DNA of 64,000 nt, taken from contig NZ_PNFP01000002.1 of assembly GCF_002940685.1 (NCBI RefSeq), positions 62,001 through 126,000 on the forward strand, given 5' to 3'. The notes beneath the pieces are model-generated. The model did no database searches. It saw nothing but the letters and a program-made list of their open reading frames with translations, and had not been told where the DNA came from. Each line of letters begins with the position of its first letter. Position 1 is the stretch's first letter. Made by a program: the position numbers and the translations under genes. Shown here in pieces: positions 1 through 64,000 of the stretch. The stretch is from Ensifer adhaerens. Lineage in GTDB: Bacteria > Pseudomonadota > Alphaproteobacteria > Rhizobiales > Rhizobiaceae.

Positions 1-1954
1 CGAAAACCCGTGTTTCGCCTTCATAGGCGACGACTTCGGCCTCGGTGATCCACTCGGCTGCGGTGCAGCGCAACGTCGCGGTCGAGACCGTGCGCACCGA
101 CCAGCCGTCGCGCCTGGCAATGCAGGTCCATGTCGAAGTGCCGATCATCGACAGCGGATCGTCGGGCGCGATCGACCAGGTCTCGTCGCGGATGTCCTGG
201 GTGGCAAGGCCGGTGTCCGGGTGCTCGGAAAGGCCGGTGTCCTCGTAGATCCGGTAGTGCGTCATGCCGTGGGTCATGTCGCGCTCGACCGTGCGGCTGG
301 TGTTGCCGCGCTTCAGTTCCCGGTACTTCGGCAGCGGGTCGGGGTTTTCCGGCTCCGGTACGACGATCTCGCGGTGCGCGCCGAGCAGCGGCAGCGCGAG
401 CGACAGGCTCGCCGTATCGATCGCAAGGCCGGGATCGGTCGGCTGCGGCAGGATCAGCGGCCAGTAGGCGGTCGACAGCGACACGCGGATGCGATTTCCC
501 GCGCGGAAGCGGTAGCCGCACGCGTCGAGCGTCAGCGTGATGCGCGTCTTGCGGCCAGGCTCCATCGCGCGCGGGCTGGCATTGCCGTCGCGATGCGAAA
601 GGTTGAGCACGCCGAAGGCGACGCGGGTGGCGGTGCCATCCGGATGCACGTCGACGAGGCGGACGGCAAGATTGGCGTTTGCGGCCTGGCAGGTGACCTC
701 GACGGTCAATGTCGGCTGGCCGAGATAGTCGGCGGGTTGAAGCAGCGGCGCCGTCTCGAAGACAAGCGAGCCGATATCGTCGATGCGCTGGTCGCCGGCC
801 ATTTCGGCATCGGGCTTCAGCGTGAAATACTCGCCGGATGCCGTGCCGGTATCGAGCGGCGATTTCAGGTAGATCTCGCCGACGCCGGTGCCGCCGGCAG
901 ACGGCGTCAGGCGGCCGTCATGGGAAACGCCGAAAAGCTGCATTTCCGGCTGCGTCCAGGCATCCTTTGCCACCCAGCGGCCGGGATCGCTGTCACGCCT
1001 GAGCGACGGGCGCGGGCCGTCGAGGATGTAGGCGCGCACCTGCGGCCCGTTCTCGGCGCCGTTTTCCTCGTTGCGCAGCCAGCGGTTCCACCAGCGGATC
1101 GCCTCGCCGTGAAAATCGGCGCGCGGCTTGGGGAAGGCGAAATGCGGGTACTTGTGCACCCAGGGGCCGATCAGCGCCTTGGCCCTGCCGCCGAGGCCCT
1201 CGACCGCCTTCAAGGGCGTGTTGCGGTAGCCGTCGGCCCAGCCGGCGATGACGAGTGCCGGGATCTCGACCTTGTCGAAATCCTCGCAAATGGAACCATG
1301 TTGCCAGAAGGCATCGCGGCGCTGGTGTTCCAGCCATTCCTGCATGAAGTAGGGCTCATTCTCCAGCCGTTCCATCCACATTTCCTTCCAGCGGTCGCCG
1401 ACGATATCGGGATCGGGCGAGCGCGACTGGTAGGCAAGCATGGTCGCTGCCCAGGACAACTGGGCGGAGAGGTGGCAGCCGTTCTTGTAGTGGATGTCGT
1501 CGTTGTAGCGATCGACGGTGGAGGCGATGGAGATGACGGCCTTCAGCGCCGGCGGCTTCAAGGCTGCGACCTGGAGGCAGTTGAAGCCGCCCCAGGAGAT
1601 GCCCATCATGCCGACCTTGCCGTTGGACCACGGTTGCGCGGCGATCCATTCGATGATCTCGCAGCCGTCGGAAAGCTCGCGCGGCGTATACTCGCCGTCG
1701 ATGACGCCATCGCTTTCGCCGGAGCCGCGGATATCGACACGCACGCCGGCGATGCCGGCGGCGGCAAAGACCGGATAGGTGGATTCGTCCCGCAGGCTGG
1801 TGCCGCCCTGCTTGCGGTAGGGCAGGTACTCGAGCACCGTCGGGACCGGCTCGGTGTTGGCGCCATCGGGCATCCAGATGCGGGCGGCAAGCACGGTGCC
1901 GTCCTTCAGCCGGATCCATTCGTTTTCGATCAATGTGAATTCACGTTCGGACAT
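1..1954 (-). CDS. CocE/NonD family hydrolase (partial, C-terminus beyond the left edge)
   Basis: The reading frame is open from ATG at 1954 to base 1, about 651 codons, so the stop lies outside the window. The N-terminal half is an S15-type alpha/beta hydrolase: the nucleophile motif GISWGG puts Ser at residue 120, GWADGY gives Asp241 and GPWVHKYPH gives His267, a complete triad. The C-terminal half (from about residue 330) fits the beta-jellyroll domain of X-Pro dipeptidyl-peptidase/CocE proteins. Family members cleave esters or amides; the substrate cannot be told. It starts 50 bases after the stop of an oligopeptide-type binding-protein gene, so the two probably form an operon that captures and hydrolyses a peptide-like or acylated compound. 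No signal peptide is visible, so it should be cytoplasmic. Confidence 0.85.
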   Translation of the reverse strand, partial: MSEREFTLIENEWIRLKDGTVLAARIWMPDGANTEPVPTVLEYLPYRKQGGTSLRDESTYPVFAAAGIAGVRVDIRGSGESDGVIDGEYTPRELSDGCEIIEWIAAQPWSNGKVGMMGISWGGFNCLQVAALKPPALKAVISIASTVDRYNDDIHYKNGCHLSAQLSWAATMLAYQSRSPDPDIVGDRWKEMWMERLENEPYFMQEWLEHQRRDAFWQHGSICEDFDKVEIPALVIAGWADGYRNTPLKAVEGLGGRAKALIGPWVHKYPHFAFPKPRADFHGEAIRWWNRWLRNEENGAENGPQVRAYILDGPRPSLRRDSDPGRWVAKDAWTQPEMQLFGVSHDGRLTPSAGGTGVGEIYLKSPLDTGTASGEYFTLKPDAEMAGDQRIDDIGSLVFETAPLLQPADYLGQPTLTVEVTCQAANANLAVRLVDVHPDGTATRVAFGVLNLSHRDGNASPRAMEPGRKTRITLTLDACGYRFRAGNRIRVSLSTAYWPLILPQPTDPGLAIDTASLSLALPLLGAHREIVVPEPENPDPLPKYRELKRGNTSRTVERDMTHGMTHYRIYEDTGLSEHPDTGLATQDIRDETWSIAPDDPLSMIGTSTWTCIARRDGWSVRTVSTATLRCTAAEWITEAEVVAYEGETRVF

Positions 1955-2004
1955 GTGGTTCCCAGATTCCATCTCTTTGTTCCAACGGACGTGCCGACGC
2001 GCGC

Positions 2005-3609
2005 TTAGCTGTCGAACCAGACGCGGCTGCCGACATAACCGTTGGACAAGTCGTTGCCGATGTCGTCGACGAAACCTTTCAGCGATGCCGAGGCGGCGTT
2101 CACGTAGTCGTTGAAGACGGGCAGGATCAGGCCGCCTTCGTCGCGCACCGTCATTGCCATGGTGTGGTACATCTCCTTGCGCTTGGTCTCGTCCAGTTCG
2201 GAGCGGGCCTGCAGCAGGAGCTTGTCGAAATCTTCGCGCTTGAAGCGCGTGTCGTTCCATTCGGCTGTCGAGAGATAGGAGGTGGAGTAGCGCGAATCTT
2301 GCGTCGGCCGGCCGCCCCAATAGGAGGCGCAGAAGGGCTGCACGTTCCAGACATTGGTCCAGTAGCCGTCCTCCGGCTCGCGCCGCACCTCGATCTCGAT
2401 GCCCGCCTTCTTGGCGCTTTCCTGGAAGAGCACGGCCGCATCGGCGGCACCCGGGAAGGCGGCATCCGAGGTGCGCAAGAGGATCGGCCGGTCATGGCCG
2501 GATTTCTTGAAGTGGAAGGCGGCCTTGTCCGGATCGTAGGCCCGCTGCTCGATGCCTTCGGGCGCCAGCGCATAGTTGCCGTTGACCGGATAGTCGTTGC
2601 CGAGCGTACCGAAGCCGCCGAGCACCCGGTCGAGGATTGCCTGGCGATCGACCGCGTATTTCAGCGCCAGCCTCAGATCGTTGTTGTCGAAGGGCGCGGT
2701 GTCGCAATGCATCAGGAAGCTGTAGAAGCCCTTGCCGGCGGTTCTCAGGATCTCGACGCGCGGGGCGCGCTTCAGGAGCGGCACGGTCTTCGGGTCGATG
2801 TTGTTGATGAAGTGCACCTGGCCGGAGGAAAGAGCGGCGATCCGTGCCGTGGTGTCGTTCATCACGATGACCTCGACGCTGTCGACGAAACCGCGGTCGG
2901 CACGCCAGTCATCGGCGTTCTTCTCGAAGGTGGCGCGCAGGCCCGCCTCGTAGCTTGAAAGCTTGTAGGGGCCGGTGCCGATGGGCGAGGCCGGATTGTC
3001 GAGACCGCCCTTCGGCTGGATGATCAGGTGATAGTCGGTCAGAAGCAGCGGCAGGTCGGCATTGCCTTCGGTCAAGGTCAGCACCAGGCTGCCTGCCTTC
3101 TCCTCGATCGTCTTGATCGAGCGCATCAGCCCGAGCGCGCCGGACTTGGAGCCTTCGTCGGCGTGGCGCTTCAGCGTCGCGACGACGTCGGCAATCGTCA
3201 GCTTGCTGCCGTCATGGAAGCTGACGTCGCTGCGGATCTTGAAGGTCCACTCAGACGCATCGGCCGAGGGCTGCCAGGATTCGGCAAGCGCCGGCAGCGG
3301 CGCACCGGTCTTCGGGTCGGATTCGACCAGCGTGTCGCCCCAGAGATGGCCGATGACGAAGGAGACGGAACCGCTATAGGCGGCCGGATCGAGCGAATCG
3401 GTGGTGGCGCCGCCCTTGAGGCCAAGCTTCAGATGGCCGCCGCGCTTCGGTTCCTGAGCGCGCGCATCGGTCGCTGTCAGAGTTCCGCCAAAACCGGCAG
3501 CAACGCCAAGTGCCGCGGTGCCGGCCAGGAAGCTGCGCCGGCTGAGGCCGGCCGAGGCCATGCCTGCCGGAACGAGGAGGCCGTCGGGGCGCTTCATAAA
3601 TTCGGTCAT
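2005..3609 (-). CDS. ABC transporter substrate-binding protein, SBP family 5 (peptide/opine type), Tat-exported
   Basis: A 534-residue periplasmic solute-binding protein of the DppA/OppA class (SBP_bac_5). A twin-arginine signal (SRRSFLAG near residue 25) precedes a hydrophobic stretch ending in DARAQ. The mature part carries family landmarks such as FHDG, IGTGPY and YWGGRPTQ. It is colinear along its whole length with the binding protein at 12740-14329, sharing many identical runs, so it is a duplicated paralogue. No permease or ATPase genes accompany it; only the CocE/NonD hydrolase follows. It may feed the permease encoded at 10.8-12.7 kb. A regulator gene diverges upstream. Substrate unknown. 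Confidence 0.85.
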   Translation of the reverse strand: MTEFMKRPDGLLVPAGMASAGLSRRSFLAGTAALGVAAGFGGTLTATDARAQEPKRGGHLKLGLKGGATTDSLDPAAYSGSVSFVIGHLWGDTLVESDPKTGAPLPALAESWQPSADASEWTFKIRSDVSFHDGSKLTIADVVATLKRHADEGSKSGALGLMRSIKTIEEKAGSLVLTLTEGNADLPLLLTDYHLIIQPKGGLDNPASPIGTGPYKLSSYEAGLRATFEKNADDWRADRGFVDSVEVIVMNDTTARIAALSSGQVHFINNIDPKTVPLLKRAPRVEILRTAGKGFYSFLMHCDTAPFDNNDLRLALKYAVDRQAILDRVLGGFGTLGNDYPVNGNYALAPEGIEQRAYDPDKAAFHFKKSGHDRPILLRTSDAAFPGAADAAVLFQESAKKAGIEIEVRREPEDGYWTNVWNVQPFCASYWGGRPTQDSRYSTSYLSTAEWNDTRFKREDFDKLLLQARSELDETKRKEMYHTMAMTVRDEGGLILPVFNDYVNAASASLKGFVDDIGNDLSNGYVGSRVWFDS

Positions 3610-3770
3610 CTCAAGGTTCCCTTTGGAGTGATGCTTGTTAGGGAAAACCTAGCGTTTGCCGGTTGGCGCACAATTTCGCGACTTGACGCTTCTTTACGCG
3701 CTTTTACGCTATCTCGGTGCCACCGCTCGGAAAGAGCCATCGGCGCGTTGAATGGGGTACGGAAAGCATC

Positions 3771-4565
3771 GTGCAAGACATCGAAATCTTCGCCGCCAAT
3801 CTGAGATTTGCCTGCGCGACCCGGCGGTCGATCTCGCAGATCTGCCGCGAAATCGGTATCAACCGCCAACAGTTCAATCGTTACATCGCCGGCGAGGCGC
3901 GGCCTTCGCCGCACAACGTGGCGCGCATCGCCCGCTTTTTCGGGCTTTCTGCCGAAGACTTCGCATTGCCGGCCAAACAGTTCGAGGCCCGCATGACGCG
4001 GCCCGATCGAGACCGGTCGGATGCCGGCCTGCTGCTCGAAGGCTTTCCCGGCGATATCGGGGGCCTCAGGCGCCATATCGGCTACTACCAGACCTATCAC
4101 GTGTCGCTTTCCTGGCCGGGGCTCGTCGTCTGCTCCTGCGCAAGGATCTACGAGGAGGCGGGCTCGATCCGGGTGAAATCGATCGAGCGCATCCGCGATC
4201 CCGCAAACGAGATCCAGCAGTTCTCGAAATATGTCGGCCTCGTCACCTTCTGGCGAAATCGCATCTTCATCGCCGAGCGCAGCATCGGGCGTGAGCCGAT
4301 GCTGGCGCAGACGATCCTTCTGCCGTTCGAAGTGCACCAGCGGGTCTATCTGCGCGGCACCACCATGGGGGTCTCCTGGCGCAAGGAGAACCTGCCTTAC
4401 GCGTCGCGGATGATCTGGCGCTCGCTTGGGGCGCAGCCGGATCTGCGGCAGATGCTCTCGCGCTGCGGCGTGCTTTCCTTCGGTTCGCGGCATCTGCCGC
4501 AGACGGTCCGGGCCTTTCTCGATACGCCCGATGCCGAGCTTTTGACCGTGCCGACCGAGTATTGA
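3771..4565 (+). CDS. XRE-family helix-turn-helix transcriptional regulator
   Basis: About 264 residues with an N-terminal lambda-repressor-like HTH (residues about 8-60; motif around ISQICREIGINRQQFNRY) and a long C-terminal domain of no recognised type that may bind a ligand. Start chosen at GTG 3771, preceded by GGAAAG at a suitable distance; the frame is open back to another GTG at 3717. The gene diverges from the binding-protein/CocE gene pair, with the shared region at 3610-3770, so it is the likely local regulator. That region contains two close copies of a TTTACGC-type repeat (about 3693-3709) that could be part of an operator. The ligand is unknown. Confidence 0.75.
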   Translation: MQDIEIFAANLRFACATRRSISQICREIGINRQQFNRYIAGEARPSPHNVARIARFFGLSAEDFALPAKQFEARMTRPDRDRSDAGLLLEGFPGDIGGLRRHIGYYQTYHVSLSWPGLVVCSCARIYEEAGSIRVKSIERIRDPANEIQQFSKYVGLVTFWRNRIFIAERSIGREPMLAQTILLPFEVHQRVYLRGTTMGVSWRKENLPYASRMIWRSLGAQPDLRQMLSRCGVLSFGSRHLPQTVRAFLDTPDAELLTVPTEY

Positions 4566-4620
4566 GGCGGCGTGGCCATGTGCTAGGTTTCACCGAAACG
4601 GAACCATGGAGGAGGGGATC

Positions 4621-4962
4621 ATGAAACTTGCTGCGGCCGCCATCGCCTGTGTTTGCATCGGCTTGCCGATGTCAGCGGCAATGGCCGAGGAGGCGCGCGC
4701 GCCGATCCCGTCCTGCGCGCTTTCGGGTGCTTCCAGCGTGATGATCGGCGGCCAGCCGGCGCTTCGACTCTCCGATGTCGCCAATTGCCCGCCGGAACTT
4801 TACGAGGTGGTGCCGAGCATCATGATCGAGGGCCAGCCGGTCGTGCACTTCCGCGCCGGCAGCGGCGAAAAGGGCGATTGTTCGGCCAAGGGTGAGGCGA
4901 CGGTGACCTTCGAGGGTAACGCGGCGCAGCGGGTGGGCGATGTCGATTGCCGGCAGAAATGA
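4621..4962 (+). CDS. secreted PAAR-like repeat protein, small
   Basis: A 113-residue protein. Start at ATG 4621 behind a strong GGAGGAGGGG ribosome-binding site; an in-frame ATG at 4606 overlaps that site. Residues 1-22 form a Sec signal peptide (cleavage near AMA|EE). The mature part has three short repeats resembling the hairpins of PAAR-family proteins: SVMIGGQPALRLSDV (39-53), SIMIEGQPVVHF (66-77) and ATVTFEGNAAQRVGDVDC (93-110). Four Cys (32, 56, 87, 110) could form disulphides. Classical PAAR proteins cap type VI secretion spikes and lack a Sec signal, so the signal peptide suggests a periplasmic or secreted role instead. No T6SS genes are nearby. Function unknown. Confidence 0.65.
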   Translation: MKLAAAAIACVCIGLPMSAAMAEEARAPIPSCALSGASSVMIGGQPALRLSDVANCPPELYEVVPSIMIEGQPVVHFRAGSGEKGDCSAKGEATVTFEGNAAQRVGDVDCRQK

Positions 4963-5095
4963 CGGTTGCCTGGCGCTCCGATACCATCAGATCTCTCCGC
5001 GCCACGCGATATCGCATGTGCATTCCGACTGAACGAGCCGGAGCGCCCCTGCTGGCTATCGCCACGGTAACCGCTCCGGCATCCGCCTCAAGGCG

Positions 5096-6070
5096 TCAGT
5101 TCATGTATTTGGCCAGATAGGACAGCACCTTTTCGGGGTGACGGCCGAACCAGTTGTAGCCGTCCTCGAAGCGCTTGGTCGTACCTTCGATCCAGTAGAG
5201 TTCCTTGTCGTTGCTCGCGAGCGCGTCGAAGGTGCTCTCGGCGTCGCTCGGGTTGTTGATGACGGCATCGTCGAGCACTTGCCACATGAAGACCGGCAGC
5301 TTGACGTTCGGAGCCCACAATCTGCCCGACATGTCAGCGGCAGCAAAACCACCGAGCTTCAGTATCTCCAGGTCGATCAGTTCCTGGTACTGCGTGATGC
5401 CCTGGTAGCCCGAAAGCTTGGTGAAGACCGACGTCATGTTGGGAACCAGCGGGCTGAGCAGGCATTTGACGTTTTCAAACAGCTCGGGGTGCTTGGTGAT
5501 GGCCGCATACTGCGAAACGCCGCCCAGGCACTGGCTGAACAGGGCAACGTCCATCTTGCCCAGGCGCGGATGGGCATCGACGAACTTCTTCACGCCGACG
5601 CAGTCACGCCATTCCCACTGGCCGACGCCGCAGACGCCGCCGTTGGCAGCACCGCTCTGTCCGTGATTGCGGAAGTCGTAGGTCAGCACGTTGTAGCCGG
5701 CATCGGTCAGGTGCTTGTACTGGATAACGAAGTCGATCTCGACCGGCTCGATGAAGTTGCCCCACGGCGCGCCCATATGGCCGGGATAGCCGGCGCGGCA
5801 CATCGGAAGCGCATGGTTGAAGATGACGAGCTTGTTGCTCTCGCCGCCCTTGGCCGGGATGTACCAGGCTTCTAGCGGCGTGCCGTCGTCCGACGGGATG
5901 GACAGGTCATACCAACCTTCCATGCCGTATTCGTCGGGGTTCTTGAAGATGAAGCTGCGCGGCATCTTGACCATGCCGGCCAGCGCCTTGACCTTGGCGT
6001 GATCTTCCGGGGAGATAGTTTTTTCCTGCTCCCGCGCCTTCTGCATTCGTTCCTTTGAAATTCCGGTCAT
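5096..6070 (-). CDS. alpha/beta hydrolase with a Cys in the nucleophile position
   Basis: A 324-residue alpha/beta-hydrolase-fold protein. Start at ATG 6070 after AGGAGA; the frame stays open to 6166 without a better start. The oxyanion region is FNHALP (84-89) and the strand-5 nucleophile elbow reads FSQCLGG, which places Cys181 where Ser usually sits; likely partners are Asp267/268 (VLDD) and His311 (GRHPEK). Cys nucleophiles are known in the dienelactone-hydrolase group, but the overall sequence does not identify the substrate. No signal peptide is seen. It diverges from a LysR-type regulator at 6196, a common arrangement for an inducible catabolic enzyme and its activator. Confidence 0.75.
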   Translation of the reverse strand: MTGISKERMQKAREQEKTISPEDHAKVKALAGMVKMPRSFIFKNPDEYGMEGWYDLSIPSDDGTPLEAWYIPAKGGESNKLVIFNHALPMCRAGYPGHMGAPWGNFIEPVEIDFVIQYKHLTDAGYNVLTYDFRNHGQSGAANGGVCGVGQWEWRDCVGVKKFVDAHPRLGKMDVALFSQCLGGVSQYAAITKHPELFENVKCLLSPLVPNMTSVFTKLSGYQGITQYQELIDLEILKLGGFAAADMSGRLWAPNVKLPVFMWQVLDDAVINNPSDAESTFDALASNDKELYWIEGTTKRFEDGYNWFGRHPEKVLSYLAKYMN

Positions 6071-6195
6071 AACCAGGTCTCCTCTGACTGCCCTGCCGAG
6101 ACACGATGTCGGTGGGTATGGGGGTATGTTAGGCGAGCGAATTGATCGGATAAACCGCCTGGACATGACATCAGTGTTAAGTGATAACTGACAAT

Positions 6196-7131
6196 ATGCC
6201 TCTGGATCCTTCTCTGCTTCCCGCCATGGCGTGGTTCGTCCACGTGGCCCGCCGCCGCAGCTTCACCAAGGCCGCCATGGAAATGGAGGTGACGCGCGCA
6301 ACCGTGTCGCAGCACCTGAAATCGCTGGAACGACACTTGAACGTGCGGCTCATCAACCGCACGACGCGCGACATGTCGTTGACCGAGGAAGGCCAGCGTC
6401 TGTTCGACGTGCTGCAGCCCGCCTTTGCCGCGATCGAAGGCGCGGTCACGGACCTGGGCGAGACCGGCACGGAACCGTCGGGCACGATCCGGCTATCCGT
6501 CTCACGCGTCGCCGCGCGGTCGTTGATCGAGCCGCATATGGCGGCGTTTCTGACGCGCTATCCGAAGCTGCGGCTGGAACTGGTGACCGACGACGGTCTC
6601 TCCAACATCGTGGCCGAAGGGCTCGACGCCGGCATCCGGTTGGGCGAAAGCCTGGACGAGCACATGATCGCGGTGCCCATCACGCCGCCGCTGGAGATGG
6701 CGATCGTCGGATCGCCTCAATACTTCCAGCGCCACGGCATTCCTGAGACGCCTCAGGAGCTGAAACAGCACAATTGCCTGTCCTATCGATTCACCTCGAG
6801 CGGCACCATCGACCGCTGGACGTTCCTCACGCCCGACCAAGAAGCACGCGCCGTGATCTACGAACCCCAGGGCAACGCCGTCTTCAACGACGACGACAGC
6901 ATGTTGCGGGCGGCGCTGCAGGGCGTCGGCCTGGTGCAGCACCTCGACCTCTGCGTTCGTCCGTATCTGGAGGATGGCACTTTGGCGCGTGTTCTTCTGC
7001 CGTGGGTTCATCCCCGTCCGGCGTTCTTTCTTTACGTGCCGTCGCGCGCTCAGATGCCCGCCAAGACCCGAGCGCTGATGGACTTTCTTGTCGAGCAGCG
7101 CAAAAAGCTGGCGCGACAGGTCGCGCCATAG
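6196..7131 (+). CDS. LysR-family transcriptional regulator
   Basis: About 311 residues. The N-terminal winged HTH (first about 60 residues, with RSFTKAAMEMEVTRATVSQH) is followed by a LysR substrate-binding domain whose GTIRLSVSRVAARSLIEP start and GLDAGIRLGE segment resemble the DsdA/CrgA-like group that often regulates an adjacent gene. Start taken at ATG 6196; a GTG at 6181 is an alternative and neither has a strong ribosome-binding site. Divergent from the alpha/beta hydrolase gene with about 125 bases between them, so that gene is the probable target. It ends 15 bases from the convergent LuxR-TPR gene. Confidence 0.85.
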   Translation: MPLDPSLLPAMAWFVHVARRRSFTKAAMEMEVTRATVSQHLKSLERHLNVRLINRTTRDMSLTEEGQRLFDVLQPAFAAIEGAVTDLGETGTEPSGTIRLSVSRVAARSLIEPHMAAFLTRYPKLRLELVTDDGLSNIVAEGLDAGIRLGESLDEHMIAVPITPPLEMAIVGSPQYFQRHGIPETPQELKQHNCLSYRFTSSGTIDRWTFLTPDQEARAVIYEPQGNAVFNDDDSMLRAALQGVGLVQHLDLCVRPYLEDGTLARVLLPWVHPRPAFFLYVPSRAQMPAKTRALMDFLVEQRKKLARQVAP

Positions 7132-7146
7132 CGGTTGGCTAGGGCT

Positions 7147-8634
7147 TCATGTCGTTGAAGCGGGGTCGGGGAAACCAGGCTCCTGGTCAAGCCTTGCCAG
7201 CCGCGCGCCGTCCCGAATTGCGGCGCGCGCCGGTGGATTGGTGACCGGATAGCCCTCGATGAAACGCTCCACGGTGAAGGACGGAAACTCGGCCCGCAGC
7301 CGCCCCGCGACCTCTGCAGCCTCTTTGGCCTCGCCGTTCAGAGCATGGGCCATCGCTTGGAACATCAGCGTATTGGGCGATTCCTGCGAACTCTTTTCAA
7401 GCGCGGACAGGCACTCACGATAGCGCCCGACGACGAAGAGGACGCGCGCGAACATGCCATGGTACCAGGGCGGGCCGAGCGGGTTGAGCGAAAGCGCGCG
7501 CTCGATGAAGGGAATCCCATCGGCGGGATCGCCGACGATCAGGGCCTTGGCTCCCGCGAGCAGCGCCAGCGTATCGGCGTTGTTCCTGCCATATTCGAGC
7601 GCCCGAGCGTGGGCTTCGGCGGCACCCGCGAGATCACCGATGCAGGCTTTGAAATCGCCGATACAGGTATGGCCGGCCGGATCCGTCGGATCGAGTCGCA
7701 GCGCCTCCTCGGCGGCGCTGCGCCAGTTCTTTCTTGCGCTTTCGAGGTCGTCGGCAAAGCCGTTGGCCGCCTGGATGGAATGGGCATAGGCGAGTTCGGT
7801 CCAGGCGCGCGCCCGCCCGGGATCTAGCTCGATCGAGCGCGTCAGCAATTGCATGGCGGCGGCGTTGCCGTCCGGGCTGAAGCGATTGTGCTGTTCGACA
7901 CCCAGCAGGAAGTAGTCATAGGCTTGCAGGCTGCCCGGCGGCTTTTGCCGGCTCGCCTTGCGGCCGATGGCGGCGAGCGTGCCGAAGCAGCCGGCGAGCA
8001 CGTTGATGACGCTCTCAGTGAGGCTGTCCTGCAGCGTCAGCACGTCCTCCATCGTGCGCTCATAGCGCTCGCTCCAGAGTGTCATGCCGGTGCGCGTATC
8101 GGAAAGCTGGATCGTCAGGCGGACCCGCCGGTCGTCGGCGCGCAGCTGGCCGGTGATGGCATAGGTGGCGCCGACCGCCTGGACGTGGTCTTCGAAGCTT
8201 TCCGGCCGGTTGCCGAGCAGCTTCATCGTATGGAAGGCGATCACGGGCAGATCGGCGAAGCGCGCGAGATCGACGCAGATGTCGGATGACAGGCCGTCGG
8301 CAAAGCGGTGCCAGCGCTCCTCCGGATTGAGGCTCTCGATGGGAAAGACGGCGAGCGTCGGCGAAGCGGGCTCGGCGTCGCGCAATGGCGCGACCGCCTC
8401 GGTTGCCGTCCTGCCGGCCACCATCTGTGCGACCGAGGCGGCAAGCTCGATCTTGTTGCGAACGCCGAGCTTGCCGTAGATCGTTGCCAGATGCGTGCGC
8501 ACCGTCGACGGCGCGATAAACAGCGCTTCGCCGATTTCGCGATAGGTCAGGCCGGCGGCAAAACGCTCGGCCACGGAGCGCTCGCGGTCTGACAAGGCTT
8601 CGGTGGCGACCTGTGGTGTCGAAATACGGTTCAT
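7147..8634 (-). CDS. LuxR-type HTH regulator with TolB-like and TPR domains
   Basis: 495 residues from ATG 8634; the frame is open upstream to 9105 but that part overlaps the opposite-strand gene at 8857 and lacks a protein-like composition. Residues about 13-68 form a LuxR/GerE HTH (SDRERSVAERFAAGLTYREI, APSTVRTHLATIYGKLGVRN). Residues about 87-205 resemble the TolB-N/FlgO-like domain seen in adenylate-cyclase-associated regulators (LAVFPIESL, YAITGQL, LWSERYER). The rest (about 230-460) is built of TPR-like helices. An N-terminal rather than C-terminal LuxR HTH is unusual. The target is unknown; the divergent DUF1127-like gene at 8857 is a candidate. Confidence 0.8.
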   Translation of the reverse strand: MNRISTPQVATEALSDRERSVAERFAAGLTYREIGEALFIAPSTVRTHLATIYGKLGVRNKIELAASVAQMVAGRTATEAVAPLRDAEPASPTLAVFPIESLNPEERWHRFADGLSSDICVDLARFADLPVIAFHTMKLLGNRPESFEDHVQAVGATYAITGQLRADDRRVRLTIQLSDTRTGMTLWSERYERTMEDVLTLQDSLTESVINVLAGCFGTLAAIGRKASRQKPPGSLQAYDYFLLGVEQHNRFSPDGNAAAMQLLTRSIELDPGRARAWTELAYAHSIQAANGFADDLESARKNWRSAAEEALRLDPTDPAGHTCIGDFKACIGDLAGAAEAHARALEYGRNNADTLALLAGAKALIVGDPADGIPFIERALSLNPLGPPWYHGMFARVLFVVGRYRECLSALEKSSQESPNTLMFQAMAHALNGEAKEAAEVAGRLRAEFPSFTVERFIEGYPVTNPPARAAIRDGARLARLDQEPGFPDPASTT

Positions 8635-8856
8635 GGCTGCTTCCTGCCATCTGACCGGGCCGTTTTCAATGGCGGCATACTGCAAGGTGCCACAGTGCCC
8701 CTTGCGCGTCCAACGGCGCGCGCGGTGCTGCAGGCAAAATACTACAAATGCAGGAGAGGAAAACACAGCAGCTGCGCGATGTGGGACGCGTGCGACGCGC
8801 CTAGAGTTCCGACAGTGTTTCAACGCCCTGAGGGGCAAGAAGAGGTGGGAACGGCG

Positions 8857-9111
8857 ATGAGCAGCCTGCTTTCGGGAATGTCCGATTTCTATCACGCCGT
8901 CCGGCTGGATCTCAGCCAGCCGGCCAAATATCTCGCCGACAGCCTTGGCCGTCACGATCCTTTCCGGATCCTTGTCATCTGGGAGGACCGCGTTCGCGTC
9001 CGTGAGCAACTTCAGCTCATGGCCGATCAATATCCGGAGCGGCTGAAGGATATCGGGATGACGAGGGCTGAGGTTCGCGCAGAGACGAGCAAGGCCTTCT
9101 GGCAACGCTGA
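8857..9111 (+). CDS. small DUF1127-like protein
   Basis: 84 residues from ATG 8857, preceded by a GAGGTGGGA ribosome-binding site. The C-terminal half (ERLKDIGMTRAEVRAE, then FW near the end) matches the DUF1127 motif of small alphaproteobacterial proteins rich in Arg; in some relatives such proteins bind RNA and influence carbon or phosphate metabolism. The N-terminal half has no known motif. The frame is open to 8695, but the upstream part looks non-coding. It diverges from the LuxR-TPR regulator (222 bases between starts, with nothing else recognised) and ends just before a perfect terminator hairpin. Confidence 0.65.
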   Translation: MSSLLSGMSDFYHAVRLDLSQPAKYLADSLGRHDPFRILVIWEDRVRVREQLQLMADQYPERLKDIGMTRAEVRAETSKAFWQR

Positions 9112-9132
9112 GCTTGCCTGACGAAGGCATGA

Positions 9133-9165
9133 GACGGCGGCACGCGATCGTGCCGCCGTCCCGTT
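9133..9165. terminator. Rho-independent terminator, probably bidirectional
   Basis: A perfect 12-bp stem (GACGGCGGCACG at 9133-9144, partner at 9149-9160) with a four-base loop is followed on the + strand by CCGTTTTT. It lies between the DUF1127-like gene and the convergent end of the ABC ATPase gene at 9168 and can end transcription of the former, possibly of both. Confidence 0.85.
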
Positions 9166-9167
9166 TT

Positions 9168-10799
9168 TCAGTTGCCGGCGCTTTCCATGCGCCGCGTCTT
9201 CAGCACCCGCTCCAGCCAGCCGATCTCCATCTCCGGAACCGACTTCAACAACAGGTCGGTGTAGTCGTCGAAGGGCGGCGACAGCACCTTCGACTTCGGC
9301 CCGAAGCGCACGAGGCGGCCGCGATGCATGACCGCGACGCTGTCGGCAATCGCCCGCACGATGGCGATGTCGTGGGTGATAAAGACATAGGAAACAGCGG
9401 TTTCCTCCTGAAGCTTCAAAAGCAGATTCAGGATGCCTTCGGCCACTAGCGGGTCGAGTGCTGACGTCGGCTCGTCGCAGAGGATCAGCTCCGGCTTGGC
9501 GGCGAGCGCCCTTGCGATCGCCACCCGCTGCTTCTGGCCGCCCGAAAGTTCCGCCGGGTAACGATCAAGGAAACGGCCGCCCATTTCGATCTGGTCCAGG
9601 AGCTCGTTCACCCGCTCGGTCTTCTTCTGGCCGTGCAGGCCGAAGTAGAAGGAGAGCGGTCGGCCGACGATGTCGCGCACCGTCTGGCGCGGGTTCATCG
9701 CGGTATCGGCCATCTGGTAGATCATCTGGATGCGGCGCAGCTCGTCGTTGCTGCGACCCTTCAAGGCCCGCGGCAGTTCCTTGCCCTCAAAGGTGATGCG
9801 GCCCTCGGTCGGCGGCAGAAGGCCGGTGATGACACGGGCAAGGGTGGACTTGCCTGAACCACTTTCGCCGACGATCGCCAGCGTCTGACCCTTCGGCAGA
9901 TGCATCGAGACGTCGTGCAGCACCTTGAAGCCATTGGCATAGCCGGCGCTGACATGCTCGATCTTCAGCTGCGTCCCGGTCTGGTCGGCGGCCTCCTCGC
10001 GTTTTGTCTGGCGGACGCTGACGAGCGCGCGGGTGTAATCCTCGCGCGGCTCTTCGATGATCTGCTGCGTGGTGCCGTATTCCACCGTCTTGCCGTGGCG
10101 CAGCACCATGATGTCGTCGGAGATCTGGGCGACGACGGCGAGATCGTGGGTGATGTAGAGGGCTGCCGTATGCGTCTCTTCGATCGCATGCTTGATTGCG
10201 GCGAGCACGTCGATCTGGGTCGTCACGTCGAGCGCCGTCGTCGGCTCGTCGAAGACGATCAGTTCCGGGTTGGGGCAGAGCGCCATGGCGGTCATCGCGC
10301 GTTGCAGTTGCCCGCCGGAGACCTGGTGCGGATAGCGGTCGCCGAAGGTTTCCGGATTGGGCAGGCCCAGCACCCGGAAAAGATAGAGCGCCCGCTTCCT
10401 TGCCTCCTCGCGGCTCATGATGCCGTGGCGCAGCGACGCCTCGATCACCTGGTCGCCGAGCCGGTGCGCCGGGTTGAAGGCGGCCGCTGCCGATTGCGCG
10501 ACGTAGCAGACGCGGGCGCCGCGGATCGAGCGGATGCCGCTCCTGTCGAGCGTCAGGATGTCCTTGCCGTCGAGCAGGACCTGACCGCCGGTGATGCGCA
10601 CGCCGCCGCGGCCGTAGGCGAGCGCCGAAAGGCCGATGGTCGACTTGCCAGCGCCGGACTCGCCGATGAGGCCGAGCACCTTGCCCTTTTGAACGTCGAA
10701 CGACACGCCTTCGACGAGGGTCACGACCTTGGGCGGTTCGCCCGGCGGATAGCTGGTCGCTTCGATCTTGAGGTTCTTGACGGAAAGCATCTCAGGCAT
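9168..10799 (-). CDS. dipeptide/oligopeptide-type ABC transporter, fused double ATPase
   Basis: 543 residues holding two complete ABC ATPase domains in one chain, equal to a DppD-DppF fusion. Domain 1 (about 1-260) has Walker A GESGAGKS, signature VSGGQLQR and Walker B FDEPTTALD; domain 2 (about 275-540) has GESGSGKS, LSGGQKQR and CDEPTSALD. All catalytic residues are intact. It is the last gene of a four-gene operon (binding protein, two permeases, ATPase) and overlaps the preceding permease gene by 8 bases. It sits on the cytoplasmic face and powers import. Substrate unknown: peptide, opine or similar. Confidence 0.92.
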   Translation of the reverse strand: MPEMLSVKNLKIEATSYPPGEPPKVVTLVEGVSFDVQKGKVLGLIGESGAGKSTIGLSALAYGRGGVRITGGQVLLDGKDILTLDRSGIRSIRGARVCYVAQSAAAAFNPAHRLGDQVIEASLRHGIMSREEARKRALYLFRVLGLPNPETFGDRYPHQVSGGQLQRAMTAMALCPNPELIVFDEPTTALDVTTQIDVLAAIKHAIEETHTAALYITHDLAVVAQISDDIMVLRHGKTVEYGTTQQIIEEPREDYTRALVSVRQTKREEAADQTGTQLKIEHVSAGYANGFKVLHDVSMHLPKGQTLAIVGESGSGKSTLARVITGLLPPTEGRITFEGKELPRALKGRSNDELRRIQMIYQMADTAMNPRQTVRDIVGRPLSFYFGLHGQKKTERVNELLDQIEMGGRFLDRYPAELSGGQKQRVAIARALAAKPELILCDEPTSALDPLVAEGILNLLLKLQEETAVSYVFITHDIAIVRAIADSVAVMHRGRLVRFGPKSKVLSPPFDDYTDLLLKSVPEMEIGWLERVLKTRRMESAGN

Positions 10800-11619
10800 C
10801 GCCGCGTCCTCCCTTGAGGCTCGAGGTTCTCTTCATCAGCCAGTCGACCACGAGGTTGACGCAGATCGCCAGCGTGGCGATCGCGGCACCCGGGATGAGT
10901 GCTGCCGAAATGCCGAAGATGATGCCGTCCTTGTTGTCCTTGACCATGCCGCCCCAGTCCGCTGCCGGCGGCTGGATGCCGAGACCGAGGAAGGAGAGGG
11001 TGGAGAGGAACAGGATCGAGAAGGCGAAGCGCAGGCCGAATTCGGCGAGCAGCGGCGACAGCGTGTTCGGCAGGATCTCGCGGAAGATGATCCAGAGCGA
11101 ACCTTCGCCGCGCAGCCTTGCGGCTTCGACGAACTCCATGACCGCGACATCGAGCGCGACGGCCCGGCCGATGCGGAAGACGCGGGTACTGTCGAGCACC
11201 GCCATCACGAGGATCAGGATCCACAGATGCTGCGGCAGCACGGCAAGCACGACGAGGGCGAAGATCAGCGTCGGGATCGCCATCATCAGGTCATTGAAGC
11301 GAGAGAAGAGCTGATCGGTGAAGCCGCCGACGACGGCGGCCGTGAAGCTCAGGAGCATGCCGAGCGAGAAGGAGAGCACGGTTGCCGCCAGCGCCACGAA
11401 GATGGTGGTGCGGGCGCCATAGATCAGACGCGAGAGCAGGTCGCGGCCGAGATTGTCTGTGCCGAGCAGGAAGTCGCCGCCGGCCGGAAGCCAGACGTCG
11501 CCGACGACGTCGCGTTCGCCGAAGGGGGCGATCATGGGTGCGAAGAGCGCGCAGAAGATCGCGATCGCAATGCCGGCGATGCCGATCCAGGCGCTAAAGG
11601 GGATGGATCTCAGGTTCAT
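10792..11619 (-). CDS. ABC transporter permease, DppC type
   Basis: 275-residue inner-membrane permease of the oligopeptide family. An N-terminal membrane segment (residues about 10-32) precedes a loop with GTDNLGRDLLSRLIYGAR, the hallmark of DppC/OppC proteins, followed by about five more membrane helices. The EAA-type coupling segment (EFVEAARLRGEGSLWII) is present. Its start overlaps the stop of the upstream permease gene in an ATGA arrangement and its end overlaps the ATPase gene, so translation is coupled. Confidence 0.92.
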   Translation of the reverse strand: MNLRSIPFSAWIGIAGIAIAIFCALFAPMIAPFGERDVVGDVWLPAGGDFLLGTDNLGRDLLSRLIYGARTTIFVALAATVLSFSLGMLLSFTAAVVGGFTDQLFSRFNDLMMAIPTLIFALVVLAVLPQHLWILILVMAVLDSTRVFRIGRAVALDVAVMEFVEAARLRGEGSLWIIFREILPNTLSPLLAEFGLRFAFSILFLSTLSFLGLGIQPPAADWGGMVKDNKDGIIFGISAALIPGAAIATLAICVNLVVDWLMKRTSSLKGGRGDA

Positions 11620-12743
11620 CGCGGGTGCCTCAGTCTCGGGTTGGCGATGATCGCGAGAATGTCGGCCGCCATGTTCAGGAAGATGTAGAAGGCGGCAAAG
11701 ATCAGGCCGCAGGCCTGAACGACCGGCATGTCGCGCACGGTCACCGCATCCACCATGTACTGGCCCATGCCCGGATAGACGAAGACCACCTCGACGACGA
11801 CGACGCCGACGACGAGATAGGCAAGGTTGAGCGCAATGACGTTGATGACCGGCGCCACGGCGTTGGGAGCCGCATGGCGCGCGATGATGCGGAACATGCT
11901 GAGGCCCTTCAACTCCGCCGTCTCGACATAGGCCGACGACATGACGTTGAGGATGGCCGCGCGGGTCATGCGCATCATGTGGGCGAGAACGACGAGAACG
12001 AGGGTCGCGACCGGAAGGGCGATCGCCGAGAGCCGTTCGGTGAAGCTCATGCTGTCATAGACGGTCGCGGGGAAGGTCGCGATGCCGTATTGGACGGCGA
12101 AGAACATGATCAGCAGGTAGCCGACGAAGAACTCCGGCAGCGAGATCGCCGCGAGCGAGACGACGTTGATGATCTTGTCGGGTAGCCTGTTGCGGAACTG
12201 CACCGCCAGCATGCCGAGGCCGACGGCGAGCGGCACGGAGACGAGCGCTGCGAAGAAGGCGAGGAACAGCGAATTGCCGAGGCGCTTGGAGATCTGTTCG
12301 CCGACGGAGTTCTTGCTGGCCCAGGACGTTCCGAAATCGCCCTTTACGGCGCCGCCGAGCCAGGAGAGGTAACGTTCGCTCCAGGGCTTGTCGAGGCCGA
12401 GATCCTTGCGGATGTTTTCCACCGCCTGCGGCGTTGCCGACTGGCCGAGATAGGTGGTGGCGAAATCGCCCGGCAGCGCCTCGATGCCGCCTGATATCAT
12501 CAGCGAAACGGCAAAGAGAAGGCCGACGCTCAAGCCGAGGCGCTGCAGGATCAGCGCCACGAGCGGGCGACGGAAGGTGAAGCGGCGCCAGAAGGTGCCG
12601 CCGATCTGGCCGTTCGAGGGGTTGGCGGCTGCCGGGTTGGGTTTTGCTGGTACTCCGGAAAGTTCGGCAGGGCGCGGATGGGTTCCATCCGCGCTCCCGT
12701 CCGTCGGAACCGGACCAGTGAGCGGTCCGCTTTCCATCATCAT
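11616..12743 (-). CDS. ABC transporter permease, DppB type
   Basis: About 375 residues. I chose ATG 12743, which overlaps the TGA of the binding-protein gene in an ATGA junction; the frame is open to ATG 12755. The first about 60 residues are polar and rich in Pro and Gly, an unusually long leader before the first membrane segment; the rest is a standard DppB-like permease with six helices, a large periplasmic loop containing DLGLDKPWSERYLSWL, and the coupling motif YVETAELKGLSMFRI. It pairs with the DppC-type permease encoded next. Confidence 0.9.
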   Translation of the reverse strand: MMMESGPLTGPVPTDGSADGTHPRPAELSGVPAKPNPAAANPSNGQIGGTFWRRFTFRRPLVALILQRLGLSVGLLFAVSLMISGGIEALPGDFATTYLGQSATPQAVENIRKDLGLDKPWSERYLSWLGGAVKGDFGTSWASKNSVGEQISKRLGNSLFLAFFAALVSVPLAVGLGMLAVQFRNRLPDKIINVVSLAAISLPEFFVGYLLIMFFAVQYGIATFPATVYDSMSFTERLSAIALPVATLVLVVLAHMMRMTRAAILNVMSSAYVETAELKGLSMFRIIARHAAPNAVAPVINVIALNLAYLVVGVVVVEVVFVYPGMGQYMVDAVTVRDMPVVQACGLIFAAFYIFLNMAADILAIIANPRLRHPR

Positions 12744-14329
12744 GCGTCCAGCCATACCCGGGTTGCGACATAGCCGTTCGACATGTCGTTGCCGATATCG
12801 TGCACGTAGCCCTTCACCTGCTTGGTGGAGGCGTTCACGAAGTCGTTGAACATCGGCAGGATCAGGCCGCCTTCGTCCCGCACCATCATGGCCATGGTGC
12901 GGTACATGTCCTTGCGCTTGGCCTCGTCGAGTTCGGCGCGGGCCTCGAGCAGGATCTTGTCGAAGTCCTTGCGCAGGAAGCGGGTGTCGTTCCAGTCGGC
13001 GGTCGAGAGATAGGCGGTGGAATACATCTGGTCCTGGGTCGGGCGGCCGCCCCAGTAGGAGGTGGAGAAGGGCTGCACGTTCCAGACATTGGTCCAGTAG
13101 CCGTCGCCCGGCTCGCGCTTGACCTCGATCTCGATGCCGGCCTTCTTGGCGCTTTCCTGATAGAGCACGGCCGCATCGACCGCCCCCGGGAAGGCGACGT
13201 CGGAGGTGCGCAGCAGCACCGGGCCGCTATGGCCGGACTTCTTGTAATGGAAGGCCGCCTTGTCGGGATCGTAGGCGCGCTGCTCGATGCCTTCGGGGAA
13301 GAGGGCATAGGTGTCGTTGATCGGGAAGTCGTTGCCGACCTTGCCGTAGCCGCCGAGGATGCGCTGGACCATGGTTTCCCGGTCCATCGAATATTTCAGC
13401 GCCATGCGCAGGTCGTTATTGTCGAAGGGGGCGGTGTTGCAGTGCATGATGAACACGTAGTGGCCGCGGCCCGACGTGTTCAGGATCTCGACCGTCGGCG
13501 CCTTCTTCAGAAGGTTTACCGTCTTCGGATCGACGCGGTTGATGTAGTGCACCTGGCCGGAAGAAAGGGCCGCGATACGGGCGGTCGCATCGTTCATGGC
13601 GATCAGTTCGACCGAGTCGACGTAACCGCGGTCGGTGCGCCAGTCGTCGGCATTCTTCTCGAAGGTGGCGCGAACGCCGGCCTCGAAGCTCGTCACCTTG
13701 AAGGGGCCGGTGCCGATCATCGCGTCGGGCGCGTCGATGCCGCCGCCCGGCTGGATGATGAGGTGATAGTCGGTCAGCAGCAGCGGCAGGTCGGCATTGC
13801 CTTCCGTCAGCACGAGCACCAGCTTGTCGCCGTCGGCCTTGATCTCCTTGATCGACTTCATCACGCCGAGCGCGCCGGATTCCGACTTCTCGTCGGTGTG
13901 GCGCTGCAGGGTCTTGATGACGTCGTCGAGCGTCAGCTCCTTGCCGTCATGGAACTTCACGCCCTTGCGGATAGTGAAGGTCCAGGTCGAGGCGTCGGCG
14001 GACGGCTCCCAGGATTCGGCAAGGGCCGGCACCGGTGCGCCTGTGGTCGGATGGCTTTCGACCAGCATGTCGCCCCAGTTGCGGCCGACGACGAACATGA
14101 ACTGCGAGAGTGCCTTGGCCGGATCCTTCGAGTCGGTTGCAGCCGCCCCTTCGAGACCGAGCTTCAGATGGCCGCCGCGCTTCGGCTCCTGCGCTGCAGC
14201 GCTGGTGGCAAACAGCGTGCCCGCCGTCGAAGCGAGGATACCGGCGGCAGCCGCGCGGCCCAAAAACTCGCGCCGGTTCATCTTGCCGAGCATGACCTGT
14301 CGTGTGAGGTAATCCTTGTAATCGCTCAT
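12740..14329 (-). CDS. ABC transporter substrate-binding protein, SBP family 5, paralogue of the 2005-3609 protein
   Basis: 529 residues from ATG 14329 (AGGGG six bases upstream); the frame stays open to 14410 but that extension is unlikely. A twin-arginine signal (NRREFLGR, about residue 17) leads to cleavage near TSAAAQ. The mature protein is a DppA/OppA-class binding protein, nearly colinear with the protein encoded at 2005-3609 (shared EPKRGGHLKLGL start, NADLPLLLTDYHLIIQP, PFDNNDLR, YWGGRPTQD). It heads the operon with two permeases and the double ATPase. Substrate unknown; the close pair suggests two related ligands or two inducing conditions for one transporter. Confidence 0.9.
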   Translation of the reverse strand: MSDYKDYLTRQVMLGKMNRREFLGRAAAAGILASTAGTLFATSAAAQEPKRGGHLKLGLEGAAATDSKDPAKALSQFMFVVGRNWGDMLVESHPTTGAPVPALAESWEPSADASTWTFTIRKGVKFHDGKELTLDDVIKTLQRHTDEKSESGALGVMKSIKEIKADGDKLVLVLTEGNADLPLLLTDYHLIIQPGGGIDAPDAMIGTGPFKVTSFEAGVRATFEKNADDWRTDRGYVDSVELIAMNDATARIAALSSGQVHYINRVDPKTVNLLKKAPTVEILNTSGRGHYVFIMHCNTAPFDNNDLRMALKYSMDRETMVQRILGGYGKVGNDFPINDTYALFPEGIEQRAYDPDKAAFHYKKSGHSGPVLLRTSDVAFPGAVDAAVLYQESAKKAGIEIEVKREPGDGYWTNVWNVQPFSTSYWGGRPTQDQMYSTAYLSTADWNDTRFLRKDFDKILLEARAELDEAKRKDMYRTMAMMVRDEGGLILPMFNDFVNASTKQVKGYVHDIGNDMSNGYVATRVWLDA

Positions 14330-14533
14330 TCCCCTGTTCCCTTTTCTCGTCGGCATTCGCCGTTCGTTGTGGTTGGTAGAGATTGTATCGATGGCTTCGG
14401 ACCGGCCCAAAGCGGCCGTTTCTGGTTGTTCCGGGTCTTGTTTCTCCCTCCTTCGGACCGAGCGCCCTTCGTTCAGATCGATAAGCGTAATCGCTGGAAC
14501 TCTTGTTGTAACGCCCTAAATTACAATTTATTT

Positions 14534-14552
14534 CCATAAGCTTGGCTTATGG
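14534..14552. promoter_or_regulatory. perfect inverted repeat upstream of the Dpp-type operon
   Basis: CCATAAGC-TTG-GCTTATGG lies in a locally AT-rich stretch about 205 bases upstream of the binding-protein start at 14329. The 370-base gap 14330-14699 otherwise holds only a GC-rich hairpin at about 14570-14590 (CGCGCGG pairing with CCGCGCG), which may act at the 3' end of the carnitine operon. An operator role is inferred from symmetry and position only. Confidence 0.4.
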
Positions 14553-14699
14553 ATGCGCGTTTGATGGCGCGCGGTTTTTCCCGCGCGTCTCGTCACGTTC
14601 CGGTGCCGGTCGTCCGGCTCTGTTGCCTGCGCCGCCAAGGGTCGGCGGTATCGATCGGGAGCGGGATGCGGGCGGAAAGCCGCGCACACCTTTCCCGCT

Positions 14700-15482
14700 C
14701 TAGCGGCCCTTCCACACGGGGTCGCGTTTCTCCGCAAAGGCGCGTGCGCCTTCCAACTGGTCTTCGCTCGAATAGAGAATGTCGACGGTCTTGAACTGCC
14801 TTTGGGTGATCTTGTTCATCGTCGTCTGGAAAGCCTCGCCTTCGGCGGCGCGCACCACTTCCTTGATCGCGGCATAGACGAGCGGCGGGCCGCTTTCGAG
14901 CAGGCGGGCGAGTTCCCAGGCGCGCTCCATCAGTTTGTTTGCCGGCAGGATCTCGTTGACGAAGCCCCAGCGATGCGCCTCCTGCACATCGAGCCAGCGA
15001 CCGGTCAAAAGCATGTCCATGGCGATGTGATAGGGGATGCGCTTCGGCAGCTTGATCGAGGCGGCGTCGGCAACCGTGCCCGAGCGAATCTCGGGCAGAG
15101 CGAAGGTTGCATGTTCGGCCGCCAGGATCAGGTCGGTCGAAAGCGCGATCTCGAGGCCGCCGCCGCAGCAGATGCCGTTGACAGCCGCGATGATTGGCTT
15201 GTTGAGATCGCGCAGCTCCTGCATGCCGCCGAACCCGCCGACGCCATAGTCGCCATCGACCGCGTCGCCGTCGGCGGCAGCCTTCAGGTCCCATCCCGGA
15301 CAGAAGAATTTTTCGCCGGCGCCGGTGATGATCGCGACGCGCAAGCTGTCGTCGTCGCGGAAGTCGCGAAAAATCTCGCCCATGACCCGGCTGGTCTTCA
15401 AGTCGATGGCGTTCGCCTTCGGCCGGTCGATCGTGACTTCGAGGATGGCGCCTTCGCGGCGTGTGAGGATCGGTCCGGTCAT
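14700..15482 (-). CDS. enoyl-CoA hydratase/isomerase, probable crotonobetainyl-CoA hydratase (CaiD-like)
   Basis: 260-residue crotonase-fold protein. Start at ATG 15482, six bases from the upstream ligase stop, with GAGGAACTG before it. Crotonase features visible: GAGEKFFCPGWDLK (oxyanion loop), NGICCGGGLEIAL and ALPEIRSGTVADAA. Within the carnitine cluster the fitting reaction is hydration of crotonobetainyl-CoA to L-carnitinyl-CoA, as done by CaiD in enterobacteria. The same strand carries, upstream, the CoA ligase, acyl-CoA dehydrogenase, carnitine dehydrogenase and BKACE genes. The specific substrate is inferred from context; the family is clear. Confidence 0.85.
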   Translation of the reverse strand: MTGPILTRREGAILEVTIDRPKANAIDLKTSRVMGEIFRDFRDDDSLRVAIITGAGEKFFCPGWDLKAAADGDAVDGDYGVGGFGGMQELRDLNKPIIAAVNGICCGGGLEIALSTDLILAAEHATFALPEIRSGTVADAASIKLPKRIPYHIAMDMLLTGRWLDVQEAHRWGFVNEILPANKLMERAWELARLLESGPPLVYAAIKEVVRAAEGEAFQTTMNKITQRQFKTVDILYSSEDQLEGARAFAEKRDPVWKGR

Positions 15483-15487
15483 GAGGG

Positions 15488-17554
15488 TCAGTTCCTCCGG
15501 CGAATGAGGGCGTCTGCGGCAACGGCTCCCTGGCCCTGCGGCAACACCATCAAAGGATTGATATCGAGTTCTTCGAGATTCGAAGCGTTTGCAACGACAT
15601 AGGATGCCGCTGCGGCGACAGCGTCGGTCAATGCAGCGAAATCGCCGGCCGGACCGCCGCGATAGCCGTCGATGAGCTTGCGGATCTTCAGCCCACCGAT
15701 CGCTTCCTTGATCGCTTCCGGCGTCGTCGGCAGCGTCAGGATGGCGGAATCGTCGAGCAGTTCCACGAGGATACCGCCGGCGCCGATCGTCAGCACCGGG
15801 CCTGCCACGGGGTCGCGCATCGCGCCGATGATGAGTTCCGCGACCGGTTTTGCGACCATCTTTTCGACGAGGTAACCGGAGGCGACTCCGGCCATCGCCT
15901 TTGCCGCCGCATGAACCTCGTCGCGGCTTGAAAGGTTGAGCTTCACGGCGCCCGCTTCGGTCTTGTGGGCGACGCCGAGGCCCTTCAGCACCACCGGGAA
16001 GCCGAGTGCTTCGGCAGCCGCTGCCGCCTCTTCGGCGGTTGCCGCGGTCTTGCCCGCGGGCACCTGTAGGCCCGCGGTGGCAAGTTCTACCTTGGCCTCG
16101 TGTTCGCTGAGTGTGATTGTTTCCCAGGCGTGGACACCGCTGCCATCGAGCAGTCGTGGCGGGGCTGGCTTTGCCCAGGCCGCCCCGATGTCGGCGGCCG
16201 TCTCGATGGCCGCCAGCGCCTCCTCGATGCCGAAAAAGGGCACGATGCCGGCCTTCATCAGGAAGAGGGCGGTTGCCTCCGGCATGTTCTCGCCGAGGCT
16301 TGCGACGATGCCGGCGCGGGCGCCGGTGGCTCTCGCCGCGTCGATCACCGCATGGCAGGTGGTTTCCCAATCGGCCGGGTCGCAGCGGTCGAGCCGCGGG
16401 AAATCGAGCACGAGCAGATTGATTGCATAACCGCCCGTCATCATGGCGGCAAACGCGGTCGTCTGCTTCTCGCGGTTGCCCCAGACGAAGGTGTGGTAGT
16501 CGAGCGGGTTGGCGATCGTCACCATCTCGCCGAGCGCGTCTTTCAGTGGTTTCTTCTGCTCGTCGTGCAAGGGGCGGTAGGTGACCCGGTAGCGCTCACC
16601 GGCGTCCGCCATCAGCGAGGCCTCGCCGCCGGAACAGCTCATCGAGGAGATGTCGCGGCTGTCGAGCGGGCCTGTCACATGCAACAGCTTCAGGGATTCG
16701 AGAAGTGCCGGCAGCGTGTCGACGCGACCGATGCCGAGACGGGCAAGCAGGGCAGAGGAGACGCGGTCGTTGCCGGCAAGCGAGGCGGTATGCGACACCG
16801 TCGCAAGCTGGGCCGCTTCCGACTTGCCGACCTTCAGCGTCACCACCGGCTTGCCGAGCTCACGCGCCCGCGTTGCCAACCGCTCTAAGGCTGCCACGCT
16901 GTCGAAGCCTTCGATATGCAGTCCGACGGCGGTGACGCGCGGGTCTTCAAGCACTGCGCAGGCGATGTCGGACAGGCCCGTCTGCGCCTGGTTGCCGGCG
17001 GTCATGACATAGGCAAGCGGCAGGCCGCGCGTCTGCATGGAAATGTTGCAGGCGATGTTGGACGACTGCGTCAGGATCGCGACGCCTTTTTCCACGCGGA
17101 GCATGCCGTGCTGGTCTGGCCAGAGCAGAGCGCCATCGAGCATGTTGATGAAGCCGTAGCAATTGGGCCCGACGATCGGCATGTCGCCGGCAGCGGCGAC
17201 CAGCGCCTCCTGCATGTCGTTGCCGTCGTCCAGCTCGCTTGCGGCCTCGCGAAAGCCCGAGGCATAACAGACGGCGCCGCCTGAGCCGCGGCTAGCCAGA
17301 TCGCGAATGATGTCGATCGTCAGCTGCCGGTTGACGCCGACGAAGGAGGCGTCGGGGGCGCCGGGCAGTTCGGCAACCGAGCGGTAGCATTTGCGGCCGA
17401 GGATCTCGGCCTCGCGCGGGTGCACCGGCCAGATTTCGCCGGTAAAACCCATCTTGTCGCATTGTTCGATGACCCGCCGGGCTTCCTTGCCGCCGAAGAC
17501 GGCGATCGAGCGCGGGCGGATCAGGCGGTCGAGGGAGCGGGGAGTGGAGGTCAT
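15488..17554 (-). CDS. acetate-CoA ligase (ADP-forming) family protein, probable betaine/carnitine CoA ligase
   Basis: 688 residues from ATG 17554 (GGAGTGGAGGTC lies on the other side, so the ribosome-binding site is weak). Layout: N-terminal CoA-binding Rossmann domain (about 8-130, with IVGPNCYGFIN), a succinyl-CoA-synthetase-like flavodoxin region with SHTASLAG (His255, the phospho-histidine of ADP-forming ligases), and a C-terminal ATP-grasp domain (about 470-688, with VVLKGLGVAHKTEAGAV). Such proteins make acyl-CoA from acid, ATP and CoA. Next to the CaiD-like hydratase and the acyl-CoA dehydrogenase, the likely substrates are gamma-butyrobetaine, crotonobetaine or carnitine. Two repeat elements separate it from the upstream gene. 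Confidence 0.8.
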   Translation of the reverse strand: MTSTPRSLDRLIRPRSIAVFGGKEARRVIEQCDKMGFTGEIWPVHPREAEILGRKCYRSVAELPGAPDASFVGVNRQLTIDIIRDLASRGSGGAVCYASGFREAASELDDGNDMQEALVAAAGDMPIVGPNCYGFINMLDGALLWPDQHGMLRVEKGVAILTQSSNIACNISMQTRGLPLAYVMTAGNQAQTGLSDIACAVLEDPRVTAVGLHIEGFDSVAALERLATRARELGKPVVTLKVGKSEAAQLATVSHTASLAGNDRVSSALLARLGIGRVDTLPALLESLKLLHVTGPLDSRDISSMSCSGGEASLMADAGERYRVTYRPLHDEQKKPLKDALGEMVTIANPLDYHTFVWGNREKQTTAFAAMMTGGYAINLLVLDFPRLDRCDPADWETTCHAVIDAARATGARAGIVASLGENMPEATALFLMKAGIVPFFGIEEALAAIETAADIGAAWAKPAPPRLLDGSGVHAWETITLSEHEAKVELATAGLQVPAGKTAATAEEAAAAAEALGFPVVLKGLGVAHKTEAGAVKLNLSSRDEVHAAAKAMAGVASGYLVEKMVAKPVAELIIGAMRDPVAGPVLTIGAGGILVELLDDSAILTLPTTPEAIKEAIGGLKIRKLIDGYRGGPAGDFAALTDAVAAAASYVVANASNLEELDINPLMVLPQGQGAVAADALIRRRN

Positions 17555-17592
17555 GCTGCCTTGCACTCCGCCATAGCGCTTGCCGCCAGCGC

Positions 17593-17747
17593 CCTCATTC
17601 CTGTGCTTGTCACAGGAATCCAGCCGGCTTGCGTCTGCAAGCCGGTAGGAACACTTTTCATCTCGAAACGCGTGCGCTGCGTGCCTTGGTCATGCGCGGC
17701 ACGGACGTGCCGCTGCTGGATTCCTGTGACAAGCACAGGAATGAGGG
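17593..17747. repeat. rhizobial intergenic palindromic repeat, family A, copy 1
   Basis: The left arm CCTCATTCCTGTGCTTGTCA continues as CAGGAATCCAG; the right arm is the inverse (CTGGATTCCTGTGACAAGCA, then CAGGAATGAGG), with a GC-rich inner stem-loop between. Three more copies lie at 22781, 32097 and 33151. It separates two genes of the carnitine operon. Confidence 0.9.
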
Positions 17748-17769
17748 AAGAGAGGTTTGCCGCCTCTGG

Positions 17770-17818
17770 CCTCTCTCCCCCCTTGTGGGGGAGATGCCCG
17801 GCAGGGCAGAGGGGGGTG
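17770..17818. repeat. rhizobial intergenic palindromic repeat, family B
   Basis: A short imperfect palindrome of the common rhizobial type: CTCTCTCCCCCCTTGTGGGG followed by GAGATGCCCGGCAGGGCAGA and GGGGGG. It sits directly after the family A copy, in the gap before the acyl-CoA dehydrogenase stop. Confidence 0.75.
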
Positions 17819-17846
17819 AACTGAGGAACGCTGACCTTCATCCTCA

Positions 17847-19007
17847 TCACGCTCCCAGCGGCCGCAGCAGGTCGCGGCTGATGATGTGGCGCTGGATTTC
17901 CGACGTCCCGTCCCAGATGCGCTCGACGCGGGCGTCGCGCCAGAAGCGGGCGAGCGGCAGGTCGTCCATCAGACCCATGCCGCCGAAGATCTGGATCGCC
18001 TCGTCGGTGACGCGGGCGAGCATCTCGGTGGCGAAGACCTTGGCCGACGCGATCTCGCGGTTGGAGGGCAGGCCGTTGTCGAGCCGCCAGGCAGCCGACA
18101 GCGTCAGGAGATCGGCGGCGTCGATGTCGGTGATCATGTCGGCGAGCTTGAAGGAGACGCCCTGGTTGGCGCCGATCGGCTTGCCGAACTGCTTGCGATC
18201 GGCAGCATAGTTCAGCGCATAGTCGAAGGCGCGGCGCGCGCGGCCGACAGAGGTCGCAGCCACCGTCAGGCGGGTGGCGTAGAGCCAGTCGTTGGCGACG
18301 TCGAAGCCCTTGTGCACTTCACCGAGGATCTGGGAAGAGGGCAGGCGGCAATCGTCGAAGGTCAGGATGCAGTTGTTGTAGCCGCGGTGGGAGACCGAGT
18401 TGTAGCCCTTGCGGATCTCGAAGCCGGGCGTGCCGCGGTCGACAAGGAAACAGGTGATCTTCTTCTTCGGTCCGCGCGGCGTGTCTTCCTCGCCGGTGGC
18501 GATGAAGACGATGACGAAATCGGCAATGTCGGCATGGCTGATGAAATGCTTGGTGCCGTTGACTATCCAGTCGTCGCCATCCTTGCGGGCAAAGCACTTC
18601 ATACCGCGCACGTCGGAGCCGGCATCCGGCTCGGTCATCGCAAGGGCGTCGAACTTCTCGCCCTTGACGGCCGGGATCAGATATTTCTCGCGCTGCTCGG
18701 CATTGCAGCCCATCAGGATGCCCGAGGGGCGGCCGAAGAAGACGGTGAGGCCCATGGAGCCGCGGCCGAGTTCACGCTCGACCAGGGTGAAAGAGGTGTG
18801 GTCGAGGCCGGCGCCGCCCACTTCCTCCGGGAAATTGCAGCCGAAGAAACCGATCTCCTTGCATTTCCGGGCGATTTCCTGGCCGAGCTCGCGCGGCACC
18901 ACGCCGGTGCGCTCGACCTCGTCTTCATGCGGATAGATTTCGGTTTCGACGAAGCTCCTGACCGTATCGACGATCATCTGCTGTTCTTCGGTCAGTGCGA
19001 AATTCAT
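17847..19007 (-). CDS. acyl-CoA dehydrogenase, probable gamma-butyrobetainyl-CoA/crotonobetainyl-CoA enzyme
   Basis: 386 residues from ATG 19007 (AGGGGAACAACACA upstream). A full-length FAD-dependent acyl-CoA dehydrogenase: N-terminal helical domain, middle domain with ALAMTEPDAGSDVRGM, and C-terminal domain with RKQFGKPIGANQGV, AIQIFGGMGLMDDLP and, near the end, RIWDGTSEIQRHIISRDLL; the Glu/Asp-bearing GTSE loop typical of the family is present. In this operon it most likely oxidises gamma-butyrobetainyl-CoA to crotonobetainyl-CoA, which the CaiD-like hydratase can then hydrate. 139 bases separate it from the carnitine dehydrogenase gene upstream. Confidence 0.87.
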   Translation of the reverse strand: MNFALTEEQQMIVDTVRSFVETEIYPHEDEVERTGVVPRELGQEIARKCKEIGFFGCNFPEEVGGAGLDHTSFTLVERELGRGSMGLTVFFGRPSGILMGCNAEQREKYLIPAVKGEKFDALAMTEPDAGSDVRGMKCFARKDGDDWIVNGTKHFISHADIADFVIVFIATGEEDTPRGPKKKITCFLVDRGTPGFEIRKGYNSVSHRGYNNCILTFDDCRLPSSQILGEVHKGFDVANDWLYATRLTVAATSVGRARRAFDYALNYAADRKQFGKPIGANQGVSFKLADMITDIDAADLLTLSAAWRLDNGLPSNREIASAKVFATEMLARVTDEAIQIFGGMGLMDDLPLARFWRDARVERIWDGTSEIQRHIISRDLLRPLGA

Positions 19008-19146
19008 TGTGTTGTTCCCCTCGTTTTCGCGCCGCTGACGTCGGTGCCGCAAACGATGGCCGCCTCCTCAAGCGTCCTTCGGCTGCGGGTTGCGGCTCCG
19101 CCGGAAGGCGAAGCTGCCTGTTGTTGCTGGCCTGCCGCCGTTACGG

Positions 19147-20640
19147 TCAGGCGCGCTTCTGGCCGACGAAGCGCCCGGCGCCTTCAGGCGTCGGCAGCTG
19201 CGCATGGGCTTCGGTAATTGCGCGGAGCTTGCCCAGCACCGTCTCGGGTGCCGCGACCGCCTTGCCGGCCTTGCTGTCGACATGCAGCATCATCTGCTCG
19301 GCGGTGGCGACGGCCTCGTTGGTCGCGGCATTGTAGATCGTCGAGAAGATATGCAGGCGCTTTTCGTCCGACGACAGGATCTGGCAGGTCGAATAGAGCG
19401 CCTCGCCGAGCTTGGCCTCGCCGAGGTTCCGGATATGGGTCTCGACCGTGTAGTAGCTGTGGCCGTCGCGGACATATTCGAGGTCGACGCCGATCAGGCG
19501 CAGCACGCCGTCGGAGGTGTCGCCGAAGACCTGGAGATAGCGGTGCTCGGTCATGTGGCCGTTGTAGTCGACCCAGGCGGCGCTGACCTTGGTGTCGAGA
19601 ATGCGCAGCGGCTTGACGTCGCCGAGGTTCGCTTCCGGCTTCTTCGCGTTGGCCCACAGCTTGGCTTCGAAATCGGCAAGCAGCTTGCCGGCACCCCAGC
19701 CTTCGCCGCCATTGCCGGATTTCAACGCATGCATGATGCCGACAAGGTTTTCGTCGCGGATGCGTTCGAGCTCGCGGATGGAGCGGCCGGCGGCCTGCGC
19801 GTCCGACTGAGCGCCGATCTTTTCGACCAGCGCATCGTCGAGGTCGACGACGTCGGTGAACTTCGTCCAGGGCCATTTCAGGCACGGGCCGAACTGGGCG
19901 AGGAAGTGGCGCATACCCGCTTCGCCGCCGGCGATGCGGTAGGTCTCGAACAGGCCCATCTGCGCCCAGCGCATGCCGAAGGAGTAGCGCATGACGTTGT
20001 CGAGCGTTTCGGTATCGCAGATGTCGTCCTGGATCAGCCACAGAGCCTCACGCCAGAGCGCCTCGAGCAGGCGGTCGCCGACGAAGGCCTCAATTTCCTT
20101 GGCGATGACGACGCCCTTCATGCCGATCTGCTCGACGCCCAACATGGCGCGCTCGATCGTCGCTTTCGTCGTCTTCTTGCCGCCGACCAGTTCGACGAGC
20201 GGCAGCAGGTAGACGGGGTTATAGGGATGCGCCACGAACATGCGCTCGGGGTGGTGCATCTCGGACTGGAGATCGGAGGGCAGAAGGCCCGAGGTGGAGG
20301 AGCCGATCAGTGCGTCGGGCCGTGCGGCCGCATCGATCTTGGTGATGACGCCGCGCTTCAGCTCCAGCCGCTCCGGCACGCTTTCCTGAATCCAGTCAGC
20401 GCCTTCGACGGCTTCCTCGATGCTCTTGCAGAAGGCCAGTTTTCCCTTCGGCGGCAGCGGCGCCATGGTCAGCATCGCATAGGCGCGCTCGGCATTGGCC
20501 ATGACTTCGCCGATGATGCGTTCGGCTTCCGGATGCGGGTCGAAGATCTTCACGTCGATGCCGGCAAGCGCAAAGCGCGCCACCCAGGCACCACCGATGA
20601 CGCCACCGCCGACACAGGCTGCTTTGGTGATAAAGCTCAT
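19147..20640 (-). CDS. L-carnitine 3-dehydrogenase fused to a thioesterase domain
   Basis: 497 residues. Residues about 1-310 are an NAD-dependent 3-hydroxyacyl-CoA-dehydrogenase-like domain (AACVGGGVIGGAW dinucleotide motif near the start; SSTSGLLPSDLQ; FVAHPYNPVYLLPLVE with the catalytic-region His). Residues about 340-490 are a hot-dog thioesterase (AAWVDYNGHMTEHRY). This fusion is the known architecture of rhizobial carnitine dehydrogenases: the first domain oxidises L-carnitine to 3-dehydrocarnitine, and the second hydrolyses the betainyl-CoA made by the adjacent BKACE enzyme to glycine betaine. The start lies 17 bases after the BKACE stop. Cytoplasmic. Confidence 0.93.
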   Translation of the reverse strand: MSFITKAACVGGGVIGGAWVARFALAGIDVKIFDPHPEAERIIGEVMANAERAYAMLTMAPLPPKGKLAFCKSIEEAVEGADWIQESVPERLELKRGVITKIDAAARPDALIGSSTSGLLPSDLQSEMHHPERMFVAHPYNPVYLLPLVELVGGKKTTKATIERAMLGVEQIGMKGVVIAKEIEAFVGDRLLEALWREALWLIQDDICDTETLDNVMRYSFGMRWAQMGLFETYRIAGGEAGMRHFLAQFGPCLKWPWTKFTDVVDLDDALVEKIGAQSDAQAAGRSIRELERIRDENLVGIMHALKSGNGGEGWGAGKLLADFEAKLWANAKKPEANLGDVKPLRILDTKVSAAWVDYNGHMTEHRYLQVFGDTSDGVLRLIGVDLEYVRDGHSYYTVETHIRNLGEAKLGEALYSTCQILSSDEKRLHIFSTIYNAATNEAVATAEQMMLHVDSKAGKAVAAPETVLGKLRAITEAHAQLPTPEGAGRFVGQKRA

Positions 20641-20657
20641 GATCGTTCTGTCCCTGC

Positions 20658-21560
20658 TCAGCGCTTCGTCAGCTTCAGTTTCTCGCGGACCTCTTTCGGT
20701 CCGATGATCTTGGCGCCCATGCCCTCGATGACGCCGACCGCCTTTTCGACGAGCCGGCCGTTGGTGGCGAGCTGGCCCTTGCCGATATAGAGGTTGTCTT
20801 CAAGGCCGACGCGGACGTTGCCGCCGGCGAGAACCGCCGCTGCCGGATAGGCAAGCGCATTGCGGCCGATGGAGAAGGCCGAGAAGGTCCAGTTGGCGGG
20901 AACGTTGTTGACCATGGCCATGAAGGTGTTGAGGTCATCGGGCGCGCCCCACGGAATGCCCATGCAGAGCTGGATCAGCACCGGATCCTCGATCAGGCCT
21001 TCCTCGACGAGTTGCTTGGCAAACCAGAGATGGCCGGTATCGAAGGCTTCGATCTCGGGGCGCACGCCGAGCGCCGTCATCTGGCGGGCCATTTCGCGCA
21101 GCATCGACGGCGTGTTCGTCATGACGTAGTCGCCGAGCGAGAAGTTCATGGTGCCGCAGTCGAGCGTGCAGATCTCGGGCAGACATTCGGCGACATGGGC
21201 GACGCGCTCGGTGGCGCCGGCCATGTCGGTGCCCTTCTCGTTGACGGGCAGGGGCTTCTCGACATTGCCGAACACCAGATCGCCGCCCATGCCGGCGGTC
21301 AGGTTCAGGACGATGTCGATATCGGCGGAGCGGATACGGTCGGTCACTTCCCGGTAGAGATCGAGCCTGCGGGACGGCGCGCCGGTTTCCGGATCGCGAA
21401 CGTGGCAGTGGATCACGGCAGCGCCGGCCCTGGCTGCCTCGACCGCCGCTTCGGCGATCTGCTTCGGCGTGATCGGAACGTGGCTGGACTTTGAAACGGT
21501 GTCTCCCGAGCCGGTGACGGCGCAGGTGATGAATACCTCGCGGTTCATGCTGAGCGGCAT
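20658..21560 (-). CDS. BKACE-family 3-dehydrocarnitine cleavage enzyme
   Basis: 300 residues from ATG 21560 behind GGGAGA; the frame is open further to 21608 but lacks a better start. A beta-keto acid cleavage enzyme (formerly DUF849/Kce) with a TIM-barrel and the Zn-binding VIHCHVRDPETG segment plus LDCGTMNF. It condenses 3-dehydrocarnitine with acetyl-CoA to give betainyl-CoA and acetoacetate. It is the first gene of the carnitine operon, directly upstream of the dehydrogenase-thioesterase gene, and diverges from the AraC-type regulator. Confidence 0.9.
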   Translation of the reverse strand: MPLSMNREVFITCAVTGSGDTVSKSSHVPITPKQIAEAAVEAARAGAAVIHCHVRDPETGAPSRRLDLYREVTDRIRSADIDIVLNLTAGMGGDLVFGNVEKPLPVNEKGTDMAGATERVAHVAECLPEICTLDCGTMNFSLGDYVMTNTPSMLREMARQMTALGVRPEIEAFDTGHLWFAKQLVEEGLIEDPVLIQLCMGIPWGAPDDLNTFMAMVNNVPANWTFSAFSIGRNALAYPAAAVLAGGNVRVGLEDNLYIGKGQLATNGRLVEKAVGVIEGMGAKIIGPKEVREKLKLTKR

Positions 21561-21668
21561 TGCTGTCTCCCTTTTATTGACCCCATTACGATCCAAGAAC
21601 GACCACATTGCTTTTCATTATCGGCTGCATCCTATACATTATCGGCGACAGGGCGGAGAAGTTGGGGC

Positions 21669-22640
21669 ATGGATCAGAACGTTTCGCAGGTGCAGCACGT
21701 CGATATCCTGGTGCTGCCGGAGACCAATCTGATCCTCGTCGCCTCGGTCATCGAGCCGATGCGCGCCGCCAACCGTATCGCCGGGCGACCGCTCTATGAC
21801 TGGGCGATCTACAGCCCGGATGGCACGCCGATCGAGACGAAGAGCGGAATTCCCATCCCAGTGTCAGGCGCCTTCCGGCCGCAGCGCGAGACAGCGCCGC
21901 TGTTCATCCTCTCGAGCTACAACTGGGAGCGCAGCGCCACCTCGCAGCTGAAGATGCTGCTTTCGCAGACGGCCCGGCACCGAGAGCTGATGGCGGGGAT
22001 CGAATCGGGTTCCTGGCTGCTTGCCGAGACCAGCCTGCTCGACAATTTCAAGGCGACCACCCATTGGGAGGATTTCGAGGATTTCACCACCACCTATCCG
22101 CAGGTGACGATGGTGCGCGAGCGCTTCGTCATCGACGGCAAGCGCATCACGACGGGCGGCTCGCTGCCGACGCTCGACCTGATGCTCGAATTGATCCGTC
22201 GGGTGCATGGCTATTCGCTGGCGCTGGAGGTCTCGCGCCTCTTCATCTACGAGCAGGAGCGCACCCGCGGCGATCTCCTGCAAATGCCGGCGATCGGCAA
22301 CATGCGCATCCTCGATCCGCGCGTGGGCGCTGCCGTCAAGCTGATGGAGGAAACGGTGGAGTTGCCGCTGACGCTCGCCAGACTCGCCCGCCGCATCGGC
22401 GTCAGCACCCGCCATTTGCAGGATCTCTTTCGCGATACGATGGGGGTGGCGCCGCACGAACACTATCTGGCGCTTCGGCTGAACGCCGCCCGGCGCAAGG
22501 TGATCGAGACGCGCATGGAATTCGCCGACATCGCCGCCATCTCCGGCTTCAATTCGTCGTCTTCCTTCTCGCGCAGCTACCGTGCCCATTATCGCGAAAG
22601 CCCGAGCGAGACACGCAGGCGGCTGAAGCTGAAGAGCTGA
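21669..22640 (+). CDS. GlxA-family AraC transcriptional regulator, probable carnitine-responsive activator (CdhR-like)
   Basis: 323 residues: an N-terminal DJ-1/PfpI-like (class I amidotransferase-like) domain (about 10-190) and a C-terminal AraC HTH pair (about 222-320, with LARLARRIGVSTRHLQDLF and FADIAAISGFNSSSSFSR). Start at ATG 21669 after GGAG. CdhR, which activates carnitine catabolism in Pseudomonas, has this architecture. It diverges from the BKACE gene with 108 bases between starts, so control of the carnitine operon is the natural guess. It may sense carnitine or glycine betaine. Confidence 0.88.
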   Translation: MDQNVSQVQHVDILVLPETNLILVASVIEPMRAANRIAGRPLYDWAIYSPDGTPIETKSGIPIPVSGAFRPQRETAPLFILSSYNWERSATSQLKMLLSQTARHRELMAGIESGSWLLAETSLLDNFKATTHWEDFEDFTTTYPQVTMVRERFVIDGKRITTGGSLPTLDLMLELIRRVHGYSLALEVSRLFIYEQERTRGDLLQMPAIGNMRILDPRVGAAVKLMEETVELPLTLARLARRIGVSTRHLQDLFRDTMGVAPHEHYLALRLNAARRKVIETRMEFADIAAISGFNSSSSFSRSYRAHYRESPSETRRRLKLKS

Positions 22641-22780
22641 GGCGGCGCTTCATGTGTTGATTCAACGGGGAGTTTTCGGAGTCGTTTCAGGCGGTTGGTG
22701 GCGGATGATCAGGAATTGATTCCGATTCTGGTACGCCGGACACAGAGCTTTGTGGCTTTGGCCCGCGACAGTCTCTTCCT

Positions 22781-22899
22781 CCCTCATTCCTGTGCTTGTC
22801 ACAGGAATCCAGTCAGCCCAAGTCCTTGGGCTGAAAAGAGTCCTTCCGCCGCGCCGACGCGCGTCGACTGGATTCCTGTGACGAGCACAGGAATGAGGG
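22781..22899. repeat. rhizobial intergenic palindromic repeat, family A, copy 2
   Basis: Same arms as copy 1 (CCCTCATTCCTGTGCTTGTC at the left, ATTCCTGTGACGAGCACAGG at the right) around a shorter, different core. It occupies most of the 318-base gap 22641-22958 between the two convergent regulator genes and marks the left side of the ergothioneine-type cluster. Confidence 0.9.
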
Positions 22900-22958
22900 T
22901 AGCGGAGATGCTCCAGATACGGGAGCGTTGTGCTGAGCACTGTCTACTTCCCAACCCA

Positions 22959-24140
22959 TCATGTCTGCGCGCCCGCTCTTTTCATCATCGAGATCATCAG
23001 TTCTCCGATCTCCCCGGCAAAGGCGCCGCGCGGCCAGACGAGGGTGAGCGATTGCCGATAGGCCGGACCGAGCCGGATCATGGCCGGCGGGAGGTGCACG
23101 CGAGCGAGCGAGGAATGCGGCAGCACCGAGAGATAGCCGTGCTGGCGAACGAGGTTGATGATGACAGGGATGGAATCGACCTCGACCAGGGTGACGCGCC
23201 GCCGTTCGGTTTCATCAAGCGTATCGTCGAGAAAGCGGGCGGCCTCGCGGCGCAGGCCGCTGCGGACGCTCGGCACCGCGATCGGGCAGGCAGCAAGCAG
23301 CCGCGGCAGGTCTCCGCCGTGCTCGGAAAGGGCGGAGGCCGGGCCGGCGAGCACCAGCGGCGTCTGCGACACCAGCCGGCCGTCGCAATCCAGGGGGATC
23401 TCGGCGACATCGAGCAGGGCGGCATCGAAGCGGCGGCTGCGCAGACCGGCCAGAAGTTCGTCGGCCGTCGTGCTGGAAATGTACAGCGGCTGGCGCGGCC
23501 GGCTTCGGTGCCAGTTCGCCGTCAGGGCCGCGAGCATGCGGGCGATCTCGCTTTCCGGGCCGAGCGGCATGACGGCGCCGAGCCGCCAGGTGGCGACGTC
23601 GCGGCGAAAGCGGTCGGCAGAGGCGTGGGTCAGCCGCGCCCAGATATCGAGCAGGGCCTCGCTGAGGGGAATGATCCGCTCAGCCATTGGCGTACAGAGG
23701 ACCCCACCATGGGAGCGCTCGAACAGCCTGGTACCGAGATGGCGTTCGAGATCCGCCATCTGCCGCGTCAGCTGCGGCTGGCCGAGGCCGAGCGCCTTTG
23801 CCGTGGCGCGGATGCTGCCGGAGCGGGCGATGCGGACGAAGCGGTCGAGCGCGACGAGACCGATCGGCGGTATGGGGGCGCTCGCCTCCCGCCCGACGCC
23901 TTCCAGGATGGCGGTGATCTTGCCGGTTGCCTCTTCGACGTCGACGGCGCGCGCGCGCGCTTCGAGCGTCACCACCAGCGCTGTTTCTTCCCGGCGGAAG
24001 AGTGGCATGGAGATCGCCTGTTCGAATCGCTTGACCGCGGCGCTGACGCTCGACGGTGCCCGGCCGCAAAGGGATGCGGCGCGGCGAACACCACCTTCGC
24101 GAAGCACTGCATCGACCAAAGTGATCGTCGCCATATCCAT
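22959..24140 (-). CDS. LysR-type regulator with two tandem HTH domains
   Basis: 393 residues, about 90 longer than usual LysR proteins. Two LysR-type winged HTHs occur in a row: residues 5-55 (VRRAASLCGRAPSSVSAAVK...FEQAISMPLFRRE) and 93-150 (IRATAKALGLGQPQLTRQMA...LERHLGTRLFERS). The periplasmic-binding-like effector domain follows (about 170-390). Both HTHs look intact. The gene diverges from the lyase gene at 24349 and is therefore the likely regulator of the five-enzyme cluster; the effector may be ergothioneine or a (thio)urocanate. Start ATG 24140, with an alternative ATG two codons on. Confidence 0.85.
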   Translation of the reverse strand: MDMATITLVDAVLREGGVRRAASLCGRAPSSVSAAVKRFEQAISMPLFRREETALVVTLEARARAVDVEEATGKITAILEGVGREASAPIPPIGLVALDRFVRIARSGSIRATAKALGLGQPQLTRQMADLERHLGTRLFERSHGGVLCTPMAERIIPLSEALLDIWARLTHASADRFRRDVATWRLGAVMPLGPESEIARMLAALTANWHRSRPRQPLYISSTTADELLAGLRSRRFDAALLDVAEIPLDCDGRLVSQTPLVLAGPASALSEHGGDLPRLLAACPIAVPSVRSGLRREAARFLDDTLDETERRRVTLVEVDSIPVIINLVRQHGYLSVLPHSSLARVHLPPAMIRLGPAYRQSLTLVWPRGAFAGEIGELMISMMKRAGAQT

Positions 24141-24222
24141 TCACATGTCCCCGGACGCGGCACCTGCATCTGGCGCGTTCTGAAATCTGCATCACCCGTT
24201 CTGGATTTGGGATATAGCATGG

Positions 24223-24239
24223 ATGCGCGATAAGCGCAT
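24223..24239. promoter_or_regulatory. inverted repeat in the LysR/lyase divergent promoter region
   Basis: ATGCGC-GATAA-GCGCAT is a perfect inverted repeat, extended outward by a near-symmetric GCAT pair on each side. It lies 83 bases upstream of the tandem-HTH LysR start and 110 bases upstream of the lyase start. A binding site for the regulator is plausible but rests on symmetry and position only. Confidence 0.45.
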
Positions 24240-24348
24240 AGCATGCATGGAGCACCCCGGCATTTTCGAGCGTCGGTTGCGAGACATCAGAGCATCCGCG
24301 CAGCGCTTCGAACCCGGGGCGATCCAGCGCGGGAGGATCCCTATCGGC

Positions 24349-25887
24349 ATGCTGCACCAGGTCAAGACCATCGTTCTCTGCGGGAAACCGCTGGATTTCG
24401 CGACACTCGAGGACATCGGCGCGGGAAGGGCGCGACCGGTGGCGGACGACGGCGGCATGGAACGCGTGGCGGCGGCCCACAAGGTGGTTGCCGACCGCGT
24501 CGCGATGGGGCTTCCCGTCTATGGCTCCAACACCGGCGTCGGCTCGATGAAGGATCGGCTCTGGACGGCCGACGACCTTGCCGAATTCAACAATTCTCTG
24601 GTGCGCGCGCATCACTTCGGCACCGGCGAATTCTTTGCGCCGGCGATCGTACGCATGGCGATCGCCATCCGTGTCAACACGGCGATGCGGGGCCACACCG
24701 GCTGCAGCCCGGACCTGATCCGGGCGTTTCTGGCACTCAGCGAACACGATATCATTCCGGCGGTGCGCCGCCACGGCTCGATGGGATGCGCCGATATCGG
24801 GCTGATGGGCCAGATCGCCTCGGTGCTGACAGGTGTCGGCGAGGCCTATTACCAGGGGCGTCTCGTTTCGGCCGATACGGCGCTTGCCGAAGCGGGGCTC
24901 AAGCCGTTCGTCATGCAGCCGCGCGACGCGCTGGCGGCCCTCAGCGTCAACGCCATCGCCTTTGCCGCTGCCGCCGACGTGCTGCGCGAGGCGGCTTCGG
25001 CCATCCGCGTGCTGCTCGTCACCGGGGTCATGTCGTCCCAAGCGCTCGGGGCGTCTGCCGATCCCTGGCGGGTGGCGGCGACGCTCTCGACCCGCGGCGA
25101 GGCGGTGGTCGGCTCCTGGCTCTATGGCCAATCCGGTATCTCCGACTGGCCGGTGCCGACGGCGATCCACGATCCCTTGAGCCTGCGCATGACCGCCCAG
25201 GTCTTCGGCGCCGTGGTCGATACGCTGCTGGTCGCCGCCGGGCGGCTGGTGGAGCAGACCTATCTCTCCGACGACAATCCGGTCGTGATCGGTGGCCAGG
25301 TGCATTCTTCCGGCGCATCGCTGCCGCTGACGACGACGCTCTACATCGAGGCGGCGCAGATCGCCTTTTCCCATGCGGCGCGCAACGTCTTGAACCGCTG
25401 CATCCTTCTTTCCAACGGCGGACGCCGCAATCTTTCGGTCAACCTGGTGGCGCCGGGCGAGGTCGCGACCGGGCTCGGGCCGCTGATGAAGCTTGCGGTC
25501 GAACTTTACATGCGCGTGCAGTCGCTCGCGGTGCCGCTCTCGGCCCAGTCGATCGTGGTCGCGGGCGGTCTCGAAGAGGAGGCGACGTTCCTGCCGCTGA
25601 TCGTCGAGCGCATGGAAACGCAGGTACGGGATCTCCGCCAGCTTGCCGCGATCGAGGCGATGCTTTCGGCCCAGGCGATCGATCTCGTCGGCGACCAGCC
25701 GCAGGGGATCGTCAAGCGCGCCTATGACCAGACGCGCTCGGTGAGCCCCATGTATCTCAAGGACCGGCCGCTCTCGAAGGAGATCGAGGCGCTGCAGGAT
25801 GCGTTTACCTGCCACGATCTTCTGCGCTCCTTCGTTGCGACCGCGCCGATGCCGGAATTCGACGACTTCTTCGCGCTCGACAAATAA
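24349..25887 (+). CDS. MIO-less histidine ammonia-lyase homologue, probable ergothionase (ergothioneine trimethylammonia-lyase)
   Basis: 512 residues from ATG 24349 (GGGAGGA 11 bases upstream), the usual length of histidine ammonia-lyase. The fold is clear from YGSNTGVGSM (58-66 region), SVNAIAF and DPLSLRMTAQVFGA. But where ammonia-lyases have Ala-Ser-Gly, which cyclises to the MIO cofactor, this protein reads GSMG-Cys147-Ala148-Asp149, so MIO cannot form. Ergothionases belong to this superfamily and are reported to work without MIO, eliminating trimethylamine from ergothioneine to give thiourocanate. The neighbours encode all later steps, which supports this role. S-methyl-ergothioneine is an alternative substrate. 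First gene of the operon. Confidence 0.8.
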   Translation: MLHQVKTIVLCGKPLDFATLEDIGAGRARPVADDGGMERVAAAHKVVADRVAMGLPVYGSNTGVGSMKDRLWTADDLAEFNNSLVRAHHFGTGEFFAPAIVRMAIAIRVNTAMRGHTGCSPDLIRAFLALSEHDIIPAVRRHGSMGCADIGLMGQIASVLTGVGEAYYQGRLVSADTALAEAGLKPFVMQPRDALAALSVNAIAFAAAADVLREAASAIRVLLVTGVMSSQALGASADPWRVAATLSTRGEAVVGSWLYGQSGISDWPVPTAIHDPLSLRMTAQVFGAVVDTLLVAAGRLVEQTYLSDDNPVVIGGQVHSSGASLPLTTTLYIEAAQIAFSHAARNVLNRCILLSNGGRRNLSVNLVAPGEVATGLGPLMKLAVELYMRVQSLAVPLSAQSIVVAGGLEEEATFLPLIVERMETQVRDLRQLAAIEAMLSAQAIDLVGDQPQGIVKRAYDQTRSVSPMYLKDRPLSKEIEALQDAFTCHDLLRSFVATAPMPEFDDFFALDK

Positions 25888-25905
25888 TCAGACTGGGAGA
25901 GCAGC

Positions 25906-27282
25906 ATGTCCGATTTCGATCTCGTTCTGAAAGGCACCGTTGTTCTCCCCCAAGGGATCGTCGAGGGCGGCCATGTCGCGGTTCGCGACGGCAAGGTGGT
26001 GCATGTCGGCCAGGGCGTGGCACCGGCTGCGCGCGAGCGGCACGATCTCGGAGAGGCGCTGATCCTGCCGGGTGCGGTCGACGCGCAGGTGCATTCGCTG
26101 TCGCAGAAGAACCAGGAGGATTTCCTCTGGTCGACCCGCTCGGCGGCAGCCGGCGGCGTCACCACCATTGTCGACATGCCCTATGACGAGGGCAATCTCG
26201 TCTGCTCGGCGGAAGCCCTTCGCCGCAAGATCGATCACGCGAGCCCGCAGGCACGCGTCGATTTCGCGCTCTATGGCACCGTCGATCCGGAGGAGGGGCC
26301 GGCGCGCATTCTCGAAATGGTGGAGGCAGGCGTCGCCGCCTTCAAATTCTCGACCTTCGGCACCGATCCAAAACGCTTTCCCCGCATTCCGGCAGCGCTG
26401 CTCGAAGACTGCTTCCGCGCGATCGCGCCGACGGGGCTAGCCGCGGGCGTCCACAATGAGGACGACGAAGCGGTGCGTGCGGCGATCGACAAGGTCAAGG
26501 CGCAAGGGATTACCGACTACCGCGCCCACGGTCTGTCGCGCCCGCCGCTGACCGAACTGCTTGCCACCAACCAGATCTATGAGACGGGGGCGGCCACCGG
26601 CTGCCCGGCCCATGTGGTGCATTGCTCGCTTGGCCGCGGCTACGAAATCGCCGCCGCGTACAGGGCACAAGGCCACAAGGCGACGATCGAGTGCTGCATC
26701 CACTACCTGACGCTCGACGAGGAAAACGATGTCCGCCGCCTCGGCGGCAAGGCGAAGATCAACCCGCCGATCCGGCCGCGCGCCGAGGTGGAAAAGCTCT
26801 GGCGGCACGTGGCCGACGGCACGGTGACCATGGTCTCGACCGATCACGTCAGCTGGTCGGAAGACCGAAAGACCAATCCGGACATGCTGGCCAATTCGTC
26901 CGGCGTGCCTGGGCTCGAAGTCATGGTGCCGCTCTTCGTCAAGGGCGCGCTGGAGCGTGGCATTTCCTTGACGCGCGCAGCCGAACTGATGACGCTGAAC
27001 CCGGCCCGGCACTTCCGCCTCGACCACCAAAAAGGGGCGCTGGAGCCGGGCAAAGATGCCGATATCATCGTCATGACGCCGGAACCCTATGTCTATGATG
27101 CCGCGGAAAGCGGTCACAACGTCGTCGGCTGGTCGCCCTATAATGGCATCCGACTGCCCTGGCGGGTGGCTGCCACCTATCTGCGGGGCAGGCTTGCCTT
27201 CGATGGCCGCCAGGTTCTTGCCGAACCGGGCGGTGGCCAATTCGTTCGGCCGCTGCCGACGCTGACGCTGCAGGAGGCGTGA
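25906..27282 (+). CDS. hydantoinase/allantoinase-like amidohydrolase, probable hydantoin-5-propionate hydrolase
   Basis: 458 residues; start after GGGAGAGCAGC. Cyclic amidohydrolase (dihydropyrimidinase/allantoinase group). Visible metal-site residues: Lys147 (AAFKFSTFG, carboxylated Lys), His183 (GVHNED), His239 (VVHCSLGRG) and Asp313 (VSTDHVSW). The usual first HxH motif reads D-A-Gln61-V-His63, so one His ligand is replaced by Gln. In the ergothioneine route such an enzyme opens hydantoin-5-propionate to N-carbamoyl-glutamate. It follows the lyase gene by 18 bases and overlaps the next gene by one base (TGATG), so the genes are co-translated. Confidence 0.8.
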   Translation: MSDFDLVLKGTVVLPQGIVEGGHVAVRDGKVVHVGQGVAPAARERHDLGEALILPGAVDAQVHSLSQKNQEDFLWSTRSAAAGGVTTIVDMPYDEGNLVCSAEALRRKIDHASPQARVDFALYGTVDPEEGPARILEMVEAGVAAFKFSTFGTDPKRFPRIPAALLEDCFRAIAPTGLAAGVHNEDDEAVRAAIDKVKAQGITDYRAHGLSRPPLTELLATNQIYETGAATGCPAHVVHCSLGRGYEIAAAYRAQGHKATIECCIHYLTLDEENDVRRLGGKAKINPPIRPRAEVEKLWRHVADGTVTMVSTDHVSWSEDRKTNPDMLANSSGVPGLEVMVPLFVKGALERGISLTRAAELMTLNPARHFRLDHQKGALEPGKDADIIVMTPEPYVYDAAESGHNVVGWSPYNGIRLPWRVAATYLRGRLAFDGRQVLAEPGGGQFVRPLPTLTLQEA

Positions 27283-28565
27283 TGAGTAAGTCTGCCCCAA
27301 ACAAGGTTCCGGCCAATCTGCCCGTCAATGCTGCCCGCATCGCCGGTATCGTCAACGGCCTCTCGGGGATTACCGAACCGGACCGGCCCTATACGCGCCG
27401 CGCCTTTACGCCGCTTTTCCTCGAAGGTCGCGCCTTTCTCGACCGGCGCTTTCGCGCGGCAGGTCTCGAGACCCGCATCGATGCCGCCGGCAATCTCATC
27501 GGCCGCCGCAAGGGGAAAAAGTCGGCGCTCGGCACCATTCTGCTCGGCTCGCACTCGGACACGGTGCCGGATGGCGGTCGTTTCGACGGCATTGCCGGCG
27601 TCGCTGCCGCACTCGAAGTGGCGCGTGCGCTTGCCGATAACGGCATCGAGCTCGACCACGATCTGGAGATCGTCGATTTCCTGGCGGAGGAAGTGTCGAT
27701 CTTCGGCGTGTCCTGCGTCGGCAGCCGGGGCATGGCAGGCGTGTTGCCGGATGGCTGGCTGAGCCGCACGCAGGGAGATCTGAGCCTCAGGCAAGGCATC
27801 GTCGAAGTGGGCGGCGATCCCTCCAGGCTTTCCGGCTCGAAGCGCTCCGACATCAAGGCCTTTCTCGAACTGCACATCGAGCAGGGGCCGGTGCTCGAAA
27901 CCGGGCGGCTTGATATCGGCGTCGTCACCGCGATTTCCGGCATTACCCGCATCGAGATCATCGTCGAGGGACAGGCGGATCACGCCGGCACGACGCCGAT
28001 GGGGCATCGCCGCGACGCGCTGGTTGCAGCCTCCCGGCTGGTGCTGGAAATCGAAAGGCTGGCGACGGAGTTTTCGCGAGGCGACGGGCACTTTACCGCG
28101 ACGGTCGGCGAGTTCTCGATCGAGCCGAATGCGGCCAATGTGGTGCCGTCAAAAGTGCGGTTGCTGATCGACGCGCGCGCCGAACTGCGGCCGCAGATGG
28201 AACGGTTCCTCGATACGCTTCAGCCTTTGTGTCAGGGCCTCGCCGAGGCGTCTGATGTGACGATCGCGCCTGTCAATGTGATCTCGGACAACCACCCGAC
28301 GCCGGGCGATGCGCTCTTACTTTCGACGCTGGAACAGAGCTGCGAGGCGATCGGTGCCAAGCACCGGCGCATGGCGTCCGGTGCCGGCCACGACACCGCC
28401 TGGATGGGGCGTATCACCCGCTCGGCGATGATCTTCATTCCATGCCTCGGTGGGCGCTCGCATGCGCCCGAGGAGTGGGCGGAAAACGACGATATCGCGC
28501 TTGGCGCCGCCGTGCTCTTCGATGCGGTGAAGAGGCTCGACAGGAAATTGCAGGAGAAGGTGTGA
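27282..28565 (+). CDS. M20-family N-carbamoyl-L-amino acid hydrolase (amidase, hydantoinase/carbamoylase family)
   Basis: 427 residues from ATG 27282 behind GGAGG. Dinuclear-metal M20 amidase: GSHSDTVPDGGRFDGIAG (metal-binding His and Asp), FLAEE (catalytic/bridging Glu), ELHIEQGP, and a C-terminal GAGHDTAWM with SHAPEEW. These are the signature elements of N-carbamoyl-amino-acid hydrolases, ureidoglycolate-type amidases and beta-ureidopropionases. In this gene order the expected reaction is N-carbamoyl-L-glutamate to L-glutamate, CO2 and ammonia. Two bases separate its stop from the next start. Confidence 0.87.
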   Translation: MSKSAPNKVPANLPVNAARIAGIVNGLSGITEPDRPYTRRAFTPLFLEGRAFLDRRFRAAGLETRIDAAGNLIGRRKGKKSALGTILLGSHSDTVPDGGRFDGIAGVAAALEVARALADNGIELDHDLEIVDFLAEEVSIFGVSCVGSRGMAGVLPDGWLSRTQGDLSLRQGIVEVGGDPSRLSGSKRSDIKAFLELHIEQGPVLETGRLDIGVVTAISGITRIEIIVEGQADHAGTTPMGHRRDALVAASRLVLEIERLATEFSRGDGHFTATVGEFSIEPNAANVVPSKVRLLIDARAELRPQMERFLDTLQPLCQGLAEASDVTIAPVNVISDNHPTPGDALLLSTLEQSCEAIGAKHRRMASGAGHDTAWMGRITRSAMIFIPCLGGRSHAPEEWAENDDIALGAAVLFDAVKRLDRKLQEKV

Positions 28566-28566
28566 G

Positions 28567-29664
28567 ATGGGCCGGATACTGAAGGAAAAGGACGTCGAGG
28601 CAGCGGTCAAGGGCGGCTCCGTCTATGCCGCCGGCGGCGGCGGCTGGGCCGATCATGGCCGCATGCTCGGCTACGCCGCGGTATCGATCGGCAAGCCCGA
28701 GCTTGTGTCGATCGACGAGCTCGACGCCAACGACTGGGTGGCGACGGCAGCGGCGATCGGCGCGCCGGCTTCGACCACGCCGTGGGAAATGCGCGGCGTC
28801 GACTACGTCAAGGCCGTTCAGCTCTTGCAGGAGGCGCTTGGCGAGAAGCTTTCCGGCCTGATCATCGGCCAGAACGGTAAGTCCTCGACGCTCAACGGCT
28901 GGCTGCCCTCGGCAATCCTCGGCACCAAGGTGGTCGATGCGGTCGGCGACATCCGCGCCCATCCGACCGGCGACATGGGCTCGATCGGCCTTGCCGGGTC
29001 GCCCGAGCCGATGATCCAGACGGCCGTCGGGGGAAATCGCGAGGAGAACCGCTACATCGAGCTGGTCGTGCGCGGCGCCACCGCCAAGGTCTCGCCGGTC
29101 CTGCGCACCGCCTCCGACATGTCCGGCGGCTTCATCGCTTCGTGCCGCAACCCGGTCAGGGCATCGTATGTCAGGGACAATGCGGCGCTCGGCGGCATTT
29201 CGCTGGCGCTCAAGCTCGGCGAGGCGATCATCGCGGCGGAAGCCAAGGGCGGCAGTTCCATCATCGATGCCATCGTCAAGACCACCAACGGCGCGTTGCT
29301 CGCCGAAGGCACGATCACCGACAAATCCGTCGTCTATACCAAGGAAGCCTTCGACATCGGCACAGTGACCCTGGGGAAGGGCGCTGACTCAACAGTATTG
29401 CACGTGATGAACGAGTATATGGCGGTTGACTCTGCGGAAGGCACGCGGCTTGCGACCTTCCCCGACGTCATCACCACGCTGTCGCCGGAGGGCGAACCTT
29501 TGAGCGTCGGCCAGTTGCAGGTGGGCATGAGGATCTTCGTCCTGCATGTGCCAAAGACGGTGATCCCGCTGTCGTCAAGCGTGCTCGACCCGACGGTCTA
29601 TCCATCGGTGGAGAAAGCCATGGGCATCGAGCTTGCCCGCTACGCGCTTTCCGGCCGGAGCTGA
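28567..29664 (+). CDS. DUF917 / S-methyl-thiohydantoin desulfurase family protein
   Basis: 365 residues covering the whole two-domain DUF917 family, which as I recall is now named S-methyl thiohydantoin desulfurase after work on ergothioneine-type compounds. Landmarks: VYAAGGGGWADHG near the N-terminus, DAVGDIRAHPTGDMGSIGL in the middle, and VLHVPKTVIPLSSS near the end. It would remove the sulfur from 5-oxo-2-thioxoimidazolidine-4-propionate (or its S-methyl form) to yield hydantoin-5-propionate, the substrate of the amidohydrolase encoded upstream. Start ATG 28567 follows GGAGAAGG. Confidence 0.82.
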   Translation: MGRILKEKDVEAAVKGGSVYAAGGGGWADHGRMLGYAAVSIGKPELVSIDELDANDWVATAAAIGAPASTTPWEMRGVDYVKAVQLLQEALGEKLSGLIIGQNGKSSTLNGWLPSAILGTKVVDAVGDIRAHPTGDMGSIGLAGSPEPMIQTAVGGNREENRYIELVVRGATAKVSPVLRTASDMSGGFIASCRNPVRASYVRDNAALGGISLALKLGEAIIAAEAKGGSSIIDAIVKTTNGALLAEGTITDKSVVYTKEAFDIGTVTLGKGADSTVLHVMNEYMAVDSAEGTRLATFPDVITTLSPEGEPLSVGQLQVGMRIFVLHVPKTVIPLSSSVLDPTVYPSVEKAMGIELARYALSGRS

Positions 29665-29676
29665 CGGGAGAGAGTG

Positions 29677-30006
29677 ATGGCGCGCGATGCCGGTCTGGAG
29701 GAGCTGATCCGCGAAGAGCTCGGCGACCGCGCCGGGCTCTCGGAAAAGGCGATGTTCGGCGGCTGGGCCTATCTGCTGCACGGCAACCTGCTGCTCGGCG
29801 CGCGCGAGGGTTCGCTGCTCGTCCGGCTCGGCAAGGGCAATGACGGCTGGGCGCTTGCGCTGCCCGATATCGAGCTGATGGTAATGAACGGGCGGGCGAT
29901 GCACGGCTGGGTGCGGGCAGGGGCGGAGGCCTATGGCGACGATGCCCTGCGCAAGCGGTTGCTTGATGGGGCGCTTGCGTTCGTCGAGACGTTGCCACCG
30001 AAGTGA
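29677..30006 (+). CDS. TfoX/Sxy N-terminal domain protein
   Basis: 109 residues from ATG 29677 (GGGAGAGAG upstream; a GTG one codon earlier is possible). It carries the TfoX_N fold (KAMFGGWAYLLHGNLLLGAR) but not the C-terminal TfoX domain of the competence regulator, so a role in DNA uptake should not be assumed. It lies within the ergothioneine-type operon, 12 bases after the DUF917 gene and before a large repeat pair. A distant relative is encoded at 59620-59964. Function unknown. Confidence 0.75.
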   Translation: MARDAGLEELIREELGDRAGLSEKAMFGGWAYLLHGNLLLGAREGSLLVRLGKGNDGWALALPDIELMVMNGRAMHGWVRAGAEAYGDDALRKRLLDGALAFVETLPPK

Positions 30007-30045
30007 GAATTGCTGGCTTGGCTCGCCGATGAACCGCGAGGTTTG

Positions 30046-30236
30046 CCCCTCACCCTAACCCTCTCCCCGCAGGCGGGGAGAGGGGACGTGGCCGCTAGCA
30101 ACGTCGAGCGTGTGGCGAGCGCCGGCCAATCATTCGCCCAATGCGGGACGGGAAAATTGCATGATGGTACGGGCCGGCGCGGCAAGCACAACGCATCCCC
30201 TCTCCCCGCGAGCGGGGAGAGGGCTAGGGTGAGGGG
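30046..30236. repeat. inverted pair of rhizobial mosaic repeats, family C
   Basis: CCCCTCACCCTAACCCTCTC (30046 onward, running into CCCGCAGGCGGGGAGAGGGG) and its inverse (CCCCTCTCCCCGCGAGCGGG from 30197, ending GGGTGAGGGG at 30236) flank about 110 bases of unrecognised sequence. Together they could fold into one long hairpin. They fill the 394-base gap 30007-30400 before the urocanase-like gene. Confidence 0.85.
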
Positions 30237-30400
30237 CCGTTGCCACCCGCCGCCACAGACGTGAGGGGCGGCGACTTGCGCGTGTCACCAATGCAAGGGA
30301 GCAGGGATCTGCCTCCGCCATAAACGAGAGGCAGCGACTTCCCGCCGCCGTGAATGTCTGGGGCAACCGCCCCGCCGAAACAACAACAAGGAACGAGACG

Positions 30401-32059
30401 ATGCCCAAGGCCAATCCCCGTCATCCTGGTTTTCCCATTCCCGGCGGGCCGGAGCTGCGCACCAAGGGCTGGCGGCAGGAGGCGCTGTTGCGGCTGCTCG
30501 AAAACGTGCTTTCGGTCGGCGAGGATCCGGACAATCTCGTCGTCTATGCAGCCCTCGGCAAGGCGGCGCGCAACTGGCCGGCGCATCGCGCCATCGTCAA
30601 GACGCTCACCGAGATGGACGAGGACCAGACGCTGATCATCCAGTCGGGAAAGCCGGTGGGGCTGCTCAAAACCCATGCCAAGGCGCCGCTCGTCATCATG
30701 GCCAATTGCAACATCGTCGGCCAATGGGCGAAGGCCGAGGTGTTTTACGAATTGCAGCGCAAGGGGCTGATCTGCTGGGGCGGGCTGACGGCCGGCGCCT
30801 GGCAATATATCGGCAGCCAGGGCGTGATCCAGGGCACCTACGAGATCTTCATGCGCATCGCCGAGCGCCGCTTCGGCGGCGATCTCGCCGGCCGCTTCGT
30901 GCTGACGGCGGGGCTCGGCGGCATGGGGGGCGCGCAGCCGCTTGCGGGTCGGATGGCGGGGGCTGCGATCCTCTGCGTCGACATCGACGCGGAGCGGGCC
31001 AAGAAGCGCCGGGAGATCGGCTATCTCCAGGAGATCGCGCCCGATCTCGATGCGGCGCTGGCGATGATCGACGCGGCGGTGAAGGAAAAGCGGGCGCTCT
31101 CCGTCGGTCTTGTCGGCAATGCGGCGGAGATCTATCCGGAGATCGCCCGGCGCGGCATCGTGCCTGACGTGGTGACCGATCAGACCTCGGCGCACGACCT
31201 CGTCTACGGCTATGTGCCGAAGGGCATGAGCCTCGACCAGGTGAAGTCGCTGCGTGACGACGGCCAGGGGCAGTTGATGGCAGCGAGCCGCGCCTCGATC
31301 GTCGAGCACGTCAAGGCGATGCTCGACTTCCAGGCGAAGGGCTCGGAAGTCTTCGACAACGGCAACCTGATCCGCACCCAGGCGCGCGAGGGCGGTGTTG
31401 CCAATGCCTTCGACATTCCGATCTTCACCGAGGCCTATCTGCGCCCGCTCTTTGCCCGCGCCATCGGGCCCTTCCGCTGGATGGCGCTGTCAGGCGAGGA
31501 GAGCGACATCGCCCGGATCGACGATCTGCTGCTCGACATGTTTCCGCACAACCGCATCATCACCAACTGGATCCGGCTTGCGCGCCAGCATATCCCCTTC
31601 GAGGGCCTGCCGGCACGCATCGCCTGGCTCGGCCACGGCGAACGCACGGCGCTGGCGCGGCGGGTGAACGAGCTGGTGGCGGCAGGAGAACTCAAGGGGC
31701 CGATCGCGTTTTCGCGCGACCATCTCGACGCCGGCGCCATGGCGCATCCGAACATCATGACCGAGCGGATGAAGGACGGTTCGGACGCGATCGCCGACTG
31801 GCCACTGCTCGACGCCATGCTGCTCTGCTCGTCGATGGCCGACCTCGTCGTCGTCCATTCGGGCGGTGGCGGCTACGCCGGCTACATGACGAGCTGCGGC
31901 GTCACTGTGGTCGCCGACGGCACGGTCGAGGCCGACGAACGGCTTGACCATGCGCTCACCAACGACACCTCGCTCGGCGTGATCCGCTATGCCGATGCCG
32001 GCTATGACGAAAGCTTCGAGGAGATCGCCGCCAAGGGCATTGGGCATGTGAAGGTGTAG
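30401..32059 (+). CDS. urocanase-family protein lacking the catalytic Cys, probable thiourocanate hydratase
   Basis: 552 residues from ATG 30401 (a weak GGAAC upstream), the usual urocanase length. NAD-binding elements are kept (WGGLTAGAWQYIGSQGVIQG; TAGLGGMGGAQPLAGRM at 169-185), as are FSRDHLDAGA, GSDAIADWPLL and GVIRYADAGY. Two active-site changes stand out: the Cys of the RICWLGYGER motif is Ala408 (RIAWLGHGER), and the HHGGG region reads VVHSGGGGYAGY. A canonical urocanase would not be expected to work this way; thiourocanate hydratases form a divergent branch of the family. It adds water to (S-methyl-)thiourocanate, the product of the lyase encoded at 24349. Confidence 0.8.
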   Translation: MPKANPRHPGFPIPGGPELRTKGWRQEALLRLLENVLSVGEDPDNLVVYAALGKAARNWPAHRAIVKTLTEMDEDQTLIIQSGKPVGLLKTHAKAPLVIMANCNIVGQWAKAEVFYELQRKGLICWGGLTAGAWQYIGSQGVIQGTYEIFMRIAERRFGGDLAGRFVLTAGLGGMGGAQPLAGRMAGAAILCVDIDAERAKKRREIGYLQEIAPDLDAALAMIDAAVKEKRALSVGLVGNAAEIYPEIARRGIVPDVVTDQTSAHDLVYGYVPKGMSLDQVKSLRDDGQGQLMAASRASIVEHVKAMLDFQAKGSEVFDNGNLIRTQAREGGVANAFDIPIFTEAYLRPLFARAIGPFRWMALSGEESDIARIDDLLLDMFPHNRIITNWIRLARQHIPFEGLPARIAWLGHGERTALARRVNELVAAGELKGPIAFSRDHLDAGAMAHPNIMTERMKDGSDAIADWPLLDAMLLCSSMADLVVVHSGGGGYAGYMTSCGVTVVADGTVEADERLDHALTNDTSLGVIRYADAGYDESFEEIAAKGIGHVKV

Positions 32060-32096
32060 GGCTTGCGTCGGAGTGGGAGGTGCCCGCATGGGCCCT

Positions 32097-32227
32097 CCCT
32101 CATCTCTGTGCTTGTCACAGAGATCCAGCCACGGCGCGTCTGCGCCGTGAATAGCGCTGAAAACCAGAGTCTCTGGCGCTGCCGACGCAGCGCCGCTGGA
32201 TTTCTGTGGCAAGCACGGAAATGAGGG
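32097..32227. repeat. rhizobial intergenic palindromic repeat, family A, copy 3
   Basis: A more diverged copy (CCCTCATCTCTGTGCTTGTC at the left; TTTCTGTGGCAAGCACGGAA then ATGAGGG at the right). It closes the right side of the ergothioneine-type cluster, immediately after the urocanase-like gene. Confidence 0.85.
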
Positions 32228-32322
32228 AGAGGAGGCGCTCCCCGAGCCTGCTTTGCGATCGAATGCCTTGGTACCCCGCCCGCCAGGCGCTAATATGCCG
32301 CCTTTGCTGCCTGGAGGCGATC

Positions 32323-33129
32323 ATGACATCGAGCTTCAATGTGCAGAGTGCCGACGGCTATGAACAATTGATGGGCCGGTGGAGCCGGCAGCTTGCACCG
32401 TTGTTCATCGATTTCGCAGGGCTCGCCGACGGCGAGCGGGTGCTGGACGTCGGCTGCGGTACCGGTAGCCTGACCTTCGCGCTGCCGCATGCAGCCGATC
32501 TCAGCGAGATCGTTGCGATCGATTTTTCACCGGTTTTCGTCGAGGCGACGATCAAGGCGAACAGCGATCCCAGGATCAAGGTCCAGCAGGCCGACGCCTG
32601 CGCGCTTCCCTTTGCCGATGCGTCCTGCGACCGGGCACTGGCGATGCTGGTGCTGCATTTCGTGCCGGAAGCGGGGAAGGCGATTGCCGAGATGCGCCGG
32701 GTCACGCGGCCGGGCGGCGTGGTTGCAGCCGTCGTCTGGGATCATTACGGCGGCATGCCGGGCATGCGCATGGTGCTCGATGTGGCGGCGATGCTTGATG
32801 GGAATGCCGAACAGGTGCGCAGCCGCTACTGCTCCCAGCCGATGATGCGGCCCGGTGAGATGATGCAGAGTTTTGCCGCCAATGGTCTTGAAAAGGTGGA
32901 GCAGACGTCGCTGATGATCCGGATGGATTATCTATCGTTCGACGATTTCTGGCAGCCGATCGCAGCCGGCGAGGGACCGCTCGGCAAGTACATCGGGACG
33001 CTTGATGCCGGCCAGCGGGCGAAGATCGATGCGGCGGTCAAGGCCGCCTATCGGGCCGGCCAGCCGGATGGGCCGCGGTCTTTTGCGGCGGTCGCCTGGG
33101 CGTGTCGGGGCGTGGTTCCGGGGGCGTGA
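32323..33129 (+). CDS. class I SAM-dependent methyltransferase
   Basis: 268 residues from ATG 32323 after GGAGG; the frame is open upstream but crosses repeat copy 3. Methyltransferase_11/25-type domain: SAM motif I VLDVGCGTGSLT (about 41-52), the acidic post-I residue in VAIDFSP, and motif IV region DRALAMLVLHFVPEAGKAIA. The target, a small molecule or macromolecule, cannot be read from sequence. It sits alone between two repeat copies, downstream of the ergothioneine-type genes, and may be unrelated to them. Confidence 0.8.
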   Translation: MTSSFNVQSADGYEQLMGRWSRQLAPLFIDFAGLADGERVLDVGCGTGSLTFALPHAADLSEIVAIDFSPVFVEATIKANSDPRIKVQQADACALPFADASCDRALAMLVLHFVPEAGKAIAEMRRVTRPGGVVAAVVWDHYGGMPGMRMVLDVAAMLDGNAEQVRSRYCSQPMMRPGEMMQSFAANGLEKVEQTSLMIRMDYLSFDDFWQPIAAGEGPLGKYIGTLDAGQRAKIDAAVKAAYRAGQPDGPRSFAAVAWACRGVVPGA

Positions 33130-33150
33130 TCGGGCTTCCCAATTCGCCAA

Positions 33151-33287
33151 CCTCATTCCTGTGCCTGTCACAGGAATCCAGCAGCGCCGCGTCGGCGGCG
33201 CCAAGAACGCCTTTGCGTCTTGGTCGGAGTCACTCACGGCGCGGACGCGCCGTGGCTGAATTTCTGTGACGAGCACAGAAATGAGGG
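33151..33287. repeat. rhizobial intergenic palindromic repeat, family A, copy 4
   Basis: CCTCATTCCTGTGCCTGTCA at the left and ATTTCTGTGACGAGCACAGA, then AATGAGGG, at the right. It lies in the 282-base gap 33130-33411 between the methyltransferase gene and the convergent dehydrogenase gene. Confidence 0.88.
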
Positions 33288-33411
33288 GGGAGGAGGTGCT
33301 TCCAGACACACAGAAATGTGGAAGGGGCAGCGCTCCAAGCCAGGACGGCAGTGGGGAGCGCGCGCCGCCGCCCGTTGCGACGTCAGGTGAATGCAACTTC
33401 AACGCACACGG

Positions 33412-34173
33412 TCACACCACCGTCTCGCCGCCATCGACCACCAGGATCTGGCCGGTCATGTAGGAGGAGCGGTCGGAGACGAGGAAGAGGATCGACTCGG
33501 CGATCTCTTCCACACTGGCCCAGCGGCCGAGCGGCACCTTTTCCCGGATATAGGATTCGATTGCGCTGCGGCCGCCCATCTGCGCGATGAAGGGCTCGTT
33601 GAAGGGCGTGTCGACCCAGCCGGGGCAGAGCGCGTTGACGCGGATGCCGTGGCGGGCGTAGTCGCCGGCCATCTGCTTGGTCATGGCGATGACGGCGTGT
33701 TTGGTGGTGGTATAGGCGATCATCTCGCGGTCGTAGAGGACACCTGACGAGGACGAGGTGTTGACGATGACACCGCGGCCGGCGGCGCGCATTGACGGCA
33801 TGACGAGGCGTGCCGCCATGAAATGGGCACGCACATTGAGGTTCCAGGAGCGGTCAAAGCCGGCGACCTCGACCTCTTCCAGATCGCCCGCGACCTGGGC
33901 GCCGGCATGATTGTGCAGGATGTCGATGCGGCCGTGGCGATAGAGGATTTCGGCGATGCCGTCGGAAAGGGCTGCGTCATCCGTGACGTCGATCGCCAGC
34001 GCCTCGGCGCTGCCGCCCTTTTCAGCGATCGCCTCGACGGCGGTTGCTGCTGCCGCAAGGCTGCGGTCGACGACGACGACATGGGCGCCCTCGCGCGCCA
34101 TGATGGCCGCACCCGCCTGACCGATCCCGGAGCCGGCTCCGGTCACGATCGCGACCCGGTCTTTCAGGATCAT
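33412..34173 (-). CDS. short-chain dehydrogenase/reductase
   Basis: 253 residues, the usual classical-SDR length. NAD(P)-binding TGAGSGIG (11-18), the motif NHAGA (88-92, a variant of NNAG), and the catalytic set Ser in NTSSSSG, Tyr154 and Lys158 (YTTTKH). Asp36 after the second strand favours NAD. Four bases separate it from the permease gene upstream on the same strand, so it is the last gene of the PotABCD-like operon and presumably oxidises the imported alcohol or a derivative. Substrate unknown. Confidence 0.87.
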   Translation of the reverse strand: MILKDRVAIVTGAGSGIGQAGAAIMAREGAHVVVVDRSLAAAATAVEAIAEKGGSAEALAIDVTDDAALSDGIAEILYRHGRIDILHNHAGAQVAGDLEEVEVAGFDRSWNLNVRAHFMAARLVMPSMRAAGRGVIVNTSSSSGVLYDREMIAYTTTKHAVIAMTKQMAGDYARHGIRVNALCPGWVDTPFNEPFIAQMGGRSAIESYIREKVPLGRWASVEEIAESILFLVSDRSSYMTGQILVVDGGETVV

Positions 34174-34177
34174 GGTT

Positions 34178-34996
34178 TCACTCCCCGGATTTCGTTTTCT
34201 TTTCCCGCATCAGGATGCGGGCTGTCAGGATCAGAAGCAGCGAGGCGACGAGCACCAGCGTCGCGATCGCGTTGATCTCGGGTGTCACGCCGCGGCGGAT
34301 CGAGGCGAAGACGTAGATCGGCAGCGTGGTCTTCGAGCCTGCGACGAAGAAGGCGATGATGAAATCGTCGAAGGAGAAGGTGAAGGCCAGAAGAAAACCG
34401 GCGAGGATCGACGGCAAGATCTGCGGCAGCACGATCAGCCGGAAGGTGGTGAGCGGCGTCGCGTAGAGATCGCTCGACGCCTCGACGATGTCGCGGCCAA
34501 GGCTCGCGATGCGCGCCTTCACGATCATCGTCACCAGCGCCATGGAAAACAGGCCATGGGCGGCGATGATCGAGCCATAACCGAGACCGAGTTGCGGCGG
34601 CTGATCGCCCGGCCAGATGGTGGCGAGCGCCGGGTTGACGAAGGAGAAGACGGCGACGAGGGCGACCAGCGTCGCGATGCCGATGACGACGCCGGGCACG
34701 ACGATGGCCGCTGCGAACAGCGCATCGAAGATTGCCCGGTTGCGCGGCGCCAGGCGCTCCATGCCAAGCGCCGCCATCGTGCCGAAGATCGCCGCGAGCG
34801 TGGCGCTGGTAAAGGCGATCAGCAGGCTGTTCTGCAGCGCCGAGACGAGGAAGGTGTTGCCAAGCGCCTTGCCATACCAGGCGGTCGAGAACCCGGTGAA
34901 CTCGCTGGCGTTGCGGCCGGCGTTGAAGGAGAACAGCACGACCAGCGCGATCGGCGCGTAGAGGAAGAGATAGACGGAAGAGATGAAGGCGCGCAT
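34178..34996 (-). CDS. ABC transporter permease, PotC type
   Basis: 272-residue inner-membrane protein with six predicted helices, beginning with an N-terminal segment (VYLFLYAPIALVVLFSFNAG) and containing the coupling motif DIVEASSDLYATPLTTFRLI. It resembles PotC/PotI of polyamine importers. Its start overlaps the stop of the preceding permease gene by one base, and it forms the second membrane subunit of the operon at 33.4-38.4 kb. Confidence 0.9.
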   Translation of the reverse strand: MRAFISSVYLFLYAPIALVVLFSFNAGRNASEFTGFSTAWYGKALGNTFLVSALQNSLLIAFTSATLAAIFGTMAALGMERLAPRNRAIFDALFAAAIVVPGVVIGIATLVALVAVFSFVNPALATIWPGDQPPQLGLGYGSIIAAHGLFSMALVTMIVKARIASLGRDIVEASSDLYATPLTTFRLIVLPQILPSILAGFLLAFTFSFDDFIIAFFVAGSKTTLPIYVFASIRRGVTPEINAIATLVLVASLLLILTARILMREKKTKSGE

Positions 34997-35862
34997 CAGA
35001 CGAGATCCACCTGTCTTGTGCCGGCGACGCGGAAGGCGATGCGCATGGCCACCATCAGGATCACCACGACGACGGCAACCAGCGTGACGGCGATCGCCGA
35101 GCCGAAGGGCCAGTTTCGCGATTGCAGGAAGAGATCGACCAGCGCGTTGCCGATGAAGAACACCTTGCCGCCGCCGAGCAGCTGCGGGATCAGGTATTCG
35201 CCGAGCAGCAGGATCGTCACCAGCGCGACACCCGTCATCACGCCCGGCAAGGAGAGCGGCAGGGTGACGCCGAAGAAGGTCGACACAGGCTTGGCGCCGA
35301 GATCGGCCGAGGCTTCGAGCAGCCGGCGGTCGAGTTTTTCGAGGCTCACGTAAATGGGCATGATCATCAGCGGCAGGTAGCCATAGACGATGCCGAGCAG
35401 CACGGCGCCCGGCGTGTTCAGCATCCTGACGTCCTCGATACCGATCATCGAAAGTAGGTTCGGGATGCCGCGCGAACCGAGGATGTACATCCAGGCATAG
35501 GTGCGCACGAGCAGGCTGGTCCAGAAGGGCACGACGACAAGCGATACGAGGATCAGCCGGTAGCGCGGGTTCGCCCTGACCGCGAGGTAATAGGCGACCG
35601 GATAGGCGATCAGCAGGCAGGCGAGCGCGCCGATCGGTGCCAGGATCAACGTGTTCCAGAAGGCGGCCGCGCGTGTCGGCAGGTTGGCGAACTGAGCGAA
35701 GGTGAAGGCCGCCTGATAGCCGCCTTCCGGTGCACGCTCGCCGAAGGCGAAGACCAGCATGGCGATGAAGGGCAGCACGAGGAAGATCATCAGCCAGGCG
35801 GCAGCCGGCGCCACCAGCGCCGCCGTCACCAGGTTTCTCTTCGTATTCGTTGCCGCGGTCAT
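34996..35862 (-). CDS. ABC transporter permease, PotB type
   Basis: 288 residues from ATG 35862; the frame stays open to 35922 but that stretch is repeat-adjacent and unlikely to be translated. PotB-like permease with an N-terminal helix (PAAAWLMIFLVLPFIAMLVFAF trimmed region at residues about 18-39) and the coupling loop LLEASADLGAKPVSTFFGVT. It partners with the PotC-type permease. A repeat element of 169 bases separates it from the binding-protein gene upstream. Confidence 0.88.
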   Translation of the reverse strand: MTAATNTKRNLVTAALVAPAAAWLMIFLVLPFIAMLVFAFGERAPEGGYQAAFTFAQFANLPTRAAAFWNTLILAPIGALACLLIAYPVAYYLAVRANPRYRLILVSLVVVPFWTSLLVRTYAWMYILGSRGIPNLLSMIGIEDVRMLNTPGAVLLGIVYGYLPLMIMPIYVSLEKLDRRLLEASADLGAKPVSTFFGVTLPLSLPGVMTGVALVTILLLGEYLIPQLLGGGKVFFIGNALVDLFLQSRNWPFGSAIAVTLVAVVVVILMVAMRIAFRVAGTRQVDLV

Positions 35863-35897
35863 GAAAATGTATCCGTTAAAGTCGATTTCGAGTTTCT

Positions 35898-36066
35898 GCC
35901 CCTCATCCGGCCTGCCGGCCACCTTCTCCCCGCTTGCGGGGCGAAGGGGATTTGTGGCGCCTGCTCGCTCCCTCTCTTCCGGCAGAAGCGAGGGAGCAGG
36001 GAGCTTGCGGCTTGTTCCTTCTCCCCGTCAGAACGGGGAGAAGGTGCCGGCAGGCGGATGAGGGGC
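35898..36066. repeat. inverted pair of rhizobial mosaic repeats, family D
   Basis: GCCCCTCATCCGGCCTGCCG with CACCTTCTCCCCGCTTGCGG at the left, and the inverse (CCTTCTCCCCGTCAGAACGG ... GCGGATGAGGGGC) at the right. It lies between the binding-protein and permease genes of the PotABCD-like operon, where a stable hairpin could lower expression of the distal genes relative to the binding protein. Confidence 0.85.
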
Positions 36067-36098
36067 GCTTTCCTCTCAACGCTGCGTCCGAACTGAGA

Positions 36099-37259
36099 TC
36101 AAGCCGACTTGAAGCGCGCCATCAGTTCGGCGCGGCCGGGGTCGGTGAGGGTGACAGCGGCGCCGAATTCGAGTGGGGTCAGCGAGGCCTCGTCCGGATA
36201 GACGATCTTGTTGCCGGTCACGTCGACCGGAAGCAGCTTCATGACGCGGCTGTCGGTCGTCGGCGCGCCGTTGGCGATGTGCTCCTTCATGGCGTTTTCC
36301 GGCGCCATCAGATAGTTGAGTAGGGCATAGCCGGCGGCCTTGTTGGCCGCACTTTTCGGGATCGCGTAGAAATCCGACCAGATCTCGCCGCCGTCCTTGC
36401 CGAGCGTGAACAGGATTTCCGGCATGTCGCGGTTGAGCTGGGCGCCGTCGTTGGTCCAGCACATGGTCATCCAGGCATCGGTCGCGCGCATCGACGGCTG
36501 GTAGTCGCTGTTGATGGCGTAGAGATGCGGCTTCACCTTGATCAGCAGCTCTTCGGCCTTGGCGAGTTCGTCCGGCTTGATCGAATTGAAGGAGTAGCCG
36601 AGCGACACCAGCGCGTTGCCGATGGTGGTGAGCTGATAATCATGCACCATGGCGCGGCCGTCGCCCTCGGTCATGGCGATCTCGAAGAAGTCCTTCCAGC
36701 TGGTCACCGGTTTCTTGATCTTCGCCGAATTCACCGCGATGCCGGTCGTGCCCCAGTTCTTCGGCACGGCATAGGTCTTGCCGTCGACAACACCTTCGTT
36801 GGTGAAGCGCGCCGTCTCGGTTGCAGCGTCGTAGTTCGGCAGCTTGGACATATCGAGTTCGTCGATCAGCCCGAGCTTCACATAGGTCGAGATCGTGTAG
36901 TTGGTGGGAACGAAGAGATCCCAGCCGGTGCCGCCGGCCTGGAGCTTCGCCAGCATCTCTTCGTTGGAGCCGAAGACGTTGACCTCGACGGCAACGCCGG
37001 TTGCCGCCTGGAAGGCCTCGAAGGTGGCGGGGTCATGGTAGTTCGGCCAGGTGGCGATCGACATCTGCGTGCCGAGATCGCCGGCAAAGGCGGTGGAATT
37101 GAAGAGGCCCGGCTGGCGCGCCAGAACGGCGGTCGCAAGGCCGAGGCCGGTGACGCCGAGGAAGTGACGGCGGGTGACCGAGCCGCGCTTCAGGCGCATC
37201 AGTTCGTCGGCGAGCTGATCGGCGGTGATAGGGGCATTTTCTCTGTACCATTTGCTCAT
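36099..37259 (-). CDS. PotD/PotF-type substrate-binding protein, Tat-exported
   Basis: 386 residues. A polar N-terminal stretch of about 30 residues is followed by a twin-arginine signal (TRRHFLGVTGLGLATAVLA) and cleavage near STAFAG. The mature part is a spermidine/putrescine-type binding protein (MSIATWPNYHDPATFEAF, DLFVPTNYTISTYVKLGLI, VPKNWGTTGIAVNS). Ligands of this class are cationic amines or similar small compounds. It follows the ATPase gene and precedes the two permease genes. Given the neighbouring betaine pathways, a quaternary amine is a reasonable but unproven ligand. Confidence 0.9.
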   Translation of the reverse strand: MSKWYRENAPITADQLADELMRLKRGSVTRRHFLGVTGLGLATAVLARQPGLFNSTAFAGDLGTQMSIATWPNYHDPATFEAFQAATGVAVEVNVFGSNEEMLAKLQAGGTGWDLFVPTNYTISTYVKLGLIDELDMSKLPNYDAATETARFTNEGVVDGKTYAVPKNWGTTGIAVNSAKIKKPVTSWKDFFEIAMTEGDGRAMVHDYQLTTIGNALVSLGYSFNSIKPDELAKAEELLIKVKPHLYAINSDYQPSMRATDAWMTMCWTNDGAQLNRDMPEILFTLGKDGGEIWSDFYAIPKSAANKAAGYALLNYLMAPENAMKEHIANGAPTTDSRVMKLLPVDVTGNKIVYPDEASLTPLEFGAAVTLTDPGRAELMARFKSA

Positions 37260-37327
37260 GACGCTGTTCCCTTTATCGTTTGACGTTCATGCGTAGGCGG
37301 CAGAACCGGCGGTGAGGCCGGGAGATT

Positions 37328-38410
37328 TCAGGCCGGAAAGACGTGCAACGCCTTCGGATCGAAGGCGAGGCCGACCTTTTCGCCGGGCTCGACCAGTTCG
37401 GCATCGCCAAGCGTGCGGCGGTCGGCCGTGACGAGGAAATCGCCCAGCCCGTCGACTGCGACCGAGTATTCGACCGCGGACCCCAGGAAGATCCGGTGGG
37501 TAACGGTGCCGGCCAAGGCTTCGACGCTTGCTGCGCCATTGCGCGTCAGCCGGATCGCCTCGGGTCTCAGCGCCACCGTTGCCGCACCTTTCGTGCAGTT
37601 GACGGCGGGGGCAAAAAAGCGCGCGCCATTGGCAAGGACGAGCGATGAGGCGCCGTCGACGGTCGCATCGATGCGGTTGGTCTTGCCGACGAAATCGGCG
37701 ACGAAGAGGCTGGCGGGGCGGTCGTAGATTTCCTGGGGCGGTCCGACCTGGACGATGCGGCCGGCATTCATGACACAGACGAAATCGCTCATCGACAGCG
37801 CTTCCTCCTGGTCGTGGGTGACGAGCACGAAGGTGATGCCGAGTTCGCGCTGCAGCGTCTGCAGCTCGATCTGCATGGCGGTGCGCAGCTTCTTGTCGAG
37901 CGCGGCGAGGGGCTCGTCGAGCAAAAGCACCTTCGGCTTGTTGACGATGGCGCGGGCAAGCGCCACACGCTGCTGCTGGCCGCCGGACATTTCGTGGATG
38001 CGGCGTTTGCCGAAACCGCCGAGCCGCACCATTTCCAGCGCCTCCTGGGCGCGTCGTGATATCTCTGAACTGGCGATGCGCGGGCGCATCTGCCTCAGAC
38101 CGTAGGAGACGTTGGCCTCGACATCGAGATGGGGGAACAGCGCATAGTGCTGGAACACCATGTTGACCGGGCGGCGATAGGCGGCAACGCCGTTCATCGG
38201 CTCGCCGCTGATGAAGACCGTGCCTTCGCTCGGCTGCTCGAAGCCGCCGATCATGCGCAGGCAGGTGGTCTTGCCGCAGCCGGACGGCCCGAGAAGCGCC
38301 ATGAAGGCGCCGCGCGGCACCTGAAGATTGATGTCGGAAACGGCCGTCACGGCGCCATAACGTTTGGCGACCGAACGGAACTCGATGTCGTTCGTCGAAG
38401 CGGATGTCAC
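37328..38410 (-). CDS. ABC transporter ATP-binding protein, PotA type
   Basis: 360 residues: Walker A GPSGCGKTT, Q-loop FQHYALFPHL, signature MSGGQQQRV, Walker B LLLDEPLAALD, H-loop THDQEEAL, then a C-terminal TOBE region (about 280-360). All catalytic residues are present. First gene of the operon ATPase, binding protein, permeases, dehydrogenase; it diverges from a LuxR-type regulator gene, with 187 bases between the chosen starts. Confidence 0.92.
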   Translation of the reverse strand: MTSASTNDIEFRSVAKRYGAVTAVSDINLQVPRGAFMALLGPSGCGKTTCLRMIGGFEQPSEGTVFISGEPMNGVAAYRRPVNMVFQHYALFPHLDVEANVSYGLRQMRPRIASSEISRRAQEALEMVRLGGFGKRRIHEMSGGQQQRVALARAIVNKPKVLLLDEPLAALDKKLRTAMQIELQTLQRELGITFVLVTHDQEEALSMSDFVCVMNAGRIVQVGPPQEIYDRPASLFVADFVGKTNRIDATVDGASSLVLANGARFFAPAVNCTKGAATVALRPEAIRLTRNGAASVEALAGTVTHRIFLGSAVEYSVAVDGLGDFLVTADRRTLGDAELVEPGEKVGLAFDPKALHVFPA

Positions 38411-38597
38411 GTCTGTTCCCTGCGGTTGTTATCGGATGTCGCCGGGAATCTCCCGCCCCGGCGCTCCACCGTCATTGACACGCAGCCTAGTCACCACGCG
38501 CCCTGCCGGTATATACCCCGAGAGAGGTATTTCAACGCAGATCGCTCTGTGTGAGGAGTATACCCTTGAAGCTGTGGGCATCGGCCGGGGGAGCGGT

Positions 38598-39401
38598 TTG
38601 AGCGTCGATCTCGAAGGACTTTTTCAGGTCATGGCGCCGCTGGTGGCGGGCGCTCCGCTTGAGGACGAGGCGGTCGGTAACGCCTATCGCCAGCTGATGT
38701 CGACGCTGATGACCTTCGACTACGTGGTTGTCTTTGCCTATCGCGGCAAGGAACGGCCGATCGACCTCTACAGCACCTTCAACGCTAGGGATCATGTGCT
38801 CTTCGTCAGCCTTTATCAGGCGGGGCCCTATCTGCTCGATCCGTTCTATCACGCGGCGATAAAGGGCAAACCCGGCGTCTGGCGGATGCGGGAGCTGGCG
38901 CCGGATCGGTTCTTCTCCTCGGAATACTATCGCACCTATTATGTGCAGACGGGGCTTGCCGAAGAGGTCGGTTTTTTCGTGCCCGTAGACGAGCAGATCA
39001 CCGTGGTGCTGTCGCTGATGCGGCGCGAGGCGACCGGGACTTTCAGTGCTACGGAATTCGCGCTTCTGAAAAAGGTCGAGCCGCTGGTCTCGGCGCTGGT
39101 GCGCCACCACTGGGCGGGTCTCGGGCGCCGGTTCGATGCGGCGCTGGCTAAAACCGGGCGCAGCAAGCGCAAGGCGACGCACCCGCCGGCCGACGGCGTC
39201 TGGCAGCATCTCAATCTGACGGAGCGGGAAGCCTCAATCATCGAACTGGTGCTGCAGGGCCATTCGTCAGAATCGATCGGCCTCAGGCTCGGCATCTCCA
39301 CCGGCACGGTGAAGGTCCACCGCCGCAACGTCTACCGCAAGCTCGGCATCTCCTCGCAGACGCAGCTGCTGTCGCTCTATCTGAGAAACCTCGGGCAATA
39401 A
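38598..39401 (+). CDS. LuxR-family transcriptional regulator
   Basis: About 267 residues. The frame is open from 38364 with no ATG near the domain start; I chose TTG 38598 because GGGGGAG sits just upstream, with GTG 38574 as an alternative. The N-terminal part (about 1-190) has no firmly recognised fold; the C-terminal HTH is typical LuxR/GerE (LTEREASIIELVLQGHSSES, GTVKVHRRNVYRKLGISSQT). No response-regulator or clear acyl-homoserine-lactone domain is seen. Divergent from the PotABCD-like operon, which it probably controls. Confidence 0.78.
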   Translation: MSVDLEGLFQVMAPLVAGAPLEDEAVGNAYRQLMSTLMTFDYVVVFAYRGKERPIDLYSTFNARDHVLFVSLYQAGPYLLDPFYHAAIKGKPGVWRMRELAPDRFFSSEYYRTYYVQTGLAEEVGFFVPVDEQITVVLSLMRREATGTFSATEFALLKKVEPLVSALVRHHWAGLGRRFDAALAKTGRSKRKATHPPADGVWQHLNLTEREASIIELVLQGHSSESIGLRLGISTGTVKVHRRNVYRKLGISSQTQLLSLYLRNLGQ

Positions 39402-39424
39402 TTCTGCGATCCTTGCACTGCTGA

Positions 39425-39461
39425 CGGGCGGTTCGATTGTCCGCCCGCGTTGCCCCTTTTC
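39425..39461 (+). terminator. possible terminator after the LuxR-type gene
   Basis: A 7-bp stem CGGGCGG/CCCGCCC-type (39425-39431 with 39441-39447), loop of nine bases, followed after a short gap by CCCCTTTT. The T run does not follow the stem directly, so termination may be weak. Confidence 0.45.
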
Positions 39462-39585
39462 CGCTTTTAACGAGCCTACGCCGTCGGGCGCCTGCCTGCG
39501 GCCGCTGCTTCTGCGTGCGGCCGCCGCAACCGTTCAACCGTCTCTTCGCAAACGTGATCGCTCATTTGTCAAACGCTATTGACAA

Positions 39586-39653
39586 AAATTTCACGCCATG
39601 AAATTTCTTTCATTAACGGATAAAAATATCACGCGGTGCAAAAAATATCATGC
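39586..39653 (+). promoter_or_regulatory. operator-like repeats upstream of eryD
   Basis: An AT-rich island holds a perfect inverted repeat AAATTTCA-CGCCA-TGAAATTT (39586-39606) and two near-identical direct repeats AAAAATATCACGC (39622) and AAAAATATCATGC (39641). All share the core AAAT(A/T)TCA. It lies 28-95 bases before the eryD-like start. SorC-family regulators often control their own operon, so these are candidate EryD or DeoR sites. Confidence 0.6.
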
Positions 39654-39680
39654 AGCGCAACAAGGGCCGGGTGGGAAACA

Positions 39681-40646
39681 ATGACGATCGGCGGGACAGG
39701 CATTCGTGACGACGAGACCAGCATGGCGACGCGGGCGGCCTGGCTGCATTACGCCGGCGGCCTGACCCAGGCGGAGGTCGCCAAGCGACTGGGGCTGACC
39801 TCGCTCAAGGCCCACCGGCTGATCATGAAGGCCAACCAGGAAGGGCTGGTGAAGGTCTATATCGACGGCGAAGTCTCCGAATGCGTCGAGCTCGAACAGA
39901 CGCTCTCGGCGCGCTACGGCCTCGACTACTGCGAGGTGGTACCGGACTTCGATTCCGACGATCTGCCGTTGAAGGCGCTCGGCATTTCCGGCGCGCAGTT
40001 CCTGAAGCGTGAGATCGAGCGCGGCGAGACGGCGCTGGTCGGTGTCGGCCATGGCCGCACGCTCGCGGCCTGCGTCGAATACCTGCCGCGCATGGCCAGC
40101 GGCAACACCCGCTTCGTCTCGCTTCTCGGCGGACTGACGCGCAAGTTTTCGGCCAACCCGCATGACGTGATCCACCGGCTCGCCGAGCGCACCGGGGCAG
40201 AGGCCTATGTCATGCCGGTGCCGTTCTTTGCCAACACCGTCGAGGACCGCGACGTGCTCTTCAGCCAGCGCGGCGTGCGCGAGGTTTTCGATCTCGCCAA
40301 GACCGCCGACCTCCTGATGGTCGGCATCGGTACCGCCGTGCGCGAGGCCTCGCTGGTTTCGACCGGCATGATCGAGACGAGCGAGATCGAGGACATCCAG
40401 AAGGGCGGAGCGATGGGAGAGTTGCTCGGCCACTTCTTCGACCGCGACGGCAAGCCGATCGAGACGACGCTGTCCGACCGCACCTTCACGCTCAGCCGCG
40501 AGGACCTGAAGAACCGCCGCACGGTGGCGGTTGCCGGCGGCAAGATCAAGGTGCCGGCCATCCGGGCGGTGCTTAGCAGCGGGCATCTGAGCGGGCTTAT
40601 CACCGACGAGCGGACGGCACGGGCGCTTGCGGCCGACGGCGCATGA
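39681..40646 (+). CDS. eryD: SorC-family transcriptional regulator, EryD-like
   Basis: 321 residues from ATG 39681 (GGTGGGAAACA upstream); the frame is open to 39636. The N-terminal HTH (about 15-60, LTQAEVAKRLGLTSLKAHRL) precedes a sugar-binding domain of the SorC/DeoR-C type (ALVGVGHGRTLAACVEYLP, LLMVGIGTAVREASLV, AVAGGKIKVPAIRAVL). EryD is the regulator of the erythritol operon in Brucella and rhizobia and has this architecture and size. It is the first gene of the erythritol-type locus on this strand, 123 bases before the binding-protein gene. It probably represses until an erythritol-derived compound binds. Confidence 0.82.
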   Translation: MTIGGTGIRDDETSMATRAAWLHYAGGLTQAEVAKRLGLTSLKAHRLIMKANQEGLVKVYIDGEVSECVELEQTLSARYGLDYCEVVPDFDSDDLPLKALGISGAQFLKREIERGETALVGVGHGRTLAACVEYLPRMASGNTRFVSLLGGLTRKFSANPHDVIHRLAERTGAEAYVMPVPFFANTVEDRDVLFSQRGVREVFDLAKTADLLMVGIGTAVREASLVSTGMIETSEIEDIQKGGAMGELLGHFFDRDGKPIETTLSDRTFTLSREDLKNRRTVAVAGGKIKVPAIRAVLSSGHLSGLITDERTARALAADGA

Positions 40647-40769
40647 AGCGCTGAGACATTCGGGGCCATGCGAAGGGCAGGGAGGATCTGCCGTTCAGGG
40701 CCCTAAAGGGAGGAATACCGGTGGGGTAGCCGGCAGTCGCAATCATACCCGCAACGGAGGAGAAGACGG

Positions 40770-42215
40770 ATGTACGAGAAGGAGAAGGACCTCATCAGCG
40801 CATTCCTGCGTGGGGAGGTGGACCGCCGCGGCATGCTCAAGGGATTGGGCGCTGCAGGCCTGACCGTCGGCACGGCCGGCACGTTGTTCAACATGATGTC
40901 GACCCAGGCGCTCGCCGCCGATTTCGACTGGAAGGCGCATTCCGGCAAGAAGCTGAAGCTGCTTTTGAACAAGCACCCTTACGCCGATGCGATGATTGCC
41001 AACCTGCAGACCTTCAAGGATCTGACCGGCATCGATGTCACCTATGACGTCTTCCCGGAAGACGTCTATTTCGACAAGGTGACGGCGGCACTGTCGTCGG
41101 GCTCGGCCGAATACGATGCCTTCATGACCGGCGCCTACATGACCTGGACCTATGGCCCGGCCGGCTGGATCACCGACCTCAAGGAATGGATCAATGATCC
41201 GGCCAAGACCAACCCGCAATATGCCTGGGACGACTTCCTGCCGGGCGTGAAGAACTCCTGCGCCTGGAACGGCCAGCCGGGTGGGGCGCTCGGCTCCGAC
41301 GACGCCAAGCAATGGTGCATCCCGTGGGGCTACGAACAGAACAATCTCTCGTTCAACCAGGCCATGTTCGACAAGGCGGGCGTTGCCGTTCCGAAGAACA
41401 TCGACGAGCTTTCAGCGGCTGCCGCCAAGCTCACCAAGGATGTCGGCGGCGGTGTCTACGGCATCGGCGTGCGCGGCTCCCGCTCCTGGGCGACGATCCA
41501 TCCGGGCTTCCTCTCGGGTTACGCCAACTTCGGCCAGAAGGACCTCAACGTTGCAGCCGACGGCAAGCTTTCGGCGGCGATGAACACGGCCGAATCCAAG
41601 GCCTTCCACGCCAAATGGGTGTCGATGATCCAGGAAAGCGGCCCGAAGGACTGGTCGACCTACACCTGGTATCAGGTCGGCACCGATCTCGGCGCCGGCG
41701 CCTCGGCCATGATCTACGACGCCGACATCCTCGGCTACTTCATGAACGGCGGCGACAACAAGATGGCCGGCAAGCTTGCCTATGCGCCGTTTGCCGCGAA
41801 CCCGGCAGCTTCCGCCCCGACGCCGAACATCTGGATCTGGTCGCTCGCCATGTCCAATTTCTCCAAGGACAAGGACGCGACCTGGTACTTCCTGCAGTGG
41901 GCGACCGGGCTCGAGCACGCGATCTTCGGCGCGACGAAGATGGACTTCGTCAACCCGGTCCGCGCTTCGGTGTGGAAGGACGAGATGTTCCGCGAGCGGC
42001 TGAACAAGAGCTATCCGGGTTATGTGGAAATGCACGACGTTTCGGCGCCGGGTGCCAAGATCCACTTCACCGCGCAGCCGCTGTTCTTCGACGTGACGAC
42101 CGAATGGGCCTCGACGCTGCAGAAGATGGTCGCCAAGCAGGTGCCGGTCGACGAAGGTCTCGACCAGCTTGCAGAAAGCATCAACCGCCAGCTCCAAGAA
42201 GCGGGTCTCGGCTGA
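40770..42215 (+). CDS. sugar-alcohol ABC transporter substrate-binding protein (mpt type)
   Basis: 481 residues; start follows ACGGAGGAGAAGACGG. A Tat-like signal (DRRGMLKGLGAAGLTVG, cleavage near QALAA) precedes a family-1 sugar-binding protein (KLKLLLNKHPYADAMIANLQ; AFMTGAYMTWTYGPAGWITD). In S. meliloti the mptABCDE importer carries erythritol, ribitol and L-arabitol and lies within the ery locus; gene order here (binding protein, two permeases, two ATPases, kinase) fits that system. A perfect hairpin follows the gene. Confidence 0.88.
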   Translation: MYEKEKDLISAFLRGEVDRRGMLKGLGAAGLTVGTAGTLFNMMSTQALAADFDWKAHSGKKLKLLLNKHPYADAMIANLQTFKDLTGIDVTYDVFPEDVYFDKVTAALSSGSAEYDAFMTGAYMTWTYGPAGWITDLKEWINDPAKTNPQYAWDDFLPGVKNSCAWNGQPGGALGSDDAKQWCIPWGYEQNNLSFNQAMFDKAGVAVPKNIDELSAAAAKLTKDVGGGVYGIGVRGSRSWATIHPGFLSGYANFGQKDLNVAADGKLSAAMNTAESKAFHAKWVSMIQESGPKDWSTYTWYQVGTDLGAGASAMIYDADILGYFMNGGDNKMAGKLAYAPFAANPAASAPTPNIWIWSLAMSNFSKDKDATWYFLQWATGLEHAIFGATKMDFVNPVRASVWKDEMFRERLNKSYPGYVEMHDVSAPGAKIHFTAQPLFFDVTTEWASTLQKMVAKQVPVDEGLDQLAESINRQLQEAGLG

Positions 42216-42229
42216 TAGGCCTCCCAAGC

Positions 42230-42259
42230 GATCCCCGGCGCTGACAGGCGCCGGGGATC
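42230..42259 (+). other. perfect 12-bp hairpin between binding-protein and permease genes
   Basis: GATCCCCGGCGC (42230-42241), loop TGACAG, GCGCCGGGGATC (42248-42259), with no T run after it. In such operons a hairpin at this place protects the binding-protein mRNA end or attenuates the downstream genes. The gap 42216-42402 shows no other signal apart from the ribosome-binding site GGAGCT before 42403. Confidence 0.7.
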
Positions 42260-42402
42260 CCGAGATGCCGGCGGCAGTCGGCCTGTGGCGATCCGCTTGA
42301 GGTCGCGCGCAAATCAACCTGAGATGCCGAGGAACTGGCGCGGCGCCTGAAAGGCTCCCGCGTGCCGCGTGCTCTTTAAAGACTTCAGGAACGGAGCTCG
42401 AC

Positions 42403-43326
42403 ATGGCTTCAACAGAAACCCTCAAGAGGCCAGCCTCCGGCTTCAGGATCAGCAGGAAGATGCTTCCCTATGTGCTGAGCCTGCCGGCACTGCTCGTCTG
42501 CATCGGCATCCTCATCCCGTTCTTCACGGCGGTGGTCTATTCGTTCCAGCGCTATAGGCTGAGCCAGCCCTGGGCGCGCCAGTTCAACTGGGGCGAAAAC
42601 TACATCAACTTCTTTACCGACCCGGCTTTCTGGAACACGCTCAAGGTATCGCTGCTCTATGCCGGCCTCACCGTGACGCTGGAACTGCTGCTCGGGCTCG
42701 GCATCGCGCTCTTGTTGCAGCGGCGCTCGACGGTCAACAACTTCATCTCGATCATGCTGCTTCTGCCGCTGATGATCGCGCCGGCGCTGGCGGCGCTGAT
42801 GTGGAAGCTGATGACCAATCCGAGCTTCGGTATCCTCAGCTACCTTGCAAGCCTGATCGGTCTGCATGATTTCCGCTGGGCGTCCTCGCCGGACACGGCG
42901 CTCTTGACCGTAGTGCTCGTCGACATCTGGGTCTATACGCCCTTCATCATGATCCTGCTCCTGGCAGGCCTGCGCTCTCTGCCGACGCAGCCTTTCGAGG
43001 CCGCCGCCCTTGACGGCGTGCCGCGCAGCTTCGTCTTCTTCCGCATCACGCTTCCGATGCTCACACCCTATATCCTGACGGCGACGCTGTTCCGGTTGCT
43101 CGACAGTATCCAGCAGTTCGACATCATCTACGCGATGACGCAGGGCGGGCCCGGCAATACGCTCACCGTCTTCCAGGTCGAGGCCTATCTCAACTTCTTC
43201 CAGTCGACCAATGTCGGCCGTTCGGCAGCGCTTCTGATCATTCTCTGGGCGATCACCTACACGCTGTCCAACGTCTTCATCAAAAACTGGCTGCGGCTGC
43301 GCGAACGCGCACGCGGCGAAGCGTAA
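42403..43326 (+). CDS. sugar ABC transporter permease (MalF/UgpA type)
   Basis: 307-residue inner-membrane protein with six helices (first near residues 25-46) and the coupling motif LPTQPFEAAALDGVPRSFVF typical of carbohydrate importers of the CUT1 class. Start ATG 42403 follows GGAGCTCGAC. Pairs with the permease encoded eleven bases downstream. Confidence 0.92.
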   Translation: MASTETLKRPASGFRISRKMLPYVLSLPALLVCIGILIPFFTAVVYSFQRYRLSQPWARQFNWGENYINFFTDPAFWNTLKVSLLYAGLTVTLELLLGLGIALLLQRRSTVNNFISIMLLLPLMIAPALAALMWKLMTNPSFGILSYLASLIGLHDFRWASSPDTALLTVVLVDIWVYTPFIMILLLAGLRSLPTQPFEAAALDGVPRSFVFFRITLPMLTPYILTATLFRLLDSIQQFDIIYAMTQGGPGNTLTVFQVEAYLNFFQSTNVGRSAALLIILWAITYTLSNVFIKNWLRLRERARGEA

Positions 43327-43337
43327 AGGAGGGACCA

Positions 43338-44195
43338 ATGGAAACCATGTCTCCGCTCGAACGGATCTTACGCGGTCTCGCCCTCACGCTCGTCGTCGTC
43401 TTCTTCATGTTCCCGATCTTCTGGATCTTCCTGATGTCGTTCCAGACGAACGAGACGATCCTGGCGATCCCGCCGTCGATCGTGTTCTCGCCGACGCTCT
43501 CGAATTACGCGGCGCTGATCACCGGCAAGCTGCAGACGGCGGCCGGCACGCTCGACATCGCTTTCATGAGCAATCTCGGCAACTCGATCTTCCTGTCGGT
43601 GGCGTCGGTCGCCGTGTCGCTGGTGCTCGGCGTGCCCGCGGCCTATGCCTTCGCGCGCCACAAGTTCAAGGGTTCGGAAGACATCGCGTTCACGCTTCTG
43701 TCCTTCCGCTTCGCGCCGCCGCTCTTGGTTCTGCTGCCGCTGACGCAGTATTTCCAGTGGCTCGGCCTTTCCAACACCTATGTCGGGCTGATCTGGGTCT
43801 ACCAGCTGATCTGCCTGCCGCTGATCCTCTGGATCGTGCGCGGCTACTTCGAGGACATCTCGGCCGACGTCGAATATGCCTATCGCATTGCCGGCCATTC
43901 CTGGCTTGCGACCTTCCGCAAGATCGCGCTGCCGCTTGCCGGTCCCGGCATTGCCGCCGCCGGCCTGCTTGCCTTCATCTTCGCCTGGAACAACTTCGTC
44001 TTCGCGCTGGTGCTGGCGTCCGCCGACAAGCAGCCGGTGACGGTGGGCGCGCTTGCCTTCGTCACCTCATCGGGCATCCAATACGGGCAGATCGCGGCGG
44101 CCATCGTGCTTTCGGTCACGCCGACGCTCGCACTTGCACTCTACGCCCAGCGCTACCTTGTCGAAGGCCTGTCGCTCGGCGCGGTGAAAGGGTAA
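43338..44195 (+). CDS. sugar ABC transporter permease (MalG/UgpE type)
   Basis: 285-residue inner-membrane protein with six helices (first near residues 10-32) and the loop DVEYAYRIAGHSWLATFRKI, a slightly variant EAA coupling motif. Start follows AGGAGGGACC. Three bases separate its stop from the first ATPase gene, so the transporter subunits are tightly co-expressed. Confidence 0.92.
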   Translation: METMSPLERILRGLALTLVVVFFMFPIFWIFLMSFQTNETILAIPPSIVFSPTLSNYAALITGKLQTAAGTLDIAFMSNLGNSIFLSVASVAVSLVLGVPAAYAFARHKFKGSEDIAFTLLSFRFAPPLLVLLPLTQYFQWLGLSNTYVGLIWVYQLICLPLILWIVRGYFEDISADVEYAYRIAGHSWLATFRKIALPLAGPGIAAAGLLAFIFAWNNFVFALVLASADKQPVTVGALAFVTSSGIQYGQIAAAIVLSVTPTLALALYAQRYLVEGLSLGAVKG

Positions 44196-44198
44196 CTC

Positions 44199-45317
44199 AT
44201 GACCACGCTGCAACTGAAGAACATCGTCAAGCGCTACAAGAGCCAGACGGTTCTCGATGACCTGACGCTCGACGTCGCCGATGGCGAGCGGCTGGTGCTC
44301 TTCGGCCCCTCCGGCGCCGGTAAGACCGTGCTGCTTCGGCTGGTCGCCGGTGTCATCGAACCGGACGCGGGCCGGGTGCTGATCGGCGGCGAGGACATGA
44401 CCGATGTCGATGCCGAGCATCGCGGCGTCGGCATGGCGTTCCAGAACTTCGCGCTGTTCCCGCATATGAGCGCCTTCGACAATATCGCCAGCCCGCTGAC
44501 GGCAACGAAATCGTCGAAGGAGAAGATCGCAGCCGGCGTGCAGAAGGTGGCGAAACTCTTGAAGATCGACCATGTGCTGACGCATCACCCGAAGGCGCTT
44601 TCGAACGGCCAGAAGCAGCGCACGGCCCTTGCCCGCGCACTCGTCGGCTCGCCGCCGCTGCTTCTGCTCGACGATCCCTTGCGCAACGTCGACGCCAAGC
44701 TGCGCTTCGAGATGCGGCTGGAACTGCCGCGGCTGCTTGCAGCTCAAGGCGCAACCGTCGTCTACGTTACCCAGGACTACAAGGAGGCGATGGCGCTCGG
44801 CGACCGGATCGCGGTCATGGCCTCAGGTAGCATCCGTCAGATCGGCACGCCGCAGGAGATCTACAACGCCCCCGCCGATATCGAGATTGCCCGGCTCTTC
44901 GGCGACCCCACCATCAACCTGCTCGATGTCACGCCGCAACGCGGCGGCGAGGGGGTGTTCGTGGAACTCTCCAATGTCCGGGTTCGGCTTGCTGATTACG
45001 GCGCCGATGTCGTCGGCAGTCCGTGCGTGCTTGGCCTGCGTCCGGAAGCGATCAGCTTCGTCGATGCCGCCGCACCTGGCGCCATCCCTGTGACCGTGGA
45101 GGCGGAAACGCCGCTCAACGAAAAGACTGTGACCCTGGCCCTGACGGCCCGCGGCCGCGAAATCCTGGTGTCGCGCCCGGCCGGTACGCCTGGCCCGACC
45201 GCGGGACCTGCCCATATTGCCGTCAATGGCACGCAGGCCTTTCTCTTTGACAAGACGAGCGGCGCTCTTTTGCCGCGCGCCGACCTTGCAGCCAAGCGCA
45301 ATGGAGAAGCGGCATGA
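44199..45317 (+). CDS. ABC transporter ATP-binding protein 1 of the polyol importer, with variant signature and Walker B
   Basis: 372 residues. Walker A GPSGAGKT (36-43) and Q-loop Gln82 are normal, but the signature is LSNGQKQR (Asn in place of Gly, 134-141) and the Walker B reads LLLLDDP, so the catalytic Glu is Asp159. A TOBE-type domain follows from about 240. The next gene encodes a second, different ATPase; rhizobial polyol and glycerol importers use two distinct ATPases. Overlaps the next gene by four bases (ATGA). Confidence 0.9.
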   Translation: MTTLQLKNIVKRYKSQTVLDDLTLDVADGERLVLFGPSGAGKTVLLRLVAGVIEPDAGRVLIGGEDMTDVDAEHRGVGMAFQNFALFPHMSAFDNIASPLTATKSSKEKIAAGVQKVAKLLKIDHVLTHHPKALSNGQKQRTALARALVGSPPLLLLDDPLRNVDAKLRFEMRLELPRLLAAQGATVVYVTQDYKEAMALGDRIAVMASGSIRQIGTPQEIYNAPADIEIARLFGDPTINLLDVTPQRGGEGVFVELSNVRVRLADYGADVVGSPCVLGLRPEAISFVDAAAPGAIPVTVEAETPLNEKTVTLALTARGREILVSRPAGTPGPTAGPAHIAVNGTQAFLFDKTSGALLPRADLAAKRNGEAA

Positions 45318-46438
45318 CCGACACCGCCCTTCTGATCAAGGACGTCGACAAGTTCTATGGCCCCGTCGATTACGGCGTGCATGCCGTCAAGAACCTGAAC
45401 ATGGATGTGAAAAAGGGCGAGATCATCGCGCTGCTCGGCTCGTCCGGCTGCGGCAAGACCTCGACCTTGCGCATGATCGCCGGCTTCGAGGCGGTGTCGC
45501 GCGGCACGATCTCGCTTGCAGGCAAAGAGGTCCAGACGCTGCCGCCGGTGCGCCGCAACGTCGCCATGGCGTTCGAGGGCTATTCGCTTTATCCGCCGCT
45601 GACGGTGCGCGAAAACATCGCTTTTGCGCTGAAGGCCTCGAAGCTCTCTCAGAGTGTCGTCGACGAGAAGGTGGCGGGTATCGCCAAGCTGCTTGAGATC
45701 GAAGACATTCTCGGGCGTTACCCGAGCTCGATTTCCGGCGGCCAGCAGCAGCGCGCCTCGCTCGGCCGGGCGCTGATCCGAGATGCCAACCTGCATCTGC
45801 TCGACGAGCCGATGGGGCAGCTCGAGCCGCAGCTTCGGGCACTGCTTCGCGGGCGCATCAAGCACTTCATCAAGGAACGCGGGCTGACGGCGATCCTCGT
45901 CACCCACGACCAGACCGAGGCCAACGCTCTTGCCGATCGTATCGCCGTCATGGAAGGCGGCGTGCTGCAGCAGTTCGACACGCCGCAGAAGATCAAGGAG
46001 CGGCCGGCCAATCTCTTCACCGGCACCTTCGTCGGCGAGCCGCCGATGAACGTGTTCGAGGCCAGCGTTTCCGGCTCCGAAAGCAAGATGGCCTTTGGCC
46101 TCAAGGATGGCGTGCGGCTTGAATATGCGGCCTCGGATTTCTCGCATGCGGTGCGTGACGAACTCGTCAAGCGGCAGAAGGTGGTGCTCGGCATCCGCCC
46201 CTATTCGGTGCGCCGCAGCGCCGACGGCGTCACCGGCCGCGTCGCCGTCAACCAGTGGCTCGGCGACCAGACCCATATCGCGGCGGATTTCGCCGGCGGC
46301 ACCATGGTGCTGGTCGAGCACGACCGCACGCAGCTCGATGTCGGTCAGCCCATCGGCATTCATCTGGACCCGTCGAGCCTGCACGTCTTCGACGGCGAGA
46401 GCGGGCGGGCGATCAGCCATGGACAGGAGCTTGCCTGA
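45314..46438 (+). CDS. ABC transporter ATP-binding protein 2 of the polyol importer, with variant Q-loop and D-loop
   Basis: 374 residues. Walker A GSSGCGKT, signature ISGGQQQR (140-147) and Walker B LHLLDEP (160-166) are canonical. The Q-loop, however, reads AFEGYSLYPPL with Glu88 in place of Gln, and the D-loop reads GQLE instead of SALD. The irregularities complement those of its partner, so the heterodimer probably has two unequal ATP sites. Its TGA shares a base with the ATG of the kinase gene (TGATG). Confidence 0.9.
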   Translation: MTDTALLIKDVDKFYGPVDYGVHAVKNLNMDVKKGEIIALLGSSGCGKTSTLRMIAGFEAVSRGTISLAGKEVQTLPPVRRNVAMAFEGYSLYPPLTVRENIAFALKASKLSQSVVDEKVAGIAKLLEIEDILGRYPSSISGGQQQRASLGRALIRDANLHLLDEPMGQLEPQLRALLRGRIKHFIKERGLTAILVTHDQTEANALADRIAVMEGGVLQQFDTPQKIKERPANLFTGTFVGEPPMNVFEASVSGSESKMAFGLKDGVRLEYAASDFSHAVRDELVKRQKVVLGIRPYSVRRSADGVTGRVAVNQWLGDQTHIAADFAGGTMVLVEHDRTQLDVGQPIGIHLDPSSLHVFDGESGRAISHGQELA

Positions 46439-48015
46439 TGCGGGACATCCTCATCGGCATCGATGCGGGGACGTCGGTCATCAAGTCGGTGGCCTTCGAT
46501 CTCACCGGCCGGCAGCTCGCCATGGCGGCGCTGCCGAACGCCTATGAGGCCGTAGGTCGCGCCGGCAGCGTGCAGGATCTGGAACGTACCTGGGCCGACG
46601 CGGCAACGACGCTAAAGCAGCTCTCCGACAAGATCGAAAACCTCGCGGGCCGCGTTGCCTCGATCGCGGTCACCGGCCAGGGCGACGGCACCTGGATGAT
46701 CGACAAGGCGGGCGTGCCGGTCGGCAAGGGCTGGCTCTGGCTCGATGCGCGCGCCGGCGAGACCGTCGAGCGGCTGCGCGCCGACAGCGGCGATATCGCG
46801 CGCTTCGAAAGCACCGGTTCTGGCCTTGCCGCCTGCCAGCAGGGGCCGCAGCTACGCTGGATTTGCGATCATGCGCCCGAGATGCTTTCGGGCGTCGCCA
46901 CCACCTTCCACTGCAAGGACTGGCTCTATTTCAGGCTGACCGGCAAGCGCGCGACCGATCCGTCCGAGGCCAATTTCAGCTTCGGCAACTTCCGCACCCG
47001 GACCTACAACGACGACGTTATCGCCTTTCTCGGCCTCGAAAAGCTGAAGCATGTGCTGCCGGAGATCGTCGACGGCGCCACCACGCATCACTCGCTTTCA
47101 GCGCAAGCGGCGAAGGCGACCGGCCTTACCGAGGGTACGCCCATCGTGCTCGGCTACGTCGATGTCGTCTGCACGGCGCTTGGGGCCGGGCTCTACGATC
47201 CGGGCACTGATACCGGCTGCTCGATCATCGGCTCGACCGGCATGCACATGCGGCTTGCCAATGGCGCCGACGACGTGCGGCTGAACCGGGATTTGACCGG
47301 CTACACCATGTGCATGCCGATCCCGGGCGCCTATGCGCAGATGCAGTCCAACATGGCGGCGACGCTCAACATCGACTGGATCCTGTCGGTCGGGTCGGGC
47401 CTGCTCAAGGGCATGGGTGTCGAGAAGTCAAAGAACGAATTGCTCGCTTATGTCGATGGCTGGCTGGCCGACGCCAGGGACACGTCGCTGATCTTTCAGC
47501 CCTATATCTCGGAAGCCGGCGAGCGCGGGCCCTTCGTCGACGCTTCGGCGCGCGCCTCCTTCGTCGGGCTGTCGGTCGCCCACGGCTTTCCCGACATGGT
47601 GAAGGCGGTCTTCGACGGCCTCGCCATGGCCGCGCGCGATTGCTACGCCGAGATGGGGCCGTTGCCCTCCCGCATCCGGCTGACGGGCGGTGCTGCCCGC
47701 AGCGCTTCGCTCCGCCGCATTTTGGGGGCGGCCCTTGGCGCGAGCGTCCAGACGAGCGAGCGGGAGGAGGCGGGGGCCGCGGGTGCCGCCATGATCGCCG
47801 CCGTTTCGCTTGGCATCTATCCCTCGATGGCCGATTGCCTCGGCGACTGGGTCACCCCTTACCAGCGGCCGGCGGAAGCCGCCGATCCGGGGCTCGCCCG
47901 CCGCTTTGACGAACTCTTCCCCGCCTACCAGCAGTCGCGAAAGGCGCTCAGACCCGTCTGGCACGCACTCTCCCAAGGTGCCGCCACGGAAGACCAACAG
48001 GAAAGACCGAAATGA
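46438..48015 (+). CDS. eryA: FGGY-family carbohydrate kinase, EryA-type erythritol kinase
   Basis: 525 residues from ATG 46438. Both FGGY domains are visible: N-terminal IGIDAGTSVIKSVAFD with the TGQGDGTW substrate region, and C-terminal SGERGP-like and IRLTGGAARSASLRRIL motifs with ATP-binding Gly. EryA of Brucella is of similar length (about 520) and forms L-erythritol-4-phosphate. It follows the importer genes and precedes the remaining ery-type genes. A second kinase of this family is encoded at 51641, so which of the two acts on erythritol is inferred from length and gene order. Confidence 0.78.
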   Translation: MRDILIGIDAGTSVIKSVAFDLTGRQLAMAALPNAYEAVGRAGSVQDLERTWADAATTLKQLSDKIENLAGRVASIAVTGQGDGTWMIDKAGVPVGKGWLWLDARAGETVERLRADSGDIARFESTGSGLAACQQGPQLRWICDHAPEMLSGVATTFHCKDWLYFRLTGKRATDPSEANFSFGNFRTRTYNDDVIAFLGLEKLKHVLPEIVDGATTHHSLSAQAAKATGLTEGTPIVLGYVDVVCTALGAGLYDPGTDTGCSIIGSTGMHMRLANGADDVRLNRDLTGYTMCMPIPGAYAQMQSNMAATLNIDWILSVGSGLLKGMGVEKSKNELLAYVDGWLADARDTSLIFQPYISEAGERGPFVDASARASFVGLSVAHGFPDMVKAVFDGLAMAARDCYAEMGPLPSRIRLTGGAARSASLRRILGAALGASVQTSEREEAGAAGAAMIAAVSLGIYPSMADCLGDWVTPYQRPAEAADPGLARRFDELFPAYQQSRKALRPVWHALSQGAATEDQQERPK

Positions 48016-49049
48016 AGAAGATAGCGATCATCGGCGACCGGTTCATGCTGCCGGACGTGTTCCGCGACAAGATCGTCGAGGCGACCGGCAACGGCCATGA
48101 CATTCGCACCCTCGAACTGCCCTGGCCGGATGTGCCGATGGAGCACGGCTACGCCGTGGAGGGCATGGATGGCCTCAAGGAATATCTCGGCAAGCCCGAG
48201 GACATCATCGACTTCATTGCCGACGCCGAAATCCTGGTGACGCAGCTGGCTCCGCTTTCCCGTGCCATGCTTCAGGCGCTGCCCGGCTTGAAGCTCGTCG
48301 CTGTCTCGCGCGGCGGTCCTGTCAATATCGACATGGGGGCTGCGAGGGATGCCGGCGTTCGCGTCGTCAACACGCCCGGTCGCAACGCCAACGCCGTTGC
48401 CGAATTCACGCTCGGCGCCATTCTCGCCGAAACGCGGCTGATCCGCACCGGCCATGAGGCCCTGCGCAAGGGAGAATGGCGCGGCGACCTCTACCGCGCC
48501 GACCGCACCGGCCGCGAACTCTGCGAGATGACCGTCGGCGTCATCGGCTATGGCAATATCGGCACCAAGGTGGTGCGCCTCCTGCGCGCCTTCGGCACCA
48601 GGGTGCTGGTGCACGATCCCTATGTGCAGCTCTCGGCCGATGATCTGAACGCTGGTGTCGAGCAGGTGTCGCTCGACGATCTTCTCTCCCGCTCAGACGT
48701 GGTGACCTTGCACCCGCGCGTGACCGAGGAGACGCGCAACATGATGAACGCCGAGACCTTCGCCAGGATGAAACCGGGCGCGATCTTCGTGAACACGGCG
48801 CGTGGGCCGCTCTGCGACTACGACGCGCTCTACGAAAGCCTCGAGAGCGGTCATCTGTCGGCGGCGATGCTGGAGACCTTCGCCGTCGAGCCGGTGCCGG
48901 AGGACTGGCCACTGCTCAAACTGCCGAACGTGACGCTGACGCCGCATATCGCCGGCGCTTCGGTGCGCACCGTGACCTTTGCCGCGGAAATGGCGGCCGA
49001 GGAAGTGCGCCGCTACATCGCCGGTCTGCCGCCGGTCAATCCGTGCTGA
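48012..49049 (+). CDS. D-2-hydroxyacid dehydrogenase family protein
   Basis: 345 residues, overlapping the kinase stop by four bases. Dinucleotide-binding VGVIGYGNIGTKVV (about 176-190) and the catalytic set of the family: Arg in NTARGPL, Glu in ETFAVEP, His in LTPHIAGAS. It belongs to the phosphoglycerate/erythronate dehydrogenase-like group and should reduce a 2-oxo acid or oxidise a 2-hydroxy acid with NAD(P). This activity is not part of the known erythritol route, so it points to an acid side branch such as a tetronate, or to detoxification. Ordinary ery loci need no such enzyme. Confidence 0.85.
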   Translation: MKKIAIIGDRFMLPDVFRDKIVEATGNGHDIRTLELPWPDVPMEHGYAVEGMDGLKEYLGKPEDIIDFIADAEILVTQLAPLSRAMLQALPGLKLVAVSRGGPVNIDMGAARDAGVRVVNTPGRNANAVAEFTLGAILAETRLIRTGHEALRKGEWRGDLYRADRTGRELCEMTVGVIGYGNIGTKVVRLLRAFGTRVLVHDPYVQLSADDLNAGVEQVSLDDLLSRSDVVTLHPRVTEETRNMMNAETFARMKPGAIFVNTARGPLCDYDALYESLESGHLSAAMLETFAVEPVPEDWPLLKLPNVTLTPHIAGASVRTVTFAAEMAAEEVRRYIAGLPPVNPC

Positions 49050-49066
49050 TGACAGGAGGAACGACG

Positions 49067-50581
49067 TTGAGTTCCGATAGCGGAATATACGATCTGTTCG
49101 TCGTCGGCGGCGGCGTCAACGGCGCGGGCATTGCGCGCGACGCGGCCGGGCGCGGGCTCTCGGTTCTCCTGTGCGAGAAGGACGACCTGGCGCAAGGCAC
49201 GAGTTCGCGCTCCGGAAAGCTGGTGCATGGCGGCCTGCGCTACCTCGAATATTACGAGTTTCGCCTGGTGCGCGAGGCGCTGATCGAGCGCGAGGTGCTG
49301 CTTCGGTCCGCCCCGCACATCATCTGGCCGATGCGTTTCGTGCTGCCGCATAACCCTGAGGACCGGCCAGCATGGCTCGTGCGCCTCGGGCTCTTCCTCT
49401 ACGACCATCTCGGCGGGCGCAAGCGCCTGCCGGGCACGCGCAGCCTCGATCTCGCGACGGCGCCGGAGGGCGCGCCGATCAAGCGTGAATATCGCAAAGC
49501 GTTCGAATATTCGGACTGTTGGGTGGACGACGCCCGGCTGGTGGTCTTGAACGCGCTCGACGCCCGGGATCGCGGCGCGCGGGTGCTGACGCGCACCGCC
49601 TGCAGCGCGATCCGCAGGCGCGACGGGCTCTGGTCGATCGAGATGACCGACACGCGGACGGGGGCGAAAAGCGAGGCGAGGGCGCGCTGCGTCGTCAACA
49701 CCGCCGGTCCCTGGGTCAACGACGTCATCGGCCGGATCGGCGGCCTGAACTCCACCCGCAGCGTGCGGCTGGTCAAGGGCAGCCACATCGTCGTGCCGAA
49801 ATTCTGGGAGGGACGGCAGGCCTATCTCGTCCAGAACCCGGACAAGCGGGTGATCTTCATCAATCCCTACCAGAACGACCTGGCGCTGATCGGCACGACG
49901 GATATCCCTTACGAAGGCCGTCCGGAGGATGTGGCCGCCGACGACAACGAGATCGCCTATCTCCTGAAATCGGTGAACCGCTACTTCAAACAGCAGCTGA
50001 CCTCCGACGATATCGTCTACAGCTTCTCCGGCGTACGCCCGCTCTATGACGACAATGCCGAGAACCCGTCGGCGGTGACGCGCGACTACATCTTCGAGGT
50101 CGATGCGGCCGAGGGGCAGCCGCCGCTGCTTTCGGTCTTCGGCGGCAAGATCACCACCTTCCGCAAGCTTTCCGAGCACGCGCTGGAGCGGCTGAAGTCC
50201 TTTTTTCCCAAGATGGGGCCAGCTTGGACGGCGAAGGCGCATCTGCCGGGCGGCGATATGGCAGACGCCGATTTCGATCTGTTTCTGGGTGAGCTCAAGG
50301 CGCGCTACCGCTGGCTGCCATCGGATCTCGCCAAACACTATGCGCGGCTTTATGGCACGCGGACGCATGCACTGCTTGCCGGAGCCACATCACTCGACGA
50401 TCTCGGTCCGGCCTTCGGCCCGCTCTTTTTCGAGCGCGAGGCGCGCTTCCTCATCGACAACGAATGGGCGCTGACGGCGGATGATATTCTCGACCGGCGC
50501 ACCAAGCATGGCCTGCACATGACGCCGGCCGAGCGGCAGGCTTTTACCCATTGGCTGGAACGCCAGCAGCAAGCGGCCTGA
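49067..50581 (+). CDS. eryB: GlpD-like FAD dehydrogenase, EryB (erythritol-phosphate dehydrogenase)
   Basis: 504 residues if translated from TTG 49067, which has a consensus AGGAGGA eight bases upstream; a GTG at 49043 would overlap the previous gene and lacks such a site. FAD-binding DLFVVGGGVNGAGIARDAA at the start and TSSRSGKLVHGGLRYLE are hallmarks of glycerol-3-phosphate dehydrogenases. Brucella EryB has almost this length and oxidises L-erythritol-4-phosphate to L-3-tetrulose-4-phosphate, feeding electrons to quinone at the membrane. With eryA, eryC, tpiB and rpiB in the same operon, EryB is the best call. Confidence 0.85.
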   Translation: MSSDSGIYDLFVVGGGVNGAGIARDAAGRGLSVLLCEKDDLAQGTSSRSGKLVHGGLRYLEYYEFRLVREALIEREVLLRSAPHIIWPMRFVLPHNPEDRPAWLVRLGLFLYDHLGGRKRLPGTRSLDLATAPEGAPIKREYRKAFEYSDCWVDDARLVVLNALDARDRGARVLTRTACSAIRRRDGLWSIEMTDTRTGAKSEARARCVVNTAGPWVNDVIGRIGGLNSTRSVRLVKGSHIVVPKFWEGRQAYLVQNPDKRVIFINPYQNDLALIGTTDIPYEGRPEDVAADDNEIAYLLKSVNRYFKQQLTSDDIVYSFSGVRPLYDDNAENPSAVTRDYIFEVDAAEGQPPLLSVFGGKITTFRKLSEHALERLKSFFPKMGPAWTAKAHLPGGDMADADFDLFLGELKARYRWLPSDLAKHYARLYGTRTHALLAGATSLDDLGPAFGPLFFEREARFLIDNEWALTADDILDRRTKHGLHMTPAERQAFTHWLERQQQAA

Positions 50582-50591
50582 AGGAGATCGG

Positions 50592-51644
50592 ATGCGAAGT
50601 CTGGAATTCGAAGCGCTTCTCGATCTTTCGGCCCGGGTGGGGGCGGATCCGCTTCTGGTGCAGGGGGCGGGCGGCAACACCTCGATCAAGGAGGGCGGAA
50701 CGCTCTGGATCAAGGCGTCCGGTCTCTGGCTGGCGCATGCGCGCCAGCGCGACGTCATGGTGCCGGTGGCGCTTGAGCCCTTGCTCGAAGCGCTGGATGC
50801 GAACGATCCGGCAACCGAGAAGGCGCAGGATTTCGTGATCGCCGAGCGCAACCCTTCGGGCCTGCGCCCCTCGATCGAAACCACGGTGCATGCGCTGATG
50901 CCGCAGAAGGTGGTGGTGCATGTGCACTGCGTCGAGACGATCGCGACGGCGGTGCAGAGCAACGGTGCGGCGATCGCTGCCGAGCGGCTTGCGGGCTACC
51001 CCCATGTTTTCGTGCCCTATGCCCGGCCGGGATTGCCGCTTGCCAAGGCGATTGCCGAGCGGATGCAGGACAACACGTCGATTCTGATCCTCGGTAATCA
51101 CGGCCTGGTCGTCGCTGCTGAAACCGTGGTCGATGCGGCGATCCTGCTGACGGACATTACCCGCCGCCTGACCGGGGCGCGCAGGCTCGCTCCGGCGGCA
51201 GATCTGGCGGCGCTTTCCCGCCTTGCCGTCGACAGCGATTACCGGCTGCCGGAGGACGTTGCCCTTCATTCGGTCGCCGCCGATCTCGACAGTTGCCGGC
51301 TTGCTGCCGGTGGCAGCCTTTATCCGGATCATGTGATCTTCCTCGGCAAGGGTGTCGTGGTCGCCGCACCCGGCGAGACCGCGCTTTCGATCGAGACGAA
51401 ACGGCGTGCGACCGGCGACAGCCTGCCGCCCTTGCTGCTCTTTCCCGGCAAGGGCGTGCTGGTGCAGAAGGAGATATCCGCTGGTGCCTTCGCCATGGCC
51501 CGGTGCCTTGCCGACGTGACGGCGCGCATTCCGACCGATGCGCGGCTGCGCTATCTGAGCGAAGCGGAAAACGCCGAGCTTCTCGGCTGGGACGCGGAAA
51601 AGTACCGCCAGCAGCTCAATCGGGCCGGACAGGTGCTGCAATGA
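50592..51644 (+). CDS. class II aldolase/adducin family protein
   Basis: 350 residues; start follows AAGGAG. The N-terminal two-thirds is a class II aldolase domain: QGAGGNTSIK, then Zn ligands HVHCVET and a third His in LGNHGL. The C-terminal third (about 230-350) is an extra region resembling the tail seen in larger rhamnulose-type aldolases. Class II members cleave ketose-1-phosphates or act as epimerases. Paired with the next kinase gene (overlap ATGA), it suggests phosphorylation and cleavage of a ketose, for example a pentulose or tetrulose. Substrate unknown. Confidence 0.82.
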   Translation: MRSLEFEALLDLSARVGADPLLVQGAGGNTSIKEGGTLWIKASGLWLAHARQRDVMVPVALEPLLEALDANDPATEKAQDFVIAERNPSGLRPSIETTVHALMPQKVVVHVHCVETIATAVQSNGAAIAAERLAGYPHVFVPYARPGLPLAKAIAERMQDNTSILILGNHGLVVAAETVVDAAILLTDITRRLTGARRLAPAADLAALSRLAVDSDYRLPEDVALHSVAADLDSCRLAAGGSLYPDHVIFLGKGVVVAAPGETALSIETKRRATGDSLPPLLLFPGKGVLVQKEISAGAFAMARCLADVTARIPTDARLRYLSEAENAELLGWDAEKYRQQLNRAGQVLQ

Positions 51645-52927
51645 GCAGCCAGTCAGACAAACTCGTTGTCGGTATCGACCTCGGCACCTCCGGTGCACGG
51701 GCGGTTGCCATGGCGGCGGACGGCACCATCGTGGCGTCGGGTGCGGCGAAGCTTTCATCCTTCTCCGACGATCATCGCGATCCGATCGGCTGGTGGAAGG
51801 CGGTGCAGGCGGCGCTTGGTGAAGCGCTCGGCGGCGTCAACCGGCGGAAGGTCGTTGCGCTTTCGATCGACGGCACATCAGGTACGATGCTGCCGGTCGA
51901 TCATGCGGGCGCGCCGCTGGTGGTGCCGATGATGTACAATGATCCGGTTGGCGACCGCGCGCTTCTCGAGGCGATTGCCGCCCACGCGCCGCGCGAGAGT
52001 GCCGCGCATGGCGCCACATCCGGCCTTGCCAAGCTTCTCGTCTTCCAGTCGCTGCCGGGTGTCTTCCGGGTGATCCATCAGGCCGATTGGCTGGCCGGCC
52101 ATTTCACCGGGCTCTACGATGTCTCCGACGAGAACAATGCGCTCAAGACCGGCTACGATCCGGTGTCGCGGTCCTGGCCGGACTGGATGGAAAGGACCGG
52201 CGCGCTTGTCGATCTGCTGCCGGATGTACTGCCGGCCGGTGCGCCGATCGCGACGATCTCGCCGGAAGCGGCCGAAGCCTTCGGGTTTTCAAGCGACGTG
52301 GTGGTCGTTGCCGGCACCACGGACGGATGCGCCTCGTTTCTCGCCACCGGCGCCGATCAGCCGGGCGACGGCGTCAGCGCGCTCGGTACCACGCTGACGG
52401 TGAAGATGCTTTCCGACCGTCCGCTATTTGCGCCGGAATACGGGCTCTACAGTCACCGCATCGGCGAGATGTGGCTCGCCGGCGGGGCTTCCAATACGGG
52501 CGGGGTGGTGCTGGCGGAACATTTCTCAGCCGACCGGATCGCTGCACTTTCGGCCGAGATCGATCCGGCCGTCGACACCGGGCTCGATTATTATCCGCTG
52601 GTGAAGCCCGGAGAGCGCTTTCCCATCGCCGATCCGGATTTCGCCCCGCGCATGAGCCCGCGGCCGGCCGATGACGCGACCTTCCTCAAGGCGATCTTCG
52701 AGGGCATCGCAGGCGTCGAGAGCCTCGCCTATCAGCGGCTGACAGCGCTTGGCGGACCGGGGCTCCGATCGCTCCGCAGTGTCGGCGGCGGCGCGAAGAA
52801 CGCGGCCTGGGGCGCTATCCGGGCGCGCAAGCTCGGCGTGCCGTTCCTGCCGGTTCTCTCCGAGGAGGCGGCGGCCGGCACGGCGCGGCTTGCTCTTGCG
52901 GGTGCCAGAAAGGCTGGTGTGCTGTGA
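51641..52927 (+). CDS. second FGGY-family carbohydrate kinase
   Basis: 428 residues, clearly shorter than the EryA-like kinase. N-terminal VVGIDLGTSGARAVAM, middle SIDGTSGTMLPVD, VVAGTTDGCASFLATG and C-terminal LRSVGGGAKNAAWGAIRARK are FGGY landmarks. It resembles the short kinases of the ribulose/xylulose group. ATG 51641 overlaps the aldolase stop, and the HAD gene starts inside its stop codon. In the S. meliloti polyol locus a second kinase serves pentitol (ribitol) breakdown; this may be its counterpart, although no polyol dehydrogenase gene is seen here. Confidence 0.83.
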   Translation: MSSQSDKLVVGIDLGTSGARAVAMAADGTIVASGAAKLSSFSDDHRDPIGWWKAVQAALGEALGGVNRRKVVALSIDGTSGTMLPVDHAGAPLVVPMMYNDPVGDRALLEAIAAHAPRESAAHGATSGLAKLLVFQSLPGVFRVIHQADWLAGHFTGLYDVSDENNALKTGYDPVSRSWPDWMERTGALVDLLPDVLPAGAPIATISPEAAEAFGFSSDVVVVAGTTDGCASFLATGADQPGDGVSALGTTLTVKMLSDRPLFAPEYGLYSHRIGEMWLAGGASNTGGVVLAEHFSADRIAALSAEIDPAVDTGLDYYPLVKPGERFPIADPDFAPRMSPRPADDATFLKAIFEGIAGVESLAYQRLTALGGPGLRSLRSVGGGAKNAAWGAIRARKLGVPFLPVLSEEAAAGTARLALAGARKAGVL

Positions 52928-53775
52928 CGTTTGCTCAAACGACTGCGATCGAGGGACTTGGGGAGATTGCCGATCGCTACGACGCCTTCCTGATCGATCA
53001 GTTCGGGGTGTTGCGCGATGGCCTCGGGCCCTATCCGGGCGCGGCCGAAACGCTGGTCAAGCTGAAGGATGCGGGAAAGCGCATCATCATCCTCTCGAAT
53101 TCCGGCAAGCGGTCGGCGGAAAACGACCGCCGCCTCGTCGATCTCGGTTTCGTCGCGGGAAGCTGGGATTGGTTCCTGACCTCGGGCGAGGTCGCCTGGC
53201 AGATCCTCAGGCGGGAAGGCGCGGGTGCCGCCGGTGGGCGGCGCAAGTGCCTGCTGATCAGTCGCGACGGTGACGTCTCGCCGCTGACGGGGCTAGACCT
53301 CGAACGCACGGAGAGTGGTGCCGATGCCGATTTCGTGTTGCTCGCCGCGAGCGAGGGCGATGTCCAGCCGCTTTCCCACTACGAGGCGCTTTTGGCACCG
53401 GCCGCCAGACGCGGCGTGCCCTGTCTCTGCACCAATCCGGACAAGGTGATGCTGACGAAGGAAGGTACCGCCTTCGGCGCTGGCCGCATCGCCGAGCTTT
53501 ACGAGGAACTCGGCGGCACCGTTCGCTGGATCGGCAAACCCTTTGCCGACATCTATGCGTCAGCGCTCGACTTCCTCGGGCAGCCCGATTCGACGCGGGT
53601 CTGCGCGATCGGCGACAGCATCGAGCACGACATTGCCGGTGCGGCGAATGCAGGGCTTCACGCGGTGCTGGTGACGACCGGGATCCTGGAGCGCGCCTCG
53701 GACGAGGAGCGCCGCCGGCTCTTTGCCGAGCATGGCGCCAGCCCCGATTTCATTCTTCCGAAATTTACCTGGTAG
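52924..53775 (+). CDS. HAD-superfamily hydrolase, class IIA type
   Basis: 283 residues starting at GTG 52924 and overlapping the kinase stop by four bases. HAD motifs: DQFGVLRDG (motif I; nucleophile Asp, aromatic third residue as in the TIGR01459-like group), LSNSGK (motif II), GKPFADIY (motif III Lys) and GDSIEHDIAGA (motif IV). It probably removes phosphate from a sugar phosphate, perhaps as a housekeeping step that prevents toxic build-up of tetrulose phosphates. Substrate unknown. Confidence 0.83.
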   Translation: MTFAQTTAIEGLGEIADRYDAFLIDQFGVLRDGLGPYPGAAETLVKLKDAGKRIIILSNSGKRSAENDRRLVDLGFVAGSWDWFLTSGEVAWQILRREGAGAAGGRRKCLLISRDGDVSPLTGLDLERTESGADADFVLLAASEGDVQPLSHYEALLAPAARRGVPCLCTNPDKVMLTKEGTAFGAGRIAELYEELGGTVRWIGKPFADIYASALDFLGQPDSTRVCAIGDSIEHDIAGAANAGLHAVLVTTGILERASDEERRRLFAEHGASPDFILPKFTW

Positions 53776-53787
53776 GAGGAGCCGACC

Positions 53788-54738
53788 GTGGCCTTCACGC
53801 TCTCGCTCAACACCAATCCGCTGGTCAACCGCTTTGCTGAGCCCGATGACCTGATCGACACGATTGCCGAGAAGATCCGTATCGGCTACGTCCAGCTCAC
53901 CCACGAGTTCGTCAATCCCGGCTGGCCGGCCGCAACGATTGCCAAGACGCTCAGGCAGTTTCGCAAAGCACTCGACCGTACCGGCGTGAAGATCACCTCG
54001 GGCATGACCGGGCCCTATGGCCGGCTCAACCATTTCGGCCACCCGGACCCGGATGTCAGGCGCTACTATGTCGACTGGTTCAAGACCTTTGCCGACATCT
54101 CCGCCGAGCTCGGCGCGTCGGGCATGGGCACGCAGTTCGCGATCTTCACGCTCAAGGACTATGGTGACCCGGCACGGCGCGAAGAGATGATGAGGGTCGC
54201 CATCGACTGCTGGCGCGAGGTGGCCGAGCACGGCATGGCGGCGGGGCTCTCCTATGTCTTCTGGGAGCCGATGTCGGTCGGCCGCGAATTCGGTCACACG
54301 ATCGAGGAATGCCGGGCGCTCGACCGGCGGCTGGCCGAAGCGGATCTGCCGATCCCGATGAAGATGATGGTCGACATCGACCATGGCGACGTCACCTCCG
54401 ACAACCCCGACGACATCGATCCCTATGCCTGGGCGGGCGCCTTTCCGGAGCGATCGCCGATCATCCACATCAAGCAGTCCTCGATGAACAAGGGCGGTCA
54501 TTGGCCGTTCACCGCCGCCTACAACCGCGACGGCCGCATCACGCCGGAGAAGCTGATCGGGGCAGTCAAGGCCGGCGGCGGCACGGACAACGAGATCTGC
54601 CTGGAGCTTTCCTTCCGCGAGCGCGAGCCGACGGATCACAACGTCGTCCAGATGATCCGGGAGTCGGTCGAATTCTGGGAGCCCTACATCGACACGGGCT
54701 TCAATCGCCCGAAAAGCCACATTGCAAAATCACATTGA
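53788..54738 (+). CDS. eryC: sugar phosphate isomerase/epimerase, EryC-type (tetrulose-phosphate epimerase)
   Basis: 316 residues from GTG 53788 behind TAGGAGGA. A xylose-isomerase-like TIM barrel (AP_endonuc_2 type): LTHEFVNPGWPAAT near the start, YVFWEPMSVGRE, MVDIDHGDVTSD and IHIKQSS carry probable metal ligands Glu, Asp and His. Brucella EryC has similar length and, per the revised pathway, converts L-3-tetrulose-4-phosphate to D-erythrulose-1-phosphate. Its last codons run into an AT-rich segment with ATCAC repeats that precedes the DeoR gene. Confidence 0.83.
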   Translation: MAFTLSLNTNPLVNRFAEPDDLIDTIAEKIRIGYVQLTHEFVNPGWPAATIAKTLRQFRKALDRTGVKITSGMTGPYGRLNHFGHPDPDVRRYYVDWFKTFADISAELGASGMGTQFAIFTLKDYGDPARREEMMRVAIDCWREVAEHGMAAGLSYVFWEPMSVGREFGHTIEECRALDRRLAEADLPIPMKMMVDIDHGDVTSDNPDDIDPYAWAGAFPERSPIIHIKQSSMNKGGHWPFTAAYNRDGRITPEKLIGAVKAGGGTDNEICLELSFREREPTDHNVVQMIRESVEFWEPYIDTGFNRPKSHIAKSH

Positions 54739-54790
54739 AAAATCACAAAATCACGTGATAGAAATTGAAATATCACAAATAGGTGTTATC
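54727..54790 (+). promoter_or_regulatory. ATCAC-repeat operator-like region before the DeoR gene
   Basis: An AT-rich tract holds AAAATCAC, AAAAATCAC, a perfect palindrome ATCACGTGAT (54750-54759), AAATATCAC (54768) and a near-palindrome TATCACAAATAGGTGTTA. The AAATATCAC core matches the repeats upstream of eryD at 39622. An internal promoter controlling the DeoR-tpiB-rpiB segment is likely. Confidence 0.55.
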
Positions 54791-54838
54791 TTCTCACGGT
54801 GAGCGCGGCTGAGGCTGCGCGTGATCGGGACCGAGACG

Positions 54839-55618
54839 ATGAAGCCGGAAGACAGGCGACAGGCGATCATGGATGTGCTGATGGAGGCCGGGACGGCCTC
54901 CGTCGAAGACCTGTCCTTGCGCTTCGGCGTCAGCAAGATGACGGTGCATCGCGATCTCGACGACCTCGAGCAGGCGGGCCTTCTGCGCAAGGTGCATGGC
55001 GGCGCTTCGATCCAGTCGAGCCCGCAATTCGAAAGCGACTTCCGCTACCGCGAGAAGATCGCGATCTCCGAAAAGCGGCGGATCGCCGAGCATGCGGCAA
55101 GCCTGATCGAGCCGGGGCAGAGCATCCTCATCGACGACAGTTCGACAACCGGCGCGATCGCCGACTGCATCCGCGATATCCGTCCGCTGACGGTCATCAC
55201 CAACAATCTCGGGGTGATCACCAGTCTCTCAGGCGCCCCCGGCATCAACGTCATCGCCCTCGGCGGACAGTACAGCAAGAAGTTCAACGGCTTCTTCGGC
55301 ATCGTTACCGACGAGGCGCTCAGGTCGCTGCGCGTCGACATCGCCTTTCTGTCGAGTTCGGCGATCGAGGGAACCGCGGCCTTCCACCAGGACCAGGAGG
55401 TGGTGCAGGCCAAGCGCCTGATGGCGAAGGCGGCCAAGCGCACGTACCTGCTGGTGGACCACGACAAATTCGGGCGCTCGGCGCTCCACTTCCTGACCGG
55501 GCTCGATGCCTTCGACGCGGTGCTGACCGGCGCCGAGGTGGCGGCGGAGCACGCGGCACCGCTCGAGGAGGCGGGCATCCGGCTGGTCAGGGTCGACCAT
55601 CGCAAGGAGAAAGCATGA
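54839..55618 (+). CDS. DeoR-family transcriptional regulator of the ery locus
   Basis: 259 residues from ATG 54839 (GTG 54821 is possible). N-terminal DeoR HTH (MKPEDRRQAIMDVLMEAG, DLSLRFGVSKMTVHRDLDDL) and the C-terminal sensor domain with ILIDDSSTTGAIADCI and VDIAFLSSSAI, which binds a sugar phosphate. Rhizobial and Brucella erythritol loci carry such a regulator beside eryD. Translation is coupled to tpiB through an ATGA overlap. The operator candidates just upstream suggest autoregulation. Confidence 0.88.
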   Translation: MKPEDRRQAIMDVLMEAGTASVEDLSLRFGVSKMTVHRDLDDLEQAGLLRKVHGGASIQSSPQFESDFRYREKIAISEKRRIAEHAASLIEPGQSILIDDSSTTGAIADCIRDIRPLTVITNNLGVITSLSGAPGINVIALGGQYSKKFNGFFGIVTDEALRSLRVDIAFLSSSAIEGTAAFHQDQEVVQAKRLMAKAAKRTYLLVDHDKFGRSALHFLTGLDAFDAVLTGAEVAAEHAAPLEEAGIRLVRVDHRKEKA

Positions 55619-56382
55619 AGAAGTCGGGCCTGTGGGTCGGCACCAGCTGGAAGATGAACAAGACGCTCGCCGAGGCGATGGCCTTTGCCGACGGTCTTGC
55701 CGCGGCCGACGCGACGCGCGACGCGCGCATCCAACGCTTCGTCATCCCGCCGTTCACGGCGGTGCGCGAGGTCAAGGCGCGTCTTTCCGGCACCAGCGTC
55801 AAGGTCGGTGCGCAGAACATGCATTGGGACGATGCCGGCGCCTGGACCGGCGAAGTGTCGCCGCTGATGCTGAAAGACTGCAATCTCGACGTGGTCGAGC
55901 TCGGGCACAGCGAGCGTCGCGAGCATTTCGGCGAGACCGATCGCACCGTCGGCCTGAAGACGGCCGCCGCCGTGCGCCACGGTCTGGTGCCGCTGATCTG
56001 CATCGGCGAGACGCTTGCCGAGCGCGAAGCGGGCGAGGCGGATCAGGTGCTGAAGCGCCAGGTCGAAGGCGCGCTTGAGCGTCTCGAAGGCGAGGCGAAG
56101 GCGGCTGAGATCCTGCTTGCCTACGAGCCGGTCTGGGCGATCGGCGTCAACGGCATCCCGGCGACGGCTGACTATGCCGACGAGCGTCACAAGCGCATCG
56201 CCGAGGTGGCCGAAGCCGCACTCGGCCGGCGCGTGCCGGTGCTCTACGGCGGCAGCGTCAACCCCGGCAATTGCGAAGAACTGATTACTGAGGCGCATAT
56301 CGACGGCCTCTTCATCGGCCGCTCCGCCTGGGACGTCACTGGCTATCTCGACATTCTGCAGCGTGTCGCAAAGGCGATCTGA
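55615..56382 (+). CDS. tpiB: triose-phosphate-isomerase-like EryH/TpiB (erythrulose-phosphate isomerase)
   Basis: 255 residues; ATG 55615 overlaps the DeoR stop. All TIM active-site residues are present: Lys in TSWKMNKTL, His in LGHSERREHF, Glu in LAYEPVWAIG and the phosphate loop YGGSVNPGN. In Brucella and S. meliloti this second TIM, located in the ery operon, converts D-erythrulose-1-phosphate to D-erythrulose-4-phosphate rather than serving glycolysis. GTSWKMNK near the start differs from the GNWKMN of glycolytic enzymes. Confidence 0.9.
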   Translation: MKKSGLWVGTSWKMNKTLAEAMAFADGLAAADATRDARIQRFVIPPFTAVREVKARLSGTSVKVGAQNMHWDDAGAWTGEVSPLMLKDCNLDVVELGHSERREHFGETDRTVGLKTAAAVRHGLVPLICIGETLAEREAGEADQVLKRQVEGALERLEGEAKAAEILLAYEPVWAIGVNGIPATADYADERHKRIAEVAEAALGRRVPVLYGGSVNPGNCEELITEAHIDGLFIGRSAWDVTGYLDILQRVAKAI

Positions 56383-56424
56383 GCCTCCGGCCGTTGCAGC
56401 TCAAGAAGAACGAAAGGAACAATC

Positions 56425-56868
56425 ATGAAGATTGCAATCGGAGCCGACAGCGCCGGCAAGCCCCTGCTGGATGTCATCGCCGCCCATCTTGGCAGCCGGA
56501 GCGACGTCGAAGTCGTGGACCTCAGCCAGTCCGGCTTCTATGCGGACCTCGCGCAGAACCTGGCGCAGCAGGTCGTCGAGGGCAAGCATGACCGCGGCAT
56601 CCTCTTTTGCGGCACCGGTATCGGTGTGTGCATCTCCGCCAACAAGGTGCCGGGCATCCGCGCGGCGCTGACGCACGACACCTATTCGGCCGAGCGGGCC
56701 GCCAAGTCGAACAACGCCCAGATCATCACCATGGGCGCCCGCGTCATCGGCCCGGAACTGGCAAAGTCGATCGTCGACACCTGGCTCGCCTCCGAGTTCG
56801 ACCCGAACGGTTCTTCGGCCGGCAATGTCGAGGCGATCAATCGCCTGGATGCCGCCAGGGCCGGGTGA
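56425..56868 (+). CDS. rpiB: RpiB-type EryI (erythrulose-4-phosphate isomerase)
   Basis: 147 residues after AAAGGAACAATC. RpiB/LacAB fold with the catalytic Cys in [15 protein letters not shown] (about residue 66), His in [17 protein letters not shown] and [10 protein letters not shown] at the start (GADSAG instead of the usual GSDHAG). In erythritol catabolism this enzyme turns D-erythrulose-4-phosphate into D-erythrose-4-phosphate, which enters the pentose phosphate pathway. Last gene of the operon; a strong terminator follows. Confidence 0.9.
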
Positions 56869-56966
56869 GGAAAAATGTGGGCGGTTTCCGCCCGCATCCC
56901 CTCCCGATCTCAGGGCCTGACCCAATATCGCGGTGCCGTTGATCCTCCCTCGGGCATCGTGACGAC

Positions 56967-56993
56967 ACGCCCGGCAGCGATGCCGGGCGTTTT
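56967..56993 (+). terminator. Rho-independent terminator of the erythritol operon
   Basis: Perfect stem ACGCCCGGCA / TGCCGGGCGT (56967-56976 with 56981-56990), tetraloop GCGA, then TTTT. It lies about 100 bases after rpiB and before the LtrA gene. Confidence 0.9.
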
Positions 56994-57079
56994 CGCGTCC
57001 GGGCTCGTCCTTCGCCTTGACGAAGCTTCTGCAAATATTTGAATATTCTTGCGGATCGTCAAATGAAGGACGTTGCCGC

Positions 57080-58363
57080 ATGAGTGAAACGACCTCGACC
57101 GAGCCGCATCAAAGCGCGCACCATCATGTTGCGCGCATGAGCGGCCGCGACACGCATGAACATCACCGGACGGCGACGACGCTCGAACTGTTGTTCGACC
57201 TGACCTTCGTCATCGCCTTCAGTCTCGCCGCTTCGCAGCTTGCCCATTTCCTGGCGGAGGGGCACATCTTTTCCGGCCTCGCCGGCTTTGCGCTTGCGAC
57301 GTTCTCCATCTGCTGGGCCTGGATCAATTTCAGCTGGTTTGCCTCCGCCTATGACACGGACGACTGGGTTTTCCGTATCGTCACCATGGTGCAGATGGTC
57401 GGCGTGCTGATCCTTGCGATCGGCCTGCCGCCGATGTTCGAATCGATCGACAAGGGCGAACACCTCAACAACGGCATCATGGTGCTCGGCTATGTCGTCA
57501 TGCGGGTGGCGATGCTCTTCCAATGGCTGCGTGCCAGCCGGCAGGACCCGGCACGACGGGATGCCTGCATGGCCTATGTCAAGGCAATCAGCCTCGCCCA
57601 GCTTGGCTGGGTCGTGCTGATCTTCTTCGATTTCTCGTTGCTGGTGACCTTCGTCATGGTCGTGGGGCTGACGGCGATCGAAATGCTCGGTCCCTATATC
57701 GCCGAGATGCGCTACGGCGGAACGCCCTGGCATGCCCATCACATCGCCGAGCGCTACGGACTGCTTGCCATCATCGCGCTCGGGGAAGGGGTGGTCGGCA
57801 CGGTCGCCTCGATCTCCGCCGTGGTCGAAGGGCAGGGCTGGAACCTCGATGTCGCGCTCGTCTGCCTGGCGGGGACGGGGCTCACCTTCGGCATGTGGTG
57901 GATCTATTTCCTGCTGCCGAGCGCCGAGATCCTGCATCAGTACCGTCAAAAGCGGTCCTTCGTCTGGGGCTACGGCCACATGCCGATCTTCGCCTCGATC
58001 GTCGCCACCGGGGCCGGGCTGCATGTCGCGGCCTATTACATCGAGCACAAGGCCCATATCGGCTCGGTCGCAACCGTGCTGACGGTCGCGGTTCCCGTGG
58101 CCTTCTACATCGGTCTGCTCTACGCGATGTATGCCTATCTCATGCAGCAGGTAGACCGCCTGCACCTCTGGCTGCTTGCCGGCTCGGCGCTGGTGTTGGC
58201 TGCCTCAGTGGTCGCGGCGATCGCCGGGCTCGACATGGCCAAGTGCCTGATCATCCTGATGCTGGCGCCCGTCGTCGTCATTGTTGGCTACGAGGTGGCG
58301 GGACACCGGCAACGCGCGGCGGCGCTGGAGCGTGGCCTGCACAAGGGTGAAGGGGTGCATTGA
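57080..58363 (+). CDS. LtrA-family (low temperature requirement A) membrane protein
   Basis: 427 residues from ATG 57080 (AAGGACG upstream). The N-terminal segment ending in TTLELLFDLTFVIAFSLAAS is the LtrA signature; about ten to twelve hydrophobic segments follow through to residue 410. The N-terminal tail is rich in His (HQSAHHHVA, HEHH). The family is poorly understood; the name comes from growth of Listeria at low temperature. It stands alone after the erythritol operon terminator, with its own start region. Confidence 0.85.
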   Translation: MSETTSTEPHQSAHHHVARMSGRDTHEHHRTATTLELLFDLTFVIAFSLAASQLAHFLAEGHIFSGLAGFALATFSICWAWINFSWFASAYDTDDWVFRIVTMVQMVGVLILAIGLPPMFESIDKGEHLNNGIMVLGYVVMRVAMLFQWLRASRQDPARRDACMAYVKAISLAQLGWVVLIFFDFSLLVTFVMVVGLTAIEMLGPYIAEMRYGGTPWHAHHIAERYGLLAIIALGEGVVGTVASISAVVEGQGWNLDVALVCLAGTGLTFGMWWIYFLLPSAEILHQYRQKRSFVWGYGHMPIFASIVATGAGLHVAAYYIEHKAHIGSVATVLTVAVPVAFYIGLLYAMYAYLMQQVDRLHLWLLAGSALVLAASVVAAIAGLDMAKCLIILMLAPVVVIVGYEVAGHRQRAAALERGLHKGEGVH

Positions 58364-58489
58364 TTTTGCGAGAATTCGAGAGTCGAAACAGCGCGTTATC
58401 GGTAGGAGCTGTCGGCTTGATTCAGCTGGTTCAGAAGTCGATTCAATGGGACGGCAGGCTCGTGAACTTAAAGCAATCGGCGAGCCTAG

Positions 58490-58702
58490 CCCCTCACCCT
58501 AACCCTCTCCCCGCAGGCGGGGAGAGGGGACGAGGCCTCTTGCCAATGCCGGGGTCTCTGATTGTCCCTGGGAGACAGTCGTTCTCGATAGTCAGGGGTA
58601 TATTTGGGCGACAAGCGTGCCCATGCGTCCTTCTCCCCGCGAGCGGGGAGAAGGTGGCGGCAGCCGGATGAGGGGCAAGCCCTCACCGGGCGGATGAGGG
58701 GC
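58490..58702. repeat. rhizobial mosaic repeat, hybrid of families C and D
   Basis: The left arm (GCCCCTCACCCTAACCCTCT, then CCCCGCAGGCGGGGAGAGGG) is of the type seen at 30046; the right arm (CCTTCTCCCCGCGAGCGGGG, then GGATGAGGGGC) is of the type seen at 35898, followed by a second short GGATGAGGGG copy. It fills most of the 377-base gap 58364-58740 between the LtrA and ribH genes. Confidence 0.85.
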
Positions 58703-58740
58703 CGAGTAGAGCGCCGGCGCCTCAAAGGTGTAACGGCCGA

Positions 58741-59460
<720 letters not shown>

Positions 59461-59619
59461 CTATATAGGCCGCAGAGGCGCGGTCAAACGCACGGCGCGA
59501 CGAAAAGAGCAGAAATCACGACAGATTTTTGCTTATCGGGCAGAGGTCTGGCAAATTCGTTTCGATGGCGGCGGCGTTGGGGGCGGCGCGTTTCAGACGC
59601 GGCGGCAATGCACCCCTGT

Positions 59620-59964
59620 TTATCCGCGAAGCTCGTCGTCTTCGGCTGCAAGTGCCCGTCCGGCCCAATGGAGAAGGGCATCGTGGTCGTCGAGGCAATC
59701 GACCGGCGCTTCGTAGAAGCGGTGCACGACCACGGTCTTGCCGGCCTTCTGATAGGCGAAAGGCTGGCAGCCCTCGGCCGCAAGGGCGTCCTTCAGCGCC
59801 TGGTCAACCCGGAAGTAGAGGCGGTCCTTGATGCTGACGGCAAAGCGTTTGTCGGCGACGAGATAGGCCCAGCCGCCGAAGAAACGCTCTGTCTGGACGG
59901 GTCCGAGATCGGAGAGTTCGTCCTGGATGTGCCTGACAAAGGCACTTGGTTCCGCCTTGGCCAT
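59620..59964 (-). CDS. TfoX/Sxy N-terminal domain protein
   Basis: 114 residues. TfoX_N-type fold (PVQTERFFGGWAYLVADKRF; VDQALKDALAAEGCQPFAYQ) without the C-terminal domain, so not a bona fide competence regulator. It resembles the protein at 29677-30006 in the FGGWAYL segment. It follows the ABC importer genes on the same strand (63 bases after the ATPase stop) and may be transcribed with them. Function unknown. Confidence 0.8.
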   Translation of the reverse strand: MAKAEPSAFVRHIQDELSDLGPVQTERFFGGWAYLVADKRFAVSIKDRLYFRVDQALKDALAAEGCQPFAYQKAGKTVVVHRFYEAPVDCLDDHDALLHWAGRALAAEDDELRG

Positions 59965-60027
59965 GATCTCGTCCTCGTTCAGCGTTTACCGATGGCGCAG
60001 CCATTCGCTGCGCCATGCCGGTTGGTG

Positions 60028-61089
60028 CTACTCGCGAATGACGAGCAAGTCTTTGGCGGCAAAGCGCAGGGTGACGTTGTCGCCGGAAACCGGCGGGGCC
60101 ACGCCCGGATTGTTGAACATGTCGAAGGAGATGACGTCGCCGCCGACGCGAAGGCGGGTGCGGATGACCGAGCCGAGGAAGCTGGTCGAGACGACCTCGC
60201 CGGCAAGGGCGGTATCGCCCTTGGCGCCCTCGGCGATCGAGCCGGCTTCCGGACGCAGCGCCAGCGAGATGCTGTCGCCGCCCTTCATGCCGGAAATCGG
60301 ATCCTTCAGCGCGATCTGCTGATTGCCGATCGTGACGGCACCTGCGGCCGGGTCGGCGACCTTGCCCTCGATGATGCTGAGCGTGCCGACGAAGGAGGCG
60401 ACGAAGCGCGTCGAGGGCGTGTTGTAGATCTCGAAGGGCGTGCCGATCTGGTCGGCACGGCCGGCATTCATGACGACGATGCGGTCGGAGATCGACAGCG
60501 CCTCTTCCTGGTCGTGGGTGACGAAGACCGTGGTGATGCCGAGCTGCTGCTGGATCTGCCGGATTTCCTCGCGCAGCGACACGCGGATCTTGGCGTCGAG
60601 CGCCGAAAGCGGCTCGTCGAGCAGCAGCACCTGCGGCTTGACCGCAATGGCGCGGGCAAGCGCAACGCGCTGCTGCTGGCCGCCGGAGAGCTGGTAGGGG
60701 AAGCGGTCCGCCAGGTGCTCGAGCTTGATCAGCCCGAGCATCTGCTTCACCCTCGCGTCGATCTCCGACTTGTCGGTGCCTGCGACCTTGAGGCCGAAGG
60801 CGACATTGTCATGCACGTTCATGTTGGGAAACAGCGCATAGGCCTGGAACACCATGCCGATGTTGCGCTGGTTGGGCTTCAGCGCGTTCTGATCCTTGCC
60901 GTTGATGACGATCTTGCCGCTGGTCGGCGTCTCGAAGCCGGCGATCATGCGCAGAACCGTCGTCTTGCCGCAGCCGGACGGGCCGAGGAACGACACGAAC
61001 TCGCCCTTCTCGATGTTCATGTTGAAATCATGCACGACCTGAACCGGGCCGAAGGACTTCTTGATGCTGGTGAGTGACAGGAAACTCAT
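60028..61089 (-). CDS. ABC transporter ATP-binding protein (PotA/FbpC type)
   Basis: 353 residues: Walker A GPSGCGKTT, Q-loop FQAYALFPNM, signature LSGGQQQRV, Walker B LLLDEPLSALD, H-loop THDQEEAL, and a C-terminal TOBE domain. Intact catalytic residues. Eleven bases after the permease gene upstream on the same strand; together with two permeases and a binding protein it forms a complete importer. Confidence 0.92.
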   Translation of the reverse strand: MSFLSLTSIKKSFGPVQVVHDFNMNIEKGEFVSFLGPSGCGKTTVLRMIAGFETPTSGKIVINGKDQNALKPNQRNIGMVFQAYALFPNMNVHDNVAFGLKVAGTDKSEIDARVKQMLGLIKLEHLADRFPYQLSGGQQQRVALARAIAVKPQVLLLDEPLSALDAKIRVSLREEIRQIQQQLGITTVFVTHDQEEALSISDRIVVMNAGRADQIGTPFEIYNTPSTRFVASFVGTLSIIEGKVADPAAGAVTIGNQQIALKDPISGMKGGDSISLALRPEAGSIAEGAKGDTALAGEVVSTSFLGSVIRTRLRVGGDVISFDMFNNPGVAPPVSGDNVTLRFAAKDLLVIRE

Positions 61090-61100
61090 GGGTGCGGTCC

Positions 61101-61883
61101 TCAGGCCTTAGGAGGCGCGCTTTTCTGGAAGCGCGAGACGAGCTGGATGAGGCCGAGGCAGCCCCAGGTGATGCCGAATGCGATGACGGCGAGTGCGGCC
61201 GGCTCATAGGCGCGGTTGGCGCCGAGCAGCTGCATGTACGGGCCGAAGGCCGGGCGGTTGAGAAGCGCCGCCATGGTGAACTCGCCGATGACGATGGCGA
61301 AGGTCAGGAAGGCGCCCGAGAGCACCGCGACGAGCACGTTCGGCAGGATGATCTTGGCAAGGATCGTCGCCCAGCCGGCGCCAAGGCTCTGTGCGGCTTC
61401 GGTGAGCGTGGCGACGTCGATGGTGCGAAGCCCGGTGTCGACCGCGCGGTACATGTAGGGAAGCGCGAGCGTCGCATAACCGAACATCAGGAGGATGTTG
61501 GTGCCCGTCAGCGAGCCGGTCAGCGGCAGCCAGCTCGAGGTGTTGTAGAGCCGGATGTAACCGAAGACGATGACGATCGCCGGGATGACCAGCGGCAGAA
61601 GCGTGATGAACTCGATCACCGGGCGCAGCCGCGGCAGCTTGAGCCGGACCCAATAGGCTGTGGGTACGACGAGCAGCACGCCGAAGATGATGGTGAACAG
61701 CGCCTGCATCACCGAATAGGTGAAGGTCTCCTGGAAGCGCGGATCGGCAAAGACCTTCTGATAGGCATCGAACGAGTATTCGCCGCGGCGCATCTTGAGC
61801 GAGAAGTTGGTCATGCCGATGAGCGGCAGGGTGAAATAGAGGAGGCCGAAAACGAGGGCTCCCCAGGACCAGATCTTCTTCAT
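61101..61883 (-). CDS. ABC transporter permease (PotC type)
   Basis: 260 residues from ATG 61883, which overlaps the stop of the other permease gene (ATGA); the frame is open much further upstream but that part is out-of-frame shadow of the first permease. Six membrane helices (first MKKIWSWGALVFGLLYFTLP) and the coupling motif LTEAAQSLGAGWATILAKI. Second membrane subunit of the importer. Confidence 0.92.
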   Translation of the reverse strand: MKKIWSWGALVFGLLYFTLPLIGMTNFSLKMRRGEYSFDAYQKVFADPRFQETFTYSVMQALFTIIFGVLLVVPTAYWVRLKLPRLRPVIEFITLLPLVIPAIVIVFGYIRLYNTSSWLPLTGSLTGTNILLMFGYATLALPYMYRAVDTGLRTIDVATLTEAAQSLGAGWATILAKIILPNVLVAVLSGAFLTFAIVIGEFTMAALLNRPAFGPYMQLLGANRAYEPAALAVIAFGITWGCLGLIQLVSRFQKSAPPKA

Positions 61884-62761
61884 TTCAGCCACCTTTCGCT
61901 GCGGGAACGGAGCCAGATGTAGATCGCGTTGGCGATGCCGGTGACGACGATCATGCCGAAGGCGAGCGCGTAGCCGAGATGCGGATTGCCGAGCACGTCG
62001 CCGCGGATCTGGGCAAAGAGCAGGATCGGCACGATCGACAGCGACGAGCCGGTGAGCGCGATCGCGGTCGCAACGGCGCCGAAGGCATTGGCGAAGAGCA
62101 GCGCCAGCGTGCCGAGCAGCGACGGCAGCAGGATCGGGAAGGCGACCATGCGCCAGTATTGCAGGCCGGTGGCACCGAGAATTTCGGCGGCCTCGCGCCA
62201 TTCGCGCTTCAGCCCGTCGAGCGCCGGCGTGATGATCAGGATCATCAGCGGGATCTGGAAGAACAGATAGGTGACTGTCAGCCCCCAGAAGGAGAGCAGG
62301 TTGAAGCCGAGCATCCGGAGGTCGAGACCGAAGTTCGAGCGCAGGAAGACGGTGACGATGCCGACTGGGCCGAGGGTCGCGAGGAAGGCGAAGGCGAGCG
62401 GCACGCCGGCGAAGTTGGAGGCGACGCCCGAGAAGGTGAGCAGCGGACCACGAATGCCCTTCGGCAGACCGCCGAAGACGATGGCAGACGCCATGGCAAA
62501 GCCGATCAGGCAACCGAGAAGGGCCGAGGCGATGCTGATCTTGATGGAGATCCAGTAGGCAGCCAGGATCGAGGGCGTGAACAGGCCGCGGATGTTGTCG
62601 AGCGTGAAGCTGCCATCGGGCGTCTGGAAGGCACCGACCACGATCTTCATCGTCGGCAGAAGCAGGAACAGCGTCACGAAGGCGGCAAAGGGAAGAATGC
62701 CCAGCCAGTGAAGCGGTAGGCGACGCGCCGGCGGGCTGGCGTCGGGTTTAGCAGATGACAT
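61880..62761 (-). CDS. ABC transporter permease (PotB type)
   Basis: 293 residues with an N-terminal helix after a short polar tail, a long periplasmic segment (VGAFQTPDGSFTLDNIRGLF) and the coupling motif EWREAAEILGATGLQYWRMV. First membrane subunit of the importer, separated from the binding-protein gene by 182 bases that carry a hairpin. Confidence 0.92.
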   Translation of the reverse strand: MSSAKPDASPPARRLPLHWLGILPFAAFVTLFLLLPTMKIVVGAFQTPDGSFTLDNIRGLFTPSILAAYWISIKISIASALLGCLIGFAMASAIVFGGLPKGIRGPLLTFSGVASNFAGVPLAFAFLATLGPVGIVTVFLRSNFGLDLRMLGFNLLSFWGLTVTYLFFQIPLMILIITPALDGLKREWREAAEILGATGLQYWRMVAFPILLPSLLGTLALLFANAFGAVATAIALTGSSLSIVPILLFAQIRGDVLGNPHLGYALAFGMIVVTGIANAIYIWLRSRSERWLK

Positions 62762-62897
62762 TCCGTTCGCGCCCCTGAAGCCGCGTTTTCGACGCGGGCG
62801 TTATCGATTGCTGCCAGTGAGAAGCGGGATGCAGGCGGACCGCGCACGGTTTCCAGTTCTCGCCCCAAAGACTTGAATTTCTTACGAATAACCTAAG

Positions 62898-62925
62898 CGC
62901 CCCGGTCGGAAAACCGGCCGGGGCG
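62898..62925 (-). other. 12-bp hairpin between binding-protein and permease genes
   Basis: CGCCCCGGTCGG (62898-62909), loop AAAA, CCGGCCGGGGCG (62914-62925), one wobble pair, 18 bases past the binding-protein stop and without a T run on the minus strand. Same placement as the hairpin at 42230, so likely an mRNA-stabilising or attenuating element. The remaining gap 62762-62897 shows nothing. Confidence 0.65.
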
Positions 62926-62943
62926 ACAGGACTGTGGAAAGGC

Positions 62944-64000
62944 TTACTGGACGTTCGCGCCGACGACGGAATCCCAGCCGCCGGTGACGGCAGCCTTGTT
63001 GGCGTCGACTTCTTCGAGCGTCGGGAAGTAGGCCTTTTCATAGGCTGCTGCCGGCGGCAGGGCGTCGATCAGCTCCTGCGGAACCTTGCCGGCCTTGACC
63101 ATGGCGTTGAAGCGGGTCGGGTGGCAGAAGCCCTTGAGCCAGCCGAGCTGTCCTTCGTCGGAATAGAGGTGCTCCATCCACAGCTTCGCTGCGTTCGGGT
63201 GCGGCGCGTAGGCCGAGATGCCCTGAACGTAGACGCCGGCGAGAACGCCGCTCGCCGGGACGACGACTTCGGTCGGCGGGTTGCCCGCGAGGGTTTTGGC
63301 CCAACCGAGCGCGTTGTAGTCCCAGGCAACCACGATCGGGGTCGAGCCCTGGGCGAGCGTGCCCGACTTGCCGATGACAGGAACGAAGTTGCCGGCCTTG
63401 TTCAGTTCGGCGAAGTAGCCGAGACCGGCTTCACCGGCTTCCTTGCCCGACTTTGCGCCCTTGGCGAGACCAGCGGCGAGAACGCCGAGGATCGCCTGGT
63501 TCGAGGCGCGCGGGTCGCCGGCGAGAGCGACCTGACCGGCATATTCCGGCTTCAGGAGATCGGCCCAGTCCTTCGGTGCGTTCTGGACGAGGTCCTTGTT
63601 CACGAGGAAGGACATCACGCCGTAGTAGTCGCCGTACCAATAGCCTTCGGCGTCCTTGACGCTGTCGGGGATCTCGTCCCAGGTGGAGACCTTGTAGGGC
63701 TGCAGCAGGCCTTCGGCCTTCATCTGCGGGCCGAAGGCGAGACCGACGTCGATGACGTCAGGCGCCTGCGGGCCCTTGTTGTCCTTGTTTGCCTTGACGG
63801 CTTCGACTTCGTCGGCCGAGCCTGCGTCCGGGTTCAGTTCGTTGACCTGGATTTCCGGATACTTGGCCTTGAAGGAGGCGATGACGTCGCCATAGCCGCA
63901 CCAGTCGTGGGGCAGGGCGATCGTCGTCAGCATGCCTTCCTTCTTGGCGGCTTCGATGAGCTCGGCGCTCGGCTCGGCAGCGGCGATTGCGGTCGTCGCC
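62944..64000 (-). CDS. ABC transporter substrate-binding protein, family 1 (partial, N-terminus beyond the right edge)
   Basis: The frame is open through base 64000; upstream of the Met at 63933 it continues as ATTAIAAAEPSAELIEAAKK, where ATTAIAAA|E looks like the end of a Sec signal peptide, so the true start is just outside the window. About 345 mature residues are visible: a PotD/FutA-like binding protein (ALPHDWCGYGDVIASFKAKY; WYGDYYGVMSFLVNKDL; VVAWDYNALGW). First gene of the importer operon continuing at 62761-60028. The ligand could be a polyamine, phosphonate or metal chelate; sequence alone does not tell. Confidence 0.87.
   Translation of the reverse strand, partial: ATTAIAAAEPSAELIEAAKKEGMLTTIALPHDWCGYGDVIASFKAKYPEIQVNELNPDAGSADEVEAVKANKDNKGPQAPDVIDVGLAFGPQMKAEGLLQPYKVSTWDEIPDSVKDAEGYWYGDYYGVMSFLVNKDLVQNAPKDWADLLKPEYAGQVALAGDPRASNQAILGVLAAGLAKGAKSGKEAGEAGLGYFAELNKAGNFVPVIGKSGTLAQGSTPIVVAWDYNALGWAKTLAGNPPTEVVVPASGVLAGVYVQGISAYAPHPNAAKLWMEHLYSDEGQLGWLKGFCHPTRFNAMVKAGKVPQELIDALPPAAAYEKAYFPTLEEVDANKAAVTGGWDSVVGANVQ

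Follow-up and report, generated by a model that had tools for sequence, protein, structure and literature searches.

A probable ergothioneine catabolism operon with a divergent lyase and a candidate operator in Ensifer adhaerens

Bacterial breakdown of ergothioneine is said to proceed in five steps, in the scheme of Beliaeva, Leisinger and Seebeck (2021), and Ert enzymes are assigned to Burkholderia sp. HME13; the names ErtD and ErtE occur in NCBIfam as well. Fungi and actinobacteria are producers of ergothioneine (PMC7653990), while the bacteria that remove it are so far poorly mapped. In a 2026 study (PMC13405746), a BLAST search with the Burkholderia enzyme led to the judgement that ergothionase is present in few genera, divergent homologues not being covered by that search. 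Here we present a locus in Ensifer adhaerens (GCF_002940685.1, contig NZ_PNFP01000002.1, positions 62,001 to 126,000 of the forward strand; all coordinates refer to this 64,000-nt stretch, the window) that very probably encodes ergothioneine catabolism to glutamate, judging from its sequence. This reading, which is also that of the original prediction, is supported by three lines of evidence: four of the five enzymes score above curated NCBIfam equivalog cut-offs for ergothioneine catabolism, the lyase is MIO-less and ergothionase-like, and betaine-type (OpuAC) transporters are found in two related operons. The pathway itself is known; what is new here is a variant of its first enzyme and of its control. 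By curated models, the four downstream enzymes of the locus are those of the known pathway and the Burkholderia Ert system, and the deduced reactions follow in the same order, whereas its lyase comes from another clade and the gene order differs. The stretch from B. arboris carries ErtD and ErtE (47 and 45% identical to those of the window) on the opposite strand and the lyase about 1.4 kb downstream of ErtB; the operator is absent there, and LysR is matched weakly, at 47 bits.

At 22959-32059 a LysR gene diverges from five enzyme genes, in the order lyase, ErtD, ErtE, ErtC and ErtB (Table 1). All ORFs of the original prediction are intact at their positions, with no internal stops; its divergent LysR-type regulator was borne out, and family models uphold its DUF917, hydantoinase and carbamoylase identities. 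Its inventory of one LysR and five enzyme families stands as well, but overlooked the small TfoX_N-like gene inside the operon. The genes are closely packed: lyase and ErtD are 18 nt apart, ErtD and ErtE overlap by 4 nt, and 1 nt separates ErtE from ErtC and 9 nt ErtC from the TfoX_N-like gene, followed by 394 nt up to the ATG of ErtB. The lyase ORF is open from 24223, upstream of the chosen start. The start at 24349, residue 43 of the longer ORF, is supported by 36 of 56 homologous matches, whose first residue falls between 38 and 43 of that ORF, and by the position of the operator candidate.

Table 1. Features of the putative ergothioneine operon, in window coordinates.
Feature	Position	Strand	Basis
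LysR-type regulator, divergent from operon	22959..24140	-	two HTH_1 stretches PF00126 + LysR substrate-binding PF03466
Operator candidate TTTGGGATATAGCA...GCATAGCA	24206..24243	+	regulator-lyase intergenic region; conservation
MIO-less lyase, aromatic-amino-acid-lyase fold, proposed ergothionase (ErtA function)	24349..25887	+	PF00221, 6s7j, motifs, trees
ErtD, predicted hydantoin-5-propionate amidohydrolase	25906..27282	+	NF058538 799 bits, cut-off 600
ErtE, predicted N-carbamoyl-L-glutamate amidohydrolase	27279..28565	+	NF058540 602 bits, cut-off 520
ErtC, predicted thiohydantoin desulfurase (DUF917 / S-Me-THD family)	28567..29664	+	NF058529 604 bits, cut-off 440
Small TfoX_N-like protein, optional operon member	29674..30006	+	PF04993 31.5 bits, cut-off 30.1
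ErtB, predicted thiourocanate hydratase	30401..32059	+	NF058530 1057 bits, cut-off 930

So how would these enzymes act together? The lyase would convert ergothioneine to thiourocanate and trimethylamine, after which ErtB would hydrate thiourocanate to thiohydantoin propionate. Removal of sulfur by ErtC would yield hydantoin-5-propionate, which ErtD would open to N-carbamoylglutamate, leaving ErtE to hydrolyse the latter to glutamate, CO2 and ammonia.

Chance is not an explanation for this arrangement, because 55 of 56 Rhizobiaceae loci share the order LysR-lyase-D-E-C-B and the contig of the other one ends before ErtB; as these loci were collected by lyase similarity, presence of the lyase itself is by construction. 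The TfoX_N-like gene is present in 33 of the 56. The lyase clade and the pathway genes occur in many Rhizobiaceae, and also in genomes of other alphaproteobacterial families. The cluster had been put forward as undescribed from a Sinorhizobium-like organism; indeed no description was found in the open-licence literature, though Rhizobiaceae carry the cluster widely and NCBIfam already has models for four of its enzymes.

As originally predicted, the lyase is devoid of the MIO triplet, the window and all 54 tabulated homologues having Cys-Ala-Asp where Ala-Ser-Gly would stand (the short ORFs of two of the 56 loci, L055 and L057, are omitted from the motif table). It matches PF00221, its predicted model shows the fold of histidine ammonia-lyase, and its best PDB match, both by sequence and by model, is the ergothionase 6s7j. 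With this Treponema denticola enzyme (6s7j/6s7q), the one ergothionase of characterised structure, it shares fold, the missing MIO triplet, the Lys and Glu positions in the alignment and a Ser-x-Asn motif; the two differ in that identity is 27-31%, Cys-Ala-Asp stands against Glu-Gly-Asp in Treponema, and His takes the place of the usual active-site Gln throughout the 54 tabulated Rhizobiaceae loci, several outlying members retaining Gln. In the predicted model, confidence is low at residues 60-71 and 401-411, both of which hold active-site positions. No ergothionase family model in NCBIfam matches the lyase, and the NCBIfam matches of the Treponema ergothionase itself are limited to HutH-type models, below cut-off.

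Phylogenetically, the lyase clade is deep and separate, and sister to the Treponema-type clade with support of 99/97 and 98/93 (bootstrap 98-99). Its exact placement is uncertain because of a long stem, and AU tests leave alternative placements among MIO-less lyases acceptable (p = 0.128 twice in a first set, whose MIO group included one lyase, L002, with the motif GSVGYLT rather than ASG, and 0.0735 and 0.117 in a later set). The original prediction had named clustering away from known ergothionases as evidence against it; the trees do not refute the prediction, the lyase clade being sister to the Treponema type, but the clade is deep and the AU range of 0.07-0.13 allows other placements. A long-branched Deinococcus lyase (L094) fell outside the window and Treponema group in one tree and was excluded from later ones, and the trees leave out the paralogues of another ErtC-linked cluster, G472. 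Moreover, membership of the Treponema-type clade is no proof of substrate, since its Polaromonas member stands away from ert genes. We propose that the window lyase represents a separate ergothionase clade, other than the Treponema/Burkholderia type.

The substrate of the lyase could instead be a different thiohistidine betaine, or an oxidised derivative such as ergothioneine sulfonate, with a shared ErtB-E module completing the breakdown. This would account for the lyase having diverged more than the downstream enzymes: it is 29-31% identical to the cluster lyases of B. arboris and P. denitrificans, versus 45-79% for ErtB-E overall and 69-79% for ErtC and ErtB. It would also agree with the latitude that the AU tests leave among MIO-less lyases, and a sulfonate pathway in Agrobacterium radiobacter is reportedly the subject of a cited paper. 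However, a thiohydantoin desulfurase is present in all 56 loci, which from its chemistry a sulfonate would not need, and the Lys/Glu signature and sister placement fit an ergothionase. We therefore consider such a substrate unlikely, ergothioneine being preferred.

The downstream enzymes bear on a second alternative, degradation of S-methyl-ergothioneine. The enzyme superfamilies are identical, the S-methyl models (NF058531/NF058532) match the window proteins too, though below their cut-offs, and an Agrobacterium pAt cluster has an ErtD that scores 783 bits with the ErtD model used here, above its cut-off. Nevertheless, the thiol models are preferred by a wide score difference, ErtC reaching 604 versus 286 bits (S-methyl cut-off 450) and ErtB 1057 versus 741 bits (S-methyl cut-off 880), all ErtB family-model scores being computed from 30395, two residues upstream of the start. 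The controls worked: S-methyl-type desulfurases on Agrobacterium and Lichenihabitans plasmids exceed the S-methyl cut-offs, and the hydratases and desulfurases of such clusters pass the S-methyl models that the window proteins fail. Furthermore, the ErtB motif HSGGGGYAGYMTS, common to Burkholderia-type (HSGGGGYSGYMTS) and Deinococcus clusters, is absent from HutU- and S-methyl-type proteins, the S-methyl-type hydratase of Agrobacterium carrying HGMGNWAQS at this position. The S-methyl route, which the original prediction had kept as an alternative, is thus rejected on model scores as highly improbable. For ErtE, the generic Zn-dependent hydrolase model NF009531 scores above NF058540 (691 bits, cut-off 486, versus 602).

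In HutU urocanase a Cys has a catalytic role. The proposal of a urocanase without its Cys proved correct, GLPARIAWLG replacing the GLPARICWLG of a HutU-type protein, with Ala in all 56 tabulated rows, window included. HutH and HutU share the fold of the first two enzymes, and ErtB passes the broader hutU model TIGR01228 (694 bits, cut-off 375), but the other downstream enzymes differ, and both marks of histidine utilisation are missing from the window proteins, the lyase having no MIO triplet and the hydratase no such Cys. That the lyase is a divergent ammonia-lyase acting on 2-thiohistidine or histidine, as the shared fold and a MIO-type lyase in one other ErtC-linked cluster (G472) might suggest, is scarcely credible given the lost triplet in 54 of 54 homologues, the OpuAC transporters of two related operons, and a separate HutH-like gene with ASG (613 bits) and a HutU-like neighbour elsewhere in the Ensifer genome; histidine utilisation was likewise rejected.

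The double HTH_1 plus LysR substrate-binding layout is present in seven of seven cluster regulators examined, the window's included, and no title on tandem-HTH LysR regulators was found among the literature matches listed. The pattern TGGGATAT, itself defined on the 56 loci, occurs in 56 of 57 LysR-lyase intergenic regions (55 of the 56 homologous loci, and the window). It was also found in 12 of 19 other clusters against an expectation of 0.004 each, the region examined for one locus (L137) having been picked after its site was noticed. In the window, TTGGGATAT occurs once (expected 0.07), and longer operator patterns occur once in the genome; with one genome-wide site, no second regulon member was found. 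With up to one mismatch allowed, a reversed control pattern has three genome matches, exceeding the operator pattern itself. The double-HTH LysR protein probably controls the operon from the candidate TTTGGGATAT site.

Some D-E-C-B clusters, among them those of Thalassospira marina and Paracoccus aminophilus, show no lyase alongside, and the operator site and regulator accompany some of these too. Because of this shared occurrence, thiourocanate or a later intermediate is the more likely inducer, rather than ergothioneine. A broader view, tentative and somewhat doubtful when taken as a whole, is that D-E-C-B forms a self-contained thiourocanate module, often with one operator and a double-HTH LysR, whose head lyase varies (window-type, Treponema/Burkholderia-type or MIO-type) or is lacking, with the regulator sensing thiourocanate instead of ergothioneine and the window-type lyase being an ergothionase lineage of its own. 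If so, lyase-less bacteria would depend on their neighbours' thiourocanate, and soil ergothioneine breakdown would be a cross-feeding chain. At about 30% identity to the Burkholderia type, the lyase clade is the kind of enzyme that a BLAST search with the latter would miss, and the pathway is better recognised from the neighbouring genes than from the sequence of the lyase by itself. The operator candidate, in turn, gives a way to approach the signal to which the cell responds.

As for trimethylamine, DUF1989 (PF09347), presumably a marker of TMAO demethylase, has no match anywhere in the genome. The transporter nearest to the operon is a polyamine-type ABC system; uptake through it was not adopted, as such genes lie near the cluster in part of the loci only (within 10-kb flanks, substrate-binding protein in at least 16 and permease in at least 28 of 56). 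No OpuAC transporter was found among the window genes scanned; in the two related operons, the OpuAC genes are embedded in the operon itself.

The original prediction was correct in its facts on the operon: the genes are in place, none of the five enzyme genes contains an internal stop, and four of the five enzymes exceed curated NCBIfam cut-offs in a profile search (see table). The ergothioneine pathway is already known, with curated models for four of its enzymes; all reactions of the present operon are predicted from sequence. ErtB also exceeds the broader hutU model (694 bits, cut-off 375), and a generic Zn-dependent hydrolase model scores ErtE at 691 bits (cut-off 486), higher than its own model does. 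The host genome, of 7.5 Mb, is Ensifer/Sinorhizobium-like, and Ensifer adhaerens and Ensifer sp. supply the closest loci, with lyase identities reaching 95%. In the ErtD proteins, the window's included, QVH or QTH occupies the position of the HxH metal motif of hydantoinases in all rows printed except the unaligned Deinococcus row. In the gap 5' of ErtB a palindrome recurs (CCCCTCTCCCCGC...GCGGGGAGAGGGG), which may be a repeat dispersed through the window's genome.

Positions of the features in the window, with NCBIfam scores and cut-offs in bits
Feature	Position	Strand	Score (cut-off)	Remark
Carnitine degradation operon (CoA ligase, acyl-CoA dehydrogenase, carnitine 3-dehydrogenase fused to thioesterase, BKACE)	15488-21608			adjoins ergothioneine operon
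LysR	22959-24140	-		divergent, 208 nt upstream of lyase
Lyase	24349-25887	+		
ErtD, hydantoin-5-propionate amidohydrolase	25906-27282	+	799 (600)	
ErtE, N-carbamoylglutamate amidohydrolase	27279-28565	+	602 (520)	
ErtC, thiohydantoin desulfurase	28567-29664	+	604 (440)	
Small TfoX_N-like gene	29674-30006	+		
Gap	30007-30400			palindrome repeat
ErtB, thiourocanate hydratase	30401-32059	+	1057 (930)	

S-methyl-ergothioneine, which had been offered as an alternative substrate, is rejected, since the window desulfurase (286 bits, cut-off 450) and hydratase (741 bits, cut-off 880) stay below the S-methyl models while control clusters exceed theirs: the desulfurases of Agrobacterium plasmid pAt and a Lichenihabitans plasmid reach 555 and 556 bits, respectively, and the pAt hydratase 976 bits. 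The reading as ergothioneine is supported by the thiol models, of which that for the desulfurase is also exceeded by the Burkholderia arboris, Paracoccus denitrificans, Paracoccus aminophilus and Neorhizobium clusters (552-608 bits); one Deinococcus desulfurase, at 395 bits, falls below its cut-off. Furthermore, the window hydratase has Ala at the position of Cys in HutU-type protein, and shares with thiol-type clusters the motif HSGGGGYAGYMTS, which is absent from the HutU- and S-methyl-type rows tabulated. The S-methyl-type cluster on Agrobacterium tumefaciens Ach5 plasmid pAt (L095, 402-421 kb) has no lyase in that stretch, and carries a molybdopterin S/N-oxide reductase, a glutathione-transferase-like gene and a proline/glycine-betaine transporter gene.

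What is new is that the lyase forms a separate clade, and that its relationships differ from those of the other pathway enzymes. Identity to B. arboris is 69% for both ErtC and ErtB, 47% for ErtD, 45% for ErtE and 31% for the lyase; to P. denitrificans it is 70% (ErtD), 58% (ErtE), 73% (ErtC), 79% (ErtB) and 29% (lyase). This divergence is in part a matter of faster evolution, because, across the 56 loci from Rhizobiaceae, ErtB (87-97% identity) and ErtC (85-98%) are better conserved than the lyase (67-95%) and ErtE (69-95%). Speed alone, however, does not explain why P. denitrificans has a Treponema-type lyase, given that this alphaproteobacterium resembles the rhizobia in the other enzymes.

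In the tree, the 24 lyases without the MIO triplet Ala-Ser-Gly (ASG) form one side of a branch (support 100/100). The window clade (100/100) has a very long stem and is sister to the Treponema, Polaromonas, P. denitrificans and B. arboris lyases, with a support of 99/97, and of 98/93 in a second tree with three members added and some rows exchanged. Trees joining either clade with the third MIO-less set were not rejected by AU tests (p 0.128 and 0.128 for the first tree, 0.0735 and 0.117 for the second). In a separate tree, a long-branched Deinococcus lyase, from a thiol-like cluster, lies outside both clades. As the Polaromonas member is found away from ert genes, the Treponema-type clade alone does not fix the substrate.

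Also new is a putative operator paired with a predicted double-HTH regulator. Of 57 intergenic regions between LysR and lyase, counting that of the window, 56 contain the site TGGGATAT. By a separate count, it is present within 400 nt upstream of the lyase in 55 of the 56 loci, and there are five sites elsewhere in 2.29 million strand-bases. Because the 56 loci are related, independent weight is taken from 19 other clusters. In 12 of these the site lies no more than 350 nt upstream, against an expectation of 0.004 per cluster. Within that distance it is absent from Thalassospira, Rhizobium CC-CFT758, B. arboris, Microvirga, G472 and two S-methyl clusters. Two copies (G043, G107) have the full palindrome TGGGATATCCCA, several further ones contain GGGATATCCC, and the longer pattern occurs once in the window's genome. 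Two N-terminal HTH_1 domains were found in the LysR regulator and its distant cluster homologues (7/7 proteins tested).

ErtC exceeds its cut-off in six of 398 sampled Pseudomonadota genomes and five of 385 from Alphaproteobacteria, ten genomes together, with the window's counted in both samples. A window-type lyase (33-100% identical) lies near ErtC in eight (G000, G043, G107, G253, G307, G411, G432, G631), and a lyase at least 54% identical occurs in five of the 398, all with ErtC. No ErtD or ErtE was seen within the 19 kb examined of G411. In G472, a MIO-type lyase adjoins ErtC; G289 has ErtD-C-B and LysR, with no ErtE seen in that stretch, and the sole lyase-family match in its whole genome is MIO-type, on another contig. 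Ten plasmid records carry ErtC at 67-89% identity, with an adjoining lyase of window type in three and Treponema type in two, and none found in the stretch seen of the other five (plasmid sequences only). Among these five, ErtC of the Rhizobium CC-CFT758 plasmid is split over two frames, and no ErtB was seen in the Microvirga stretch. Such ert clusters without a lyase beside them are new, and thiourocanate cross-feeding therefore becomes testable.

The upstream operon is a carnitine-degrading one, its carnitine 3-dehydrogenase scoring 909 bits (cut-off 592), and each of the two pathways uses trimethylammonium compounds. The BKACE and AraC-type genes of this operon are close to the ert cluster in 55 of 56 loci; the 56th contig begins too late. 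Of the synthesis markers examined in the window's genome, EgtD had no match and EgtB none above cut-off. G432 and G631 belong to two further families; in both, an ABC transporter of OpuAC type stands between the lyase and ErtD, followed by D-E-C-B. In G432 the Pfam scan covered the binding protein, and the other genes were assigned by BLAST. Glycine-betaine and OsmF-like proteins are the nearest to the binding protein (450 and 357 bits for that of G432), with EgtUC, an ergothioneine protein, also among its matches (best 100 and 97 bits). The transporter is at most a candidate importer. Homologues lie on another contig of the window's genome (binding protein 72%, permeases 59 and 62% identical).

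Within its 2.7 Mb, alphaproteobacterial G472 (rows L182-L193 and L198; contigs C1, C2, C3, C6 and C7) has 52 pieces matching the aromatic-lyase family PF00221, or about 28 genes, partly in tandem arrays, one adjoining a second DUF917 gene. With motifs such as GQVWAGEIL replacing ASG in the 11 distinct paralogues tabulated, this is a large expansion of putative MIO-less lyases in a small genome. Lyases adjoining ErtB/ErtC-type genes on the Lichenihabitans plasmid (L097) and in G472 (L194) have an intact ASG, which suggests an ammonia-releasing entry, from thiohistidine or its S-methyl form. GSVGYLT stands at the MIO position in L002 (contig C45:104259-105623), the third lyase-family gene in the window's genome.
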